The position numbers and the translations under genes were made by a program. Under the pieces are notes generated by a model. The model saw only the letters and a list, made by a program, of their open reading frames with translations, had not been told where the DNA came from and made no database searches. From a virus: a stretch of 64,000 bases of DNA. The stretch is taken from IMG/VR virus record IMGVR_UViG_3300022074_000029, positions 1 through 64,000 of that record. One strand, written 5' to 3'. Shown one piece after another: positions 1 through 64,000 of the stretch. Numbering within the stretch: position 1 is the stretch's first letter; every line of letters starts with the position of its first letter.

Positions 1-33
1 TCTCTACACTTGAATGAACTATACAAGATGTGA
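1..33 (+). CDS. 3' end of an upstream gene (partial)
   Basis: Frame 1 is open from the window edge and stops with TGA at 31-33, giving a ten-residue C-terminus ending ELYKM. The other two forward frames stop by position 17. The stop codon lies inside the left arm of a palindromic promoter element, as happens at several other gene ends in this region. Too little is visible to name the gene. Confidence 0.35.
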   Translation, partial: SLHLNELYKM

Positions 34-87
34 CAGTTTAGAAACTGGTTGAGTGGTATTGCACACTCAACCTTTTTGATGTACAAT
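29..87 (+). promoter_or_regulatory. Palindrome-type promoter, copy 1
   Basis: The left arm TGTGACAGT is at 29-37, followed by a 6-nt centre and a right arm that matches only in its first four bases (ACTG). A -10-like TACAAT lies at 82-87, exactly 29 nt after the 24-bp element. The gap holds a terminator-like hairpin. It would drive the endonuclease-like, membrane and methyltransferase genes. Confidence 0.6.
47..77 (+). terminator. Rho-independent terminator in the promoter gap
   Basis: A 9-bp perfect stem (GGTTGAGTG at 47-55 with CACTCAACC at 64-72) is followed directly by five T. It would end transcription of the upstream gene and sits between the palindrome and the -10 box of the next promoter. 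Confidence 0.6.
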
Positions 88-96
88 AATATTATT

Positions 97-678
97 ATGA
101 AATTAAAACCAATGGTAATCACAAATGATATTCAAGATGTTGCAGAAGCACTAAAGCAGCAACTACCATCTATTTGTGATGAGTGGAATACTGTATCACT
201 TCCATTAATGGAGACACTATACAGGAAGAGTTTCAAGAAAATATTTGAGAACAGACAGACACAGGAAAAGACCAAAGCAATATCCCCTATCATCGATGAG
301 ATCATTGCAGAGAAGATACAAGAGAAAGTTTCTAACTTCACTATTACAGAAGGGAAGGGATTTGATTATACTCTCAATGATACAGAGATAGAGTGGAAGA
401 ATAGTCTATCTAATTCTGACTCATGGACTGGTAACGGTTACAGAAAAACTAACTGGCATGTCTTATGTAAGTTTATCCCTAATGAAGATGGAGTTATTGA
501 GAGTTATTTCGCTTGCATTATTCCATATGATGTGATAAAGTCTAATTGGAGTGAAACTGGTAACAGTAATTTCAGTTCACTAAAGTTGTTGAAGGATGAT
601 AACTTTAACATAATCAAAGTTGCAGGTACTTTAACATCTGCTAAAAAATATCTAAAACCTCAATTCGTCACAGTATGA
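97..678 (+). CDS. PD-(D/E)XK restriction-endonuclease-like protein
   Basis: Predicted 193-residue DNA endonuclease. I see a PD-(D/E)XK-like core: D90 and D95, then E99-W100-K101 in the segment DTEIEWKNSL, followed about nine residues later by W-T-G-N-G-Y and a W-H-V-L strand. This order (acidic residue, E-x-K, then a WxGNxY-type turn) is common in type II restriction enzymes. The ATG at 97 is chosen because it follows the promoter leader; the frame is open to a TTG at 49 inside the terminator stem. Its stop overlaps the next gene as ATGA, and a methyltransferase lies one gene downstream, which fits a restriction-modification operon. It could instead be a phage nuclease with another role. The family assignment rests on the motif only. 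Confidence 0.55.
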   Translation: MKLKPMVITNDIQDVAEALKQQLPSICDEWNTVSLPLMETLYRKSFKKIFENRQTQEKTKAISPIIDEIIAEKIQEKVSNFTITEGKGFDYTLNDTEIEWKNSLSNSDSWTGNGYRKTNWHVLCKFIPNEDGVIESYFACIIPYDVIKSNWSETGNSNFSSLKLLKDDNFNIIKVAGTLTSAKKYLKPQFVTV

Positions 679-962
679 TTCCCCTATTATTCACAGCAGC
701 AGGTTTCCTAAACCTAATGTTTTATGTTTTTGCTATTGGATTTGTTATCTCTTTGATACTAGAACAGATTCTTAAGGTCAGACCCTTGTCTGCATTTGCA
801 GAGGTGAATGAGAGGAATAATTTTATAGTCCAGACTAATAGAAAATATTGTTGGAGACAAGCATGGATTACTAATCTTTTTTGGTTCTTATGTAATGTAG
901 GATTATTTGTTATCTCAAGAAATATGGCATCACCAACAGATACATTCTGGAATGGACTATGA
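675..962 (+). CDS. Small membrane protein within the methyltransferase operon
   Basis: 95 residues, not recognised. Two hydrophobic segments are visible: residues about 3-30 (LLFTAAGFLNLMFYVFAIGF onward) and about 66-83 (ITNLFWFLCNVGLFVI), with a basic loop between them, so it is probably an inner-membrane protein. It starts within the stop of the endonuclease-like gene (ATGA) and its own stop overlaps the methyltransferase start (ATGA), so translation of the three genes is probably coupled. A holin-like or exclusion role is possible, but nothing in the sequence shows it. Confidence 0.7.
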   Translation: MIPLLFTAAGFLNLMFYVFAIGFVISLILEQILKVRPLSAFAEVNERNNFIVQTNRKYCWRQAWITNLFWFLCNVGLFVISRNMASPTDTFWNGL

Positions 963-1747
963 TACTATTACAGGATTGTATTGAAGGGATGAAGGAACTT
1001 GAAGAGGGTTCTATTGATGCTATTGTGACATCCCCACCATATAACCTTAATATTAAATATGGTAAATATGCTGACAATAAACCTAAACAGGATTATCTTG
1101 ATTGGATACGATTAGTATTCAAAGAAGGTAAACGCATATTAAAAGATGACGGACATCTATTTGTTAACATGGGATATTCAAATATTGACCCCTATGTTGG
1201 CATGGAAGTTGCAATGACATTAAGATACGATTGGGTATTACAAAATAATATTAATTGGGTTAAGTCTATTCATGTCAATGATAAGACAAGTGGACATTTT
1301 AAACCAATTAATAGTAAGAGATTCTTATGTCCTACATGGGAGAACTTATTTCATTTTACTAAAGATGGTAATGTTAATGTTGACAGATTATCAGTTGGTG
1401 TGAAGTATGAGTACTATGAAGCAAACATAAGAGGAAACAATACAAAGGAGAATAAACCTAATCTAAGAGATAAAGGTAACGCATGGTTTATACCATACGA
1501 AACTATTAACAGCAAAGAACTCAAAGGAAAACATCCTGCTATATTTCCAGTTAAATTAGTTGAAGATTGTTTAAAACTAACTGGTATTCAAGGTGGAACA
1601 GTAGTTGACCCATTCATGGGAACTGGAAGCACAGCAGTAGCAGCAAAGCAATTAAGGTGGAGATCAATCGGATGGGATATTGATGAAGACTATGTAAAGT
1701 TTGCTAACAATAGAGTTAACGTAGGATTGACACCATTGCTAAGTTGA
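959..1747 (+). CDS. Beta-class DNA methyltransferase (N4-cytosine or N6-adenine)
   Basis: 262 residues. Motif IV TSPPYNL is at residues 24-30, ahead of the S-adenosylmethionine motif I (DPFMGTGST, about 217-225). This order defines the beta class. TSPPY is most frequent in N4-cytosine enzymes but also occurs in N6-adenine enzymes, so the modified base is not settled. It probably protects phage DNA from the endonuclease-like product two genes upstream, to which it is linked by ATGA overlaps. It could instead be an orphan enzyme that blocks host restriction. Its last codons contain a consensus sigma70 promoter for the next gene. Confidence 0.88.
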   Translation: MILLQDCIEGMKELEEGSIDAIVTSPPYNLNIKYGKYADNKPKQDYLDWIRLVFKEGKRILKDDGHLFVNMGYSNIDPYVGMEVAMTLRYDWVLQNNINWVKSIHVNDKTSGHFKPINSKRFLCPTWENLFHFTKDGNVNVDRLSVGVKYEYYEANIRGNNTKENKPNLRDKGNAWFIPYETINSKELKGKHPAIFPVKLVEDCLKLTGIQGGTVVDPFMGTGSTAVAAKQLRWRSIGWDIDEDYVKFANNRVNVGLTPLLS

Positions 1748-1755
1748 TATATAAT
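1727..1755 (+). promoter_or_regulatory. Consensus sigma70 promoter
   Basis: TTGACA at 1727-1732 and TATAAT at 1750-1755 are both perfect and are separated by exactly 17 nt. It lies in the 3' end of the methyltransferase gene and points at the 376-residue gene. It lacks the upstream palindrome seen at the other early promoters, so it should work with unmodified host polymerase. Confidence 0.75.
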
Positions 1756-1820
1756 AACGTGAATGGACGACATACCTGTTGTTTACATTTCACATTTACC
1801 TACTATTATAGAGGATTAAA

Positions 1821-2951
1821 ATGAAGGAACTTAAAGTTGGCGAGTGGTATCGCCTGCCAATTAATATTGGAGATTGCTCTAGTGTTGAATTGGATGAGAT
1901 TGAAATAGGTCTCATTACAAGAGCAGCATTTTTAGAGTTACCACAATGGATTACACAAAGGAGTGTAACCAACAGAATTAAAAAGAAAGGTGTATTAGAT
2001 CACCTAGCAAAACTATTTCCTACTCATTTCATAGTTGCACTAGCAGAACTGACAGAGAGTGACGTATGGGAAGATGGAAGAGAGTTTGAATCTGGTCAAG
2101 AGTGGACAATAGATGCTAACTCAAGAGGACATATCTGGAGAAATGGTATGTCAGATGCAGTACCAGATAATGTGCTTGCTATCAAATACAAAGGTAAGTC
2201 TTTACTTGATATCAGGAGCATATACTGGGCATTTGATAACCCAACAGCAGCAGAAGTAGCAGCAGAAGTTGTTACTGGTGTGTTGAGATCTCTTAATGCT
2301 ACCTTATACACTAAGAAGTTTCAAAGTGGTCAGTTCGTAACAGCATTATCATACACTTGTATGTTTGATAATAAAACTGTTTACGGAGACAGAGGACTAT
2401 GGACAGACAGCGATAGTGATGAAGTTACTAATAGTGAATACAAGAGGAGGATGACTTCGCTTGCAGTTCAACAGTATCTACCAACTATACAGGCAGTTGA
2501 TGAACTGTTAAATACACATGGTATTTCTAAGGACTTCGATCAGACATTTATTACATCATTATTCTTATTCCACTTAAAGATGGGAACATTTGATAAGAAT
2601 GTAATTGAAGTCATAAGACTACTAGCAGAGACAGAGTTGGATGCAGACGGAGAGAAAGTTGGCATTGCTACCACTAAAACAGGAGCATTACAACCTCAAG
2701 GATGGATTAAACGAGAGAATGACAGAGGATACGACAAGGTAAGTGACATCAAAATTCCTGACAGAGGAAAAATTGATGGATACTATCAAGGAGTTCCATT
2801 CTTCTGTTATTGGTTATACATTGCATCTGATAATGGGACTGAAAAGAAACAGAAATCAGGTCCAAAACAAGGGTACCGCAAGTGGTTTGACGATACTTTC
2901 ATGAATCGAACCAACATGCGTGTCCTACTGGAGGAACAACTAACTAAGTAA
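1821..2951 (+). CDS. ParB/DGNTR-like phage protein of unknown function
   Basis: 376 residues. The N-terminal third has the layout of ParB-like or DGQHR-type proteins: an R-rich helix (QRSVTNRIKKK), a P-T-H-F-I-V-A-L-A strand, then IDANSRGHIW at about residues 98-107, which resembles the IDGNTR motif of that group. The rest is unrecognised. Related phage proteins often lie near nucleic-acid genes; here it sits between a methyltransferase and a helicase. A DNA-binding or nucleotide-dependent role is an inference. An AT-rich leader of about 60 nt from the consensus promoter precedes the start, with TAGAGGA just upstream as a ribosome-binding site. Confidence 0.6.
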   Translation: MKELKVGEWYRLPINIGDCSSVELDEIEIGLITRAAFLELPQWITQRSVTNRIKKKGVLDHLAKLFPTHFIVALAELTESDVWEDGREFESGQEWTIDANSRGHIWRNGMSDAVPDNVLAIKYKGKSLLDIRSIYWAFDNPTAAEVAAEVVTGVLRSLNATLYTKKFQSGQFVTALSYTCMFDNKTVYGDRGLWTDSDSDEVTNSEYKRRMTSLAVQQYLPTIQAVDELLNTHGISKDFDQTFITSLFLFHLKMGTFDKNVIEVIRLLAETELDADGEKVGIATTKTGALQPQGWIKRENDRGYDKVSDIKIPDRGKIDGYYQGVPFFCYWLYIASDNGTEKKQKSGPKQGYRKWFDDTFMNRTNMRVLLEEQLTK

Positions 2952-2957
2952 CTTACT

Positions 2958-3152
2958 ATGAAACGTGAAATCAAACTTCTAAAGAAATGTATAAAGAAAG
3001 GGGAGCAAACCCCTTTCCTATACAATGAAGAAGAGACTTTGAGACTCAAGAACAAACTCAAACAGTTGCAAGAATGGTGGGATAGTGCTAGAGTTGCACA
3101 GAACAACGGATTTGGACAATACATAGACCAACCGACAGACCAGTCTGAATAG
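2958..3152 (+). CDS. Small charged protein
   Basis: 64 residues, not recognised. It is rich in Lys and Glu and strongly helical in its first 45 residues (basic start KREIKLLKKCIKK, then EEETLRLKNKLKQLQEW), with a polar tail. It starts 6 nt after the 376-residue gene and ends just before a strong terminator, so the two form one operon. Confidence 0.65.
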   Translation: MKREIKLLKKCIKKGEQTPFLYNEEETLRLKNKLKQLQEWWDSARVAQNNGFGQYIDQPTDQSE

Positions 3153-3193
3153 TGTCACAACCCCTTGCATAAGGGGTTTTTTTATTGTATAAT
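3136..3193 (+). promoter_or_regulatory. Palindrome-type promoter, copy 2
   Basis: The right arm AGTGTCACA is at 3151-3159; the left arm is weak, keeping only CCAGT. TATAAT is at 3188-3193, 28 nt downstream. The gap is filled by a terminator hairpin. It would drive the helicase and second methyltransferase. Confidence 0.55.
3159..3183 (+). terminator. Strong rho-independent terminator
   Basis: Stem AACCCCTT (3159-3166) with AAGGGGTT (3171-3178), loop GCAT, then a run of T to 3183. It ends the 376/64-residue operon and lies between the palindrome and the -10 box of the helicase promoter. Confidence 0.9.
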
Positions 3194-3211
3194 GAATGTA
3201 TTGACAAAGTT

Positions 3212-4441
3212 ATGATGATTCAATTGAGACCACATCAAGAAAAATGTTTCGATGCTATGCAGAGAAATAATGTAGGTCAAGTCATCGTACCTACTGGTGG
3301 TGGTAAGACATACATCATGATTGAAGATGCTATAAATCAGTTCAAAAGTCCAGTTGCAAAAACTATTGTAGTTGTTGCACCTCGTATCTTACTTGCTAAT
3401 CAGTTATGTGCAGAGTTTACAGAGTTTATAACTGATGCTGATATTGCTCACGTTCATAGTGGAGAGACACATTATTTCTCTACAACTAAAACAAAGAGAC
3501 TAGAGAACTGGTATCATAATAGCACAAAGAATATTATTATCTTTACTACATACCATTCACTTCACAAGATAACTGAATCACTTGATATTGAGATTGATAC
3601 TATCTATTATGATGAAGCACACAATGGAACACAAAAGAACTTCTTTCGAGCAGTAAAAACTATTACCGCAGATCGTAAATTCTACTTCACAGCAACCCCT
3701 AAGATCAGTAAAAGTGGTGCGGAGAATGGTATGGATAACAGTAAAGTATGGGGTCATGTAATTGCTAATGTTCATGCCAAAACCCTTATCAATACTGGTG
3801 CTATCGTGCCACCTAAGGTAGTTCCGTTTAAAACAAATAGAAAGCGGAATAAAGAAAATGCTCACGATGTGGATGCGGACAATCTTAAGGACATGATTGA
3901 GAGTCTTGATAGTGGTAACCATAAGATACTTGTATCAGCACCTAGTAGTAAAATACTTGGCAAGATGTTAGGACAGACCCCTATTCTTGACTATTTCAAG
4001 AGCAATGGTTATCAGGTTATGCACATTACATCTAAATTTGGTGCAGTTATCAATGGTAAGAAAGTAGGAAGAGAAAAGTTTTTTGATATCCTTACTAAGT
4101 GGGGTGGAGAGAATGACAAGAAATTTGTTATATTCCACTATTCTATTCTTAGTGAAGGTATCAATGTTAATGGTCTCACTCATACTATCTTATTGAGAAA
4201 CCTACCTATCATCGAAATGGCACAAACTATTGGTAGGGTCATCAGAGTCCATAAAGATGATCGCAAGGCGGTTGCAGAGGGTCTCATCCCCTCAGGAGCG
4301 TTCCATTTATACAAGAAGGCATTTGGACAAGTGACAATGCCGATCGGGTATCGTATGGGAGACGTTACAAAGATGAGACTTGAGCAAGTTGTAAACAGTA
4401 TCTTTATTGAAGGAGTACCACCCCTCGCTTATTGCATCTAA
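3212..4441 (+). CDS. SF2 DNA/RNA helicase (DEAH-box)
   Basis: 409 residues from ATG at 3212 (3215 is also possible). An ATP-driven helicase or translocase of superfamily 2. Visible motifs: RPHQ at the N-terminus, Walker A PTGGGKT (about 27-33), DEAH (134-137), FTATP motif III (about 159) and motif VI QTIGRVIR (about 338-345). The frame is open upstream to a TTG at 3185, but that start would lie in the terminator and -10 region. Its stop overlaps the start of methyltransferase 2, so the two are probably co-translated. It resembles type III or type I restriction-type helicases and also UvsW-like phage helicases; its neighbourhood does not decide between recombination or repair and a role with the modification genes. 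Confidence 0.88.
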   Translation: MMIQLRPHQEKCFDAMQRNNVGQVIVPTGGGKTYIMIEDAINQFKSPVAKTIVVVAPRILLANQLCAEFTEFITDADIAHVHSGETHYFSTTKTKRLENWYHNSTKNIIIFTTYHSLHKITESLDIEIDTIYYDEAHNGTQKNFFRAVKTITADRKFYFTATPKISKSGAENGMDNSKVWGHVIANVHAKTLINTGAIVPPKVVPFKTNRKRNKENAHDVDADNLKDMIESLDSGNHKILVSAPSSKILGKMLGQTPILDYFKSNGYQVMHITSKFGAVINGKKVGREKFFDILTKWGGENDKKFVIFHYSILSEGINVNGLTHTILLRNLPIIEMAQTIGRVIRVHKDDRKAVAEGLIPSGAFHLYKKAFGQVTMPIGYRMGDVTKMRLEQVVNSIFIEGVPPLAYCI

Positions 4442-5361
4442 TGAAAGACACAATTTTATATGGAGATTGTAGAGATACAATCCCAACAATAACAGAACCA
4501 GTTCAAATGTGTGTTACATCACCACCTTATTATGGTCTTAGAGACTATGGTGGAGAAGACAAACAGATTGGACAAGAAGGAAGTCCAGAGGAGTTTATCG
4601 ACCAACTGGTAGAGGTATTCAAAAAGGTTAGGAATGTTCTAACTGATGATGGAACTCTATGGGTTAACATGGGAGACACATACTATAACTATAGGAGTGA
4701 TGGGAACTATCCTAAACAAACAGTAAGTAAAACTAATCAAGACCTACCTAGTTTCTCACCTGCTAGAGGAAACAAACTAAAAGGACTAAAGAGTAAGGAT
4801 TTAATTGGCATCCCTTGGATGTTGGCATTCGCACTAAGGAAGGATGGATGGTATCTTAGACAAGATATCATTTGGCATAAACCTAATCCAATGCCAGAGT
4901 CAGTTAAGGATAGATGCACTAAATCTCATGAATATATTTTCTTACTGAGCAAGAGTAAGAACTATTACTACGATAATGAAGCAATCAAAGAACCTGCAAA
5001 AGACTGGGGAACTAGAGACCGCACAAATGGCAAGTATCATAATAAAGGAACTGGTTTACAACCTCATAGCGGATTGAGTAAGAGTTATCCTACAAAGAAT
5101 AAGAGATCAGTATGGACAGTAACGAGCAAACCATATAAGGAAGCACATTTTGCTACCTATCCACCCGACTTGATTGAACCTTGCATCAAAGCAGGTAGTA
5201 AGAAGGGTGATATAATCCTAGACCCATTCATGGGTAGTGGAACAACAGCAATGGTATCTAAGCAATTAGATAGGCACTTTATAGGATGTGAGTTACATGA
5301 CTCATATAAAACTCTTATAAATGGAAGACTACCAAACACAGCATTGAGTGACCTCTTCTAA
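4441..5361 (+). CDS. Second beta-class DNA methyltransferase
   Basis: 306 residues from the ATG that overlaps the helicase stop (TAATG). Motif IV TSPPYYGLRDYG starts at residue 26, and motif I DPFMGSGTT is near residue 261, again the beta order. The SPPYYGLRDYG form is common among phage and bacterial enzymes annotated as N4-cytosine or N6-adenine methyltransferases. It is not a duplicate of the first enzyme: apart from the motifs the sequences differ, so they probably recognise different sites. A longer form from TTG at 4432 is possible but lacks support. Confidence 0.88.
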   Translation: MKDTILYGDCRDTIPTITEPVQMCVTSPPYYGLRDYGGEDKQIGQEGSPEEFIDQLVEVFKKVRNVLTDDGTLWVNMGDTYYNYRSDGNYPKQTVSKTNQDLPSFSPARGNKLKGLKSKDLIGIPWMLAFALRKDGWYLRQDIIWHKPNPMPESVKDRCTKSHEYIFLLSKSKNYYYDNEAIKEPAKDWGTRDRTNGKYHNKGTGLQPHSGLSKSYPTKNKRSVWTVTSKPYKEAHFATYPPDLIEPCIKAGSKKGDIILDPFMGSGTTAMVSKQLDRHFIGCELHDSYKTLINGRLPNTALSDLF

Positions 5362-5421
5362 TGTGCCACTTCAGGTACTGTCACACATATGGTTGCATAT
5401 GACTAGCATATGCCTTATATT
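5362..5421 (+). promoter_or_regulatory. Palindrome-type promoter, copy 3
   Basis: Left arm TGTGCCACT (5362-5370), 6-nt centre, right arm ACTGTCACA (5377-5385). TATATT is at 5416-5421, 30 nt downstream. The gap contains CATATG, GTTG, CATATG, a small self-complementary hairpin. Unlike the other copies, no start codon follows directly; a long structured leader begins instead. Confidence 0.65.
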
Positions 5422-5427
5422 AAGAAT

Positions 5428-5633
5428 GTCGAAACAAACCAACGTAAAACTTTCAAGGTTGCGTTCAGTCGCATTTAAATCGAACTTAAGTAGTTGAGTT
5501 TTGTTTCGACCCATCCAAACACAGGGCAAAGATCTATGGTTGTTTCAATTCAGTTGAGAAATTACGTCTTTTAAGTCCCACCATAGAGGTCATCTAGTCA
5601 AACCTAACATTGCGTTGGAGCATCTAGTTTAAC
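5428..5633 (+). ncRNA. Candidate structured leader or small RNA
   Basis: It begins about where transcription from the palindrome-type promoter should start. The first 11 nt (5428-5438, GTCGAAACAAA) are perfectly complementary to 5500-5510, enclosing about 60 nt that include a TGCG/CGCA hairpin. A second pairing joins 5533-5540 (TCTATGGT) to 5580-5587 (ACCATAGA). Segment 5583-5592 is also perfectly complementary to 5641-5650, within the first codons of the next gene, so the two pairings compete. CATCTAGT and a TRACATTG motif each recur with a 30-nt period (5591/5621 and 5605/5635). No ORF of useful length is evident here. It may be a regulatory leader of the next gene or an independent RNA. 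Confidence 0.45.
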
Positions 5634-5906
5634 ATGACATTGACCTCTATACCCCTATTCAAATTATTTTCAAAGGTCATGGAAGACACACTCGATCTAA
5701 ATTTTGAGAGACAAACATCAATCGATAACATGATTGATTCACTCTATGAAGCAATGACTAACAATGGACTGAAGGGAAACATCCCCGAAGCAGCAGCATG
5801 TTACGAGGAGTGGGTAGTAGATGGAGTTGACCCTCAAGAAGTTGATAAGTATGAATTCACATTCTTAAACAACATGACCCTACCTACATTCGAGAAGGAC
5901 TTTTAA
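5634..5906 (+). CDS. Small protein downstream of the structured leader
   Basis: 90 residues, not recognised. The mature-looking part is acidic and helical (EDTLDLNFERQ onward) and ends in a short Phe-rich tail. The start is uncertain: ATG at 5634 lies inside the candidate switch region, while ATG at 5679 would give a 75-residue protein beginning MEDTLDLNFE. Its stop touches the next start. Confidence 0.6.
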   Translation: MTLTSIPLFKLFSKVMEDTLDLNFERQTSIDNMIDSLYEAMTNNGLKGNIPEAAACYEEWVVDGVDPQEVDKYEFTFLNNMTLPTFEKDF

Positions 5907-6086
5907 ATGAAAAACTTTTCATCAATTTACTATCCTGATCTCGACCCCTACGAGCAGCAGTATAATGACATTTGGTTTATGCAAATGTTATCACGTTTAA
6001 CACTTGACGGTATTTTGTTTATACCTGATCTTAACAAATCATTTAATAAAAAAGGAGAAGAGATTAATGACAACCGCAGCACCTAA
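5907..6086 (+). CDS. Small hypothetical protein
   Basis: 59 residues beginning MKNFSSIYYPDLDPYEQQYN, immediately after the preceding stop. The Tyr/Asp-rich first half resembles the small acidic proteins around it. The last 20 nt overlap the next gene in another frame, which supplies that gene's ribosome-binding site (GGAG at about 6055). No function can be given. Confidence 0.55.
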   Translation: MKNFSSIYYPDLDPYEQQYNDIWFMQMLSRLTLDGILFIPDLNKSFNKKGEEINDNRST

Positions 6087-6204
6087 GTTACGGTATCCAA
6101 AATATAAACTTAAAAGATTCTCTCATAAAAAGTGGGGAGCAGATAAAGTTTATAGAAATGTATACTACTTACAGTTTTTTGTAAACAGTACGTGTGACAG
6201 TTAA
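6067..6204 (+). CDS. Small basic protein
   Basis: 45 residues from ATG at 6067, preceded by AAAAAAGGAGAAGAG, one of the few clear Shine-Dalgarno sequences in this region. It is Lys/Arg/Tyr-rich (KLRYPKYKLKRFSHKKW), in contrast to its acidic neighbours, so nucleic-acid binding is conceivable. Its final codons form the left arm of the next palindrome. Confidence 0.6.
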   Translation: MTTAAPKLRYPKYKLKRFSHKKWGADKVYRNVYYLQFFVNSTCDS

Positions 6205-6251
6205 TTATGTGTCACACACTACCACGCATAGGGTATAAACTACCCTATAAT
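6193..6251 (+). promoter_or_regulatory. Palindrome-type promoter, copy 4
   Basis: Left arm TGTGACAGT (6193-6201), right arm TGTGTCACA (6208-6216), TATAAT at 6246-6251, gap 29 nt. A 7-bp hairpin (TAGGGTA 6229-6235 with TACCCTA 6241-6247) overlaps the first bases of the -10 box. Confidence 0.75.
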
Positions 6252-6273
6252 AAGAATAACGAAACAAAGGAAC

Positions 6274-6531
6274 ATGACTATCCCAACTCAAAACCTTTAC
6301 GAACAAATGTTCATGAAACAAGAAGAACCAATTGACTTTCTAGTCACTATCTACGAGGACTATCTAAGCAAGCATAATCTACCAGAATATGATGCAAGCG
6401 ATATGCTTCATGCTCATCATATTGGAGAGATCGAACTACATGATGGTCAAATCGGTTGGTTCAACAACTTTATTCGCTTATGGGATTTTGTAAGCGAAGC
6501 AGAATATCAAAACTTTTCATCAGGAGTTTAA
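6274..6531 (+). CDS. Small acidic protein
   Basis: 85 residues. A helical, acidic protein with D-M-L-H-A-H-H followed by G-E-I-E-L-H-D-G-Q-I-G-W, a layout I recall from small proteins of T4-like cyanophages without known function. First gene of a four-gene operon under palindrome promoter copy 4. The leader ends AAACAAAGGAAC before the ATG. Confidence 0.7.
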   Translation: MTIPTQNLYEQMFMKQEEPIDFLVTIYEDYLSKHNLPEYDASDMLHAHHIGEIELHDGQIGWFNNFIRLWDFVSEAEYQNFSSGV

Positions 6532-6532
6532 A

Positions 6533-6790
6533 ATGGACAAAGCACTAATCAATGAACTAAAATCATTTTTAGTTGAGAGATATGTAGATAACATGTCAAC
6601 AAAAGATCTAGTTCAATATGTCATGGATGATCTTGATGACCTATACAAAAACATGCCAGATGAAGAGTTTATTGATGAAGCAAAAAACTACTGGGATGAC
6701 GGTTTTGGCGAAGTAATTGATGAGATTCAAGATTATATGAAAACACCTTTTAAACAACCATTAAGAGAATCATTCGAGGAGACTAACTAA
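6533..6790 (+). CDS. Small acidic protein
   Basis: 85 residues, 1 nt after the preceding stop. Very acidic (repeated DD, DLDDLYKNMPDEEF) and predicted to be all helical. Not recognised. Its stop overlaps the next start (TAATG), which indicates coupled translation. Confidence 0.7.
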   Translation: MDKALINELKSFLVERYVDNMSTKDLVQYVMDDLDDLYKNMPDEEFIDEAKNYWDDGFGEVIDEIQDYMKTPFKQPLRESFEETN

Positions 6791-6966
6791 TGAACTACAA
6801 ACAACAAATTGAACTTGATGGTTACATCAATATCTGGGAAGTAATACCAGAGGATGAACATTCACATATTTCTAACAAGATATGGGAAGCACTTGATAGA
6901 GCAGGAATTGAGTTATCTCAAGATGCAGAGTTATCAGTTAGAGTCTATGATGAGAGGGTAGATTAA
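6790..6966 (+). CDS. Small hypothetical protein
   Basis: 58 residues beginning MNYKQQIELDGYINIWEVIP. The start overlaps the previous stop and the stop overlaps the next start, both as TAATG. Not recognised; acidic, probably one beta hairpin followed by a helix. Confidence 0.65.
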   Translation: MNYKQQIELDGYINIWEVIPEDEHSHISNKIWEALDRAGIELSQDAELSVRVYDERVD

Positions 6967-7133
6967 TGAAAATCAAAGACGTGACCAACTCACAAAAAGA
7001 CTGGGATGACTTTTGGTATCATTCTACAGATAAGATAAGTGTTTCAGAGTATCAAAAGAAAGCATACGATGAAACTACATCCATATCTGAATTAGAGAGT
7101 CTAGCAGATGACCCTATGGGAATTGGCAAGTAG
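6966..7133 (+). CDS. Small hypothetical protein
   Basis: 55 residues beginning MKIKDVTNSQKDWDDFWYHS. Last gene of the operon that starts at 6274; its stop TAG is directly followed by palindrome copy 5. Trp/Asp-rich N-terminus, no recognised domain. Confidence 0.65.
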   Translation: MKIKDVTNSQKDWDDFWYHSTDKISVSEYQKKAYDETTSISELESLADDPMGIGK

Positions 7134-7192
7134 TGTGACAGTTTAGGTACTGTCACATAGTTCCCCTATTCCTATTTCATTCCCTTTATAAT
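7134..7192 (+). promoter_or_regulatory. Palindrome-type promoter, copy 5 (perfect arms)
   Basis: TGTGACAGT (7134-7142), TTAGGT, ACTGTCACA (7149-7157): the two 9-nt arms are exactly complementary. TATAAT is at 7187-7192, gap 29 nt. No -35 hexamer is visible (the position holds a C-rich stretch). Confidence 0.85.
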
Positions 7193-7214
7193 AAGAATAA
7201 CAAACGAGGAAACT

Positions 7215-7490
7215 ATGCAATTCAAATCTCAAAACGAAGAAACAGTAATTGACTATTACGAGGTTCATAACGTTAACAGAGAGATAGTTAAAAATGCTAG
7301 ATTGAGAGTCATTACATTCTTAGGTAAGACAGTTGCAAATGCACCTATCAACGTTTTTGACATGGCAGAAGAGATTGATGTTCTACTAGAAAAGAACTAT
7401 GCAGTTACTTGTAACACAAAAAGACCATCACAGTATATGCTTAATGTGACAGCACAGAAAGTGGCACAATCACGCACATCTTTCTACTAA
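7215..7490 (+). CDS. Small hypothetical protein
   Basis: 91 residues, a single-gene unit between two palindrome promoters. Mixed alpha/beta look, with a central R-L-R-V-I-T-F-L-G-K strand. Its last 50 nt contain palindrome copy 6, so coding and control sequence overlap. Not recognised. Confidence 0.7.
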   Translation: MQFKSQNEETVIDYYEVHNVNREIVKNARLRVITFLGKTVANAPINVFDMAEEIDVLLEKNYAVTCNTKRPSQYMLNVTAQKVAQSRTSFY

Positions 7491-7503
7491 TCCCCATTAT
7501 AAT
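7445..7503 (+). promoter_or_regulatory. Palindrome-type promoter, copy 6 (inside a coding end)
   Basis: TGTGACAGC (7445-7453), 6 nt, AGTGGCACA (7460-7468), TATAAT at 7498-7503, gap 29 nt. The palindrome lies wholly within the 3' coding region of the 91-residue gene. Confidence 0.7.
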
Positions 7504-7526
7504 AATAGTATAAACAAACAAACATC

Positions 7527-7979
7527 ATGACCGAAACACTTACATTAAAAGAGAGAGTTGAAGATTGGACAGCAGAGCATTGTTTAGCACTTGAGCAGAA
7601 TTATCTTGATTATCATAGGAGAATGATAACAAATAACTTTGAGAGATACTCAGGAGTTAGATCAGATTTATCTGACTATGCAAAAGAGCAACTTGATGCT
7701 ATGGACAATGGAACTTTCAGAGGTAAGAAATTCACATTCAGCGAAGGTAAGAAGTACCTAAAAGTTGTTATGAATGACTATAACAACTTAACTGGAAAGT
7801 ATGACGGAAGAGGAGTCCATTGCTTTATCGATAAGAATACTGGCGAAGTGTATAAAGCAGCATCTTGGAAAGCACCAGCGAAGGGAGTTCGCTTTGATAT
7901 GAGAATTATTAGAGAAAGGGAACTAATGCATAATTCTAACTTCTGCGGATGGTCAGGAGGGTATCTATATGCCAGATAA
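7527..7979 (+). CDS. Conserved marine T4-like phage protein
   Basis: 150 residues. The C-terminal half carries G-R-G-V-H-C-F-I-D-K-N-T-G-E-V-Y-K-A-A-S-W, then K-A-P-A-K-G-V-R and a final G-G-Y-L-Y-A-R. I recognise this block (VHxFVDKxTGxVYKxASWKxPAKxVR) from small proteins found repeatedly in T4-like cyanophages; no function is known to me. The N-terminus is helical. Single gene under palindrome copy 6, with an A-rich leader (AAACAAACAAACATC) and no Shine-Dalgarno sequence. Confidence 0.75.
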   Translation: MTETLTLKERVEDWTAEHCLALEQNYLDYHRRMITNNFERYSGVRSDLSDYAKEQLDAMDNGTFRGKKFTFSEGKKYLKVVMNDYNNLTGKYDGRGVHCFIDKNTGEVYKAASWKAPAKGVRFDMRIIRERELMHNSNFCGWSGGYLYAR

Positions 7980-8030
7980 TAAACTGTCACATGGGAGGTT
8001 GCAATTCCTCTCATTATTTCCTATTATAAT
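7968..8030 (+). promoter_or_regulatory. Palindrome-type promoter, copy 7 (degenerate)
   Basis: Right arm ACTGTCACA (7983-7991) is intact; the left arm TATGCCAGA keeps 6 of 9 consensus bases. TATAAT is at 8025-8030 (gap 33), or TATTAT at 8022-8027 (gap 30). GGAGG and CCTC in the gap can pair. Confidence 0.6.
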
Positions 8031-8054
8031 AATAACGATACATACATCACTATT

Positions 8055-8288
8055 ATGAGATCACCTAAAGGTTGGAACATCGAACTCAGCACAACACAAT
8101 TCGATTATCTTTGTAACGTATTAATGGAAGCAAATGATGACGCTAAAATTGTAGGAAAAGGTTGGGACATTCAAACATTTGATAATCTAGTTGATAATGT
8201 TTGCAATGCTAAAGAAACATACTTATCCCTAGACTGTAAAGGTGTTAGGAGTATAGTAGAAGGTAAAATTCAATTGGAGAGAAACTAA
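8055..8288 (+). CDS. Small hypothetical protein
   Basis: 77 residues, first of three overlapping genes. Contains two Trp (KGWNIEL, KGWDIQT) and several helices; not recognised. Stop and next start overlap as TAATG. Confidence 0.65.
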   Translation: MRSPKGWNIELSTTQFDYLCNVLMEANDDAKIVGKGWDIQTFDNLVDNVCNAKETYLSLDCKGVRSIVEGKIQLERN

Positions 8289-8419
8289 TGAACACATTTG
8301 AAATTACATTTGATGAGCAATATCAACTCATTAAATTATATGATCTCTTGAGAGATAACGGTATGATTGATGATCTACCTAAAGAGATAGAAACCTTTTT
8401 TGATAAACTAACCTACTAA
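8288..8419 (+). CDS. Very small acidic protein
   Basis: 43 residues (MNTFEITFDEQYQLIKLYDL at the start), short but supported by TAATG overlaps at both ends and by the amphipathic helix it encodes. Not recognised. Confidence 0.55.
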   Translation: MNTFEITFDEQYQLIKLYDLLRDNGMIDDLPKEIETFFDKLTY

Positions 8420-8595
8420 TGGAAGATTTAACAGAAAAGCAAAAGTTGCTTATTCACTTGAATGAATCTAAGAAGATTCTTGAAAAATGCACCTCACTTG
8501 ATGATGAGAATGTAGGCATCTTCCAGGAATTCAATCGTATCATATACGAAGAGATTTTGAAACCTATGGTGGACAGTAATAAGACTGGCACATAG
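8419..8595 (+). CDS. Small helical protein
   Basis: 58 residues, starting in the previous stop. Helical, with a possible coiled coil at residues 5-25 (EKQKLLIHLNESKKILEK). Its last codons form palindrome copy 8. Not recognised. Confidence 0.6.
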   Translation: MEDLTEKQKLLIHLNESKKILEKCTSLDDENVGIFQEFNRIIYEEILKPMVDSNKTGT

Positions 8596-8627
8596 TACTC
8601 CCATTTTTATTTTATTTCCTTTATAAT
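8569..8627 (+). promoter_or_regulatory. Palindrome-type promoter, copy 8
   Basis: Left arm GTGGACAGT (8569-8577; last six bases match), right arm ACTGGCACA (8584-8592), TATAAT at 8622-8627, gap 29 nt. The palindrome overlaps the end of the 58-residue gene. Confidence 0.65.
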
Positions 8628-8648
8628 AAGAGTAATTAAACAAACAGC

Positions 8649-8942
8649 ATGACTTCACTTCAAATCGTAAACGCTCACAGACAGATCTCAGATTTCGTAG
8701 ATTATGTAGATCTATTCTATGGCACTTCAGATGGTGACGAAACACTTTATCCCCTATATCTAAAAGGTCAGAGATTGACTAAAGAAGATATTCGTCACGC
8801 TACTATCGTATATTTGGATAGATGTAATAATGATGATTTTCAAAATTGCACATGGGGTGACGGAGATTCATTAGACAGAGAAAGAGTAAGAGACATTCTA
8901 ACAGAGAAATTTGGATATGATTACGACAGTGTGACAGTTTAA
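8649..8942 (+). CDS. Small acidic protein
   Basis: 97 residues, single-gene unit. Acidic, with D-F-V-D-Y-V-D-L-F-Y and a C-N-N-D-D-F-Q-N-C segment. It ends S-V-T-V because its last codons are the left arm of perfect palindrome copy 9. Not recognised. Confidence 0.7.
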   Translation: MTSLQIVNAHRQISDFVDYVDLFYGTSDGDETLYPLYLKGQRLTKEDIRHATIVYLDRCNNDDFQNCTWGDGDSLDRERVRDILTEKFGYDYDSVTV

Positions 8943-8988
8943 TTACTGTCACATATAAACCCCATTCTACGGAGTGGGGTCTTATAAT
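8930..8988 (+). promoter_or_regulatory. Palindrome-type promoter, copy 9 (perfect arms)
   Basis: TGTGACAGT (8930-8938), TTAATT, ACTGTCACA (8945-8953), TATAAT at 8983-8988, gap 29 nt. The gap contains an ACCCCA...TGGGGT hairpin (8959-8980) without a T run. Confidence 0.85.
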
Positions 8989-9010
8989 ATTAATATACAA
9001 ACAAAGAAAC

Positions 9011-9253
9011 ATGAATTCAACAGCAACTTACATCGAACCAGTTAATCGAATCAAACAGCGTATTTTGTTTGATGATAACCTCGATAACCTTACATGCTTA
9101 TGTGCTAACTGGGAAGAGTATGTTATTGAGATCTCAGAGTGGGGCATTTACAAGTTAGGAGGAGTTGATTTTGATACTCTTACTAAGCAAGATATTGCTA
9201 AACTAGATCAGTTCATGGTCTCACAAAATGGTTATGAAAAGGAGGAAGTTTAA
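9011..9253 (+). CDS. Small acidic protein
   Basis: 80 residues, first of a two-gene operon. Helical and acidic, with C-L-C-A-N-W in the middle. Its final codons (AAAAGGAGGAAG) provide a strong Shine-Dalgarno sequence for the next gene. Not recognised. Confidence 0.7.
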   Translation: MNSTATYIEPVNRIKQRILFDDNLDNLTCLCANWEEYVIEISEWGIYKLGGVDFDTLTKQDIAKLDQFMVSQNGYEKEEV

Positions 9254-9547
9254 ATGAGAACATTTGATTTTAAAAAGTCTCAAGAGATTAGTCACTCTAA
9301 TTTCTTACCAGTTCAGACTATTGTAAGCGAAGAATTTGGTAGGCACTTCTTTATTGATATTGCATTTGAGTTCATATCAGCAGCATCCTTAAAAGATGGT
9401 GGATATGATAAAAACACTCTCGGATATGTTTCAGAGTGGGATGACTGGGAAGGGGTCAACAAAACTGAACTATTTGAAATATATCGAAAGTTAGTCGCAG
9501 ATGAGTATCATGAAGAGACTACCAGAATTTTAGAAAGATTTCAATAG
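9254..9547 (+). CDS. Small acidic protein
   Basis: 97 residues, starting directly after the preceding stop and preceded by GGAGG. Contains a W-D-D-W-E-G motif and a helical, Glu-rich C-terminus. Not recognised. Confidence 0.7.
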   Translation: MRTFDFKKSQEISHSNFLPVQTIVSEEFGRHFFIDIAFEFISAASLKDGGYDKNTLGYVSEWDDWEGVNKTELFEIYRKLVADEYHEETTRILERFQ

Positions 9548-9551
9548 TATA

Positions 9552-9610
9552 TGTGACACTTTAAATAGTGGCACACGTACGCCCCATATGTGGATCGGGG
9601 CGACTATAAT
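9552..9610 (+). promoter_or_regulatory. Palindrome-type promoter, copy 10
   Basis: TGTGACACT (9552-9560), TTAAAT, AGTGGCACA (9567-9575), TATAAT at 9605-9610, gap 29 nt. A CGCCCC...GGGGCG hairpin fills the gap (about 9580-9602) and has no T run. Confidence 0.8.
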
Positions 9611-9635
9611 TAGAGTATACAAACAAAGAAACATC

Positions 9636-9926
9636 ATGAATTTATTTGACGCAGTTCCATTTTTCGTAGATCAAGAGTTAGGTTACGAAGTGGACGAAGA
9701 GAACATCAGTTCATACGATGTTCAAAGGGTATTTAAAATTGTTGTTGATAATTGCGATAACTTCTCACTAGGCACTTTGACACCTAAAAATCACATGATG
9801 ATTAAAAGAATGGTAAGGAATGCAATTTCTCTCATGGTATCCGATGATAGTGAAGAGAGAGATCAATTCAATCAAATGGTAAGAGAAGTTAAGCAAGATT
9901 TATCAAAGAAAGTGGCACTAGCATAA
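9636..9926 (+). CDS. Small acidic protein
   Basis: 96 residues from ATG at 9636, which follows the conserved leader AAACAAAGAAACATC. An upstream in-frame ATG at 9588 would lie before the -10 box and cannot be used from this promoter. Helical; not recognised. Its last codons contribute to palindrome copy 11. Confidence 0.7.
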   Translation: MNLFDAVPFFVDQELGYEVDEENISSYDVQRVFKIVVDNCDNFSLGTLTPKNHMMIKRMVRNAISLMVSDDSEERDQFNQMVREVKQDLSKKVALA

Positions 9927-9970
9927 GTGTCACAAAGGGGTTGCCAAAAACCCCATTTATCCCTTATAAT
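9911..9970 (+). promoter_or_regulatory. Palindrome-type promoter, copy 11
   Basis: Left arm AGTGGCACT (9911-9919, 7 of 9 complementary), right arm AGTGTCACA (9926-9934), TATAAT at 9965-9970, gap 30 nt. The gap holds a GGGGTT...AACCCC hairpin (9937-9954). Confidence 0.7.
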
Positions 9971-9986
9971 AAGAGTAACAAACACA

Positions 9987-10184
9987 ATGAGACCGAGAAT
10001 TATGTCACATGCAGTAAACGATTCAATCCTAGAAAATCTTTATGATGAAGTATGGGAGGATTACAGAAAGTCAAACAATCTAACACTAGATCAAATGTAT
10101 CACTTAGAGCAAGATGAAAATTCTGGTATTATGTCAATGCTAGGAGATCAAGCAATGAGAGCATTTGAAGCGAGGTGCATTTAA
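9987..10184 (+). CDS. Small acidic protein
   Basis: 65 residues from ATG at 9987 after the leader AGTAACAAACACA. A longer frame begins at 9927, upstream of the -10 box, so the shorter form is chosen. Helical, Glu/Asp-rich; not recognised. First gene of a five-gene run to 10974. Confidence 0.65.
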   Translation: MRPRIMSHAVNDSILENLYDEVWEDYRKSNNLTLDQMYHLEQDENSGIMSMLGDQAMRAFEARCI

Positions 10185-10387
10185 TGGAACTAACACCTAA
10201 ACAACTTGAATATCTACTCACATGCCTAGATTTTCATTATACAGAGTATGAAGGTTCTAAGGATGACATAATCGAAATTAATGCTAGTATAGGCAGATTG
10301 ATTAATCATGAATTAGAGCAATTTAAGAAAGTTCAAAAGAAGATAGATAAGAAGAGAGAATTGCTACCTAAACCAGAATGGGGTTAA
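10184..10387 (+). CDS. Small helical protein
   Basis: 67 residues, starting in the preceding stop (TAATG). Begins MELTPKQLEYLLTCLDFHY; the second half is a probable coiled coil (HELEQFKKVQKKIDKKREL). Not recognised. Confidence 0.65.
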   Translation: MELTPKQLEYLLTCLDFHYTEYEGSKDDIIEINASIGRLINHELEQFKKVQKKIDKKRELLPKPEWG

Positions 10388-10390
10388 AAA

Positions 10391-10618
10391 GTGCATCACG
10401 TTTTGTACGAATGGAGCGAACTTGTTGAAATAGATCAACGATTAAAGAGAATAGAGGAAGCAATCCAACTTACGAAGGATTTAAACACTATTCTCTATAA
10501 TAGCGATAATAAAGACCTATTGCAACATAGTCACATTATACAAAAGGAATTAGAACAGCAATTCCAGGAGATTCAATCTATTTTCGAGAATAGACTTAAA
10601 AAAACTAACTTATCCTAG
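10391..10618 (+). CDS. Small coiled-coil protein
   Basis: 75 residues from a GTG start (AAAAAGTGCATC). Heptad-like spacing through most of the length (EIDQRLKRIEEAIQLTKDL onward). The start is uncertain because no ATG is available near the beginning. The next gene follows with no gap. Confidence 0.6.
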   Translation: MHHVLYEWSELVEIDQRLKRIEEAIQLTKDLNTILYNSDNKDLLQHSHIIQKELEQQFQEIQSIFENRLKKTNLS

Positions 10619-10852
10619 ATGAATTTTAAACTCTTTGACTTATACCGTATAGGGAACGATATAGGTTATATCTCTTTTATTTCTAAGGCACATTATATAA
10701 CCTTAGTTGTAAGAGAATGGGAGGATAAAGAGACTATGAACGGAAAAAGACAAGTTAAAATTCTTGTATTTCCTCATGAGTATGAATCAATGGAATTACT
10801 AGATCGTGATACATATGCGGAACAGTTCCCGCACACATTTGTAAAGGGATGA
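10619..10852 (+). CDS. Small hypothetical protein
   Basis: 77 residues, directly abutting the previous stop. Unlike its neighbours it looks beta-rich (GYISFISKAHYITLVVREW, RQVKILVFPHEY). Not recognised. Confidence 0.65.
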   Translation: MNFKLFDLYRIGNDIGYISFISKAHYITLVVREWEDKETMNGKRQVKILVFPHEYESMELLDRDTYAEQFPHTFVKG

Positions 10853-10974
10853 GAGACGAAGAGAAAATAACTAAACCTAAGCAGTTGCAATATATTTGGA
10901 CGATTCTTAAGGAGTTGGTAGTTTTGCAATGGATGGAAGTAAGAAAGCATAAAAGATGGAATAAAGGGGAATAA
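10849..10974 (+). CDS. Very small basic protein
   Basis: 41 residues whose ATG overlaps the preceding stop (ATGA). Basic and Trp-containing (QYIWTILKELVVLQWMEVRK). Support is the overlap and the preceding GGGATG context only. Not recognised. Confidence 0.45.
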   Translation: MRDEEKITKPKQLQYIWTILKELVVLQWMEVRKHKRWNKGE

Positions 10975-11060
10975 CTGAAAACCTTTTAAATATGTAAATA
11001 AATCTAGTTTAGTGTTCAATCTGTTACACTCTTAGCACGTTTTTTATCGACTGTCAAGGG

Positions 11061-11366
11061 TTGCGAGTATACCGACACATTTCTCAGAAGGGGTTGACTT
11101 TAATATATAAAGATGATACAATAACACTGCAAGGGTTCAGAAAAAGATCTATGGTTTATTCACTCTATGATGATAAGCATAAATTGATAGGACAGTTTAA
11201 AAGCATCTATGAGTTACAGACATTTATTCATGACTTCAGAGTGAACAGAGAAGAGTGGAGGATAAGAAAGAACCAGGATATTAGCACTTTCGATTATATC
11301 AAATCTATTGGATATTTTTGGGATTGTGTGCCAGTACAACAAGTGTCACAAGAGGACTTCTCATAG
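11061..11366 (+). CDS. Small protein with uncertain start
   Basis: 101 residues if TTG at 11061 is used; alternatives are TTG at 11094 or ATG at 11151 (71 residues). The beta-hairpin-like pattern L-T-L-I-Y-K-D-D-T-I-T-L-Q-G-F continuing into V-Y-S-L-Y-D-D-K-H-K-L-I-G-Q-F suggests the coding sequence extends upstream of the ATG. AAGGGG or AAGGG stands just before either TTG. No palindrome promoter precedes it. Its last codons carry palindrome copy 12. Not recognised. Confidence 0.55.
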   Translation: MRVYRHISQKGLTLIYKDDTITLQGFRKRSMVYSLYDDKHKLIGQFKSIYELQTFIHDFRVNREEWRIRKNQDISTFDYIKSIGYFWDCVPVQQVSQEDFS

Positions 11367-11385
11367 GGTCATGGGTTGCTATAAT
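11327..11385 (+). promoter_or_regulatory. Palindrome-type promoter, copy 12
   Basis: TGTGCCAGT (11327-11335), 6 nt, AGTGTCACA (11342-11350), TATAAT at 11380-11385, gap 29 nt. The left arm is inside the preceding coding sequence. Confidence 0.75.
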
Positions 11386-11411
11386 TAGTATAACAACACA
11401 GAGAAACCCAA

Positions 11412-11732
11412 ATGAGAAAGATTGAAAGACAAATGAATCAAGCAATCAGAACAGGCAATAACTTCTCATCATCTAATACAATGGTTAGGCACGGTTGGGA
11501 GAATGAAGCGGATGTTTATCTACATGGCAATCATATAGCAACAGTTAAGAACAATTCAATCATCATCAAAGATGGCGGTTGGCAATCCAATACAACCAAA
11601 TCACGCTTAAATGCTCTACTTGATGAGTTTTCATATGGCATGAGAGTATTTCAAAAGAATTACGAGTGGTTCGTATCTTATAAGAATGTCAAGCAAGATT
11701 TTATAAGCGGTATGGAGTTAGCAATCGACTAA
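11412..11732 (+). CDS. Conserved small protein of T4-like cyanophages
   Basis: 106 residues. The start MRKIERQMNQAIRTGNNF and the block G-G-W-Q-S-N-T-T-K-S-R-L-N-A-L match my memory of a short protein common to T4-like cyanophages, always of unknown function. Predicted beta strands (VYLHGNHIATVKNNSIIIKD) between helices. Single gene under palindrome copy 12, ended by a strong terminator. Confidence 0.75.
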   Translation: MRKIERQMNQAIRTGNNFSSSNTMVRHGWENEADVYLHGNHIATVKNNSIIIKDGGWQSNTTKSRLNALLDEFSYGMRVFQKNYEWFVSYKNVKQDFISGMELAID

Positions 11733-11733
11733 C

Positions 11734-11762
11734 TTGACACACTCACACAAATATGTCATAAT
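11734..11762 (+). promoter_or_regulatory. Possible sigma70 promoter ahead of a terminator
   Basis: TTGACA at 11734-11739 is followed after 17 nt by CATAAT at 11757-11762. Any transcript would run straight into the adjacent terminator, so this may be chance or an attenuated start. Confidence 0.35.
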
Positions 11763-11786
11763 GGGGTATAACAACCCCATTTTTTT
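11761..11786 (+). terminator. Strong rho-independent terminator
   Basis: ATGGGGT (11761-11767) pairs with ACCCCAT (11774-11780), loop of six, followed by a run of T to 11786. It closes the early gene block; the late-type genes begin after it. Confidence 0.88.
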
Positions 11787-11851
11787 ATGATCTAGTAATC
11801 TCACAGTCTTATCACAGTCTCATTACGGGAAAGGCAGTATTTTCGCCCCCC

Positions 11852-11859
11852 GTTAAATA
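11852..11859 (+). promoter_or_regulatory. Possible T4-type late promoter
   Basis: GTTAAATA resembles the T4-like late -10 box (NATAAATA; CTAAATA in cyanophages) but has one mismatch. It lies about 90 nt before the first gene after the early block. The rest of 11787-11946 shows only a short repeat (TCACAGTCT twice) and A/T runs. Confidence 0.35.
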
Positions 11860-11946
11860 AAAACGAGCCACTACCCTAACCTACAAAGGTTCCCCAAAGC
11901 GATAGATATATTAACATCCTTTTAAAAAAAATTTCCAATTAAAAAA

Positions 11947-12162
11947 ATGCCTCCAGAGAAAAAATCCAGTAGACAAGATTTAAGAGTATGGTGTATCGAG
12001 CAGTTGATTCGCTATGAAGGTCTCTTAGATAATCGTATGTACGAATGTGCAGACCATGCAGCGTCTGTTCTTAATGTAGACACTAAGGAAACGCTATATA
12101 CGTTATGGTCTGATTGGAAGCTTAGAAACCCAGTCAGAGACCATCAAACTAATCGAATGTAA
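11947..12162 (+). CDS. Small hypothetical protein
   Basis: 71 residues. Basic N-terminus (PPEKKSSRQDLR) then a helical body with W-C-I-E-Q-L-I-R-Y and Y-T-L-W-S-D-W-K-L. It opens the late-type gene series after the early terminator. Not recognised. Confidence 0.6.
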   Translation: MPPEKKSSRQDLRVWCIEQLIRYEGLLDNRMYECADHAASVLNVDTKETLYTLWSDWKLRNPVRDHQTNRM

Positions 12163-12167
12163 TACTT

Positions 12168-12335
12168 ATGTCACACCGTTTCACAACTCAACTCGAAGAA
12201 GATGATTATGGAGATCTTATATTAACTATACCTTATGAAATATGTGAAGAGTTGGGTTGGAACGTAAATACTGAATTACAGTTTGAAATAGGTGATGATG
12301 ATAGTAGTATTATATTGAAAAAAGCGATCGACTGA
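12168..12335 (+). CDS. AbrB/MazE-like small protein
   Basis: 55 residues from ATG at 12168, 5 nt after the previous stop. The pattern G-D-L-I-L-T-I-P-Y-E-I-C-E-E-L-G-W, then a strand ending E-I-G-D-D-D-S-S-I-I-L-K-K-A, matches the swapped-hairpin AbrB/SpoVT/MazE fold, which binds DNA as a dimer. Acidic overall, unlike typical DNA-binding members, so an altered role is possible. Related short proteins occur in T4-like cyanophages. Confidence 0.5.
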   Translation: MSHRFTTQLEEDDYGDLILTIPYEICEELGWNVNTELQFEIGDDDSSIILKKAID

Positions 12336-12399
12336 ATATAAGCTATAACTCTCGGAGAAACCATACAGTGTATGTATACAAAATGAATTTTACAACATT

Positions 12400-12618
12400 A
12401 TGGATGAAAAACAACTGGTAGAAGCATTAAATACTCTTAATGAATGTTTAATTACCATAGGTAAGCGTTTAGATGCATTAGAAACTTATGTTACAGAAAT
12501 GCCTACTCCTGATAAAACCTTCTATAAACCAGAAGGTGAGAAAGATTATAAGAACTATAAAGAAAACTTAGACTTCATTTACCAAAGATTAAAATTCTTA
12601 GAGAAATATGGGTTGTAA
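12400..12618 (+). CDS. Short coiled-coil protein
   Basis: 72 residues. Heptad-like helix at residues 1-33 (KQLVEALNTLNECLITIGKR onward), a Tyr/Lys-rich middle and a helical end. Its last 11 nt overlap the start of the 850-residue gene, so the two are coupled and it may assist or join the virion. An upstream ATG at 12383 is out of frame. Confidence 0.6.
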   Translation: MDEKQLVEALNTLNECLITIGKRLDALETYVTEMPTPDKTFYKPEGEKDYKNYKENLDFIYQRLKFLEKYGL

Positions 12619-15160
12619 AACAGGACTATCAAATGGAGGATGTAGTGGAGATAATCTACTAACAACGTCATGTACGAAATATGATCCCAAACAAGATGGT
12701 GTAACGTTTACTTATACAGAATACCCTCAAAGTCCTATCCGATCAGGCAGTCATAATGTGCCTACCAGAGAAGCAAACTTTGTAATGTATGAAGGTGTTG
12801 AAACTACTGGCACTGTTACAGCAGGTAATTGTGGTAAGGTTGAATTAGATAACCCTTGCAGTAATGAAGCAAACGCAAAAATAACATTCGATTACTATCC
12901 CTCTCAACTCTCATTTGATTTTGCCTATTCTGATAGATTCTTTGCATACCTATACGATACTTCTAATAAAGGTGGAGTAGTAGGAACACCTTGTTATCAT
13001 ATCGAAGACTCAAATGCTTCTACAAGTGGTGGAACTAATGATGGTAACGTAGCAACTTCTTCTAATTGTTACCCTTGTTCTGGTTTTACTTGTGTACCCG
13101 CAACCACAAGTCTCTCTTATACTTGCGAAACTGATTATACGGGCGATCCAGACTGCCCTCATCCGTCGCTGTTCGGGTTTGGATCCACAAGTTATAAAGT
13201 CGCGTTCCAATATGACGCTTTATCCACTCAACTGCCTGATGGAGTAGTTGATGTAAGTCTCTCTTATGATGGGGTAACCTATACTGATGCATGGAATCAG
13301 ACCACTGAAGATGGTATACCGTATAATACAGCACAAAATCCGTGGCAAAGTGGGGACGAGACGCTCGATGACTTTACTATCTACGAATTGAATGGGTCGG
13401 GAGCGACCACAGGACTCCGAGTAAAGGTGAGGATACGACCTATTGTAGATGAATCAGGATCTACGGTTGCCTTTACAGGGACTCAATGGGAGATTACAGA
13501 GATATTATCACCTGGTACTGCTTATAGTGTGGGTGATACGTTTAATCTAACCTATACACACACTCATCCAGACACTACAACAAGCACTTTAACTGCTACA
13601 CTCAAGATTACAGTCGTTGCTCCAGTCGATACTACCTCTAGTTCATCTGGTTTTGACGTGTTAAGAACAGGTGATACTGTAAATGGACATACCCTTACCC
13701 GCGTTTTCCACATGGATGAGGGTAACTTCCCTTATCATGTAGCGTATTTGGATGGGAGTGGTAATAATTTTGCAAAAGATACTCAGTATACCTCTAGTAG
13801 AGCACATCTAGTCACTGTGAAAGCAGGTTATGGCATCTCTGACCGTGCAATACTGGTTGGTAAGTATGAATTCTCCGATAAATCGATGCAATTTGTAACT
13901 GCGGACATAGATCCAGCTGCACCTGACATCTTTAATACTATAAAACAACCTGATGTGACCCTTACAATTGAGAATGGTCGTGTAACAGGTTCTACAATTA
14001 CCAACGGAGGAACTGGTTGGAATCAATTAAAGGAAGAACCAGACGTAATTATCACTCCTCCTATTATTGATTCGGGAAAACAAGCAGAAGTTAAGGCAAC
14101 TTTTAGTGCAGGTGTACTATCTGCGATAGAAATTACGAATGGAGGTAGCGGATACGATGAAAATAACCCTCCTCAACTTTGGATACGCAATAATTATAAG
14201 AAAAAAACGGAAACTTTCATAAATGATGCGTATGATTCAACATTTACGCAAAGAAATGAGGAATTAATGACCTCTTTTCCAAAACCAGAGTATAATGAAG
14301 TCGATATATCCTTTCAACAAGCGTTAGATCCGACTACTTACGACAGATTACTCGAATTAGGCATTACTCCGAGCACATTGAACCAAATAATTACTGAAAA
14401 TACATCAAATGCGGTAAAAGGAACGAATGTTGAGGCTCCAGAAATGTCAAGTGCGGATATTAAGTCACTAGATGACGCATATCAGCAAGTTTTACAGACA
14501 GATACTACTATAACCCGTGAACCTACGGTAGAAATCAAGTTAGATCCTGATAGAAGACGGGTTTCTGTGATGCCTCAGCGTAAATATTCAACAAGTGCGA
14601 CTGAATCACTGCGTGAAGTTGTAGAAGCGAAGTATGATCTTAACTTCTTAGACAAAGATGCGTATGTTGACTCATCATTAAAGCAAGTATTGATAGAAGA
14701 ACTTGCAAGAACACAGATAGAGCGTAGTCAGTCTATTGATGATGTTACACAAACTCAAATTCCAGAGGTAAGTAACTTCAAAGAGAGTTTCGTTGAGACC
14801 GTACAAGGGTCGTTTACGGAATTACCTGCTGCCTCAAGCAACACTAAATACTTTATGACACAATACCGTGCGGATCAAGCCAAAGAAACCACTCTAACCG
14901 TAACGTTGTCTATGAATCCCGTGAATACAGGATGTGCACATTTTACATGTAATGCACCAAGCGGAACATCAAATTCAACAGGAAGTGATGGTAGCGGAGG
15001 AACCGTAACTACGAACTATACTATGTCAGGTCTTTTAGGATCAGGTTGTAAGGCATGGAGTGCAAGCGGAAGTTTGCGAATGTTCCATGATCTAAGTTCA
15101 GCTGCGGTTCAAGCAGCAAATGCGGGAGAAGCATACGGTAATCCTTTCCAGATAACGTAA
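12608..15160 (+). CDS. Cys-rich virion protein, probably tail or baseplate
   Basis: 850 residues, not firmly recognised. I count 14 Cys, 11 of them in the first 200 residues, often in C-x(2-4)-C spacing (C-Y-P-C, F-T-C). Residue 183 opens the hexapeptide CPHPSL, which also occurs in the next gene's product. The middle contains beta-rich segments and G-S-G-Y modules (EITNGGSGYDENNPPQLWI at about 512-530). A helical, polar stretch follows (about 540-770), then a Ser/Gly-rich C-terminus with three more Cys. The stop overlaps the PAAR gene start (TAATG). By position it belongs to the tail tip; T4-like cyanophages often carry a protein annotated as VrlC here, which this could be. Confidence 0.6.
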   Translation: MGCKTGLSNGGCSGDNLLTTSCTKYDPKQDGVTFTYTEYPQSPIRSGSHNVPTREANFVMYEGVETTGTVTAGNCGKVELDNPCSNEANAKITFDYYPSQLSFDFAYSDRFFAYLYDTSNKGGVVGTPCYHIEDSNASTSGGTNDGNVATSSNCYPCSGFTCVPATTSLSYTCETDYTGDPDCPHPSLFGFGSTSYKVAFQYDALSTQLPDGVVDVSLSYDGVTYTDAWNQTTEDGIPYNTAQNPWQSGDETLDDFTIYELNGSGATTGLRVKVRIRPIVDESGSTVAFTGTQWEITEILSPGTAYSVGDTFNLTYTHTHPDTTTSTLTATLKITVVAPVDTTSSSSGFDVLRTGDTVNGHTLTRVFHMDEGNFPYHVAYLDGSGNNFAKDTQYTSSRAHLVTVKAGYGISDRAILVGKYEFSDKSMQFVTADIDPAAPDIFNTIKQPDVTLTIENGRVTGSTITNGGTGWNQLKEEPDVIITPPIIDSGKQAEVKATFSAGVLSAIEITNGGSGYDENNPPQLWIRNNYKKKTETFINDAYDSTFTQRNEELMTSFPKPEYNEVDISFQQALDPTTYDRLLELGITPSTLNQIITENTSNAVKGTNVEAPEMSSADIKSLDDAYQQVLQTDTTITREPTVEIKLDPDRRRVSVMPQRKYSTSATESLREVVEAKYDLNFLDKDAYVDSSLKQVLIEELARTQIERSQSIDDVTQTQIPEVSNFKESFVETVQGSFTELPAASSNTKYFMTQYRADQAKETTLTVTLSMNPVNTGCAHFTCNAPSGTSNSTGSDGSGGTVTTNYTMSGLLGSGCKAWSASGSLRMFHDLSSAAVQAANAGEAYGNPFQIT

Positions 15161-15705
15161 TGGCAGCAGGTACAGGAGCAGCAATCTATATGGGTAGTGA
15201 CAGTGGTCACGGAGTCGGAGTCGGTGCATCGCATCATCCTGGCTTGGGTGGTGGTGTGTTACCTAATTGTCCACATCCATCACTTAGTCCTACAGTTGTT
15301 CCTAGACAAGTAAATTCTATGGATGCTACAACCATTTGGCCACCGCATCCGCAATTACCTGCGGGACCTTATCTAAGGACTGTTATTATCAATGGTCAAC
15401 TACCAATTATTGATCAAGATATTCTCATACCTCATCCTACACCCACACAGCACACAACAACGTCTGTTGGGTTCAAATGCCTTACTGTGCGAAATACACC
15501 TGCCTGGTGGTGCACAATAGGGACTGCAGGTGGTAGAGAAGCAGCTGTAGGTCATTCAAGGAAACTTCTTGCTACAAGTAAGACAGTTTTTATCAATGGT
15601 CGTCGAGCAGGTAGGTTCGGAGACCCACTGGGTGATAATACACCCGCATTCCCTTGTAATTCTAAAATTACAGGATGTTCACCTAATGTATTCGTCGGAG
15701 TTTAA
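15160..15705 (+). CDS. PAAR-like tail tip protein
   Basis: 181 residues. The C-terminal segment V-F-I-N-G-R-R-A-G-R-F-G-D followed by N-S-K-I-T-G-C-S-P-N-V-F-V-G is the PAAR-repeat pattern. Such proteins cap the central spike of contractile tails (T4 gp5.4) and bind a metal through His and Cys; His-His pairs and five Cys are present. The N-terminal half is an extension with CPHPSL at residue 37. It starts within the stop of the 850-residue gene. Confidence 0.75.
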   Translation: MAAGTGAAIYMGSDSGHGVGVGASHHPGLGGGVLPNCPHPSLSPTVVPRQVNSMDATTIWPPHPQLPAGPYLRTVIINGQLPIIDQDILIPHPTPTQHTTTSVGFKCLTVRNTPAWWCTIGTAGGREAAVGHSRKLLATSKTVFINGRRAGRFGDPLGDNTPAFPCNSKITGCSPNVFVGV

Positions 15706-15707
15706 TT

Positions 15708-15848
15708 ATGGCAACTAGATACAACACTGGTTTACCTTCTATTGACACAAAACCTAAAAAGACCCGTCAAGGAAAAGGAAAGCACACAAAATATGCTGCT
15801 TCTTCAAGAAATGGAGCAAAAAAGAGAAATCGTGGTCAAGGTCGCTAA
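15708..15848 (+). CDS. Small very basic protein
   Basis: 46 residues from ATG at 15708, 2 nt after the PAAR gene. Lys/Arg-rich throughout, beginning MATRYNTGLPS and ending KKRNRGQGR. I recall similar short basic proteins next to gene 25 in T4-like cyanophages. Function unknown; binding to DNA or to acidic virion surfaces is possible. A late promoter overlaps its stop. Confidence 0.65.
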   Translation: MATRYNTGLPSIDTKPKKTRQGKGKHTKYAASSRNGAKKRNRGQGR

Positions 15849-15851
15849 ATA
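15844..15851 (+). promoter_or_regulatory. T4-type late promoter before gene 25
   Basis: GCTAAATA overlaps the stop codon of the small basic gene and fits the CTAAATA late -10 box of T4-like cyanophages, recognised by the gp55 sigma factor. It lies 23 nt before the gene 25 start. Confidence 0.65.
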
Positions 15852-15852
15852 A

Positions 15853-15870
15853 TACAGGACACTTCCTGTA
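15853..15870 (+). repeat. Inverted repeat just before gene 25
   Basis: TACAGGA (15853-15859) and TCCTGTA (15864-15870) form a 7-bp stem with a 4-nt loop, 3 nt before the gene 25 ATG and right after the late promoter. It would lie in the 5' leader and could affect ribosome access. Confidence 0.6.
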
Positions 15871-15873
15871 CTA

Positions 15874-16293
15874 ATGGCATTAAAACCCGTAACTGGCACT
15901 TCTTTTAAGAAATCTCGATCATTTAAAGATCTTGCGATGAATTTTGCACGAAATGCAAATACTAAAGATGCTGCTGCTGTGTTAAACGATAATGCTATCA
16001 AACAATCTATTAGGAACTTACTTTTAACAGTTCCTGGCGAGAAACCATTTCAACCTACAATAGGTTCTCGTATCTCTGAGCTCTTATTTGAACCACTTGA
16101 TAATTTCACTTCTGATGCTGTTCGCCAAGAGGTAATAAATACTATTACACAATATGAACCTAGAGTAAACCTCTCCAAGGTTAATGTTAGAACTAGATTT
16201 GCTGAGAATAGTTTTGATATACAAGTTGAGTATAAAATTGTAGGACTACCAACTGTAGAAACTATCGAGTTCGTTCTTAAGAGACCAGAATAA
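15874..16293 (+). CDS. gp25: Baseplate wedge protein gp25
   Basis: 139 residues, close to T4 gp25 (132). gp25 is part of the wedge core and its lysozyme-like fold joins gp6 and gp53 near the inner baseplate. Seen here: the N-terminal block ending S-F-K-D-L-A, the central N-L-L-L-T-V-P-G-E-K-P-F-Q-P segment and G-S-R-I-S-E-L-L-F-E-P, which is the family hallmark (an R-x-x-x-x-x-L-F-E-P turn). The stop overlaps the gp6 start by one base. Confidence 0.9.
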   Translation: MALKPVTGTSFKKSRSFKDLAMNFARNANTKDAAAVLNDNAIKQSIRNLLLTVPGEKPFQPTIGSRISELLFEPLDNFTSDAVRQEVINTITQYEPRVNLSKVNVRTRFAENSFDIQVEYKIVGLPTVETIEFVLKRPE

Positions 16294-18317
16294 TGCAACC
16301 AAACAACCTAACAGCATTAAATTTCGAGGATATTAAAGCTTCGATTAAATCATACCTTAGAACAAGGTCAGAATTTACCGATTATGACTTTGAAGGATCT
16401 GCACTTTCATATTTGATTGATACTTTAGCTTACAACAGCTATTATACTGCTTTTAATGCAAATATGTCGATGAATGAGGCATTTTTGCCATCGGCAACTG
16501 TTAGAGATAATATTGTTAATATTGCAAAACTTTTAAATTATGTTCCACGCTCTATTGTTTCTGCAAAAGGGTGTTTAAAACTTAGTGTACAGACAACTGC
16601 TTCAAATGGAGCATACCCTTCAAGTGTAACTCTTGCAAAAGGTGCAGTTGCAACTGGTGGAAACTACGTTTTTAATATTTTAGAGTCAATCACCTCTATA
16701 GTTAATACTACTACTGGTATTGCTGAGTTTGATAATGTAATGGTTCAAGAAGGTAGTATTGTAAACTTCTCATATACCGTAAATACCTTTACACAGCAAA
16801 CTTATAAGATTCCTTCTGAGGATGCTGATATTGCAACTCTATCAGTTCGTGTAAGACAAAATGAATCATCTACAAGTTCTGATTTATACAGTCGTGTAGA
16901 TACCATCACTGACCTAACATCATCTACTCGTGCATACTTCATCTCTGAAGGTGAAGATATGCGTTATGAAATTAAATTTGGAGATAATACAGCTGGACGA
17001 GCACTTAATGATGGTGAAATCGTTCAATTAGAATATTTGGTGACTGCGGGTGCCGAAGCTAATGAAGTTAACCAATTTTCCTTCATAGGAAGTGTAACTG
17101 ACTCGAATAGTGTTTCATATTCCCCTTCAGCAATTACAGTAACTATAAAAGATCGTTCTCAACTAGGATCTGCTGCAGAAACTGTAGAATCTATCAAATA
17201 TAACGCTCCAAGATATTACTCTGCTCAATATCGTGCAGTAACAGCACAAGACTATGCTTTAATCACAAAAAGAGTGTATTCTAACGCTGATTCTGTAGTT
17301 GCCTATGGTGGTGACACTTTAAACCCTCCTGTATATGGAAAAGTTTATATTGCAATCAAAACTAAGACAGGATCTCTTCTAAATGACGCAACTAAGAAAA
17401 CTATTGCTGCAGATTTAAGAAAATACGCAATGGCATCTATTGATCCTGTTGTTATTGATCCAGAAGACATTTATATTTACTTAAAAGTGTATGCACAGTA
17501 CAATACTGCTACTGCAACCAATACTTCTGATATTAAAACAAATATTCAGAATGGTATCAATGATTGGGCAACACAAACTCAAATTAATAACTTTAACTCT
17601 ACATTTAGATCTGGAGACTTTGAAAAGGCAGTTGCTTTATCAGATGACTCTGTTACTGATGTATCAACACAACTTTCACTACTAAGATACATTAGACCAA
17701 CCACTAACCAAACTAATACTTATTGTATTGCTACTGGTGGTGCATTATATGATAGTAATCCTAGTAATAATGATGGAACTTCTTGTAAGAAAGAACCAAT
17801 CCTTTTATCTGGAACATTTAGAACTGCTGATAGACCTGGTGTTGATCAACAGTTTGAAGATGATGGATTTGGTAATTTAAGATCTTTCTATAATACTGGT
17901 AATAAAAAGGTATATACGAACAACGCTGCTGGTACAGTAAATTACACAACTGGTGAAGTATGCTTTGGTCCTGTAGCTATTATCGGTGCAGGTGTAAATA
18001 TTCCAACAGCAGGTACAACAATTACAAATACTACAACTGGTGCTGGTTCTGTTACTGACGCAACAGTGCTACCAACAGATTTAGCGATTCCTGTTCTGTT
18101 TATACCTGCTAACGTGTCAACTGTACCTGCTTCAACACCTGGTACAATTATTAACATTATCAGTCCAGAAGTAACAGTAGTTCCACTTGGTTCTACTCCA
18201 CCTCCTACTATCCCACTAAATAGTTTGACACCTGCGGTATTCAATACTACACCTACAACTTTAACTGTAGGAGATATTGGAAACGCTGGCAACTTAACCG
18301 ATACATCCTGTTTCTAA
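16293..18317 (+). CDS. gp6: Baseplate wedge protein gp6 (baseplate J-like)
   Basis: 674 residues, similar to T4 gp6 (660). gp6 forms the dimers that bind neighbouring wedges and triggers sheath contraction. The N-terminus (F-E-D-I-K-A-S-I-K-S-Y-L-R) and L-A-Y-N-S-Y-Y-T-A-F-N-A-N-M-S-M-N-E-A-F-L-P-S-A are typical of marine T4-like gp6. It follows gp25 directly. The last 70 residues or so are unusual: a Thr/Pro/Val-rich low-complexity tail (about 600-670) that T4 gp6 lacks. Confidence 0.88.
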   Translation: MQPNNLTALNFEDIKASIKSYLRTRSEFTDYDFEGSALSYLIDTLAYNSYYTAFNANMSMNEAFLPSATVRDNIVNIAKLLNYVPRSIVSAKGCLKLSVQTTASNGAYPSSVTLAKGAVATGGNYVFNILESITSIVNTTTGIAEFDNVMVQEGSIVNFSYTVNTFTQQTYKIPSEDADIATLSVRVRQNESSTSSDLYSRVDTITDLTSSTRAYFISEGEDMRYEIKFGDNTAGRALNDGEIVQLEYLVTAGAEANEVNQFSFIGSVTDSNSVSYSPSAITVTIKDRSQLGSAAETVESIKYNAPRYYSAQYRAVTAQDYALITKRVYSNADSVVAYGGDTLNPPVYGKVYIAIKTKTGSLLNDATKKTIAADLRKYAMASIDPVVIDPEDIYIYLKVYAQYNTATATNTSDIKTNIQNGINDWATQTQINNFNSTFRSGDFEKAVALSDDSVTDVSTQLSLLRYIRPTTNQTNTYCIATGGALYDSNPSNNDGTSCKKEPILLSGTFRTADRPGVDQQFEDDGFGNLRSFYNTGNKKVYTNNAAGTVNYTTGEVCFGPVAIIGAGVNIPTAGTTITNTTTGAGSVTDATVLPTDLAIPVLFIPANVSTVPASTPGTIINIISPEVTVVPLGSTPPPTIPLNSLTPAVFNTTPTTLTVGDIGNAGNLTDTSCF

Positions 18318-18323
18318 GCGTAG

Positions 18324-21300
18324 ATGAATATCAATAAAGTATCACAGTCGATTGCAAAACAATCACCTGCTTTTATTGAAAACGATTATCCTTTATTCAA
18401 TAAATTTATTGAGTATTACTATCGTTCTCAAGAGAAGACGGGTCTAGGACAAAATATTGTCAATGAATTTTTACAATACCTCGATATCGATAAACTTAAT
18501 ATCGAAGTATTGGATGGTGTTACGAAAGTTGTAGAAGCATTTACTACAACTGATGATGAAATTGTTGTAGAGAGTGTAGATCAATTTTTAGAGAATGACG
18601 GATCAGTATTAATCGGTAATGAGGTAATATATTACGAAAAAACCAGTCATGCACCAAATATTGCGTTAAGTCCTGGTATTTCATATGAACAGGTAAAATT
18701 AAAGTGGACTACACTTGCAAGTCCTATTGATTCATTTGATGGATCAACAGTTACTTTTAATTTAACATCTCAAGACAGTCCTGTTGCTGCACCTTCAGCA
18801 CAACACCTTATTGTTTCTGCATATGGTAAAGTATTAGTTCCAAACATTGATTATACAGTTTCTGGAACACAAATTACCTTTGCTACTGCACCAAGAACAA
18901 GAATTCCTGCAGATGACTCTTCTTCAACTTATATTACGTACTTAAGAGGTTTTGTAGAGAATCCAATTGTAGCTATTGATAATATATCTTCCTCATTTGG
19001 TGGTGGTAAGACACAATTCACTGTGACTAGAAATGGTGTTAGATATGAACCAGTTGCAGATGAATATATTGCTGCAATTTACGATAATCGCCTTTTAGTT
19101 CCAAAAGTTGACTATTTCCTTGATGGTGATCAGTTTATCTTCTTAACTGCACCTTTAAATGGTCGTTTCTTATCTTTATACTCCATTGAAGCACCTATAC
19201 CTTCATTTGGTTCTAATGCTATTGGATATTCTCGTGTAGATAATACTGGACAGTTAACCAGTGTCGCTATAAATGCGAGTGGTAGTAATTATAGATTTGA
19301 ATATCCCCCTCAAGTATCCGTAAACTCTGATGAAGGTAGCGGTGCATCTGTAAGTAGTTTAGTTAATGGTATTAAATCACTATCCTTAATTGATGGCGGT
19401 AAAGGTTATAGTGATACTAACCCTCCTGTTGCTCAAGTTCAAACTCCAACAAAACCAGGTTCTACAGCAGCAGTATTAAAAGCAACTGTTACTAATGGTG
19501 CGGTTTCTGGAGTAGAAATAACAACTTCTGGTTCTGGGTATACATTTACCCCTAGAATCACTTTTAGACAACCAGGCGGTGCTGTACTAGGCACCTGTCC
19601 TCTTGTAAACGGTCAAGTGGTAGGCACTATTCCTATTACTGACGGTGGATTTGGATATACTACTGTTCCTACCATTTACATCGATGAACCTACTGGAACT
19701 AATTCTATTAAGGCAGCTCTACAAGCAGTTTTAACTAATGGTGTAATCACATCAATCAATATTCTTAACGCAGGTCAAGGATATACAACTACTCCTAGAA
19801 TTGCTGTAATAGATCCTGTAGGTGCTCAAGTTCTTGAAACTACAGTTGATACTGATGGAAGAGTTATTAGAATTGAACTTTTAAATGGTGGTAGTGGATT
19901 TGATGATATTCCTTCTGTTTATATTGTCGATAGTAGGACTGATGCAACTGGAAACTATGCAGGTGGAACTGGAGCAACTGCAGTCGCTTCTATTTTTAAT
20001 GGTCAAATTACTGATATTAACGTAACTGCATTTGGAACTGGGTATAGTTCTGCTACACCTCCTAAAGTAATAATTCAGAGTCCTCCAGAAGCAAAAGCAT
20101 CTGCTGAGATTGGTTTGAACGAAGTTACTGGTTTTACAGTAAATCAGAAAGGAAAGGGATATAGTAAAGCAAAATTTATTGGTTGTGCTAGAGCAGCAAG
20201 TGGAGTTACTTCATATACAGAAGATGGTAATGCAGTATTTACAAATAATACTGTTGCAGAAACTGGTGCTATAGATGCATCTGTAAAATGTCTGGATGCA
20301 CTCTTTATTAAGAGATTATTAGACAAATATACAGAACAATATTTACCTGACGTTCCAGAACTTGATTATAAGAAAATTGATGTTAGAACAGCAATTAAAA
20401 CTATAAAAGATTTCTATACTGCAAAAGGAACATCCTTCAGTATCAGTTATCTTTTTAAATTGCTTTATGGTGAGCAAGTTAGTATATCTTACCCTAAAGA
20501 CCAAATTATCAAACCATCTGCTGCAACATGGTCTATTGATACCATTTTGCGTGCAACTTTGGTTAGCGGAGATCCCGTTAACATCAGAGATGGTTTAGTT
20601 ACTCAAGATGCAGATATTGCAGATCCAAGTATTCTAGCAGCGAGTGCTTTGGTTGAAAACTATATTTCAATTAAAACTTCTGATGTAGAAATTTTTGAAT
20701 TAGTATTATCAGAAGAAACTATTGTTGGAACCTTTGTTGTTCCTTATAAAACAAAATTAGCAGAACCTCTTAATGCAACTGAGTCTATTATTACAGTTGA
20801 CTCCACTATAGGTTGGCCAGAGAGAAACGGTGAGTTTATTATTGGTGCAAGTGAGGTAGTTCAATATAAAGAGAAATCATTAAACCAGTTTATTGAGTGT
20901 ACTCGTTCTACAAACGGTATTGTTGAAGATTGGGATTCTGCTACAGAATTAACATCTAATTTTCAAGTTTTTGTCAATAAAGGAACTACCCAAGAGGTTG
21001 TTTTAAATGTTGTTGGTATTGTTGATGCACAACAGACAGTATTAACTGATACTGGTTCATATTACTTACCAGGCGATAAATTAACTGTTTCTAAATTAGG
21101 TGGAACAGGAACCTCTCCTGAGTTAACAACTTGGTTGTATAATGTTAAAAAGTTAATCTCAGTAACCAGTATTATATACGGTGGTGTTAATAATCAGTCT
21201 GCAACTGTAACTTGTTCTAATCCACATGGTCTTTTAGTTGGAGATCAGGTTACAATTTATGGTGCTAACCCAATTTTGTTCAACGGAACGTTTGAAGTAA

Positions 21301-24300
21301 CATCTAGAGATAGTACAACAGTATTCCAATATAATTTACCACAACCTGCAACAGTTATTCCACAAGGAAATATTCTTGTATCTGTTGACTTGAATAAAGG
21401 TAAATCTAATGATACACCTGTATTAAATGCTATAGGACCTTATACAACTAACGTTCAAAACTCTTTCTTCAATACTACTCACGTTTACGTTGCATCTACA
21501 GGTATTCCAAACTATATTATAGGACCATTTCCTGGTTCTGCACTATTACCAGGCAACCAACGTAAATTAAACAGGTTCCCTCTTGTTCCTGTCACTATAT
21601 CTACAAAAGATGCTATTAGTCCTGGTCCAATTGGAACTTGGGTAAATGGTGTTTCAATTTGGTCTTACAAGTCTAGTATTAAGAAAACATTTGGTGCTGT
21701 TACTTCCATTAATATTACAAATGCAGGTAAAGGATATGATGCTGCATTCCCTCCAACTATTACTGTTTCTGGTGGTAGTGGAACTGGAGCAACTGCATCT
21801 GTTGTTGTCAATGGATCAATCTCTGAGATCACAGTCACAGCAAGCGGTTCTGGGTATACATCTTCTCCTCTAGTTTCTATAGTTGGTGGAGGAGGTTCTG
21901 GTGCTGCTGCAACTGCGATTATCACTAAAGGTGTTGTATCTAGAATTTTGATTAATGATGGAGGAACAGGATATACATCACAACCTGCAATTACTATTGT
22001 TGGTGGTGGAGGATCTGGTGCAACAGGAACAGCAAACGTTAGAGGTCCGATTCAATCTATTGCTGTAACAAGTGGTGGTGCTTCATATACATCTAAACCT
22101 AGTATCGTATTAAGTTCTGGATCAGGTGCTGTTGCACAAGCAATTGTACAGAATGGTCGTATTATATCAATCGCTATTATTTCTGCAGGATTTGGTTATA
22201 CTACTGCTCCTGAGATTGGTATTCAAGGTGATGGTTTTGGTGCTGTTGCAAGAGCAACTATTGATGTTGATGGTGAAAATGCTGGTAGAGTTACTGGTAT
22301 CACTATTGTTAACAGAGGTATTGGATATATTCAAGGAACAACTATTATTAATTTGACCTCTGTTGGTCAAGATGCTGCATTTAGTGCGAACGTATTTGAG
22401 TGGACATATAACTTACAAGAAACAACTTCTCTAGATGCTGCTAAAGGTGGAGTATTTGACGGATTTAATATTCAATATGGTGGTGAATATGCTCACCCAT
22501 CTAATCCTCAAACTTTAAGATATATTCTTGGTGACAACCTATTCAAGAATACTCAACAACAAATTAAAGAACAGGAAACTCAATTAGTTCACTCACCTAT
22601 TATTGGATGGGCATTTGATGGTAACCCAATTTATGGTCCTTATGGATACTCAGATCCTACTGATCAGAACTCTTCTGTTGCAAGATTAAACACTTCATAT
22701 CGTTTGAAGACAAATCTTGTATATGATGCAAATACAAACCCATATCCCGTAAGAACTGCTGGTCCTCTTCTTACTGCAGAAGTAGCAGGTAAATTTGTTG
22801 AAGATTATGAATACATCTTTAGTTTAGGTGATTTAGATCAGTATAATGGTCGTTTCTGTAAAACACCAGAATATCCTACTGGTAGATATTGTTACTTCGT
22901 TACTATTGATACTACAGAAGATGGTAACCCACTTTTCCCTTATATTCTTGGTCCTAGTTTTAACTCTGTTGTTGATACTTGGAACTTGTCAGCAAGTGCT
23001 GTTCAGCAAAATATTCCTACTGGTGTTGTTAGATATCGTGATCCTTATGAGAACGTTGATATTGACGTTGAGAGGGCACCAAATGCCTCTACAAACGCTC
23101 TAACTACTGAAGGGGGTGATATACTCCTATTCGAGATAGAAGACGAAGATAGAAGCGGTGTGATTGAACAGGCAGAAATTGATGATCCTGATCAAATCTT
23201 TGAAGAATCACCTTTACAACTTTTCGATTACTTCCCTAAAGTTAAACTTGATTCTAAAGTTGATATTGAAGTTGAAACTATCACTAAATTTGAAGATGCT
23301 TCTGTAACTGGATTTACTATTGAAAACTCAGGTTTATCTTATCAGGTTGATGACCGTTTAATCTTTGATAATGATGGTACTGATGGAACAGGTGTTTCTG
23401 GTCGTATTTCTAGAATTGTCGGTGAAAGTGTTTTAACATATGGATTTGAGAATGTTAATGGTGATAATTTTGGTGTATTAAAGACTACTAACCCACACAA
23501 CCTAGTGGCAGGTGATACAGTCTTTATTGACTATGAACCTATCATGAACAACACAAATAAAACATTTGTTGTTCGTCAATTTAAAGGTATTGAAGAAATT
23601 GTTGTAAATCAAACTGGTTCTGGTTATAATAGTGATATACCTCCAGTAATTACGATTGTTCCTAGAGATAATTTAGGAAAGTCTGCTAGTTTACAAGCAG
23701 TTGTAACCAGTGTTGGTTCTATTGACACAGTTAATATTCTTAACTCTGGATCTGGTTATACACAGAATCCTCGTGTTATCCTATCACATCCTCAAATCTT
23801 TAAGAAAGCAGATTACTATGTTTCTAAGATTGAGAATCAAAATTATGTAAAAGTTAATGACGTTGTTGTTAACACAGATAAAGAAGTTTATATTTGTGGT
23901 ATCACTCAAGACGCTAGTGGTAATAAAGTTGGATTTGTTGCAAAATTATCTGCAACTGGTGTTAAAGAATGGCAGAAAACTTTAGAGAGTACAGCTGGAA
24001 CTTATTACACGGAATTTGAAAAACTTTATGTTGATGGCACTAGCATTTGGGTTGTTGGTAACAATAGACCCAACAGTAGTCTTTTGGATGCCTATAATCC
24101 TGATATAATCCTTGCAAAATATACTGAAGCAGCAAATGGTTTAAGTGCCACATTAGACTTCCAAAAAGCATATGCAGGTATTTCTGGTGCAACTCGTGCA
24201 GATCATGTAACTGCTATTCAAAAATATTCTGATACTAGATTTATTATTGGTGGTTTTACTAATACTAACTCTGGTAATCCTTATGATGCATATCTTGCCT

Positions 24301-27300
24301 TTATTGATACTAGCGGTAACTTCTCTATTAAAAGAAAAATTGCTACAGCAAATGCTTCTGAAAAAATTACAGATATTATTATTAATGGCACAGATGTTTA
24401 TTTCTCAATGGAGACTGCAGTATCTTCAACTGCTACTGCTGTTAACGCTGCATTTGGTAAAGCAACTGTCGGAACAATTGATATTTCAGTCGCTTGGATC
24501 AAAGAATATACAAATACTCTATATTCATTCTTTAATACCTCTTGTTGTATTGATGAATTCCAAGAAGTTTATCTTACATCAACTCTTAGATTAAAATCAA
24601 ATAATACAACTCAAGATAGTTACTGGGTTGGTAAAGTTGATACTGATGGTGATTTAATTTGGAATTATCGTTATCTAGTTTCTAATGGTCAAATTACAAT
24701 GGCAGGCAAGTGCACCATTGATATTTTTGGAGATCTTAACTTAACATTTGGTAAAACTGCTACTACAGATAGTCTTAAGACAGTTGAAAGTGTAAAAATT
24801 GGATATGATGGTGTAATTAAAAATCATACTACCAATCAATTCAATCTTAAGAATATTGAAGGTATTACACCTTATAGTCTTGCTACTGATACTTCTGGCG
24901 ACATTCATATCTTTGGTCAGAGTTCTTGGAATAGAAATGAGTTTATATTCCCATTCACTTCTGGTGCAATTACAGATACTACAGGACATTATACATTAAC
25001 AAATACTAATACAAGTGGATCTGTTACTCTTGCTGATAATGTTGCTAAGATTTATGGATATCAAACTGGACAATCAACTTGGACTCAGGGTAATCTTCAA
25101 ATTACCTCTGCTCAATTAGGTACTAGGTTAAACGATAGTTGGACTCTTGAGATGATGCTGTATAAAGATTCTACAGTAACATCACTATCTCAAACTATAC
25201 AAACAATATTTGCTATTGGCGATGCTGAAGATGCTACTGGTGGACTTTGGTTGTATTATGATACATCTTCTGGAAATCTAGAACTTAAAGTTACTAATAG
25301 TTCTACTAAGTTAAATGCTGCTGGTAGTGCATTACAATCTGGTTCATCAACCATGTATGCTAATAATACATGGCAATTTATATCTCTTGTTAAGAATGGA
25401 AATGTATTCACTGCTTATGTCAATGGTATACAGGCACTTACTGGTACTATTGCAAGCACAGCATTAGGTAGTAAAGATCTTTATATTGGTAATATTCCTG
25501 GTAGGACTGCAACACCAGGTCAATTCCGTGTTAATGAGCAAGGACAATACTTTGTTGATAATTTGAGATTAAGAAACAGAGCAATTACTCCAACAGTTCC
25601 TACTGATGTAACTGCATTCCCGACTGCTGGTGCATTTGCCTTTGCATATACTTGGACTGACACTGCATGGTTTACAACTAATCTTAATCAATATGATTAT
25701 ATCGATTATACTGGTTGGGGTATTAAAGTTGATAAGAATGCTGATGCAGCAAGAATTGGAACTTATGCATTACAAACAAATACACAAGTAGGTTTTATTA
25801 GAACAAATGTAACACCTGTAACTGGATCTACTCTTACTATAGTATCTACAGGTTTGAATTTAGGTGACGCAGGTTTCCAAAACTTAGACTTTGATGATGC
25901 TACAACAACTATGTCTCAAGATACTGAGACACTTACATACACACAAGATGTATGGAGTTCTAGAACTGCTACAGTTCCTTCACCAGGTTCTCAAAAGTTA
26001 TCAGTTACTGCAGTTGTTAAAGACAGATATTACTTTAAAATAACACCTACTCTTAAGATAGATAACGTTCAAGAATTAACTCTTAATCAATCATTTAGAT
26101 TTACAACTGGTGCAAAACTAAGACTTAACAATGATGCTGGCACATTTGTTAACTCTGGATATATTGTAAAACAAGATACTACTAATAATAAGATATATCT
26201 TGCTATTAACAATAATGACTGGACTAATGACACAGCGACTGGTTTATTAGTTACAGAACAGTTTAGTGAGCAATCTTCTTATGGTATTGTTGGTCCTATT
26301 CCTAACGATATTAATGAAATTGTAGCATTTACTTTTGCTAACGTTAATAATACAACACCAGGTACATTTGATATTGATTTAAACAGTTACAATCATCCTG
26401 AGGGTGGTAGTAATAACTTAGATGAACTTGCTAAGTTTAAACCTCATAGTGATATTGATTACTCTATTAGAATTGATGAAATAACTACTGGATCACCATT
26501 CATTGTAGGATCTGTTGTATTCATTACTGCTTCTGATATTTCATTCAACGCTGCATATACTACAGCACAAATTACAAACTTAACTGCTGTTACTAAGATT
26601 ACATTAGTAGCAAATCTAACTAAGAGATTACAGGTTTCATCTGTTGCTAATAGTGATGAAGTTTATGTTATTACTTCAAACAGTCACTATCTAAATGCTA
26701 ATGAAATGTTATTCATTGATGGTAACCCAACTCAAACTGTTGGTGCTACAACATATGATGAATATGATGGATCATTCTCAGTTGACAGAGTAATTAGTTC
26801 TAAAGAATTTGTATATAAACTTCCACAGGCAGCAGTTACTTCACCTGCTACAACAGGATCTAGTGTCAATATCTTTGTCAAATCACCTGTTATCAAAATG
26901 TATAACGGTCACCAATATCTGTTTGACTTAAGTCATTCTTCAATGCTTGGTGGTAACTTATCATTCTCTAAAGATAACTTAAACAAACTTGAATATTCAT
27001 TCAACTCTATTGAACGTGTTGGAACTCCTGGTGTTACTGGAGAGGGTGTCACTTCACCTACAGTAAAACTAAAAGTTGATTCCTCTATTGTTACTAATAT
27101 TTCATACTACTTTGATCCTTCTAGAACAGGAACTGATTCACCAATTGTAGAAGGTAGTTACTTAGATGTTACTAATTCACCTTATCTTGGAAATTTCGTA
27201 ATTACTAGTACTTCTGGTCAAACTATTACTCGTGGTGCAGATACTTTCAAATTCTCTCTTGTAAATGAACCTGAGGGTGCTGCTGATATTACACAGGCAA

Positions 27301-30300
27301 CTTATACAACAAGTTCTAAGAAAGCAGTTGGATCTATTGGTGCTGTTCGTATTGTAAACTCTGGTGGATTCTATACAAGATTACCTATTATTACTTCAAT
27401 CCAATCAAATAGACAGATTGAACGAGTTGCTATTAATACACCAGGTACTGAATATGCTGTAGGTGTTTATAATGGAGTTCCTATCGGTGGTGATGGTGAA
27501 GGTGGTCTAGTTCAAATCACAGTTGCTGATGGAACTGATGATAGCGGTGGAGTAATTCCTGGTCAAATCAACTCTGTTGTAGTTACATCACCAGGTAAAG
27601 GTTATACAACTGCTACGATTGATATTGAAGCGATTGATGGTATTTTAGGAGCAGGTCTAGCTGGTTCTGGTGCAGAACTACAAGTTGTGATACCTGCGTT
27701 TGGTTCTGGTGCTTCTATCTTTACTAAAGGTGATAAAGTTGGTAAAATTAAGAAACTTAAAAACAATAACTTTGGATATGATTATCCTCATGACTATACT
27801 TTACGTCCTGAGATTACATTCCCAATTAATGCTCAATTAACTAGCACATCTATACTTGCTAGTATTACAGTAACCAATCCTGGTTCTGGTTATTCTCAAG
27901 CACCTACTGTTGTAATTACAGGTGGTGGTGGAAGTGGTGCTGTCGCTGAATCTACAATTAGAAATGGTAGACTAGATCAAATTTTAGTTAAGGATCCTGG
28001 TGCTGGTTATTCATCTACACCAACAGTTGCACTTAGATCTGCATTTAACTATGTTGTTAACCTTGATTTAGGTTTACTACAATTTGCTTTTCCACATGGT
28101 ATTACTAGCGGTTCTGCTGTAACTGTAACTGTAACAGACACTGGTGATGGTGCAGAGTATCCTCTTGCTGCAGGTGCTGTTGGTCGTCTTAATGCAAGCA
28201 CAACATACTATGCAATTGCTGGTGCTGCTAACTCACTTGAGGATGATCAATTAAAACTTGCTATTACTGCTTCTAACGCTGCATTAGGTGATGCTCTTTC
28301 TTTCGTTAACGCAGGTAATGGTAGACAAACAGTATTGACTGAATCATTTGGTGGTGCTGCCACAGCAAACGTTGTTACATCTACGTTCCTTGAGGGTGAA
28401 CTTGTTTATCAGGGTGATAGTCTTGAAACTGCTACTGCACAAGGATATGTTTCTACTAACCAAGGTTGGCAGATTGGACCTAGAATTATTAAGATTGTTG
28501 ATTATACTGGTGATTTTTCTGAAGGTCAAAAAGTAACTGGTGTTATTTCTAAGTCTTCAGGTACTATTAGTGATCTAAACATTGCTAAAGGTGTTCTTGA
28601 GATTGGTTCTATCACCAAGACTACAGGTCAATTTATCGATGATGTTGGTAAACCATCTGAAATTATTCAAAAGATTCAAGATAGTTACTATTATCAAGAC
28701 TTCTCTTATGCAATTAAGTCTGCTGTTTCTATTGGTGAATGGAAAGATATTCTTATCAAGAACGTTCATCCCGCATCATTTAAAGTATTTGGTGAATTAA
28801 ATCTTTCTGATTATGGATCTATTCCTAACAAAACTACAGATTTCCAAATTACAAAATCTGTTGAACTTGCTAGAGAAGCAATCGTTCCTAACATTCAGAA
28901 CTTTGCTTTAGTTGAACCAATCTACTCAGAGTTTAATAATACAGAAGTATTGTTTAGACAGAAACGATTAACATCTTCTGAGAATATTTTAACTTCTGTT
29001 GTTCAAAGATTAGATGATATTTCTAATCTATTTGATGGTGAAAGAATATCATTCCCTCTAACAGTTAATCAACAAAACGTTGTTGCTAACGCTAATCAGT
29101 TAATGATTGTGTTAAACGGTGTTACACAAAACCCTGGCACATCATTCCAAATTCAAAGTGATTCTATTGTATTCTCTGAACCACCTCAACCTCCTGCAAG
29201 TATTAAGTATGTCAATGTTACTATAAATCAAATTGGAACTAAGGATCTTACATTTACAAATATTAGTGGTATTTTCCCTAATGTAGGTAATACTTTAACA
29301 GGTACTGTTTCTGGTTCTAGGTTAACTGTTACTAAAGTTCTTGGAAATACAATTTCTGGTTTCGTAACGGAAGGAACATTTGTTGTTGGAGAACTTGTTA
29401 ACGTTGGTGCTACTGGATTTGCTGCTAACATTGCTGCTGTAACTGATGTTGTAAGTAATGGATTATATGCTTTTGGTGAGACAGTTACTAACCTTACATC
29501 TGATACTGCTATTGTTGAGCAAATTAACTTAGCAACTGGTCAAGAAACACCTTTAGCACAGTTAAGATATACTGTTGGTCCTTCTACCGCTTCAATTGAA
29601 GTCGTTGCATATAAAGTAGTTAATTCAGATGCTGATGCTGTTGTTCCTCTTAATACATTTACAGTAACTAAAAACTATCAGTTTGGTGCTGAAATATTCA
29701 GAGTTGATTCTATTACACAAAATAGTAATTCTACAACTCTTGGAGTTACAAGAGCACAGAGTGGATCTGCTGCTGCATCTCAACAAGAATTTACTCCTGT
29801 ATATGGAACTGATATATCGGTTACTACTTTCTTAACTTTAAGTAAAACTGCTGGTACCTATCAATCTACACCTGGTTTATTTGATATTCAATTAAACGAT
29901 TACATTATTGGTGCTTCATCTGGTGTTGTATCTCAGATTACTGCAACTTCTGCATATCAAGATACCACTACAAACGAATTTATTAGTCAGATTAATATTT
30001 CAGAAGGTTCTTCATTCTTTGGTCTGTTATTCAACAGAATTACATCACAAACATATCCTAACGTAGTTCTTGACAATATTTCACAGTCTCAAGTAAGTAT
30101 CGTACAATTCCAAGATAATACAACTGCATTTGACTTGGACTTCCCAAATAATGAGATTCTAAACAGTTATATAATTCCTTACGATAATCTTGTTACTGGT
30201 CCTATTCAACAAGATGAAGATATCCGTAATTACAAGTTTGATTATGGTAATGCAAGTGGAGACTTTAATGTTGGTGAAATTGTTAATGTAAGAAAACTTG

Positions 30301-33300
30301 TATTTAAAGATAGAGTCGGAGATGGTTTCTTTGCTGCAGGTCAAGTAATTAGAACAACGGATACTAAGGCAGAAGTTATTGGATATAGTCAAGCAAGAAG
30401 CACTGTATATCTTGGTAAGATTGGTAGAACTCAATCTACTGGCGAAGATTATCATGTTGCAACATTTACCAAAGCAACAATCAATACTGCTAATAAGAAA
30501 TTTGGACAAGCATGTTTAGCATTAACACCTGGTCTTTCTCCTCATACTTTCACAAGTGGTGTAACTGATGCTATTACTGCAAGTAATGGAGCAACTGGAT
30601 CATTCACTGCTGCTACTGGAACTACTTACAACCCAGTGACAGGTGATATGGTTCTTGAGATTGGAACCCATACTTTAACTACATCAAATAAAGTGACTAT
30701 CGCTGATGGTGGTGTCACATTTACATGTGCACAAGATGGTAATACTTCTGGAAAAGCATATCCTAGAGCAACTGATCCTGCCTCTGGATCTGCCCTTACT
30801 ATCACTGCAGTTACAACTACTACAATCACAGTTGGTGTAGGTGTCGCATCTCCGATAGATGAGTATATTAGTATTCCTTCTTCTACTGAATTTGCATTTG
30901 GATCAGGAGCATTTACTATTGAGTGTTGGGTTAAACCATTATCTGCATCTCTAACGGGTGAAAAAAATATTATTGATACTAGAGCAAGTGGTGCTACTGA
31001 AGTTGCAGGTCGTTTATATCTTAATGCTGCTCAATTACGTTGGCATGTGAATGGTAGTGATCTTGTTAACACAGGTTCAACAGTACTTACTGCTGACACT
31101 TGGTATCATGTCGCAGTTGTTAAATCTTCTACAACTACTAAAATCTATATCGATGGTGTAGAAAGAGGAACAGGTACTGACTCTACAACATATACTGCCA
31201 AACCAATTAGAGTTGGTATGGATTATAACGCTGCTAATGGATTTGCAGGTTATATTGATGAGTTAAGAGTATCTAACACAAACCGCTACACAGGTGCCTT
31301 CACTGCTCCTCTAGGGGTCTTCCAAGGTGATGCTAATACAAAACTACTATTCCACTTTGATGGTGCTAATGGTGATCAATTTACACAAGACTGGTCAGGT
31401 ACACAATCATTCACTAAGGGTGAAGACTTTAATAATGATGCCATTCTTGCAACATCTAGAGTAACTGGTGCACCAGCTGGATTTGCTTCTAAATCACAAA
31501 GATATTACGATGCTGCTGATCTAATCATTGCAAACAGCGACTTCATTAAGAAAGAAGTTGTTTATCAAATGAGACAGAGATATCCTGAGTTAGTAATCTT
31601 AGGAACTCGTTATACACCGACTGCTGCAACTTATGATGCTGCTACTGGTCTATTGTCTATGACAGTGACTGGTAACAATCTAGTAAATGGTGGAACAATA
31701 ACTCCTCAGACAGCAACATACAACGCTGCTACTGGTGTGATGGTAATTACTAAGTTGGCACATGGTCTTAAGAATGGTCAGAGAGTTAATATTAAGGTTG
31801 GTGGTGTTACATTCACTTGCACACAAGATAGTGGTGCATCAGAACATGCATACCCAAGATCAACAGATCCTGTAGCTGGTCAATGGATACCAGTTGCTAA
31901 CGTAACTGATCACACATTTGAAGTAAATGTTGGTGCATCTCCATCTGGTCAGCAATATACACATACATTTGTTTCTGCTCTTGCTAATGGAATTACTGTT
32001 GAGAAAGATAGAATTAAAATTAATGATGGTGCATTGACATTTACTTGTGCTATGGATAGCAATGGTTCTAATAAAACATATCCTCGTGCAACAGATCCAG
32101 CATCTAAAGATGTTGCTCTTCCAATCGTATCTTCTAGCACTACTAATTTAACAGTTAATGTTGGACCTTCTCCTTTAGTTAATTTCCAACCAACTAACGC
32201 AACTTACGATCCTGCAACTGGTGCATTCGTAATGACGATTGCAAATCATACAATCAACGTTGGAACTGATATTAGATTGACTGCAGATTCATTTACGTTT
32301 ACTTGTACTCAAGATGGTAACAGTGCACAGAAGACTTATCCTCGTGCAACTGCTGGTGATGGATCTCCTGATCCTGCATATAATACTGCTCTTGCAGTTA
32401 CTGCAGTTGGAACAACAACTCAGGATGTTAGTTCTGCATCTTACGATCCTGCAACTGGTATTTTAACAATCAATACTAACTCTGCCCATTCATTATCAAC
32501 TGGTAATAGAGTTCAAATTGCTGATAATTCTCTTACATTCACTTGTGCTTATGATAGCAACGCTACAAACCATACATATCCAAGACAAACTGATCCTATT
32601 AGAGGAGAATGGGTTGAAGTAACTGTTGTTGATTCTGATACATTTACAATTGATGTTGGAACATCTAGCGATACTTCTACACATTCTTTTGTATCTGCAA
32701 CTGCTGGTGCACTAATCAAACAAACTGGAACTGTAACTATTAACGTTGGTGTTTCTGCTCAGGCAGATCAATATGCACATACATTTGTATCTGCTGCAGC
32801 AAATGCAGTTGTTACTGGTGGTAACTACTTACATACATTTGTTTCTGCTGTTGCCAACAGTGTCATTGGTGATGAAGGTATTAACTGTGAAGATGATATT
32901 CGCGACACATTAAATGCGATTGTTCAAGATATTCGTAACGGATCAAATAATCATATTTGGGATGCTGCATCCTACTATGTCAATAGAACAACTAACCCAG
33001 TTCAAATTGCACAGATTGAACCTGCAGTTAAGGAAACATTATTTGCTTATGAAAAAGTTGATGACATGCTTCAGTACATCATCACTAATACTTTATGGAC
33101 AGTTCAAGGTGATCATGGATTAACACAGAAGACTGATACTACAATCACTGATTCTTCAAATCCATCATACACAAATTTTGATGTAACAAATGCAACTTAT
33201 AATCCTGCAACAGGTGATATGGTGTTGACCATTGGAACTCATTCACTCACCACTTCCTCTAGAATTGACCTTGCGATTGGTGGCATCGTATTTACATGCA

Positions 33301-36300
33301 CTAAAGATGGTAACGCAAGTAACCATGCTTATCCTAGAGCAACTGATCCTGCTGCTAACGCTGTTCTTGCAGTTACTTCTGTTGTTGCAAACACATCTAT
33401 CACAGTTAATGTTGGTGTATCTGGTGCAAATGATCAATATGCACATACCTTCGTATCTGCTGCTCAAAGTGTTGTTAGAGTTCTTGATTACTCAACAAGT
33501 GATTGTGCAGATGTATTCACAACTGTTGGTAACTTAATTAATATTCTCACAGATACAATCACCAATGCTTCTGCTAATACACCTGTTGATCATTTAGCAA
33601 GTGTTACTAAAGTTCTACCTGCATTTGAATTTGTAGGTGCAACAGTTGATTCGTTCTTAGATACAGAATTCACTTCTTCATATCAAGATACTACTAATGA
33701 TATTCTTTATACTAATCAAATTGATTCTGATACACGTTATAGATTTAGAGACGCTGCAAGATTAATTCGTTCCAATCGTTCTGTAATTGTTGATAAGGCA
33801 GCTGCTGATATGTTAACCAGATATCCAGCTCTTGCTCAGGATATGCCTAGAAATGCTAATGGTGGAAGTACAGATGGAACATTGCGTTGTAAGACTGACC
33901 TTGGATTGATTCTTGATGGTGTTGCTGATGATGTTGAGAACGATGGTAACTTAGGAACTATTACTGCTGCTAAGTTCTATATTGGCAATAGTGGTGAATT
34001 ACTCCATATTCGTTTACAAGTATTCCAGTCAGTTTATGCACACGATCGTCTTGCTTACTATGCAAAACAAGCAGTTTTAGGAACTTTAGATTATACAAAT
34101 ACTGATAATATTATTGTTGGAAACTGGGGAGTTACTGGTGCGGGTGTGGCTAATTACTTTGATGCTGTTACCACTTATATTGATACTTTAACTACAACTA
34201 TTAATGACATAATCGCTCCTACAGCTATTGATTACAATATTGCTGCTGATAGATTATACTTCAACAGACTTTGGATCAGAGAAGAAGTAACTGGATACAC
34301 AATAAACAATTTCCAATACGATCTTAACAGTACAACTTATAACGCATTTACATATGGTGCTGGTCAAAAAGATATTGCTGAAGATGCTCTTGAAGATCTT
34401 CTATTAGCTATTATTTCCGACCTTCAAACAGGTGGAAGTAACTCCACTATTGCAGAGATGGAGAAGTATCTAACTGCTACTTTAACTATTAACAATACAG
34501 TTCTTTCTGAGAAAGGACTTCCTGCTAGAATTTACTCTATTGAAAAAATGAAGACTATTGGTGAATATGCATTGAAAAATTATGCATATCCCTCAACTTC
34601 TAATGAAACTGCACCAAATTACTCTGCCATATACACAGGACAAGCAGCTTATAGAGATTCTGAATCTCCTAGTGCCATCAATGATGTTGCATTTAGATTT
34701 AAAGAGTTGATTGATATTTCATTAAACATTCTCGCACCTGGTAGAAATGTTGCTAGAAGTGCTGCTAAGAATATTCAATATAATACAAACTACTATCAGA
34801 ATGAAATTGGAAACCAAGTCAACGCTCAGTTTGGTAGCGGTTCTTGGGTATATGATTCATTCGTTGAAGAGTTAGTTGATAACTTTGTTGCTGATAGTAT
34901 TACAACTGATATTACTAAAAAATCTGACGCATATACAATCACTCTAAGTGCTCAAAATGGAACTAACTTTGTTGTTGGTGAAGTTGTAACTTCTAGTGGT
35001 GGTGGAATAGCAACAGTACTAGAATGGGATCCAGAAAATGATTTACTATATGTTGGACCATTTACTTCAACAGCATGGGTAGCAACTAATACTCTTAGTG
35101 CTCCTAGCGGTGCAACAGGAACTATTGGAAGTGGTGGTGTAAGTAGTGCTTATACTTGGTATACTGAACCTTCAAACGTTGAGTATCTTAAGAGTGCAAG
35201 ATCTATTACTAGCAACATTGCAGGTCAAGTTTCTGGAACTAACCTTTGGACTAATCCAGAGGCATTTGGAACTAATTGGACTGCATCTAATCTTACTAAA
35301 ACAGATAATGCTTTTGCAGGACCTGATGGAACAGTAACTTCAGAAAAATATGTTGGTCAAAGTGGTGTATCAGGTAATCACATATTACACAGAGACTTCA
35401 GTTTGACTGCGTTTGAAACCTTTGATACTGACAGTGTTAAATTTGACTCTAGTGGTGAAACATTTGATACTGGTTCTACTAGCGATGTATCTCAAACATT
35501 TACTGCATCTGTATTCTTCAAAGCAGTTGGATCACAATCTATAAGATACAAATTACAACTTGATCAAGGACAAGCAGGTGAGCAGAATATATTCTTCGAT
35601 CTAAATCTCACTAACGGAACTATCGGATCTCTATTCATACCTCAAGGTGGTATTACTGGAGATGCTTTTGGTGCAATTCCTTATGGTAATGGTTGGTATA
35701 GAGCATATATTACAGCAACATTCTCCTTCGGTTTCTCAAGTCTTAGAACTCAAGTAACAGTTAATAGTTCTACAGGTTCTGCTAGTTGGACTGGAGATGG
35801 AACAACTGGTGCATACTTCTGGGGTGCTAAACTTAATAAGGGTGCTGTAGACCCATACACAGCAGTTAGCGGACAGATATTCTATGCTAATACAGAATAC
35901 AATATTAAGAACTATACTATTGATCTATTAGAAACTTACATGAGTCAAGCACTTGATAATACTCTTACATCCCCTTCACCAAATTCGGGATTCTATTCTT
36001 ACTATGATTCTACTGCAGCAAGTGATTATGCTAAAGTTTCTGTTATGGGATTCGTTAGATATGGATTAAATATCATCCGTAATCAACTTGATGTTGATAG
36101 TTACTACACAACTGTCATACAAAATACTGGTATAACTGTTCCTACTAAAACATATGGAACTAGAGAGATTCCTGTTGGAGTTTCTGGAGGAGTAACTGCA
36201 TCAGATTATATTTACGGAATTGTAAGTAGTCAGTACGCTGAAATAGAAAATATAACTGAAAATACTGGTAAAGTTGTTCAAGTATATCAAAGATTCCGTA

Positions 36301-38132
36301 TTGATGGTGATATTACAGATGGTCCTTACACCATGAATGAAGTTGTTGCTAAACAAGGTAATCCTTCTGTGACTGGAGTTGTGTATGGTTTCTGGTCAGA
36401 TGCCAATTATAAGTATCTTGATGTTCGTGTAACTGCAGGTCCTTGGGCAGTAGCAGATAACATTGTTGGTGCTACTAACTCTACAACTGCACAAATTAGT
36501 GCAGTCGAAGACAGGATTCATGTTATAGATCTTAAGGGTGAATTTGCTGATAATATTCCATTCAAAGGATATACATCAGGTGCAACTGCAACACCTACAT
36601 CATTCATTAAATCTCAAGCAGCGATCATCGATAATACTGGTGGTAAATTAACAGTTGACACTGAATCATTACTAGGAACATTTGAAACAACGACTGTTGT
36701 TTATCCAGAATCTTCCAGATCATATCTTGATGTTGTTAAGTTCTCTGGTCTTGATATATCTGTTGGTGACAGAATTGCATCTACAGGATATAAGAGACTT
36801 GGTATTTCAGTTATAAGTGGATTAAATGTATTTACTGAGGGTAATAGACTTTATAAAGTTAACTCAGGTATACAAGATACAAATACATATGCCATTATTA
36901 CTGAAGTTGACATAGCAAACAACTTCATTTACATCGCAGAATATCAAGGAACATTTACTAATGGTGATATTATTGGTGACTATGGTGTTGCTGCTAGTTT
37001 CCCAGTAGGTTATGGTTCCGTTCTAACTGCAACTACAACTGCAGGTGCAGCAGCTGGACTTGTTCAAGATATTCGTGATGTTGGACTTAATAAGAGATTA
37101 TATCTCAGTAATATTGTTGGAACATTTGATGATAAGGATGGAATCAAAGGACCAGATTCTTATGGATCTGTAATCATTGGTAAGGTTGAACTTAAAGCTC
37201 GTGTTAAACGTTCCTTTAGAGGATTTGATGGTGTTCAAACATCATTCAAACTTACACAGAATAATGGAACTCAATATCTACCTGATCCTGCAGGACATAT
37301 GCTCATCTTTGTTAATGGTATTCTACAACCACCAGGTGCTACTAATGCATATACAGCGTTCTCTGATACTATTCAGTTTACTGAAGCACCTGATCTTGGA
37401 GCATCATTCACAGGATTCTATGTTGGTAAACTTAGACAGTTAGATGATATATCATTCGAGTTTGATTCATTACGTCAGTCATTCAACTTGAAACGTAATG
37501 ATGTATTCTACTCACTAACTCTTACAGAGGGTGTACAATCTAGCGTTATCAGACCTGAGAATAATATTATAGTTTCTCTTAATGGTGTTATTCAAGAACC
37601 AGGCGTTGGTTTTGAGATTGTTGGTTCTAGAATTATCTTCTCTGAGATTCCTAGATTTGGATCAACATTCGTTGCCTTCTCTTTTGTTGGTTCTGAAGCA
37701 GACGTTGATGCTGCTGAAGTTATTCCACCAATAGAACCAGGTGACTTCATTGATATTCAAGGTGAAACCTCTGATAGACAGGTTGCTGTTATTGAATCTT
37801 CAAACTCATTGATTACATTCGATTATCTTGGATCTGTATTTGGTCAAGGTGCAGTTGGACAATCTGTTATAACCTCAGGGTATATTAAGAATGTTCAAGT
37901 AACATCTGGTGGATCTGGTTATACATCAAGACCTACTGTTAGACTTGATTCTATCTCTGGTTTTGAAGGAAATATTAAGGCACTTGTTGGGGTAGCAGGT
38001 GTTGAAATGAGTGCTGCAGGATCTGGTTATCAGAATCCAGGCATCAGCGTTGACACTGTTGTTCCTGATGATTATGTTGCTCCTGACCTTTCATTGTATG
38101 GTGAAGAGTTAGTAGACCCCGAAACCCCATAA
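18324..38132 (+). CDS. Giant modular virion protein (6602 residues)
   Basis: One uninterrupted reading frame of 19.8 kb, about 0.7 MDa. It sits where T4 has gene 7 (between 6 and 8), but I see no clear gp7 similarity. Approximate modules by residue: N-terminal helical domain (1-100, possible wedge attachment); F-D-G/NG-V type beta domains (130-300, 3550-3630, 6290-6460); G-S-G-Y repeats (310-620, 1120-1350, 1756-1826, 3000-3250, 6516-6580); a YHYH-like domain (1420-1560); a beta-propeller-like stretch (1830-2200); laminin-G-like domains (2236-2426 and 4180-4360); six copies of a T-F-T-C/Y-P-R repeat (4130-5053); helical R-Y-x-D-A-A blocks (about 4390 and 5140). It is probably an elongated baseplate-attached structure for host contact. 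Its size suggests it is a tail fibre or baseplate appendage; role inferred. Confidence 0.8.
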   Translation: MNINKVSQSIAKQSPAFIENDYPLFNKFIEYYYRSQEKTGLGQNIVNEFLQYLDIDKLNIEVLDGVTKVVEAFTTTDDEIVVESVDQFLENDGSVLIGNEVIYYEKTSHAPNIALSPGISYEQVKLKWTTLASPIDSFDGSTVTFNLTSQDSPVAAPSAQHLIVSAYGKVLVPNIDYTVSGTQITFATAPRTRIPADDSSSTYITYLRGFVENPIVAIDNISSSFGGGKTQFTVTRNGVRYEPVADEYIAAIYDNRLLVPKVDYFLDGDQFIFLTAPLNGRFLSLYSIEAPIPSFGSNAIGYSRVDNTGQLTSVAINASGSNYRFEYPPQVSVNSDEGSGASVSSLVNGIKSLSLIDGGKGYSDTNPPVAQVQTPTKPGSTAAVLKATVTNGAVSGVEITTSGSGYTFTPRITFRQPGGAVLGTCPLVNGQVVGTIPITDGGFGYTTVPTIYIDEPTGTNSIKAALQAVLTNGVITSINILNAGQGYTTTPRIAVIDPVGAQVLETTVDTDGRVIRIELLNGGSGFDDIPSVYIVDSRTDATGNYAGGTGATAVASIFNGQITDINVTAFGTGYSSATPPKVIIQSPPEAKASAEIGLNEVTGFTVNQKGKGYSKAKFIGCARAASGVTSYTEDGNAVFTNNTVAETGAIDASVKCLDALFIKRLLDKYTEQYLPDVPELDYKKIDVRTAIKTIKDFYTAKGTSFSISYLFKLLYGEQVSISYPKDQIIKPSAATWSIDTILRATLVSGDPVNIRDGLVTQDADIADPSILAASALVENYISIKTSDVEIFELVLSEETIVGTFVVPYKTKLAEPLNATESIITVDSTIGWPERNGEFIIGASEVVQYKEKSLNQFIECTRSTNGIVEDWDSATELTSNFQVFVNKGTTQEVVLNVVGIVDAQQTVLTDTGSYYLPGDKLTVSKLGGTGTSPELTTWLYNVKKLISVTSIIYGGVNNQSATVTCSNPHGLLVGDQVTIYGANPILFNGTFEVTSRDSTTVFQYNLPQPATVIPQGNILVSVDLNKGKSNDTPVLNAIGPYTTNVQNSFFNTTHVYVASTGIPNYIIGPFPGSALLPGNQRKLNRFPLVPVTISTKDAISPGPIGTWVNGVSIWSYKSSIKKTFGAVTSINITNAGKGYDAAFPPTITVSGGSGTGATASVVVNGSISEITVTASGSGYTSSPLVSIVGGGGSGAAATAIITKGVVSRILINDGGTGYTSQPAITIVGGGGSGATGTANVRGPIQSIAVTSGGASYTSKPSIVLSSGSGAVAQAIVQNGRIISIAIISAGFGYTTAPEIGIQGDGFGAVARATIDVDGENAGRVTGITIVNRGIGYIQGTTIINLTSVGQDAAFSANVFEWTYNLQETTSLDAAKGGVFDGFNIQYGGEYAHPSNPQTLRYILGDNLFKNTQQQIKEQETQLVHSPIIGWAFDGNPIYGPYGYSDPTDQNSSVARLNTSYRLKTNLVYDANTNPYPVRTAGPLLTAEVAGKFVEDYEYIFSLGDLDQYNGRFCKTPEYPTGRYCYFVTIDTTEDGNPLFPYILGPSFNSVVDTWNLSASAVQQNIPTGVVRYRDPYENVDIDVERAPNASTNALTTEGGDILLFEIEDEDRSGVIEQAEIDDPDQIFEESPLQLFDYFPKVKLDSKVDIEVETITKFEDASVTGFTIENSGLSYQVDDRLIFDNDGTDGTGVSGRISRIVGESVLTYGFENVNGDNFGVLKTTNPHNLVAGDTVFIDYEPIMNNTNKTFVVRQFKGIEEIVVNQTGSGYNSDIPPVITIVPRDNLGKSASLQAVVTSVGSIDTVNILNSGSGYTQNPRVILSHPQIFKKADYYVSKIENQNYVKVNDVVVNTDKEVYICGITQDASGNKVGFVAKLSATGVKEWQKTLESTAGTYYTEFEKLYVDGTSIWVVGNNRPNSSLLDAYNPDIILAKYTEAANGLSATLDFQKAYAGISGATRADHVTAIQKYSDTRFIIGGFTNTNSGNPYDAYLAFIDTSGNFSIKRKIATANASEKITDIIINGTDVYFSMETAVSSTATAVNAAFGKATVGTIDISVAWIKEYTNTLYSFFNTSCCIDEFQEVYLTSTLRLKSNNTTQDSYWVGKVDTDGDLIWNYRYLVSNGQITMAGKCTIDIFGDLNLTFGKTATTDSLKTVESVKIGYDGVIKNHTTNQFNLKNIEGITPYSLATDTSGDIHIFGQSSWNRNEFIFPFTSGAITDTTGHYTLTNTNTSGSVTLADNVAKIYGYQTGQSTWTQGNLQITSAQLGTRLNDSWTLEMMLYKDSTVTSLSQTIQTIFAIGDAEDATGGLWLYYDTSSGNLELKVTNSSTKLNAAGSALQSGSSTMYANNTWQFISLVKNGNVFTAYVNGIQALTGTIASTALGSKDLYIGNIPGRTATPGQFRVNEQGQYFVDNLRLRNRAITPTVPTDVTAFPTAGAFAFAYTWTDTAWFTTNLNQYDYIDYTGWGIKVDKNADAARIGTYALQTNTQVGFIRTNVTPVTGSTLTIVSTGLNLGDAGFQNLDFDDATTTMSQDTETLTYTQDVWSSRTATVPSPGSQKLSVTAVVKDRYYFKITPTLKIDNVQELTLNQSFRFTTGAKLRLNNDAGTFVNSGYIVKQDTTNNKIYLAINNNDWTNDTATGLLVTEQFSEQSSYGIVGPIPNDINEIVAFTFANVNNTTPGTFDIDLNSYNHPEGGSNNLDELAKFKPHSDIDYSIRIDEITTGSPFIVGSVVFITASDISFNAAYTTAQITNLTAVTKITLVANLTKRLQVSSVANSDEVYVITSNSHYLNANEMLFIDGNPTQTVGATTYDEYDGSFSVDRVISSKEFVYKLPQAAVTSPATTGSSVNIFVKSPVIKMYNGHQYLFDLSHSSMLGGNLSFSKDNLNKLEYSFNSIERVGTPGVTGEGVTSPTVKLKVDSSIVTNISYYFDPSRTGTDSPIVEGSYLDVTNSPYLGNFVITSTSGQTITRGADTFKFSLVNEPEGAADITQATYTTSSKKAVGSIGAVRIVNSGGFYTRLPIITSIQSNRQIERVAINTPGTEYAVGVYNGVPIGGDGEGGLVQITVADGTDDSGGVIPGQINSVVVTSPGKGYTTATIDIEAIDGILGAGLAGSGAELQVVIPAFGSGASIFTKGDKVGKIKKLKNNNFGYDYPHDYTLRPEITFPINAQLTSTSILASITVTNPGSGYSQAPTVVITGGGGSGAVAESTIRNGRLDQILVKDPGAGYSSTPTVALRSAFNYVVNLDLGLLQFAFPHGITSGSAVTVTVTDTGDGAEYPLAAGAVGRLNASTTYYAIAGAANSLEDDQLKLAITASNAALGDALSFVNAGNGRQTVLTESFGGAATANVVTSTFLEGELVYQGDSLETATAQGYVSTNQGWQIGPRIIKIVDYTGDFSEGQKVTGVISKSSGTISDLNIAKGVLEIGSITKTTGQFIDDVGKPSEIIQKIQDSYYYQDFSYAIKSAVSIGEWKDILIKNVHPASFKVFGELNLSDYGSIPNKTTDFQITKSVELAREAIVPNIQNFALVEPIYSEFNNTEVLFRQKRLTSSENILTSVVQRLDDISNLFDGERISFPLTVNQQNVVANANQLMIVLNGVTQNPGTSFQIQSDSIVFSEPPQPPASIKYVNVTINQIGTKDLTFTNISGIFPNVGNTLTGTVSGSRLTVTKVLGNTISGFVTEGTFVVGELVNVGATGFAANIAAVTDVVSNGLYAFGETVTNLTSDTAIVEQINLATGQETPLAQLRYTVGPSTASIEVVAYKVVNSDADAVVPLNTFTVTKNYQFGAEIFRVDSITQNSNSTTLGVTRAQSGSAAASQQEFTPVYGTDISVTTFLTLSKTAGTYQSTPGLFDIQLNDYIIGASSGVVSQITATSAYQDTTTNEFISQINISEGSSFFGLLFNRITSQTYPNVVLDNISQSQVSIVQFQDNTTAFDLDFPNNEILNSYIIPYDNLVTGPIQQDEDIRNYKFDYGNASGDFNVGEIVNVRKLVFKDRVGDGFFAAGQVIRTTDTKAEVIGYSQARSTVYLGKIGRTQSTGEDYHVATFTKATINTANKKFGQACLALTPGLSPHTFTSGVTDAITASNGATGSFTAATGTTYNPVTGDMVLEIGTHTLTTSNKVTIADGGVTFTCAQDGNTSGKAYPRATDPASGSALTITAVTTTTITVGVGVASPIDEYISIPSSTEFAFGSGAFTIECWVKPLSASLTGEKNIIDTRASGATEVAGRLYLNAAQLRWHVNGSDLVNTGSTVLTADTWYHVAVVKSSTTTKIYIDGVERGTGTDSTTYTAKPIRVGMDYNAANGFAGYIDELRVSNTNRYTGAFTAPLGVFQGDANTKLLFHFDGANGDQFTQDWSGTQSFTKGEDFNNDAILATSRVTGAPAGFASKSQRYYDAADLIIANSDFIKKEVVYQMRQRYPELVILGTRYTPTAATYDAATGLLSMTVTGNNLVNGGTITPQTATYNAATGVMVITKLAHGLKNGQRVNIKVGGVTFTCTQDSGASEHAYPRSTDPVAGQWIPVANVTDHTFEVNVGASPSGQQYTHTFVSALANGITVEKDRIKINDGALTFTCAMDSNGSNKTYPRATDPASKDVALPIVSSSTTNLTVNVGPSPLVNFQPTNATYDPATGAFVMTIANHTINVGTDIRLTADSFTFTCTQDGNSAQKTYPRATAGDGSPDPAYNTALAVTAVGTTTQDVSSASYDPATGILTINTNSAHSLSTGNRVQIADNSLTFTCAYDSNATNHTYPRQTDPIRGEWVEVTVVDSDTFTIDVGTSSDTSTHSFVSATAGALIKQTGTVTINVGVSAQADQYAHTFVSAAANAVVTGGNYLHTFVSAVANSVIGDEGINCEDDIRDTLNAIVQDIRNGSNNHIWDAASYYVNRTTNPVQIAQIEPAVKETLFAYEKVDDMLQYIITNTLWTVQGDHGLTQKTDTTITDSSNPSYTNFDVTNATYNPATGDMVLTIGTHSLTTSSRIDLAIGGIVFTCTKDGNASNHAYPRATDPAANAVLAVTSVVANTSITVNVGVSGANDQYAHTFVSAAQSVVRVLDYSTSDCADVFTTVGNLINILTDTITNASANTPVDHLASVTKVLPAFEFVGATVDSFLDTEFTSSYQDTTNDILYTNQIDSDTRYRFRDAARLIRSNRSVIVDKAAADMLTRYPALAQDMPRNANGGSTDGTLRCKTDLGLILDGVADDVENDGNLGTITAAKFYIGNSGELLHIRLQVFQSVYAHDRLAYYAKQAVLGTLDYTNTDNIIVGNWGVTGAGVANYFDAVTTYIDTLTTTINDIIAPTAIDYNIAADRLYFNRLWIREEVTGYTINNFQYDLNSTTYNAFTYGAGQKDIAEDALEDLLLAIISDLQTGGSNSTIAEMEKYLTATLTINNTVLSEKGLPARIYSIEKMKTIGEYALKNYAYPSTSNETAPNYSAIYTGQAAYRDSESPSAINDVAFRFKELIDISLNILAPGRNVARSAAKNIQYNTNYYQNEIGNQVNAQFGSGSWVYDSFVEELVDNFVADSITTDITKKSDAYTITLSAQNGTNFVVGEVVTSSGGGIATVLEWDPENDLLYVGPFTSTAWVATNTLSAPSGATGTIGSGGVSSAYTWYTEPSNVEYLKSARSITSNIAGQVSGTNLWTNPEAFGTNWTASNLTKTDNAFAGPDGTVTSEKYVGQSGVSGNHILHRDFSLTAFETFDTDSVKFDSSGETFDTGSTSDVSQTFTASVFFKAVGSQSIRYKLQLDQGQAGEQNIFFDLNLTNGTIGSLFIPQGGITGDAFGAIPYGNGWYRAYITATFSFGFSSLRTQVTVNSSTGSASWTGDGTTGAYFWGAKLNKGAVDPYTAVSGQIFYANTEYNIKNYTIDLLETYMSQALDNTLTSPSPNSGFYSYYDSTAASDYAKVSVMGFVRYGLNIIRNQLDVDSYYTTVIQNTGITVPTKTYGTREIPVGVSGGVTASDYIYGIVSSQYAEIENITENTGKVVQVYQRFRIDGDITDGPYTMNEVVAKQGNPSVTGVVYGFWSDANYKYLDVRVTAGPWAVADNIVGATNSTTAQISAVEDRIHVIDLKGEFADNIPFKGYTSGATATPTSFIKSQAAIIDNTGGKLTVDTESLLGTFETTTVVYPESSRSYLDVVKFSGLDISVGDRIASTGYKRLGISVISGLNVFTEGNRLYKVNSGIQDTNTYAIITEVDIANNFIYIAEYQGTFTNGDIIGDYGVAASFPVGYGSVLTATTTAGAAAGLVQDIRDVGLNKRLYLSNIVGTFDDKDGIKGPDSYGSVIIGKVELKARVKRSFRGFDGVQTSFKLTQNNGTQYLPDPAGHMLIFVNGILQPPGATNAYTAFSDTIQFTEAPDLGASFTGFYVGKLRQLDDISFEFDSLRQSFNLKRNDVFYSLTLTEGVQSSVIRPENNIIVSLNGVIQEPGVGFEIVGSRIIFSEIPRFGSTFVAFSFVGSEADVDAAEVIPPIEPGDFIDIQGETSDRQVAVIESSNSLITFDYLGSVFGQGAVGQSVITSGYIKNVQVTSGGSGYTSRPTVRLDSISGFEGNIKALVGVAGVEMSAAGSGYQNPGISVDTVVPDDYVAPDLSLYGEELVDPETP

Positions 38133-38135
38133 ATA
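38128..38135 (+). promoter_or_regulatory. T4-type late promoter
   Basis: CATAAATA overlaps the end of the giant gene, 21 nt before the next ATG. It matches the T4 late consensus core (TATAAATA with one change). Confidence 0.65.
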
Positions 38136-38155
38136 ACTAAAAATCGTAGCAAGAA

Positions 38156-39376
38156 ATGGCTAAACAATCCCTAGGTCTTGGATCATCAGCTAATGATAAC
38201 ACAGGTGATACCCTGAGAGCTGGTGGTGACAAGATTAATGACAATTTTAATGAAATATATACCGCTATTGGTAACGGTACAACTTTGAACGTCAGTGTAT
38301 CAAACCCTGCCAATGGTCAGGTTCTTCGATATAATGGTTCAACATTTTTACCATCTGATTATAGTGCCTTAACTTCATCATTAGATGTAGCAGGTAATTC
38401 TATTATATCTTCTTCCAACGGTAATATAAATATTAACCCAAATGGAACTGGTAATGTAGTAGTTAATAATGGAAGTATTGTTAATACTTTTAATGGAACT
38501 ACAGGTATAATTGATTTCCCTACAAAAGTTTATTATAAAAACGAGTATACAGCAATAGGAAATGCACCAGCTGCTTCAACATATACGGGTTATTTTTTCA
38601 CTGTTGATGGTGATGATAGTCCATATGTAAATATCAATATCACAGCTGGTGGTGTTGGTGATACTAGAGCAAAACTTCTTACTCAATATTCTAGTATTGA
38701 TGCATTAAGTGACGTAGATACTACAACTGTTGCACCAACTGCAAACCAAATTTTAAAGTGGAATGGAACTAACTTTACACCAGCTGATGAGACTGGTGGA
38801 GGTGCTGCATCCCAGAATATTTTTGCATCTGTAGCTGGTGATTCTGGTTCAACAACTGCTGATAGCACGAGTGATACCTTAACTATAGCTGGTGGAACTA
38901 ATATTACAACTGCAGTTTCTGGAGATACTCTTACAGTCAACTTCAGTGGAACGTTGTCTACAACTCTCGCTGCTCTTACTGATACTGATGTCTCTGGTAT
39001 TACTCAAGGTGATTCATTGTTCTACAATGGAACAAGTTGGGTTGTTACTAGATCACCTATTACATGGTGGGAGTTAGCTGCACCTGATGCTTCTGGTTAC
39101 AACTTTACAGGACCAGGTTTTGCAGCTGCAACAGCAGATCCTACTTTATATGTTATGAGAGGTGCAACATATGCTTTCGATAATAATGCTGGTGGAGCAC
39201 ACCCATTTAGAATTCAAAGCACTCAAGGTTTAACTGGAACTCCATATACTACAGGTCAAACTGGTAGTGGAACATCAGTTCTTTATTGGACTGTCCCTAT
39301 GGATGCTCCTAACACGCTGTATTATCAGTGTACAATTCACGCAGCAATGGCTGGTCAAATAAACGTAGTCGCATAA
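38156..39376 (+). CDS. Virion protein with C-terminal cupredoxin-like domain
   Basis: 406 residues. The N-terminus (D-N-T-G-D-T-L-R-A-G-G-D-K-I-N-D-N-F-N-E) is the attachment motif seen in cyanophage fibre proteins. A beta-rich, Gly/Asn/Thr-rich middle follows. Residues about 305-406 look like a cupredoxin: V-M-R-G-A-T-Y-A-F then H349 (AHPFRI), W-T-V-P and Y-Y-Q-C-T-I-H-A-A-M with C392, H395 and M398. These are all four ligands of a type 1 copper site, in the C-x2-H-x2-M spacing of amicyanin. Whether copper binds is not shown; many virion cupredoxin folds are structural. Own late promoter; followed by a larger gene with the same fold. Confidence 0.7.
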   Translation: MAKQSLGLGSSANDNTGDTLRAGGDKINDNFNEIYTAIGNGTTLNVSVSNPANGQVLRYNGSTFLPSDYSALTSSLDVAGNSIISSSNGNININPNGTGNVVVNNGSIVNTFNGTTGIIDFPTKVYYKNEYTAIGNAPAASTYTGYFFTVDGDDSPYVNINITAGGVGDTRAKLLTQYSSIDALSDVDTTTVAPTANQILKWNGTNFTPADETGGGAASQNIFASVAGDSGSTTADSTSDTLTIAGGTNITTAVSGDTLTVNFSGTLSTTLAALTDTDVSGITQGDSLFYNGTSWVVTRSPITWWELAAPDASGYNFTGPGFAAATADPTLYVMRGATYAFDNNAGGAHPFRIQSTQGLTGTPYTTGQTGSGTSVLYWTVPMDAPNTLYYQCTIHAAMAGQINVVA

Positions 39377-39379
39377 TAA

Positions 39380-42300
39380 ATGACAAGAACGGTTCCTGGT
39401 ACTGGTGCAACAATCAACCCTATCTTCGATGAAGTATTTGGGGTTCGTGCAGTTGAAGTTACGAATGGAGGATCTGGGTATTCTCCTACAGATCCACCAC
39501 GTCTAACCATAACTGGTTGTGGAACTCCAACTAAAGAGGCAATTCTATATCCAATTATTGATACAGATTCTGGAAGAATTATTCATGTTCGTGTTTTGGA
39601 TAGAGGTCAAGGATATGATCCTCTAAGATTACAAATTATTCCTCAAGATGAAACACCAACTATTGTTGATTCATTTGATATCAATAGAATTTGGCAAAGT
39701 CATCCAAACGCACCTACCACAGGGTCTTTTGCGGGCACTACAGACAGACTTACAATACAATCTGATAATCATCCTAAACCTACTTGGACATTAGCAGAAG
39801 CTGCACCTGGTGGAGGTCCTTTAGTTGATAGAACTTTTAATCAAGCATTTATATATCGTGGTGGTAAAGATGTTCCTAATCCAGGTATAAGATCTTTTCA
39901 AAACGATAGAGTAAACGGTATATTAGCAAACGGAGGTTTATTACATACACCTGAGTGGGGTGTAGATGGTAATGCTCCTTCTGGTCATCAAATTGATGTT
40001 GTTAAGTATCCATATGTAAAATCTATGGATACTTATGATGTTGTTACTGAAAGCAATGTTAACTACTATCATTCAAATGAGGTAATTCCAGAGTTTGAAT
40101 TGACTAATGGTGTTTTCGATTGGGGAAATATTCAACAGTTTACTTGGAATATTAAAGTAGAATTAAATAATTTACAATTTGATGTTATTGAAGTTGATGA
40201 AACATTAGGAACTGTAGAAGTTGGTAGAATAGTTGATGAAGTATCTGGTGCTGCAAGAGGAGAAATTGCTAAAGTTGTAAGAAATGGATCGAACGTTGTA
40301 ACAAGAATCTATTTAAGAAATGTATCTACAGGTGCATCTTTTACAGATCAAGATGTTTGTTTAGGTTCAAATGGTTTTCAGTTTAAAATTAATACGATTC
40401 CAAGAATACTTAAACCATATTATATTGATTTTGGAACAAGTGCTTCTAGATTTGGTGCTTTTGTACCTGGTCAATATTATTTCGCTCCTGAGAATATTCA
40501 AGTTAGAGCAAATGATCTTATAATCTTTAATCAATCTGATGCTTCTAATAATGAAGGAACAAATGGGCATCCAATTAGACTTAGCACAACTGCTGATGGT
40601 CCTCTAAATCAAAGTCCTGGCACAGTATACTATCAAAGTACTGGTGTATCTCAAGGACCTGCTGCAGATTACGAAACTAATTTCCAAACAGTCTTTATTA
40701 TGAACTCTGATGAGAGTTCTAGAATTTATTACCACTGTGCATATCATACGCACATGGCTGGTTATACAGGTGATGAAGGATATATTACTTTAAATACTGC
40801 TTCTGAAACATACACATCTACTAATAATTATTATTCAGAAGATTTTTATCAATCAGATTCAAATGATCCTAATACTATTGATAGATCCCGTCATGTAAAT
40901 GGTCATTCTAAAATTCTTGGTATGTCATATGATGGTTATCCTATTTACGGTCCTTGGGGATACAATTCAAGTAATGCTGTAGCAAGAGAGATATCATCAT
41001 ATCGCTTAAGGACAACTGCTGAATTAGCAGGTAATAGACCTCAGGTAAATACAGTATCTACTGTCACATATGCAGTAACAATATCTAATGGTCAATTCTT
41101 GTTTGATGGATCTCGTCCATCATTCTTAGATTTAGATCGTGGAAAGACATATATTTTCAATCAAAATGACTCATCTAATGATAGTCAACATATTCTAATT
41201 TCTACTACAACTGATGGATGGCATGGGATTAACCCTGTTGTCATTGGAAATACTGCAAATGTGTATACTGGTAATGGAATTAAATATTATATTGATGGAA
41301 GCGAAGTAACATATCAATCATACTTGTCAGGATTTAACTTGGCTTCTACTCGTGAACTAAGGTTTACAGTTCCTGTTGATTCACCTGCACAGTTATTCTT
41401 ATTTGCATACACCACTGCAGGACATGGTATTAGAACAGTTCAAGAAGGATATGTCTTAGGTGATTTAGTTGGTGATTATATTTACGACTCATCTGTAGGA
41501 ACACTAGACGAATATAATGGTAAGTTTGATTCTACACCTGAGTATCCAAACGGAACATACGCATATTATATGACAGAGGATAGTAGTGCTGATCCTACAT
41601 ATCCATATGCTATTGGTCCTAAAATGTATGGTGTGCCTATTGTTGAGGGAGATACTTTACCAGATGCACCGACTATATTCCCAACTATTGCTGAAGGAGA
41701 TGTAATACTAAACACTGATGGAACAGTATCATATGTCAAGATGACAAAGAAAGGTGATAATTTCTTTGGTACTGCTAGAGCTGAGATATTAGGTGGACAA
41801 GGAACAGGTGCTTTAGGATCTCCTATTGTTCAAACTGTTACTGGTTTATCACTTCTTACAACAGGTAGAAGTTATGCAACTCCTCCAACACTTATTTTTG
41901 AAGGTGGTGGTGGACAAGGTGCTCAAGGTGCTGCTGAGATTGATACATTAGGTAGAGTTACTTCTATTAATATTGCAGATGACGGTGAATTCTATCAAGA
42001 ACCTCCTTTTGTATTGATCTCAGGTGGAGGAGGTATTGGTGCTAAAGCAGTAGCAACTATTGATCAAGGTAAGATTACTGCTATCACAGTTACAGAACCT
42101 GGTAGTGGATATACCTCTGCACCAAATGTAATTTTCACTAAGTTAGTAAATCTTAAACGTAGAGCAAGAGCACGTCAGGCAAATAACTCTGGTACAATTT
42201 ACTTAACTGGTTTAGTTAAAAATGTAACTGCAAATGATTCAGAAATTTTTGTAGATTCTACTGATGCGTATCCTGGTTCTGGTCAAATTATTCTAAATAA

Positions 42301-43540
42301 AGAAACTATCACATATACTGCTAAAGTAGCTGGTAAGTTTTCTGGTCTTACCAGAGGTGTAAACTTTAATTATGATCAACGGGTAATTCTTGATGCAGGT
42401 CAGAATGATTCTGCAGGTAATTCAACATATGCATTTAATGTTGGTGATAGAGTTATAAGAAAGGTTGAGAACTCAGCCAATAAAGTTGCAAAGGTATATG
42501 ATTGGGATCCTGCATCCAGAGAACTTTTAGTTACATTTGAGGTTGATGAATTAGCATTCATTGATGGTGGAAGACCATCTACAGAAGATGCTATTGTTCA
42601 ATTTGATGCAGGTGTTGCTGCTTCATCTGGAACAGGTATTCTTCCTCATACTACTGAAGCGAATGTAGGAAGTTCAATTTCAACATTAACAGTTCCTATT
42701 GCAACAATCTCAGATACTAGATTTGTTGATACTGCTGAAAATGCTGGTGCTGGTGATGGTATTCCTGACTTAGTGAATACTGCTACTGATTTTCTAAATC
42801 AAATTAGTCTTGATGGTGGTATCTACAGTTCCTTATATGGTATTGAAGAAACACAAGGAGGAACTAACACAACTTTATTCCAAGTTGGTGATAATATTAA
42901 AGATGGTAGTATTCCATTCAAATACGCAAATATTGACACTGCTGGTGCATTAAGTGATGGTGTTGAGCATAACTCAACGCTTAAGATATTCTTGGATGCA
43001 ACAAATGCTAATGGACAGAACTATAGTGTCAACGAAGTTGTCACGGGTGCTGTATCTGGTGTTCAAGCAACAGTAGTGTCTTGGGATCCTTCTGAGACTT
43101 CAGTTGTTGTTCAAAATGTAACACCATATAACACAGGTAATATTGCTATCGGTATTGCTGGTTATCTATATGAATTTTCACAAGATGGCACGATTGTTGA
43201 TTTCAATGTTCAAAATCCTGGTACTAACTACTCTGCTGCTCCAACAGTAGCAATAGAGAATACTGGAGATATACAAGCTACAGCAACAGCAGTTCTAACA
43301 ACTGCAGGTGACCAAGTTGCTTCATTAACAATCACTAATGGTGGGTATGGTATCCCACAAACAGTTGACGGAACTTATAATCTACATCCTACAGTGACAT
43401 TCAGCAATGCTAGTGGTGATACTACTGGTGCTGGTGCAGTTGCACAAGCAATTTTAGGTGGAGAAAATCTTGTTGGTAACGCTGGTGCAACCTATCGTAT
43501 CAAAAGAATTGAGTATCAAACAACTGTTCGTTCAAAATGA
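39380..43540 (+). CDS. Virion protein with YHYH-like and cupredoxin-like domains
   Basis: 1386 residues, starting 3 nt after the preceding gene. Order seen: G-S-G-Y module (about 20-90); a cupredoxin-like domain (about 360-475) with H397, C453, H456 and M459; a YHYH-like domain (about 505-555 and 695-755: M-S-Y-D-G-Y-P-I-Y-G-P-W-G-Y, later T-P-E-Y-P-N-G-T-Y-A-Y-Y); a second cupredoxin-like domain between them (about 570-690) that lacks the Cys; G-S-G-Y modules (790-930); and an F/Y-x-V-x-E-V module (1211-1261). The parent YHYH family is a secreted beta protein of unknown role. The order and size suggest a tail or baseplate appendage; function is inferred from location only. Confidence 0.65.
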   Translation: MTRTVPGTGATINPIFDEVFGVRAVEVTNGGSGYSPTDPPRLTITGCGTPTKEAILYPIIDTDSGRIIHVRVLDRGQGYDPLRLQIIPQDETPTIVDSFDINRIWQSHPNAPTTGSFAGTTDRLTIQSDNHPKPTWTLAEAAPGGGPLVDRTFNQAFIYRGGKDVPNPGIRSFQNDRVNGILANGGLLHTPEWGVDGNAPSGHQIDVVKYPYVKSMDTYDVVTESNVNYYHSNEVIPEFELTNGVFDWGNIQQFTWNIKVELNNLQFDVIEVDETLGTVEVGRIVDEVSGAARGEIAKVVRNGSNVVTRIYLRNVSTGASFTDQDVCLGSNGFQFKINTIPRILKPYYIDFGTSASRFGAFVPGQYYFAPENIQVRANDLIIFNQSDASNNEGTNGHPIRLSTTADGPLNQSPGTVYYQSTGVSQGPAADYETNFQTVFIMNSDESSRIYYHCAYHTHMAGYTGDEGYITLNTASETYTSTNNYYSEDFYQSDSNDPNTIDRSRHVNGHSKILGMSYDGYPIYGPWGYNSSNAVAREISSYRLRTTAELAGNRPQVNTVSTVTYAVTISNGQFLFDGSRPSFLDLDRGKTYIFNQNDSSNDSQHILISTTTDGWHGINPVVIGNTANVYTGNGIKYYIDGSEVTYQSYLSGFNLASTRELRFTVPVDSPAQLFLFAYTTAGHGIRTVQEGYVLGDLVGDYIYDSSVGTLDEYNGKFDSTPEYPNGTYAYYMTEDSSADPTYPYAIGPKMYGVPIVEGDTLPDAPTIFPTIAEGDVILNTDGTVSYVKMTKKGDNFFGTARAEILGGQGTGALGSPIVQTVTGLSLLTTGRSYATPPTLIFEGGGGQGAQGAAEIDTLGRVTSINIADDGEFYQEPPFVLISGGGGIGAKAVATIDQGKITAITVTEPGSGYTSAPNVIFTKLVNLKRRARARQANNSGTIYLTGLVKNVTANDSEIFVDSTDAYPGSGQIILNKETITYTAKVAGKFSGLTRGVNFNYDQRVILDAGQNDSAGNSTYAFNVGDRVIRKVENSANKVAKVYDWDPASRELLVTFEVDELAFIDGGRPSTEDAIVQFDAGVAASSGTGILPHTTEANVGSSISTLTVPIATISDTRFVDTAENAGAGDGIPDLVNTATDFLNQISLDGGIYSSLYGIEETQGGTNTTLFQVGDNIKDGSIPFKYANIDTAGALSDGVEHNSTLKIFLDATNANGQNYSVNEVVTGAVSGVQATVVSWDPSETSVVVQNVTPYNTGNIAIGIAGYLYEFSQDGTIVDFNVQNPGTNYSAAPTVAIENTGDIQATATAVLTTAGDQVASLTITNGGYGIPQTVDGTYNLHPTVTFSNASGDTTGAGAVAQAILGGENLVGNAGATYRIKRIEYQTTVRSK

Positions 43541-43541
43541 G

Positions 43542-43549
43542 CATAAATA
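43542..43549 (+). promoter_or_regulatory. T4-type late promoter before gene 8
   Basis: CATAAATA, 28 nt before the gene 8 start. A strong AGGAGG follows at 43553-43558 but stands 18 nt from the ATG, further than usual. Confidence 0.7.
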
Positions 43550-43576
43550 AACAGGAGGACATATAGTCACTAGGAC

Positions 43577-45109
43577 ATGGCAGCTCTATTAACTGATCAA
43601 TTTAGAATTTTTTCAGCGAAAAAATTCATCAAGGCACTTGAAGGTCCCGATGCGACTCAGAGCGATGACGCTGCTGGTTCATCAAGAGACCGAGTATATT
43701 TGTTTATTGGAAGACCACAAATTTGGGATAATGAAAACTCGCCCCCACAGGCAGTAGATTCATTCTCTGAATTTTCTGGTTCTTATGATGACATGATATC
43801 TCTGAAAAGAGTGCTTGCATCTGACACTGTACAGGTGGTAAGACGTATCGACTGGGTTTCTCCAGAAGAAACTACTGGTGGACTAGGTTTTACTTATGAC
43901 ATGTATCGTCAAGATTATTCTCCAAGTAAAACTGCTGCTTCTGGTGCTACTAAATTATATGACTCTGACTTTTATGTTGTAAATTCACAGTATCAAGTAT
44001 ACAAGTGCATTTACAATGGAACCTCACCTTCTGATCCAAATGGTAAACCTTCTACTGTCGAGCCTACTGGGACTAGCACTAGCATCATCACTACTGGCGA
44101 TGGGTATCGTTGGAAGTATATGTACACTATTCCAGTTGCATCCGTCCTTAAGTTCTTTTCCAATGACTATATGCCAGTCTTCACGAATGCTGCGGTGAAA
44201 ACCAATGCTGTTGCTGGTGAAATTGATACTGTTGTAATTAATGCAGCAGGTTCTGGATATAACAACGGAACTTATGACAACGTTGCCATCAATGGTGATG
44301 GAACTGGTGGTCGTGTTTCTATTGTTATTGATGGTGGTAAAGTTATCTCTGCTACTGTTACATCTGGTGGAACTGGATATACGTTCGGTAAAATCAGTAT
44401 TGATAACATAACAGGTGTTGGAACAGGAACAGGTGGACAAGTGGATGTTATTATTCCACCTCCAAATGGTCATGGTTCTGATGCTGTTGTAGAGATCGGT
44501 GCATTCCGTGTCATGATTAATGCCAAACTTTCATATGATGAAGGTGCAGGTGATTTCCCGATTGATAACGATTACCGTCGTATTGGTCTTATCACTAACC
44601 CTTTAAAATTTGGAACTGAGGAACTTATTTCTGATTTGACTGTATCTGCTACAAAAGCAGTTATATTCTCTCCTACATTCCAAGGTAACTATGTGCCTGA
44701 TGAAATTATTACACAAACACGAGTTGTTGGTGGAACCAACGTTACTGCTCGTGGTAGAGTAATTTCTTGGAATGCTACAACTAAAGTTTTGAAATATTAT
44801 CAAAACGCAGTTGATGGTATCTTCCCTGAGGTTACAGGTACTCAAAATGAATTTGATGGTTCTAATGTCATCAATGGTGCAACATCTGGTGCTGCTGGTC
44901 AACCCGATGTTAACTTTCCAGCCGTGCCGAACTCTTCTTCTAGAACAATTAACAACACCGAGTATGACTTGGGTATGAAATTCAACAATGGATATTCTAA
45001 ACCCGAAATCAAATCAAATAGCGGTGACGTTGTGTATATAGATAACAGGAGAGCAATCAGTCGTGCTAACGACCAAGTAGAAGACATCAAAATCGTAATC
45101 GAGTTCTAA
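43577..45109 (+). CDS. gp8: Baseplate wedge protein gp8
   Basis: 510 residues; T4 gp8 has 334. gp8 joins the wedge to gp7 and gp10. Recognised from marine T4-like gp8: the N-terminal A-A-L-L-T-D-Q-F-R-I-F, V-Y-L-F-I-G-R-P-Q-I-W, D-D-M-I-S-L-K-R-V, and the core Y-K-C-I-Y-N-G then G-D-G-Y-R-W-K-Y-M-Y-T-I. The extra length is explained by two inserts: G-S-G-Y repeats at about 213-292 and a V-x-x-x-I-I-T/V-I-S-W module at about 373-440. The stop overlaps the next start (TAATG). Confidence 0.85.
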   Translation: MAALLTDQFRIFSAKKFIKALEGPDATQSDDAAGSSRDRVYLFIGRPQIWDNENSPPQAVDSFSEFSGSYDDMISLKRVLASDTVQVVRRIDWVSPEETTGGLGFTYDMYRQDYSPSKTAASGATKLYDSDFYVVNSQYQVYKCIYNGTSPSDPNGKPSTVEPTGTSTSIITTGDGYRWKYMYTIPVASVLKFFSNDYMPVFTNAAVKTNAVAGEIDTVVINAAGSGYNNGTYDNVAINGDGTGGRVSIVIDGGKVISATVTSGGTGYTFGKISIDNITGVGTGTGGQVDVIIPPPNGHGSDAVVEIGAFRVMINAKLSYDEGAGDFPIDNDYRRIGLITNPLKFGTEELISDLTVSATKAVIFSPTFQGNYVPDEIITQTRVVGGTNVTARGRVISWNATTKVLKYYQNAVDGIFPEVTGTQNEFDGSNVINGATSGAAGQPDVNFPAVPNSSSRTINNTEYDLGMKFNNGYSKPEIKSNSGDVVYIDNRRAISRANDQVEDIKIVIEF

Positions 45110-48100
45110 TGGCACAAAATACAAATCTAAACGTCACACCTTATTACGACGATTTCGATAAAACGAAAAACTTTTATCGAGTTTTATTTCGTCCTGGTTT
45201 CCCGATTCAAGCAAGGGAACTAACTACGCTGCAAAGCACTATGCAGAATCAGGTTGAGAATGTAGGTTCTCACCTATTCAAAGATGGTGCGATGGTTATA
45301 CCAGGTCAAATTGGTTATGACCTAGAAGTCGATGCTATCATGCTTCAAGAATCATTCTTGGGTGCTGATGTTGAATTGTATAGAACACAATTAGAAAATA
45401 AAATTATCACTGGTTTAACATCTGGTGTTAAAGCAAAAGTATTATTCAGTGTTTCTGAAACTATTTCTGAGAAAGGATATATCACTCTATACGTTAAGTA
45501 TATTGAATCTGGTGGAACTACCCAGACTCAAACAACATTTACAAATAATGAACAGTTAGTTACTGATACTGAAATTACATTTGGAACCACTCTAATTGAA
45601 ATTGGTTCTCCTTTTGCACAGTTACTTCCTACTGCTGCAATTCAAACTGGTTCTGCTGCATACATTCAACCTGGTGTTTATTTCATCAGAGGTTTCTTTG
45701 TAGACGTACCATATCAATATATTCTCCTTGATCAATATGGAACAACACCTGCCTACAGGATCGGACTCGAAATCTTGGAGTCGATCGTTACCCCAGAAGA
45801 TGACTTATCACTCAATGATAATGCTGCAGGCACATCTAATTATGCTGCTCCTGGTTCTCACAGATTCAGAATAACAACCAACTTAATTAAGAAACTTCTT
45901 ACAGACGAAGCAGATAAAGACTTTATTGAATTACTCCGTATTAATGGTAGTAAGGTTGAGAAATTAGTTGATCGTAGTGCATACGATGAACTAGAAAAAT
46001 CCATGGCTCTTAGAACTTTTGAAGAGTCTGGTAACTATGTTGTAAATGATTTTCAGATTACAAATAGAGAAAACCTAAACGATGGATTTAATAATGGTGT
46101 TTATAACACTGGAGATACGACAGCACAAGGAAATTCAGCAACAAATCAAAAGTATGCTGTAGAATTTGGTCCTGGTACAGCATATGTTAGAGGTTATAGA
46201 ATTAAAACTCTATCACCAACATATGTTGACGTAGATAAACCAAGATCAACTAATAATGCTCAGAACGTTATCATTCCTTTTGAACTTGGAAACTATTCTA
46301 ATATTCAAAATGTATATGGATTCTTAAATTGTTCTGGTTCTACTATTACAAATGCATATCAAACTATTGAATTAAAAGATACTTTCACATCTACACCAGG
46401 AACTGCTGCAGGTAATGTAATTGGATATGCTCGCGTATCTTCTATCGAACATGTACAAGATCCAGATACTACATTCGGTAATGCTGATGATAGATATCGT
46501 TTGCATATTTTTGATGTGCAAATGTTCACTCAATTACAACTAGCAACTTCACAAAGTATTACTGCTGGTTCTCTTGTAATTGGTAAAACATCTGGTGCTA
46601 GAGGATATGTTGTAGACGCTGTTAGTTCAGATCCTGATGTAACTTTATATGCAGTAGAAGGTACATTCCAAGATGGTGAAATGATCACTGTTGATGGTCT
46701 TGACAAAGATACAATTTCCAAAAATTATGTTTATGAATATTCCGATACTCGTCAAGTTGTCTCAAAAGATGAAAGCACAAGTGCTGTAGAATTTACAGCA
46801 GATGTTGTTCTTGAAGATCTACAACAACTTCAAGGTGCTACATTCACTTATGATGCAACAGGTTCTGCTGAAAAAATTACTGGAACAAATAGTAATATAT
46901 CTATCGATTTAAGAGCTGGTGATAGAATTTATTTCAGTGCTACAAAATATGTTGATGTTGATGCTATTGATCCAACTAACTTAGCGTCTTCTAACAACGG
47001 AACAATATTTAACTATGCTAGTCAGTCAGTTAATGTATCACCTGGTGCTGGTGGTGCTGCTCCTACTGCTGGCGATTATACAGTCTTAGTTAGGTATAGA
47101 GCTAAACTATTTGATCAATTATCAGCTTCTCTTCTAGAGCAAATGCCTAGACCTTATGTTAAGAGTATTTCTGATGAATCTATGATTGTCAGAAGGACTT
47201 TTGACTCACAGACAGTTGCTTCTAGTTCTATTGCTATTACTCTTCCTGCAAATGAACAATTTGAAGCATTATCTAATTCAAACTATACGTTCACCGTTCT
47301 TGCAAGTACCAACGGTACTTATCCAGTTGGTGACCAAATACCTATTGATACTACTAATACTGGTGCTTTAGGATATACAACATTTACTTCATCTGACAGA
47401 ACAACTCTTCAGATGGATAATCTTACAAACATTACTTCTGTTAAGGTAACTGCGTCTATTTCTAAGAACGTTACTACTAAGAAAACTAAATCTCCTCAGA
47501 AAATGTTTGTTCTCAAGGCAAACAAAACTATCAATAACCTTGATAAACAAAATTATAATTTAGCTTATTCCAATCTTTACGGAACTAGAATTGAAGATCA
47601 GGATCTATCTCTAGGTCTTGTTGATGCTTATAAGATTCATGCAGTATATGAATCCCTTGATGATAGTGATCCTGTTCTTCCTTCTATAACTTTAGTTGAG
47701 CCAACATTCTTTGCGACTGGAAGTATTGTTACAGGTAGAACTTCAAAAGCAAGAGCAAGAGTTGTTGACTTTAACTCAAGCACACTTAAATTAACTATCG
47801 TATATCTAAGTGGTCAGTTTATTGTTGGTGAAACAGTAGATGGTTTTGATAGCACTCCTACTGCTATTACTGGAATTATTAATGACTCAGCAGGTTCTAT
47901 TGTTGTTGGTTCTAAAGTAATTACAGATAGATACAATTTAGATAGTGGTCAAACTAATTTCCTATATGGTATATCAAGATTAGTAAGAAAGACAGGTGTT
48001 TCAAGACCAATTAGAAAACTAAAAATTGTTTTAGACTACTATGCACATGCTGCAACTGGTGATTATTTTGGTGGACAATCATATCTAGATACCAATTACG

Positions 48101-51100
48101 AAGATGTTCCTCTATTTGACGGACTATTCTTACCAGATTACCTAGACTTTAGACCAGGTGTAAAAAATCTATTCAGTGGAACAGGAACAGTTGCATCTCC
48201 TGCATTTGTAAACTGTTCTACATTTGACTTTAAGTCAAGAGTATTCCCAACTTCTAGTACACCTGCTGCAACTCTATTTGATGTTCCTAAGGTTAACAGC
48301 GATTTCCGTTGTGATTTTGATTGGTATCTTCCTCGAATTGATAAAGTATACTTACTTCCTACAGGTGAATTCCAAATTATTAAAGGTAAGTCTGAAGAGA
48401 GACCTTCTCCTCCAGACGATCTACAAGATGGTATGCTTCTAGCAACCATGTCACATGCACCATATGGTTTTGATCCTGTTGATGATGTAATTATTCAAAA
48501 GTCTGAGAACAGACGATATACCATGAGAGATATTGGTAAAATTGAAACTAGACTTAACCAAGTTGAATATTATACATCTCTCAACATGCTTGAGACAGAT
48601 ACATTTAATACTGACATTACTGATGCATCTGGAAAGAGTAGATTGAAGAATGGATTTATTGTTGATGACTTTACAGATCATTCTAAATCAGATACAAGTA
48701 ATCCTGATTACAGTGCTTCATTAGATTATATTGAAGGATCTGCTCATCCTTCACATTTTACAACTAATATTTCTCTAATTATTAATACTTCGTTATCTAC
48801 AAATTATCGAAAAACAGGTCCATTAATCACACTTCCATATACAGAAGAAAAATTAATTGAACAACCATACGCATCTCGTGTTGAAAACGTAAACCCATTT
48901 AACGTTTTTGCATACATTGGTCGTATTGATCTAGTACCTGCAAGTGATGACTGGGTAGATACTAATCGTCTTCCTGTTAGAGTTACTAATATTGAAGGTG
49001 ATTTCCAAGCAACTCGACGTGAATTAAATGTTGACCAAAATGGATTTTCTCCTATTCAATGGCAATCTTGGAGAACTACATGGACTGGAGAAAGTACAAG
49101 TGGTTGGAGTAGAAGAAGAGAACATACCTTTGCTAACTTTGTTAGTGGTAGAGGTCGTCGTGTTATGGGAACAAGAACCGTAACGTCAACTAGCAATCAA
49201 ACAAGACAGGGTATTAGAACTAGAGTTGTTCCTAGAATTGATCGTATATCACAAGGAGATAGAACTGTATCCTCAACTTCTATTCCTTGGATTCGTTCTA
49301 GAAATATTGATGTAACTGTTGCAAGAATGAAACCTAGAACTACTTTCTACGGATTCTTTGATGGAACAAAAGTTGGTGATTATATGATTCCTAAAGTTCT
49401 TGAAGTTATCAAAGATCCTTCTACTGATAGTAGAACCAACTCCACACCATTTGTTATTGGTGAAACTGTAGTTGGTCAGACTTCTGGTGCAACACTTAGA
49501 ATTGCAGCACCTAATGACTTCTATGATTTTAACCCATATACTGATGTAGCGATGCCTACATCATATTCTTCAACAACAGACTTTGTAAATCTTGACACAG
49601 ATTCACTTGCTGCACAAGCAGTTGGTCAATACTTTGGTAATATTCAAGTTGGAGAATTGTTAGTTGCTGCCTCAGGTGCAACAGCAGTTGTTAAAGATCG
49701 TCGTTTGTTAACTGATAGATTAGGACAGTGGAAAGGTTCATTATTCATTCCACAACCTTCTATAGATACAAACCCACGTTGGGCAACAGGAACAAGAACT
49801 CTAAGATTTACTACAAACGAAAATGATTCTCGTGTTGGAGGTACAGTTGCATCTGCTGCAGAAGTTGAATACAAAGCAGAAGGAACATTAAATACACTTC
49901 AAGAAAACGTCCTTTCAGTTAGAAATGCTGATGTTGTTAGAGATACTGTTAGTCAAGATCGAACAATTAATTCTACAAGAACTGAATCACGTCAAGTTGG
50001 TTGGTGGGATCCACTTGCACAATCATTCTTAGTTACTGAAACAGGTGGAACATTCTTAACTTCAGTTGAAATTTATTTCAATGCTAAAGATAGTAATATT
50101 CCTATCTCAATGCAAATCAGAACAATGGAAAATGGTTATCCAACAACAGCTATTCTACCTTTCTCTGATGTAACGATAAATCCTGCAGATGTTCAAATCT
50201 CTGAAACTGGTGCTGTTGCAACTAAGTTTACATTCCAAGCTCCTGTATACATTCCTCAGTCAATTGAACATTGTTTTGTTCTCTTCTCAGACTCTAATGA
50301 ATATCAAGTCTGGATTTCTAGGATGGGTGAATTAGATATATCTGGAGACAGAACAATATCTGAACAACCATATGCAGGTGTGTTATTTAAATCGCAGAAC
50401 GCAACTACATGGACTGCAGACCAATATGAGGATCTTAAGTTTATTGTAAATAGAGCATCGTTTGATAACAGTGGAGCAACAAGAATTACTCTTAATAATG
50501 CTCCCCTTGATAGAGGTAACAACGGTAAGATTACACTACAAAATGATGCAATTCAAACATTCCAACCAGAATTGCAATTAGTAATGAACTCAACAACATT
50601 ACCATTTACTATCGGAGCAAGAGTATATCAGAAGACAACTCTTGCAGAAGGTACAATTGTTGGCATTGGAGCAAGTAGTTCTGGTGTATTGTTAACTATT
50701 AATGATATCTCTGGAACATGGCAAGCAGGTAGTAACACTGGTGGTGTTATTACTAACCGTGTTGTATCATCTAAAGCAACTGCAACTATGGTTGTATCAG
50801 GTGCATCTGGAGACTTTGTTGTTGGTGAAACAATTACAGGTAACTCTTCCACAACTCCTACTGCAGAAGTTGTGACATGGACTGCTGGTACTAATACACT
50901 AACGTTAAGATATGTTTCAACTGATTTCACTGCTTCAACAGAGACAGTCACTGGTGCAGGAGGTACAACAGCAACAGTAAGTTCTGTAACCTATGCGGGT
51001 GATGTTATTGAAGGTGGTGCAGTTAGTGATGCTTATGTCGGAACAGCTCCAACATATACAACTACACAAAGAAAGGTTCGTGTTTCACACTCAAGTCATT

Positions 51101-52284
51101 GTATGCATGACTTAGATAATAATGTCATTGTTTCTGGCGTTATTTCTGAGGTTTCTGATACTTACTTAACCTCTTCTATATCTTCTACTGATACTACTAT
51201 CAATATAAACGATGCTAGTGCTTTCCATAAAATTATTAATGGACAAGCAATTAGTGCTTCTAATGTTGGATATATCAAGATTGGTGCTGAAGTTATGTCT
51301 TACTCAGCAATCGCTTCAAATGGTAAATCTATTACTGTTCATGAAAGAGGTGTTGACGGATCAACTGGTGTAGCACATGCAGACGAAAGTGTAGTTAAAT
51401 GTTACAACATTGATGGTATTCCTTTACCAGAAATCAACAAAACTCATGCAGCAATTCAAAGTCCTAGTTTAGATACATATGATCTTGCAACAACTTCCAT
51501 TGCAAGATTAGGTATCAGATCTGGTGGTGATGGTATTGTTGCTACTCAGAATATTCAGTATGAGATTCTCGTTCCTCAAATCCAGAAAATGCTACTTCCT
51601 AAGACGGATGTGACTGCGAGAGTTCAAACAATTACTGGATCATCTATTAATGATGGACAAACCTTATCACAAAGTTCATTCAGTAACACTGGTGAATTTA
51701 GTGACGTTAATCTGTCAGAGGATAATTACTTTAATTCTCCTCAATTAATTTGTTCTGCAATTAATGAATCTGCAGAATTAAGTGGTGATAAGTCATTTAG
51801 AATGGATTTAACACTTTCTAGTCAATCTTCAACAGTTTCACCTGTTATGGATACAGATAGAATGTCTATTACTATGGTAAGTAGTAGAGTTAATAATCCT
51901 AGCGATGCAAACGTTGCTAAGAGACCTTTTGGTGATGAACACTCAGCAATCTATATTAGTAAGGTTGCAGATCTAGTTAACCCTTCTTCTGCTATTAAAC
52001 TAATCTTTGCGGGTTATCGTCCACCTAACACTGTGATTAAACCCCTATATAGAGTATTACCCTCAGGATCTACAGATCCTATTGAGACACAGGGATTTGA
52101 ATTCTTCCCAACAACAGGTGCTACCATTCCTGGTACAACTGAAGTAGAAGAATATAAAGATTATGAATACGAAGTATCAGGTCTTTCCTTCTCTCAATAT
52201 CAAATAAAGATCGTGTTTGTTTCTCCGAACCAAGCATATTCTCCAGTTATTAAAGACTTTAGAGCAATCGCTCTCGCTGTATAA
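45109..52284 (+). CDS. DUF4815-type structural protein
   Basis: 2391 residues. The N-terminus is the conserved block N-V-T-P-Y-Y-D-D-F-D, F-R-P-G-F-P-I-Q-A-R-E-L-T-T-L-Q-S and G-A-M-V-I-P-G-Q, found in large structural proteins of T4-like cyanophages (DUF4815). The body is beta-rich; an F-V-V-G-E-T-I-T-G module occurs at about 1898-1964. The C-terminus ends F-R-A-I-A-L-A-V, also typical. By location (T4 genes 9-11 region) it is probably a baseplate-to-fibre connector or a long appendage. Starts in the gp8 stop. Confidence 0.78.
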   Translation: MAQNTNLNVTPYYDDFDKTKNFYRVLFRPGFPIQARELTTLQSTMQNQVENVGSHLFKDGAMVIPGQIGYDLEVDAIMLQESFLGADVELYRTQLENKIITGLTSGVKAKVLFSVSETISEKGYITLYVKYIESGGTTQTQTTFTNNEQLVTDTEITFGTTLIEIGSPFAQLLPTAAIQTGSAAYIQPGVYFIRGFFVDVPYQYILLDQYGTTPAYRIGLEILESIVTPEDDLSLNDNAAGTSNYAAPGSHRFRITTNLIKKLLTDEADKDFIELLRINGSKVEKLVDRSAYDELEKSMALRTFEESGNYVVNDFQITNRENLNDGFNNGVYNTGDTTAQGNSATNQKYAVEFGPGTAYVRGYRIKTLSPTYVDVDKPRSTNNAQNVIIPFELGNYSNIQNVYGFLNCSGSTITNAYQTIELKDTFTSTPGTAAGNVIGYARVSSIEHVQDPDTTFGNADDRYRLHIFDVQMFTQLQLATSQSITAGSLVIGKTSGARGYVVDAVSSDPDVTLYAVEGTFQDGEMITVDGLDKDTISKNYVYEYSDTRQVVSKDESTSAVEFTADVVLEDLQQLQGATFTYDATGSAEKITGTNSNISIDLRAGDRIYFSATKYVDVDAIDPTNLASSNNGTIFNYASQSVNVSPGAGGAAPTAGDYTVLVRYRAKLFDQLSASLLEQMPRPYVKSISDESMIVRRTFDSQTVASSSIAITLPANEQFEALSNSNYTFTVLASTNGTYPVGDQIPIDTTNTGALGYTTFTSSDRTTLQMDNLTNITSVKVTASISKNVTTKKTKSPQKMFVLKANKTINNLDKQNYNLAYSNLYGTRIEDQDLSLGLVDAYKIHAVYESLDDSDPVLPSITLVEPTFFATGSIVTGRTSKARARVVDFNSSTLKLTIVYLSGQFIVGETVDGFDSTPTAITGIINDSAGSIVVGSKVITDRYNLDSGQTNFLYGISRLVRKTGVSRPIRKLKIVLDYYAHAATGDYFGGQSYLDTNYEDVPLFDGLFLPDYLDFRPGVKNLFSGTGTVASPAFVNCSTFDFKSRVFPTSSTPAATLFDVPKVNSDFRCDFDWYLPRIDKVYLLPTGEFQIIKGKSEERPSPPDDLQDGMLLATMSHAPYGFDPVDDVIIQKSENRRYTMRDIGKIETRLNQVEYYTSLNMLETDTFNTDITDASGKSRLKNGFIVDDFTDHSKSDTSNPDYSASLDYIEGSAHPSHFTTNISLIINTSLSTNYRKTGPLITLPYTEEKLIEQPYASRVENVNPFNVFAYIGRIDLVPASDDWVDTNRLPVRVTNIEGDFQATRRELNVDQNGFSPIQWQSWRTTWTGESTSGWSRRREHTFANFVSGRGRRVMGTRTVTSTSNQTRQGIRTRVVPRIDRISQGDRTVSSTSIPWIRSRNIDVTVARMKPRTTFYGFFDGTKVGDYMIPKVLEVIKDPSTDSRTNSTPFVIGETVVGQTSGATLRIAAPNDFYDFNPYTDVAMPTSYSSTTDFVNLDTDSLAAQAVGQYFGNIQVGELLVAASGATAVVKDRRLLTDRLGQWKGSLFIPQPSIDTNPRWATGTRTLRFTTNENDSRVGGTVASAAEVEYKAEGTLNTLQENVLSVRNADVVRDTVSQDRTINSTRTESRQVGWWDPLAQSFLVTETGGTFLTSVEIYFNAKDSNIPISMQIRTMENGYPTTAILPFSDVTINPADVQISETGAVATKFTFQAPVYIPQSIEHCFVLFSDSNEYQVWISRMGELDISGDRTISEQPYAGVLFKSQNATTWTADQYEDLKFIVNRASFDNSGATRITLNNAPLDRGNNGKITLQNDAIQTFQPELQLVMNSTTLPFTIGARVYQKTTLAEGTIVGIGASSSGVLLTINDISGTWQAGSNTGGVITNRVVSSKATATMVVSGASGDFVVGETITGNSSTTPTAEVVTWTAGTNTLTLRYVSTDFTASTETVTGAGGTTATVSSVTYAGDVIEGGAVSDAYVGTAPTYTTTQRKVRVSHSSHCMHDLDNNVIVSGVISEVSDTYLTSSISSTDTTININDASAFHKIINGQAISASNVGYIKIGAEVMSYSAIASNGKSITVHERGVDGSTGVAHADESVVKCYNIDGIPLPEINKTHAAIQSPSLDTYDLATTSIARLGIRSGGDGIVATQNIQYEILVPQIQKMLLPKTDVTARVQTITGSSINDGQTLSQSSFSNTGEFSDVNLSEDNYFNSPQLICSAINESAELSGDKSFRMDLTLSSQSSTVSPVMDTDRMSITMVSSRVNNPSDANVAKRPFGDEHSAIYISKVADLVNPSSAIKLIFAGYRPPNTVIKPLYRVLPSGSTDPIETQGFEFFPTTGATIPGTTEVEEYKDYEYEVSGLSFSQYQIKIVFVSPNQAYSPVIKDFRAIALAV

Positions 52285-52511
52285 TGTCTAGAGTTACTCC
52301 TGTCAAAGATCATGCAGGATGGTATCGTGATTCAAACGGTGCTATTCAATGTTCAAATACTTATTCATATGATAAGTATATGAAAAACTACAATGCTAAT
52401 TTAGATAAGGAAAAGCAAATGGAGACTTTACAAACTGAAGTTTCTGAGTTAAAATCAGATATGAGTGAGATAAAATCACTCTTACTAACGTTAGTCCAAT
52501 CACAAAATTAA
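52284..52511 (+). CDS. Short coiled-coil protein
   Basis: 75 residues, starting within the preceding stop (TAATG). The first 30 residues (G-W-Y-R-D-S-N-G-A-I, Tyr/Asn-rich) resemble a short motif seen in cyanophage structural proteins (H-x-G-x-x-R-D-x-x-x-x-A-I). Residues 39-72 form a probable coiled coil. Function unknown; may be virion-associated. Confidence 0.65.
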   Translation: MSRVTPVKDHAGWYRDSNGAIQCSNTYSYDKYMKNYNANLDKEKQMETLQTEVSELKSDMSEIKSLLLTLVQSQN

Positions 52512-52513
52512 TT

Positions 52514-52732
52514 ATGGAAAAAGTCTCACAAGAGTCTATGCTCCAAGAGTTCAAAGAGAGGTTCCAAAAAGTCACAGCTGAGACTTCTCAACTTGCAGCA
52601 AAAATCAAAGAAAACGAAGTGACAGCACTAAAATTACAAGGTGCTATTGAAACACTGGAATACTACATTACTCCTCCTGCAGAAGAAACTGCATCACATC
52701 CCCCAGAGGTTGATGAAGTAACAGCAGAATAA
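52514..52732 (+). CDS. Short coiled-coil protein
   Basis: 72 residues, 2 nt after the previous gene. A helical heptad region at residues 6-50 (QEFKERFQKVTAETSQLAAK onward), then a Pro/Glu-rich tail. Typical of short proteins beside fibre genes of T4-like cyanophages; no function known. A strong terminator follows at once. Confidence 0.65.
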   Translation: MEKVSQESMLQEFKERFQKVTAETSQLAAKIKENEVTALKLQGAIETLEYYITPPAEETASHPPEVDEVTAE

Positions 52733-52738
52733 TTTTCG

Positions 52739-52762
52739 AGGGGTTTTAAAAACCCCTTTTTT
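52739..52762 (+). terminator. Strong rho-independent terminator
   Basis: AGGGGTTT (52739-52746) pairs with AAACCCCT (52750-52757), 3-nt loop, then T to 52762. It separates the DUF4815 operon from the tail fibre unit. Confidence 0.9.
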
Positions 52763-52767
52763 ACTAG

Positions 52768-52775
52768 CATAAATA
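52768..52775 (+). promoter_or_regulatory. T4-type late promoter before the tail fibre gene
   Basis: CATAAATA, 38 nt before the fibre ATG and just after the terminator, so the fibre has its own late transcription start. Confidence 0.7.
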
Positions 52776-52813
52776 ACTTGGAAGCATTACCCATTATAGA
52801 GTTGTCGTAACAA

Positions 52814-55800
52814 ATGGCAAATAGAATTCAATTAAGACGAGGTGGAGCCCAAGAATGGGCAAACTCGAACCCTACACTAGCTCAAGGTGAGTTAGGTATC
52901 GAACTCGATACGGGTAGATTTAAAATCGGTGACGGAGTTACCGCATGGAATACGCTGCGATATGAACGACCAGTAGAATCCGTAACTAATACTGCAAATA
53001 CGCTTGTACAGAGAGACGCTGATGGTAACTTCTCTGCAGGTACTATAACATCAACGTTGATTGGTAATGCTTCAACAGCCGCTCGACTTGCTTCCTCTAG
53101 ACAAATTCAACTCTCTAGTGATGTTACTGCTTCTGGTGTATTTGATGGATCTCAAAACTTAAACTTAGTATCTTCTTTAAGTCTTGTATCTACACTTCCT
53201 CACTATGACGGAACTGCATCTGCAGAAGGAACTTATACTAAGGTAGTAATTGATGCAAAGGGTAGAATTAAAAATGCTTCAAACCCAACAACTCTCGCAG
53301 ACTATAATCTTAATGGAACTGTAGAAGGATCTTCTGCTCAACCATATGACTTAGACCTTGTTGCAGTTGCAGGTCTTACTACTACTGGAATAATTGCTAG
53401 AACCTCTGGTGGTGCAATGGCAACCAGAACTGTTACAGGTACTGCTGGTAGAGTTTCCATCACTAATGGTAATGGTGTATCAGGAAACCCAACTATTGAT
53501 TTAGTTACTACAACTGTTAGTGCTGGTGATTATAATACGGAATCCCTGACATCTGTAGCAGGTTCACAGACAGTTAATGCTGTAAAATTCTCAGTTGATG
53601 ACAGGGGTCGTTTAACAAGTGCTACAACTGTGCCTATTGCTACTGCAGTTGAAGGAACAACTGCCCTAGATTATGCAGCAGGTACAGCATACGTTAGATA
53701 TGATATTATTAAGAATGCTTCTAAGGTATACCAAGCACTCCAAAGTATTAATGCGGGTGCAGGTGCTCCTACTCATTCTGATAGTAGCGACGCTGGCGGG
53801 TGGAGATATCTCGCTGCCGAGGGAACTGAACAAAAGGGTCTTGCATCCTTTGCACAGGAAGACTTTGACGTAAGTTCTGGTCATGTTACTATTGCTGCAG
53901 CAGGTGTTGATAATCCACAATTACAAAATAGTAGAGTATCCTTTGCTGATGGAAATGCTGTAGAGCATTTTGATTTAGATCAAGAACTTACCGCAACCTC
54001 AGGTTATAGAGGATTTAATAAATTAAATTACATAAAGATTAATGATACCTCAGGTAATCTTCTGTTTGGTGCTAATAACACTGGCGATAGTAGTGCTGGT
54101 GAGATCGATGTCAATGTAAGATCATACTTTAGTGATCCAGACATTACATTAGATGGTAGTGTTGCACAAACATTAGACAAAACTGGTGATGGAAATCTAA
54201 CATTCCAGACTACACAGAACTCATCTTCTGCTAGATCATTAAGTATCTTAGCAACTAACTCTGGTTCTGGTAATAGTAGTGTTATAGTAACTGCAGAAAA
54301 TGCTGTTACAATCACTGCATCAGAAGCTGCAGGTAAAGTACAAGTAGAAGACACATACTTCCAAGGGGACTATATTGCTTCCTCTGCTGCTACCATGATC
54401 TTGGATCCTGGTGATGACAGAGCAGTAAGTGGTAAAGTTCAGATAATGGGGGACTTACAAGTAGATGGAACGACTACAACAATTAATTCAACCGTTACTA
54501 CGGTGGATGATCCTATCATCACTCTTGGTGGTGATAGTGCTCCAGGTTCGGATGACAACAAGGATAGAGGAGTTGAATTCAGATATTACGACGCAAGTGC
54601 AAAGATTGGATTCTTTGGATACGATGATTCTGCCACTGATACTGGAGGACATACAGGAGCGTTCACCTTCCTCTACGATGCCACAAATACCTCAGAAGTA
54701 TTCTCTGGAACAGATGCAGGGATCGTTGCAGGTAATTTAAAACTTACAACAAATACTAACTCAACATCTAATACTACTGGAGATCTAGTGGTCGCAGGTG
54801 GTGCGGGTATCGGTGATGATGTTAATATTGGTGGACTATTAGATGTAGATGGCACATTCCGTGCTAATAGCACATCTAGATTTGATGATAATATTGTATT
54901 CCAAGGTGCTTCTAAGACATTATCATTGAATAATGGTAGTGGCACAACTAAAATTCAACTGCATACCACTACAGGTAATGCTGAAATTGGTGGTATCTTA
55001 ACTAATACTGGTGCTATCGATGCTAATTCTAGTTTAAATGTAAACGGTCTTGTTCATTTTGAATCTACAGATGTACCTACCATTGTCTCAGGTGCTCCTC
55101 ATACTATTGGTTCTGGTGATTATGGTTCATTTAGATTTGATGGTGGTGGATATGTTGCAGGTAATGTTCTCTTTAATGGTGATATATTCCTTAATGGTGA
55201 CTTCAACCAACAAGAAGACGCAACTGAAAACTATGGTCTAAGAAACTATCTATCTATTCGATATAAACTAAGAACAGGTTCTATTGCTGCATACAGTCCT
55301 TCTTATGCAACACACGGTCAATCTAACCTAAGAGTATATGGTGGTGCAGGTGTTGCTCAGAATTTACATGTTGGTGCAACATCATCTGGTGAAGGTTTCT
55401 TTGTAGGTAAGAAAAACTCTGGAGACACAGCTAAGTTTACAGTCTTAGGAGCAACAGGTAATACAACAATCGTTGGCACACTAAACGTTAATAATGATGT
55501 TGATTTCGATCAAGCATTAAACGTAGATGGTGCAGCAACATTCCAAGATAATGTAACTATCAATGCCGATAATAAAATGTTTATTATCGAGAATCAATCA
55601 GGTGTTGATAAGTTTACAGTCGATACAGATAATGGTAATACAACCATAGCAGGTACACTAGATGTCACAAGTAATGTCGGCATTGATGGAGATTTTGATA
55701 TTGGTACTAGCAAGTTCACAGTTGCAGTCGCATCAGGTAATACAGTTATTGATGGCACACTCAACGTAGATGAAGATGCAACCTTTACATCCAATGTCAC

Positions 55801-58800
55801 AATAAACGATGCCAATAAATTCTTCAAAATTCAAAATGGTTCTGCTGCTGACAAGTTCACAGTAGACACAGATAATGGTAATACAGTAATAGTAGGTGAA
55901 CTTAATGTCAACTCAGCAGTTGATTTAGATTCAACTCTAAATGTTGATGCTGGTGCTACATTCCAAGATGATGTAACAATCAACGCTGACAGTAAGATGT
56001 TTAAGATCCAGACGAATTCGTCTGTTGATAAATTTACAGTTGATACTGACAATGGTAATACCAACATTGTTGGAACATTAACAGTCGGTAATGCAACTCA
56101 AATTAATAATACTCTTGGTGTTTCTAATGTTGTAACCATAACAAGAAACACTCAACAAACTCTAACTGGTTCTTATGCTGCTGATGGTGCATTCAAACTA
56201 ACTGGTGGTGCAGCGATTGGTAAGAACCTTGCTATCGGTGAAGGACTAAGAGTCTACGGTGGAACTGAACTTACTGGTGCACTTGATCTTAACAGTAGTG
56301 CTGATATATCTGGTGCTTTAGTAACTCATGATAATGTTACTATCACTGCAGATAATAAATTCTTTAAAATACAGAACGCTTCTGCTGCGAACAAATTTAC
56401 AGTAGATACTGATAATGGTAATACTGATATTCGTGGAACATTAGATATTGGTGGAGATTTAACTGCTGAATCTAATTTCACTGTTACAGGAAATCTAACT
56501 GTAAACGGAACAACAACTACAGTTAATTCCACAGTAACAACTATCGATGATCCTATCATCACTGTTGGTGGCGACACAGCACCAGCATCTAACGATGGTA
56601 AAGATCGTGGTGTTGAATTTAGATATTATGATGGATCTGCTAAGGTTGGTTTCTTCGGTTTTGATAGATCATCCTCTGAATTTGCATTCTTAACAAGTGC
56701 AACTAATAGTTCAGAAGTATTAGCAGGAACTGATGGTGCTCTAAGAGCAGGTTCAATTCATGTAACTGGTGCAGGTACATCTGTAGATATTGATAATAAC
56801 TTAAACGTTGATGGAACTGCAACTGTAGATGGTCAGATTATTTCTAATCTTTCTACAGGAACTGCTCCTTTGTCTATTGCTTCTACTACTAAGGTTGCAA
56901 ATCTAAACGTAGACTTACTAGATGGTATGACAACTGCGACTGCTGCAACAGCATCTACAGTTGTTAATAGAGATTCTAATGGGGACTTTGCTGCTAATCA
57001 AATCACTGCTGCTAGTGCTGCAGGATCTGGTGCAGGTTTCTTAGGAAACGCATCTACTGCTGATGCATGGAAGACTGCTAGAACATTCACTATTGATGGT
57101 GTTGTATCTGGTTCTGTATCTGTAGATGGTAGTGCTGCTCCAACAATCACAACAACATATGTTGATGATGATATTACTGCTTTAGCAGCGATGGCTGGCA
57201 CAGGATACGTTGTAAGGACTGCTGCTAACACTTATGCACAAAGAACATTCTCTGCTACAGCATCCTCTGGTATTACACTAACAAACGCTGATGGTGTTTC
57301 TGGTAATACTGTAATCAACGTTGCTTCTGCATCTACTAACTCTGCTAACAACCTTGTAATCAGAGATGGATCTGGTAACTTTGCTGCTGGTACAATCACT
57401 GCTGCGTTGAGTGGTAACGTAACTGGAACTGTTTCAGACATATCAAACCATGATACTGATGCATTATCTGAAGGATCAACCAATAAGTATTATACGGATG
57501 AGAGAGTTGACGATAGAGTTAATGCTTTAATCGTTGCAGGAACTGGTATTACTAAAGTTTATGATGATACTGCAAATACATATACATTAACAGTTACACA
57601 GGCAGATGTTAATACTGACACAATAACTGAAGGATCAACTAATCTCTTTACTACTGCTGCTAGAACTAGAACTCACTTTACATACGGAACTGGTATTACT
57701 CATAGTTCTGGAACTCTATCAGTAACACAAGCAGATATCGATACAGACAATGTAACTGAAGGATCAAGCAACCTGTTCACCACTGCTGCTCGATCAAGGA
57801 CACACTTTACTTACGGAACAGGTATCGCGTTGTCTGGTGGTGGTGAACTAACTGTTACTCAAGCAGACATTAGTACTGATAACGTAACTGAAGGATCTTC
57901 TAATCTCTTTACGACTGCTGCTAGAACTAGAACTCACTTCACATATGGAACTGGTATTGCACATGATGGATCAGGTGCTCTTTCTGTAACACAGTCAGAT
58001 ATCAATACTGATAATGTAACTGAAGGATCTACAAATGTATTCTTTACTAACGCTCGTGCAGATGCAAGAGTTGCTGCTGCTACTGGTGCAAACTTAGATC
58101 TATCCAGTAAGTCTACAACTAACCTTTCTGAAGGAACTAATCAATATTATACAGAAGCAAAAGTCCAAACAAAACTTGATAATGCATTTGCACAACTTAG
58201 TGCAATGTTAAATAATCTTGCAACCTCTACTACACTTACATTGGGTCTTAGTGGAGATCCAACACCTGGTGCTGTTGTTACCACTGGTGTTAGTGTTGGA
58301 GGTGGAGGTGGATTCACAGGAGCAACAGGAGTCGCAACTTCTGGTGGAACTGGATCTAGTTTAACTGTTGATACTACAGTTGATTCTGATGGAAACATTA
58401 CTGCTGCTGCAGTAAATGCAGGTGGTTCTGGATATCTAATCACAGATACCGTTACAATCACCAATGCTAATGCAGGTAAGGTTCTTACATTGAACTTAGC
58501 ATCTCTTGTTGGAGGAACTGGATACACCAGTGCAACTGGAATCTCTGCTACTGGTGGAGATGGATCTGCACTGACTGTTGACATTACTGCATCTGCAGGT
58601 GCTATAACTAACGTAACAGTCAATAACGCTGGTACTGGATACGCTGCTGCTAACACAGTTACAATCGCTAACGCTAACGCTTCTGGAATTAAGACTCTTG
58701 GATCTATTAGTGCTGCAGGATCTGGATATTCAACAGGAACTGCTATTGCAACATCATCATCTGGATCTGGATCTAGTGCAACATTGAACATCACTTCTGT

Positions 58801-59437
58801 TGATGCTAGTGGTGGTATCACTGGTGTTGCAATCAATGATGATGGATCTGGTTACGCTGCATCTGAAGTCTTGACAATTACTAATGCTAACGCATCTGGT
58901 ATCGCAACAACAGGAAACGTTGGTGCTGCTGATGCATCAAGAACTGCAGGAACTTACACCTTAGGAACATCTGATTATATCACTCAAGCATCAGGTGCTA
59001 ACGCAACATTCACTGTTGTTGTTGATTCAAATGGTGCTGCTACTATCACCGTAACAGATGATGGATCTGGTTTCATTGTCAATGAGACAGTCACAGTTGC
59101 TGATGCTCAACTTGGTAGTGGCGGTGGTGCTGCTCTTACATTCGATGTAACAGCAATTCATGGTAGTACTGCTACAGTCCCAGTATCTGCGATCCATGGT
59201 AATGGTGCAACAGTTGATGTTGCTACTGTTGCAACAAATGCAACATTGACTCTTACCGACATTACCACTATGGAAGTCGGAGCGACTGTCACAGGAGCAA
59301 CCAGTGGCACTACAGGAGTCGTTACTGCTCTTGGCACTAATGCCATTACTGTTGATAATGTAGATGGATTCTTCAAATCAGGAGAAGTCGTCAGTGCTAA
59401 TGATGTTACTACTTTGACAATATCCTCATTCAGTTAA
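52814..59437 (+). CDS. Tail fibre protein (2207 residues)
   Basis: The first 45 residues (R-I-Q-L-R-R-G, Q-E-W, N-P-T-L-A-Q-G-E-L-G, K-I-G-D-G-V-T-A-W-N-T-L) form the Mtd_N-type domain that begins many phage fibres. The rest is repeat-built: two copies of a block containing T-T-V-D/I-D-D-P-I-I-T (about 543-645 and 1219-1321); five or six F-x-V-x-x-x-x-G-N-T-x-I-x-G-T-L units (about 860-1216); four T-Q-A-D-I-x-T-D-N-V-T-E-G-S units (about 1593-1749); then G-S-G-Y repeats (1829-2116) and a final F-x-S-G-E-V-V-S module. This makes a long thin fibre for host recognition. No separate adhesin or chaperone gene follows; the next gene is gp13. Confidence 0.85.
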   Translation: MANRIQLRRGGAQEWANSNPTLAQGELGIELDTGRFKIGDGVTAWNTLRYERPVESVTNTANTLVQRDADGNFSAGTITSTLIGNASTAARLASSRQIQLSSDVTASGVFDGSQNLNLVSSLSLVSTLPHYDGTASAEGTYTKVVIDAKGRIKNASNPTTLADYNLNGTVEGSSAQPYDLDLVAVAGLTTTGIIARTSGGAMATRTVTGTAGRVSITNGNGVSGNPTIDLVTTTVSAGDYNTESLTSVAGSQTVNAVKFSVDDRGRLTSATTVPIATAVEGTTALDYAAGTAYVRYDIIKNASKVYQALQSINAGAGAPTHSDSSDAGGWRYLAAEGTEQKGLASFAQEDFDVSSGHVTIAAAGVDNPQLQNSRVSFADGNAVEHFDLDQELTATSGYRGFNKLNYIKINDTSGNLLFGANNTGDSSAGEIDVNVRSYFSDPDITLDGSVAQTLDKTGDGNLTFQTTQNSSSARSLSILATNSGSGNSSVIVTAENAVTITASEAAGKVQVEDTYFQGDYIASSAATMILDPGDDRAVSGKVQIMGDLQVDGTTTTINSTVTTVDDPIITLGGDSAPGSDDNKDRGVEFRYYDASAKIGFFGYDDSATDTGGHTGAFTFLYDATNTSEVFSGTDAGIVAGNLKLTTNTNSTSNTTGDLVVAGGAGIGDDVNIGGLLDVDGTFRANSTSRFDDNIVFQGASKTLSLNNGSGTTKIQLHTTTGNAEIGGILTNTGAIDANSSLNVNGLVHFESTDVPTIVSGAPHTIGSGDYGSFRFDGGGYVAGNVLFNGDIFLNGDFNQQEDATENYGLRNYLSIRYKLRTGSIAAYSPSYATHGQSNLRVYGGAGVAQNLHVGATSSGEGFFVGKKNSGDTAKFTVLGATGNTTIVGTLNVNNDVDFDQALNVDGAATFQDNVTINADNKMFIIENQSGVDKFTVDTDNGNTTIAGTLDVTSNVGIDGDFDIGTSKFTVAVASGNTVIDGTLNVDEDATFTSNVTINDANKFFKIQNGSAADKFTVDTDNGNTVIVGELNVNSAVDLDSTLNVDAGATFQDDVTINADSKMFKIQTNSSVDKFTVDTDNGNTNIVGTLTVGNATQINNTLGVSNVVTITRNTQQTLTGSYAADGAFKLTGGAAIGKNLAIGEGLRVYGGTELTGALDLNSSADISGALVTHDNVTITADNKFFKIQNASAANKFTVDTDNGNTDIRGTLDIGGDLTAESNFTVTGNLTVNGTTTTVNSTVTTIDDPIITVGGDTAPASNDGKDRGVEFRYYDGSAKVGFFGFDRSSSEFAFLTSATNSSEVLAGTDGALRAGSIHVTGAGTSVDIDNNLNVDGTATVDGQIISNLSTGTAPLSIASTTKVANLNVDLLDGMTTATAATASTVVNRDSNGDFAANQITAASAAGSGAGFLGNASTADAWKTARTFTIDGVVSGSVSVDGSAAPTITTTYVDDDITALAAMAGTGYVVRTAANTYAQRTFSATASSGITLTNADGVSGNTVINVASASTNSANNLVIRDGSGNFAAGTITAALSGNVTGTVSDISNHDTDALSEGSTNKYYTDERVDDRVNALIVAGTGITKVYDDTANTYTLTVTQADVNTDTITEGSTNLFTTAARTRTHFTYGTGITHSSGTLSVTQADIDTDNVTEGSSNLFTTAARSRTHFTYGTGIALSGGGELTVTQADISTDNVTEGSSNLFTTAARTRTHFTYGTGIAHDGSGALSVTQSDINTDNVTEGSTNVFFTNARADARVAAATGANLDLSSKSTTNLSEGTNQYYTEAKVQTKLDNAFAQLSAMLNNLATSTTLTLGLSGDPTPGAVVTTGVSVGGGGGFTGATGVATSGGTGSSLTVDTTVDSDGNITAAAVNAGGSGYLITDTVTITNANAGKVLTLNLASLVGGTGYTSATGISATGGDGSALTVDITASAGAITNVTVNNAGTGYAAANTVTIANANASGIKTLGSISAAGSGYSTGTAIATSSSGSGSSATLNITSVDASGGITGVAINDDGSGYAASEVLTITNANASGIATTGNVGAADASRTAGTYTLGTSDYITQASGANATFTVVVDSNGAATITVTDDGSGFIVNETVTVADAQLGSGGGAALTFDVTAIHGSTATVPVSAIHGNGATVDVATVATNATLTLTDITTMEVGATVTGATSGTTGVVTALGTNAITVDNVDGFFKSGEVVSANDVTTLTISSFS

Positions 59438-59443
59438 TAAACC

Positions 59444-60250
59444 ATGTCTGCTACTAAACCCGCAAGTAAAACAGAATTAAAAGATTATGCTCTTCGTAGA
59501 TTAGGATACCCTACGATAGACATTAACGTTGCTACAGAACAACTAGATGATCTAGTCGATGAAGCTATTGATTATTATCAAGAATATCATTATAACGGCA
59601 GTTATAAAACTTTCATGAGAATATTAGTCACTGAGGGAATTAAAACTGCAGCAAAGGGATTTTCTCAAGAAGGTTCTACCGATTGGTATGAAATGGACAA
59701 CTACGTTTCATTGCCACCTGGTTGTTTAGGTGTTAATCATGTATATTCTCAAATCGGTGCATCAAGTATTGTTCCAGGTAATATATTCAATATTAAATAT
59801 CAAATATTTTTAAACGATATCTATGCTATGACGCATGGACATATCTTACATTACTTTATGACTTCTCAATATCTTGAGACGTTAGACTTTGTAACCAATT
59901 CACAAGCAAATCGTAGAGTAAGATTTAACGAACATCAAGGTAGATTATATCTAGATATGGACTGGGGAGATATGACTGTAGGTGATTACTTGCTAGTTGA
60001 AATGTCTTTAAGACAGGATCCAACAACCTATACAACCATGTTTAATGACAACTGGTTGAAGGATTATGTAGAAGCATTATTTCAACAGCAATGGGGAAGA
60101 AACCTAAGTAAGTATGATGGTATTCAAATGATAGGTGGTGTCACTCTTAATGGTCGCCAAATTTTAGATGACGCAAGTACATTTAAAAAAGATCTTGAAA
60201 CTACACTTCGTAGCACTTATGAACTACCACCTTTAGACTTAGTAGGGTAA
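59444..60250 (+). CDS. gp13: Neck protein gp13
   Basis: 268 residues (T4 gp13: 309). gp13 forms the ring that, with gp14, seals the filled head and receives the tail. Family features: L-R-R-L-G-Y-P-x-I-D-I-N-V-A, then L-D-D-L-V-D-E-A-I-D-Y-Y-Q-E-Y-H-Y, and the conserved S-L-R-Q-D-P. It opens the neck operon 6 nt after the fibre gene. Confidence 0.88.
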   Translation: MSATKPASKTELKDYALRRLGYPTIDINVATEQLDDLVDEAIDYYQEYHYNGSYKTFMRILVTEGIKTAAKGFSQEGSTDWYEMDNYVSLPPGCLGVNHVYSQIGASSIVPGNIFNIKYQIFLNDIYAMTHGHILHYFMTSQYLETLDFVTNSQANRRVRFNEHQGRLYLDMDWGDMTVGDYLLVEMSLRQDPTTYTTMFNDNWLKDYVEALFQQQWGRNLSKYDGIQMIGGVTLNGRQILDDASTFKKDLETTLRSTYELPPLDLVG

Positions 60251-60256
60251 TCACTA

Positions 60257-61189
60257 ATGGCAATTTCTAATACACCAGCACAGGATTACGTTCAAAGTGA
60301 CTATAGTAATAGTGCAAGACTTAATATTAATGGGTCTGCACAAGAGCAAAAATTCATTGAAAACCTTATCGTAGAAACTATTGAAATTTATGGGCAAAAT
60401 ATTTACTATGTTCCGAGAACGATTGTCAACAGGGATACAGTCCTTGGAGAAGACTCGGATTCGCAATTTGACAGTGCAAAAGCAATTAGAGCATATGTCA
60501 ATAATGTTGAAGGATGGGAAGGACAAGGTGAGTTACTTAGCAAATTTGGAGTCCGTATCGAAGACAAGACAACTTTTGTTTTCTCCCGTGAAAAGTTTAA
60601 AGAAAAGGTTGACGACTCTACGGTTCTTAATGTCGAAGGACGACCCAACGAAGGGGATTTAATTTGGTTTCCAATAACAAAACATTTATTTGAAATTAAA
60701 TTTGTAGAAGCAGAAAAACCATTTTACCAATTAGGAAAAGGTTATGTTTGGGAATGTCAATGCGAACTCTTTGAATACAGCGACGAAGATCTCGACACAG
60801 GAATCGCAGAGATTGATGCAATCGAAACTGCCTTTGCTAATGCTATTACAGTTAACTTTGCTACTGGAGGCTCTGGTGATTTCACAGTTGGTGAGATCGT
60901 TGCTGGAGGCACATCTAATGTAACTGCTGAAGTTAAGGCATGGGATTCTAGTACAAGACAGTTACAAGTCTTTAATAGAAGCGGTATCTTTACTATTCCT
61001 GAGACTGTCACAGGACAGACCTCAAGTGCTGCATGGACATCTGCATCCTACAATACCCTAAATAATGTGAACACTGCGGACTCTATAGATCAAAATTACG
61101 ATTTTGAGACACTAGATAATGATATTATAGACTTCACAGAAACAAATCCATTTGGATCATTTGGTTCATCTACTGACACTACGGTTTAA
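60257..61189 (+). CDS. gp14: Neck protein gp14 with an inserted module
   Basis: 310 residues (T4 gp14: 256). gp14 sits between gp13 and the tail terminator gp15. The N-terminus (I-E-I-Y-G-Q-N-I-Y-Y-V-P-R-T) and the terminal I-I-D-F-T-E-T-N-P-F-G are family hallmarks. Residues about 195-263 hold an insert (D-F-T-V-G-E-I-V, V-K-A-W-D, L-Q-V-F-N) of the same type as in gp8 and the large appendage proteins, which accounts for the extra length. Confidence 0.86.
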   Translation: MAISNTPAQDYVQSDYSNSARLNINGSAQEQKFIENLIVETIEIYGQNIYYVPRTIVNRDTVLGEDSDSQFDSAKAIRAYVNNVEGWEGQGELLSKFGVRIEDKTTFVFSREKFKEKVDDSTVLNVEGRPNEGDLIWFPITKHLFEIKFVEAEKPFYQLGKGYVWECQCELFEYSDEDLDTGIAEIDAIETAFANAITVNFATGGSGDFTVGEIVAGGTSNVTAEVKAWDSSTRQLQVFNRSGIFTIPETVTGQTSSAAWTSASYNTLNNVNTADSIDQNYDFETLDNDIIDFTETNPFGSFGSSTDTTV

Positions 61190-61191
61190 TT

Positions 61192-61977
61192 ATGCTAGGC
61201 ACTTATTCATATCACGAGATCTTTAGAAGATCAGTTGTTGCGTTTGGAACTTTATTCAACAATATCGAATTACGTCGTAATGACGAGGTAATGAAAGTTC
61301 CTCTAGCTTATGGACCTAAAGCAAAGTTCCTAGCACGTCTTGATCAAGTTGATCCTACTAATAAAAGAATTCAAATTACTTTACCAAGAATTTCTTTTGA
61401 GATTAATGGTCTTGAATATGATTCAACTAGAAAAGTATCACCAACACAAAAGGTGAAAATTGCTTCTACTTCAGATAAGAATAAGAATATGTTTATGCCT
61501 GTTCCTTATAATCTATCATTTGAAATGGGGATTATAGCAAAGAATCAGGATGACTCATTACAAATTGTAGAACAGATATTACCATATTTCCAACCTCATT
61601 ATAACTTGTCAATCAAGTTAGTTCCTACTGTGAATGAAACTAGGGATGTTCCTATTGTATTAACTAATGTAGAGTACGAAGATATTTACGAAGGTGAATT
61701 TGCAACGAGGAGAGCGATTACTTATACTCTTCAGTTCACAATGAAGACATACTTATACGGTCCTGTTACAGAGCAGAAAGTTATCAAGAAGGCAATCACG
61801 GACATGTATACAGATACAAATACTACATCTGCACCAAGAGAAGTTCGTTATACTATTCAACCAAACCCAATCTCAGCAGATGCTGATGATGACTTTGGAT
61901 TTGGTATAGTAGATTCTGACTTTACAGATAATAAGAAACGTAATCCTACAAGTGGTGCTGACGAAACAATAACATGA
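61192..61977 (+). CDS. gp15: Tail terminator / proximal sheath stabiliser gp15
   Basis: 261 residues, close to T4 gp15 (272). gp15 caps the tail tube and sheath so the tail can join the head. Seen here: Y-H-E-I-F-R-R-S-V-V-A-F-G-T-L-F-N-N-I-E, K-V-P-L-A-Y-G-P-K-A-K-F-L-A-R-L, and P-R-I-S-F-E-I. Follows gp14 by 2 nt. Confidence 0.88.
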   Translation: MLGTYSYHEIFRRSVVAFGTLFNNIELRRNDEVMKVPLAYGPKAKFLARLDQVDPTNKRIQITLPRISFEINGLEYDSTRKVSPTQKVKIASTSDKNKNMFMPVPYNLSFEMGIIAKNQDDSLQIVEQILPYFQPHYNLSIKLVPTVNETRDVPIVLTNVEYEDIYEGEFATRRAITYTLQFTMKTYLYGPVTEQKVIKKAITDMYTDTNTTSAPREVRYTIQPNPISADADDDFGFGIVDSDFTDNKKRNPTSGADETIT

Positions 61978-62240
61978 TTTTCTTTTCCTTTATAATGTCA
62001 CTATTTGCAAATCATTTACCAGTGATGTATGTTCAAGTACCTCAATGGGCAGATGATTGGGCAGTGTGTGCAGTTGATGTGCCTGACGCTAAGTGTCATT
62101 GGTATGTTATGTCACCTGATAATACCTTCGGTGAAGGATTTGATTGGGAAGAAGCACCTTGGTTTGATGCAAATGGTCTAAATGATATTGCACCAATGCA
62201 AGCAAAAACAGTTGTAGAAAGGTTACAGGAACATGACTAA
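61974..62240 (+). CDS. Small hypothetical protein between gp15 and gp16
   Basis: 88 residues if the ATG overlapping the gp15 stop (ACATGA) is used. ATG at 61995 (81 residues) or a later ATG near 62024 (M-Y-V-Q-V-P-Q-W) are alternatives. Trp/Asp-rich, acidic, with W-A-D-D-W-A-V-C-A-V. TATAAT at 61991-61996 lies inside it in a context like the early promoters but without the palindrome. Its end overlaps gene 16. Not recognised. Confidence 0.6.
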   Translation: MIFFSFIMSLFANHLPVMYVQVPQWADDWAVCAVDVPDAKCHWYVMSPDNTFGEGFDWEEAPWFDANGLNDIAPMQAKTVVERLQEHD

Positions 62241-62664
62241 TCCTTTTGATGGTTTAAATGATGCTTTTGGTTCTGAACCTTCAGAACTACAGAAACATGT
62301 TGAGAAAGTAAAACCAATTTTAAAGAAAACTGATACAGAGGATGTCAAATATGATTATGAAACTTCCCGTGCTCAATTACATCAACTCGTATCGAAAGGA
62401 CAGGAAGCAGTTGATGGTATTTTAGATGTTGCACGGGCATCAGATCATCCTCGTGCATATGAAGTTGCAGGTCAATTAATTAAACATGTTGCAGATACTG
62501 CTGATAAACTAATCGATCTTCAGAAGAAGATGAAAGAATTAGATGCTGACGATAAAAAGAATGCACCAGCTACTGTTAATAATACAATGTTTATTGGTAG
62601 CACTTCAGAGCTACAAAAGATGTTAAAGAAACAAAAAGAGATAAATAAAGAGGACACGAAATAA
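62233..62664 (+). CDS. gp16: Small terminase subunit gp16
   Basis: 143 residues (T4 gp16: 164). It binds concatemeric DNA and controls the gp17 packaging motor. Recognised by the central helical block: A-Q-L-H-Q-L-V-S-K-G-Q-E-A-V-D-G, A-R-A-S-D-H-P-R-A-Y-E-V-A-G-Q-L-I-K, D-L-Q-K-K-M-K, and the final F-I-G-S-T-S-E-L-Q-K-M-L-K. Overlaps the previous gene by 8 nt. Confidence 0.88.
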   Translation: MTNPFDGLNDAFGSEPSELQKHVEKVKPILKKTDTEDVKYDYETSRAQLHQLVSKGQEAVDGILDVARASDHPRAYEVAGQLIKHVADTADKLIDLQKKMKELDADDKKNAPATVNNTMFIGSTSELQKMLKKQKEINKEDTK

Positions 62665-62670
62665 CACGAC

Positions 62671-63207
62671 ATGACAGTTTTAAACGTTTTAAGCACGAAT
62701 TCTGTTGCAGCAGGTGCATCAGAATATCAAGTAATACAAACAGGATATTACAGAGTTGGATCTACTGCAGGTGCAGCAACTGTATCACTCAATGGTGGTC
62801 CTGCAATCACACTTGTTCAGAATGAATTCATTCTTGTCAAAGGTGGTAAACCTGGTCAAGCAAAGATTGTAAAAGGAGTAGATGATTCTACTGCGGATTA
62901 TATCTTAGGTCATCATGCACTGGCAACAGGAGATGCTCATCCATTCTCAGTAAACGACTTTATTGCTGTAGAAGATAATGGAACTGCTGGACCAGCTATT
63001 GACAGTAACTTCCTTTCTGCAGGTACTGTTGGTAAAAAAATTACTGCAGTAGCAGGTAATAAAATAACAACTGATATTGATTCTTCATCAGCGTCTGCTG
63101 ATTATGTTTATGCATCAGGCAAACAAGCAATTGTGAAAAGATGTATAAAAATTACTGCAGCAACAAGTGCAGTAATAATAGAAGAAGTTCAAGTCGTTGG
63201 CGGTTAA
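62671..63207 (+). CDS. Putative virion protein
   Basis: 178 residues. Beta-rich, with short Ala/Gly/Val runs (S-V-A-A-G-A-S, G-A-A-T-V-S-L-N-G-G-P-A) and a C-terminal I-T-A-A-T-S-A-V-I-I-E-E-V strand. I recall proteins starting M-T-V-x-N-x-L-S-x-N next to gene 16 in T4-like cyanophages, of unknown function. The stop overlaps the next start (TAATG). Confidence 0.6.
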   Translation: MTVLNVLSTNSVAAGASEYQVIQTGYYRVGSTAGAATVSLNGGPAITLVQNEFILVKGGKPGQAKIVKGVDDSTADYILGHHALATGDAHPFSVNDFIAVEDNGTAGPAIDSNFLSAGTVGKKITAVAGNKITTDIDSSSASADYVYASGKQAIVKRCIKITAATSAVIIEEVQVVGG

Positions 63208-63938
63208 TGCAAGAGGCAAAGAAATACTACGGAGGTAAAAATACTAAACCTAAAGGGTTTGGTGCTCCCGAACTTGGTCCTGTTAACCAAGAAGCGGAGA
63301 GAATTATCCGTGGTATGAAATCCAAAAGTGCCAATAGATTTAAAAGTCTATATGGCAAACGTGACAAGGATGTCATGACACTTACTGCTAATAAGTTGGC
63401 ATTAAAAGACAATTTAAAAGTTATGTACTACAAAGATTTCATTGATTTAGTTGAAGGTAATCCTACTACTAGGATGCTTTCTAAATCGAAGTCGAAAACG
63501 ACTGGAAACATTTCTGCTGATCGAGGAACAGATGAAAAGAAAAATCGAGAAAGTAGAAAATCACTTGAAAAAGACCTCAAGAAAAAAGGCATCGGTTACA
63601 AAAAAGGGGTTGGAGAATATAAGTATTCATCAGGTGAAGGCACAGGTCGTGAGGTATCATACCAAACAAGTCCTAAAAAAGGAATGTCTAAACGTCGTTT
63701 CGGTAAGGTCATGCGTCGCCTCGGTAGAAAGCATGGTCAAGAATCAGTAATCACTAAGAAAGCAGGTAAACCTGCTAGACTACATGATACTGAGTCTAAG
63801 AAACCATCTAAATCCTTTACTCTAGGTAAAGCAAAACCAGGTAAGAACCCATCTGGTCAAGGAGAAACTTCTGGCACAAAAGTCAGAAAAGGTAAACTAG
63901 GTAAAACTAACAAACCTGCAATGCATTATGGGAACTAA
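63207..63938 (+). CDS. Very basic protein next to the terminase genes
   Basis: 243 residues from ATG at 63207; the frame is open further upstream but that part is antagonised by the previous gene. Lys/Arg/Gly/Ser-rich throughout, most strongly in the second half (K-K-G-M-S-K-R-R-F-G-K-V-M-R-R-L-G-R-K). The N-terminal half is more ordered (Y-K-D-F-I-D-L-V-E-G-N-P). Not recognised. The composition suits DNA or RNA binding, for instance during packaging, but this is an inference. Confidence 0.6.
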   Translation: MQEAKKYYGGKNTKPKGFGAPELGPVNQEAERIIRGMKSKSANRFKSLYGKRDKDVMTLTANKLALKDNLKVMYYKDFIDLVEGNPTTRMLSKSKSKTTGNISADRGTDEKKNRESRKSLEKDLKKKGIGYKKGVGEYKYSSGEGTGREVSYQTSPKKGMSKRRFGKVMRRLGRKHGQESVITKKAGKPARLHDTESKKPSKSFTLGKAKPGKNPSGQGETSGTKVRKGKLGKTNKPAMHYGN

Positions 63939-64000
63939 AAAACCAAATCCATTCGGTAAGCGTGCTGTATTAAAGATGCTTATCAAGTCAGTTGCTGAAA
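63928..64000 (+). CDS. Start of a further gene (partial)
   Basis: ATG at 63928 overlaps the end of the basic gene and the frame stays open to the window edge: MGTKKPNPFGKRAVLKMLIK and on. In T4-like phages gene 17 (large terminase) is expected soon after, but these first 24 residues do not show a terminase motif. Confidence 0.55.
   Translation, partial: MGTKKPNPFGKRAVLKMLIKSVAE

What the first reader, a model, noticed from the sequence alone, without database searches (positions are those of the whole stretch)
29..11385. A repeated 24-bp palindrome at fixed distance from TATAAT: an early regulon with its own promoter type
Twelve copies of an imperfect palindrome (arms TGTGACAGT / ACTGTCACA, 6-nt centre) precede the early transcription units: 29-52, 3136-3159, 5362-5385, 6193-6216, 7134-7157, 7445-7468, 7968-7991, 8569-8592, 8930-8953, 9552-9575, 9911-9934, 11327-11350. 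In eight copies exactly 29 nt separate the element from a TATAAT-type box; the others have 28-33. No -35 hexamer is present. This fixed geometry argues for a dimeric activator, or a modified polymerase, binding about 54 nt before the start site. T4-like cyanophages are reported to lack the T4 MotA/AsiA system, so another control of such genes would be welcome. The endonuclease-methyltransferase and helicase-methyltransferase operons are members.
Basis: seen in the sequence. Interest (0 to 1): 0.88.

Follow-up and report, generated by a model that had tools for sequence, protein, structure and literature searches.

The report
Conserved palindromic promoter element of cyanophages
T4-like viruses of ocean and freshwater cyanobacteria carry the same 24-letter palindrome at a fixed distance upstream of many non-structural genes, which looks like the docking site of a still unidentified activator protein and fills a gap in what is known about how these abundant viruses switch on their genes.

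Summary
The window is a 68-kb fragment of a T4-like cyanophage (Kyanoviridae). Eleven of the twelve palindromes are the top-scoring positions of the fragment in leave-one-out scans. The copy at 3136 is only a half-site, but its orthologue in P-RSM4 sits at the same place. Eight copies lie exactly 29 nt before a -10 box, the rest 28-33. All twelve lie in the non-structural 11.4 kb; the structural part has none and carries T4-late boxes instead. A matrix trained on the window alone found 87 elements in seven cyanophage genomes, marine and freshwater; 76 have TAnnnT at 28-30 nt. IMG/VR gives the same sharp peak. The element also keeps its place before orthologous genes (peptidase, cobS, phrog_481). 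It is absent from close relatives that infect SAR11 or OM43, from T4, and from P-SSP7; S-TIM5 has at most one weak copy. Best reading: the binding site of a dimeric, position-dependent activator at about -53.5 that substitutes for a -35 box. NtcA, CRP, MotA, PhoB and gp55 signatures were tested and not met. The binder is unknown: no phage DNA-binding protein tracks the element, and no cyanobacterial genome carries the same geometry. Early timing is inferred. I could not read the Syn9 transcript-start study (Doron 2016), so prior description is not excluded.

The parts
29..52 (+). element 1 (downstream arm degenerate); -10 TACAAT at 82-87
   Evidence: top LOO score; spacing 29
97..3152 (+). transcription unit 1: unknown (97-678), unknown (675-962), N6/N4 DNA methylase (959-1747), phrog_2615 (1821-2951), phrog_711 (2958-3152)
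3136..3159 (+). element 2 (one good half-site); terminator-like hairpin in the spacer; -10 TATAAT 3188-3193
   Evidence: orthologous site in P-RSM4
3212..5361 (+). transcription unit 2: DEAD/ResIII helicase (3212-4441) and N6/N4 DNA methylase (4441-5361)
5362..5385 (+). element 3; -10 TATATT 5416-5421; drives a stretch without ORF at 5415-5633 (candidate ncRNA)
6193..6216 (+). element 4; -10 TATAAT 6246-6251
6274..7133 (+). transcription unit 4: four small ORFs of unknown function
7134..7157 (+). element 5 (perfect arms); -10 TATAAT 7187-7192
7445..7468 (+). element 6; -10 TATAAT 7498-7503; drives phrog_818/DUF7717 gene (7527-7979)
7968..7991 (+). element 7; -10 TATTAT 8022-8027 (30 nt) or TATAAT 8025-8030 (33 nt)
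8569..8592 (+). element 8; -10 TATAAT 8622-8627
8930..8953 (+). element 9 (perfect arms); hairpin in the spacer; -10 TATAAT 8983-8988
9552..9575 (+). element 10; hairpin in the spacer; -10 TATAAT 9605-9610
9911..9934 (+). element 11; hairpin in the spacer; -10 TATAAT 9965-9970
11327..11350 (+). element 12; -10 TATAAT 11380-11385
11412..11732 (+). Kyano_Gp96 (PF23790) gene, first gene of the last element-driven unit
12168..12335 (+). phrog_661, AbrB/MazE-like 55-aa protein: the only DNA-binding-like phage protein seen near the regulon; tested as binder and missing from three strong element carriers

Best explanation
The 24-bp palindrome (consensus TGTG[A/C]CA[G/C]T-N6-A[G/C]TG[G/T]CACA) is the DNA site of a dimeric transcription activator that switches on the non-structural genes of T4-like cyanophages. 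Bound at -65 to -42 (centre about -53.5), the dimer would sit just upstream of the -35 region on one face of the helix and recruit the host sigma-70 RNA polymerase by touching sigma or the alpha C-terminal domains. The promoter can then work with a good -10 (TATAAT; TAnnnT in divergent phages) and almost no -35. Shown here: the element, the fixed geometry, the purine 7 nt after the -10, conservation across genera and at orthologous genes, restriction to non-structural genes, and absence from close relatives in non-cyanobacterial hosts. Inferred: activation, dimer binding and early timing. Who binds is open. I lean slightly to a host protein conserved across cyanobacteria (the cyanobacteria-only GntR regulator PlmA is one untested candidate), because the site hardly changes from marine to freshwater phages while no phage DNA-binding protein is shared by all carriers.
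For: Window: 8 copies vs 0.06 expected; 11 of 12 rank first in LOO scans; purine at the predicted start in 12/12. A matrix trained only on the window gives 87 elements (score >=17) in seven other cyanophages; 76 have TAnnnT at 28-30 nt, and offset 29 is hit 65 times against about 5 at typical offsets (site lists). IMG/VR, non-redundant: of 162 element-to-TATAAT pairs 15-50 nt apart, 75% are at 28-30 nt, and 93% of those have a purine 7 nt after the -10. 29-nt-geometry scan: counts of 1 to 12 in carriers against 0-2 for the reversed pattern; 0 in T4, pf16, HTVC008M, P-SSP7, PSS2 and S-TIM5. Orthologous placement: before the peptidase gene T4-GC146 in P-RSM4, P-SSM2, P-HM2 and Syn9; before cobS in P-SSM2 and P-HM2; before the phrog_481 gene in P-HM2, P-TIM40 and S-PM2. 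Structural half of the contig: no elements, eight NATAAATA late boxes. About 40-nt sites, one helical turn further out, more often carry TTGACA + 16-17 bp. Host side: absent from Kyanoviridae relatives in SAR11 and OM43; no phage TF family tracks the element.
Against: No transcript 5' ends, binding or expression data were available. The 40-nt class shrinks to 5-8 independent promoters after removing relatives, and its better -35 is then only p = 0.08. A scan of 84,980 bacterial and archaeal species genomes found no cyanobacterial contig with element + 28-31 nt + TANAAT, so if the binder is a host activator, its own regulon does not use this exact geometry. Some cyanophages have few or degraded copies (P-TIM68, S-RSM4, S-CREM1), so the system is dispensable or drifts. 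PlmA's DNA motif is not given in the papers I could read.
Confidence: 0.72

Rival explanations
1. The activator is encoded by the phage (made first from ordinary promoters, or carried in the virion); the AbrB/MazE-like phrog_661 protein is the best visible candidate. The regulon would then be delayed-early/middle, a functional replacement of MotA.
For: phrog_661 lies in or next to the regulon and is found in 12 of the 16 cyanomyovirus records scanned, and in none of the relatives with non-cyanobacterial hosts. Element geometry is missing from cellular genomes except contigs that look like misbinned cyanophages. The element is phage-lineage-specific: unrelated phages of the same hosts (S-TIM5, P-SSP7, PSS2) have no clear regulon.
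Against: phrog_661 is missing from S-SSM7, S-CRM01 and P-HM2, all rich in elements, and gives a weak match in S-TIM5. No other DNA-binding family is shared by all carriers, although the site is nearly invariant.
Confidence: 0.38
2. The palindrome is an operator: a repressor shuts these genes off later in infection.
For: Palindromes are typical repressor operators; small phage AbrB-like proteins are often repressors (general knowledge).
Against: The site ends at -42, clear of the -35/-10 region, and its distance is locked to about 1 bp over hundreds of promoters; steric repression does not need that. The promoters lack a -35 and would be weak without help.
Confidence: 0.1
3. The repeats are recombination cassettes (PeSL-like promoter + stem-loop units) that let small genes be shuffled by homology; conservation reflects shuffling rather than protein binding.
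For: Repeated units sit between small variable genes; a terminator-like hairpin lies in the spacer in about a third of sites against 11% of shuffles.
Against: Conservation is confined to the palindrome, the -10 and the start site; the spacers between are not alike. Elements also precede single core genes such as the peptidase and cobS. The function is compatible with, and additional to, activation.
Confidence: 0.07
4. Chance, or residual homology between duplicated promoters.
For: Small genes here are paralogue-rich and phages recombine.
Against: 8 vs 0.06 expected; same geometry in freshwater phages with different -10 sequences and no flanking similarity.
Confidence: 0.01

Closest known systems
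NtcA-activated cyanobacterial promoters (palindrome GTA-N8-TAC, 20-24 nt, TAN3T, no -35)
   Same: Palindrome at a fixed distance from a TAnnnT -10 box, replacing the -35 (knowledge of the family; GTAN8TAC consensus as used in PMC3037559).
   Different: Different sequence and length; centre at about -53.5 instead of -41.5; GTAN8TAC in 2 of 193 promoters vs 3 of 193 shuffles, full NtcA promoter in none.
CRP class I / class II promoters
   Different: TGTGA-N6-TCACA absent (0/193); half-site spacing is 8 bp larger; observed centres -53.5 and about -64.5.
T4 middle promoters (MotA/AsiA)
   Same: Phage promoter with TATAAT whose -35 is replaced by an activator box.
   Different: MotA box is a single asymmetric site at about -30; TGCTT in 0 of 12 window promoters; cyanomyoviruses lack motA and asiA (PMC2984593).
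PeSL cassettes of T4-like phages (promoter-early stem-loop; Arbiol 2010, Comeau 2014, cited in PMC4503421)
   Same: Early promoter coupled to a terminator hairpin between small variable genes.
   Different: PeSLs are not described, as far as I could read, as having an upstream 24-bp palindrome at fixed distance; hairpin present in only about a third of sites. Primary papers not held.
Host PhoB driving S-PM2d genes (PMC10976474)
   Same: Cyanophage promoters that use a host transcription factor.
   Different: Direct-repeat Pho boxes at a few P-stress genes; CTTAN7CTTA in none of these promoters.
pMarR of podovirus P-SSP7 (PMC9692554)
   Same: Dimeric regulator used by a cyanophage, contacts RNA polymerase alpha.
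   Different: Acts on a host gene from a site downstream of the start; P-SSP7 has none of these elements.

Membership tests
NtcA regulon | GTA-N8-TAC box 20-24 nt before TAN3T | tested here: not met
   0/193 promoters with the full architecture; box alone at shuffle level
CRP-type sites | TGTGA-N6-TCACA | tested here: not met
   0/193
T4 middle promoter (MotA/AsiA) | MotA box (TGCTT core) about 11-13 nt upstream of -10 | tested here: not met
   0/12 in window, 6/181 in IMG/VR sites
T4 middle promoter (MotA/AsiA) | motA and asiA genes in the phage | not tested
   absence in cyanomyoviruses taken from PMC2984593; no such family among early ORFs searched
T4 late promoter (gp55) | TATAAATA | tested here: not met
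   0 within 60 nt of any window element, 0/181 elsewhere; late boxes on the + strand occur from 16,134 on, behind the start of the structural part
Canonical sigma-70 early promoter | TTGACA -35 with 15-19 bp spacer | tested here: not met
   >=5 of 6 matches in 15 of 121 non-redundant 28-30 nt sites; -10 feature is met
Pho box promoters | CTTAN7CTTA | tested here: not met
   0/193
PeSL cassette | stem-loop terminator directly coupled to an early promoter | tested here: inconclusive
   spacer hairpin (< -6 kcal/mol) in 34% of sites vs 11% of shuffles
Position-dependent activator site | palindrome locked in distance and helical phase to a -10 box | tested here: met
   76/87 elements with TAnnnT at 28-30 nt in seven genomes; weaker second cluster near 40 nt
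Position-dependent activator site | protein binds and raises transcription | not testable with these tools
   needs binding and reporter assays
Regulon of phage AbrB-like phrog_661 | regulator gene present wherever sites are | tested here: not met
   absent from S-SSM7, S-CRM01, P-HM2, which carry many elements
Regulon of host PlmA (GntR) | PlmA binds the site; sites in host PlmA regulon | not testable with these tools
   no cyanobacterial genome could be opened; PlmA is described as universal and exclusive to cyanobacteria (PMC5083789); the ten phages scanned encode no GntR protein

The most novel reading that the evidence does not exclude
Ocean and freshwater T4-like cyanophages have built a family-wide regulon on one conserved transcription factor of the cyanobacterial host (for instance PlmA), reading it through a palindrome at -53.5 in place of a -35 box. 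This would tie phage gene expression to the host's nitrogen/energy/redox signalling and help restrict the system to cyanobacterial hosts.
Probability: 0.25. Interest if true: 0.88.

Novelty: new variant of a known kind. Interest (0 to 1): 0.74.

Why it matters
Reviews state that the control of early and middle transcription in T4-like cyanophages, which lack MotA, AsiA and the Alt/Mod enzymes, is unclear (PMC2984593). A family-wide cis-element with fixed geometry makes it testable: it predicts the regulon and its start sites in sequenced and uncultured phages, gives a 24-bp bait for finding the regulator, and lets existing infection transcriptomes be re-read. Kyanoviridae are abundant marine viruses, so a host- or phage-encoded switch for their takeover genes is of general interest.

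Tried and rejected
Host NtcA, CRP, PhoB, MotA and gp55 signals: tested, not met. phrog_661 (AbrB/MazE-like) as the universal binder: rejected because three strong carriers lack it. The FmdB-like 'transcriptional regulator' phrog_385: rejected, also present in HTVC008M, which has no elements. GntR proteins encoded by the phages: none in ten records. DUF1825, DUF3110, Sm-like and DUF6561 core proteins: no DNA-binding signature. Multi-hit 'bacterial' contigs (Nonlabens, TMED113): look like misbinned cyanophage contigs; the Nonlabens piece encodes close relatives of window early proteins. A helical-turn second class at 40 nt: real in raw counts, weak after removing relatives. Searching cyanobacterial genomes by name or as relatives: not possible. 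Literature searches found no description of the motif in the open library.
Full report
What the window is. The window is part of G000, a 68,168-bp IMG/VR virus record. Its first 12.6 kb hold about 30 small ORFs, two N6/N4 DNA methylases and a helicase. From 12,608 on it encodes baseplate wedge and other virion proteins. The nearest named phages are P-RSM4 and S-TIM4 (Kyanoviridae, Thaumasvirus).

Observation. Eight copies are within 3 mismatches of TGTGACAGTN6ACTGTCACA against 0.06 expected in shuffles. In leave-one-out scoring 11 of 12 outrank every other position of the contig; 3136 is a half-site. Eight copies have exactly 29 nt to the -10 hexamer; the others have 28, 30, 30 and 30/33. The base 7 nt downstream of the -10 is a purine in all 12, usually followed 10-21 nt later by an ATG. 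No element occurs in the structural part; late-type NATAAATA boxes occur there instead, eight on the + strand.

Generality. I trained a symmetric matrix on the 12 window copies only and applied it to other genomes. P-RSM4, P-SSM4, P-SSM2, P-HM2, P-TIM40, S-PM2, Syn9 and freshwater S-CRM01 carry 6 to 25 elements each. Pooled over seven complete genomes, 76 of 87 elements have TAnnnT at 28-30 nt; offset 29 is hit 65 times, typical offsets about 5. In divergent phages the -10 changes (TATTCT in Syn9, TATGCT/TAGAAT in S-CRM01) while the distance stays. An IMG/VR pattern scan with a 15-45 nt gap gave a sharp peak at 29, with 30 and 28 next. After removing relatives, 75% of 162 pairs are at 28-30 nt and 93% have a purine at the predicted start. 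A fixed-geometry scan of 23 records finds the element in most cyanomyoviruses, including freshwater S-SRM01 and S-CRM01. There are none in T4, pf16, SAR11 phage HTVC008M, P-SSP7, PSS2 and S-TIM5, and only one or two chance-like matches in OM43 phage Melnitz. P-TIM68, S-RSM4 and S-CREM1 have few or degraded copies.

Conservation at genes. The element precedes the same genes in different genera with unlike flanks: the peptidase gene (T4-GC146) in P-RSM4, P-SSM2, P-HM2 and Syn9; cobS in P-SSM2 and P-HM2; the phrog_481 gene in P-HM2, P-TIM40 and S-PM2; and the helicase in P-RSM4 and the window. This is phylogenetic footprinting in favour of function.

Mechanism. The element spans about -65 to -42 relative to the predicted start. 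Locked distance, a palindrome with two information-rich arms, a strong -10 and a -35 barely above shuffle level are the anatomy of an activator-dependent sigma-70 promoter. A smaller set of sites has the -10 at about 40 nt, one helical turn further, and more often a consensus TTGACA with 16-17 bp spacing. That is what helical phasing predicts, but it reduces to 5-8 independent promoters (p = 0.08 for the -35 difference), so I treat it as a lead. About a third of the spacers hold a terminator-like hairpin (34% vs 11% of shuffles), so the unit often also ends the upstream transcript, as in PeSL cassettes.

Who binds. Of the protein families shared by P-RSM4 and the element carriers and absent from HTVC008M, Melnitz and T4, none is a recognised DNA-binding regulator. 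The AbrB/MazE-like phrog_661 protein (window 12168-12335) is the best phage candidate; it is found in 12 of the 16 cyanomyovirus records but missing from S-SSM7, S-CRM01 and P-HM2. A scan of 84,980 cellular genomes found no cyanobacterial contig with the geometry; the multi-hit contigs look like misbinned cyanophages. I therefore lean only slightly to a host factor conserved in cyanobacteria. That would explain the invariant site from marine to freshwater phages, the lack of a shared phage regulator, and the absence from SAR11 and OM43 phages. PlmA is a named candidate because it is reported as universal and exclusive to cyanobacteria and abundant (PMC5083789), and its YtrA-like relatives bind long palindromes with GT/AC far from the centre (PMC4494728). 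This is a hypothesis, not a result.

Comparison with the known. NtcA-type promoters are the closest design (palindrome + fixed gap + TAN3T), but the NtcA box is absent. CRP, MotA, PhoB and gp55 signatures are also absent. Published accounts say cyanomyovirus early/middle control is unresolved (PMC2984593) and describe sigma-70-like early promoters in S-PM2 and Syn9. The Syn9 transcript-start study was not available, so a prior description of this motif there cannot be excluded.

Limits. Early timing, activation, start sites and binding are inferred. The IMG/VR statistics required exact arms and TATAAT, so only spacing, spacer, start-site and -35 features there are independent of selection; the seven-genome test is free of that bias.

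Noticed in passing
window 5415-5633: No ORF of 50 aa or more on the + strand behind element 3. The first 103 nt (5415-5517) are 100% identical to metaG-MbCM1 and about 83% to P-RSM4/S-TIM4; a second block (5525-5578) recurs in P-SSM2, P-SSM5 and single-cell marine viruses. The first block folds into a long stem, overall z = -1.3; no Rfam match. Candidate ncRNA(s) driven by this promoter type.
   Followed up: partly
window 12168-12335: 55-aa AbrB/MazE-like protein (phrog_661, PF04014 E = 1e-4), common in the same gene region of cyanomyoviruses and absent from relatives in SAR11/OM43 hosts and from T4.
   Followed up: partly
window 7527-7979, 11412-11732: DUF7717 and Kyano_Gp96 genes directly behind elements 6 and 12; unknown function, recurrent in cyanomyoviruses.
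   Followed up: no
L245, L260 (NZ_RMVE01000006.1), L246, L253, L259 (NHFO01000061/63): Contigs filed under Nonlabens xiamenensis and a TMED113 MAG that carry several elements and look like cyanophage DNA: probable contamination or misbinning.
   Followed up: partly
window 3160-3190, 8954-8982, 9576-9604, 9935-9964: GC-rich hairpins in the 28-30 nt spacer between palindrome and -10, i.e. terminator-like structures exactly over the -35 region.
   Followed up: partly
S-PM2 20116, 20397, 20654 (L154): Three strong palindromes within 560 nt that lack a TATAAT box at 29 nt; two have other candidate -10 boxes.
   Followed up: no
window 18324-38132: Single ORF of 6602 aa in the structural region, with an equivalent in P-RSM4.
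   Followed up: no
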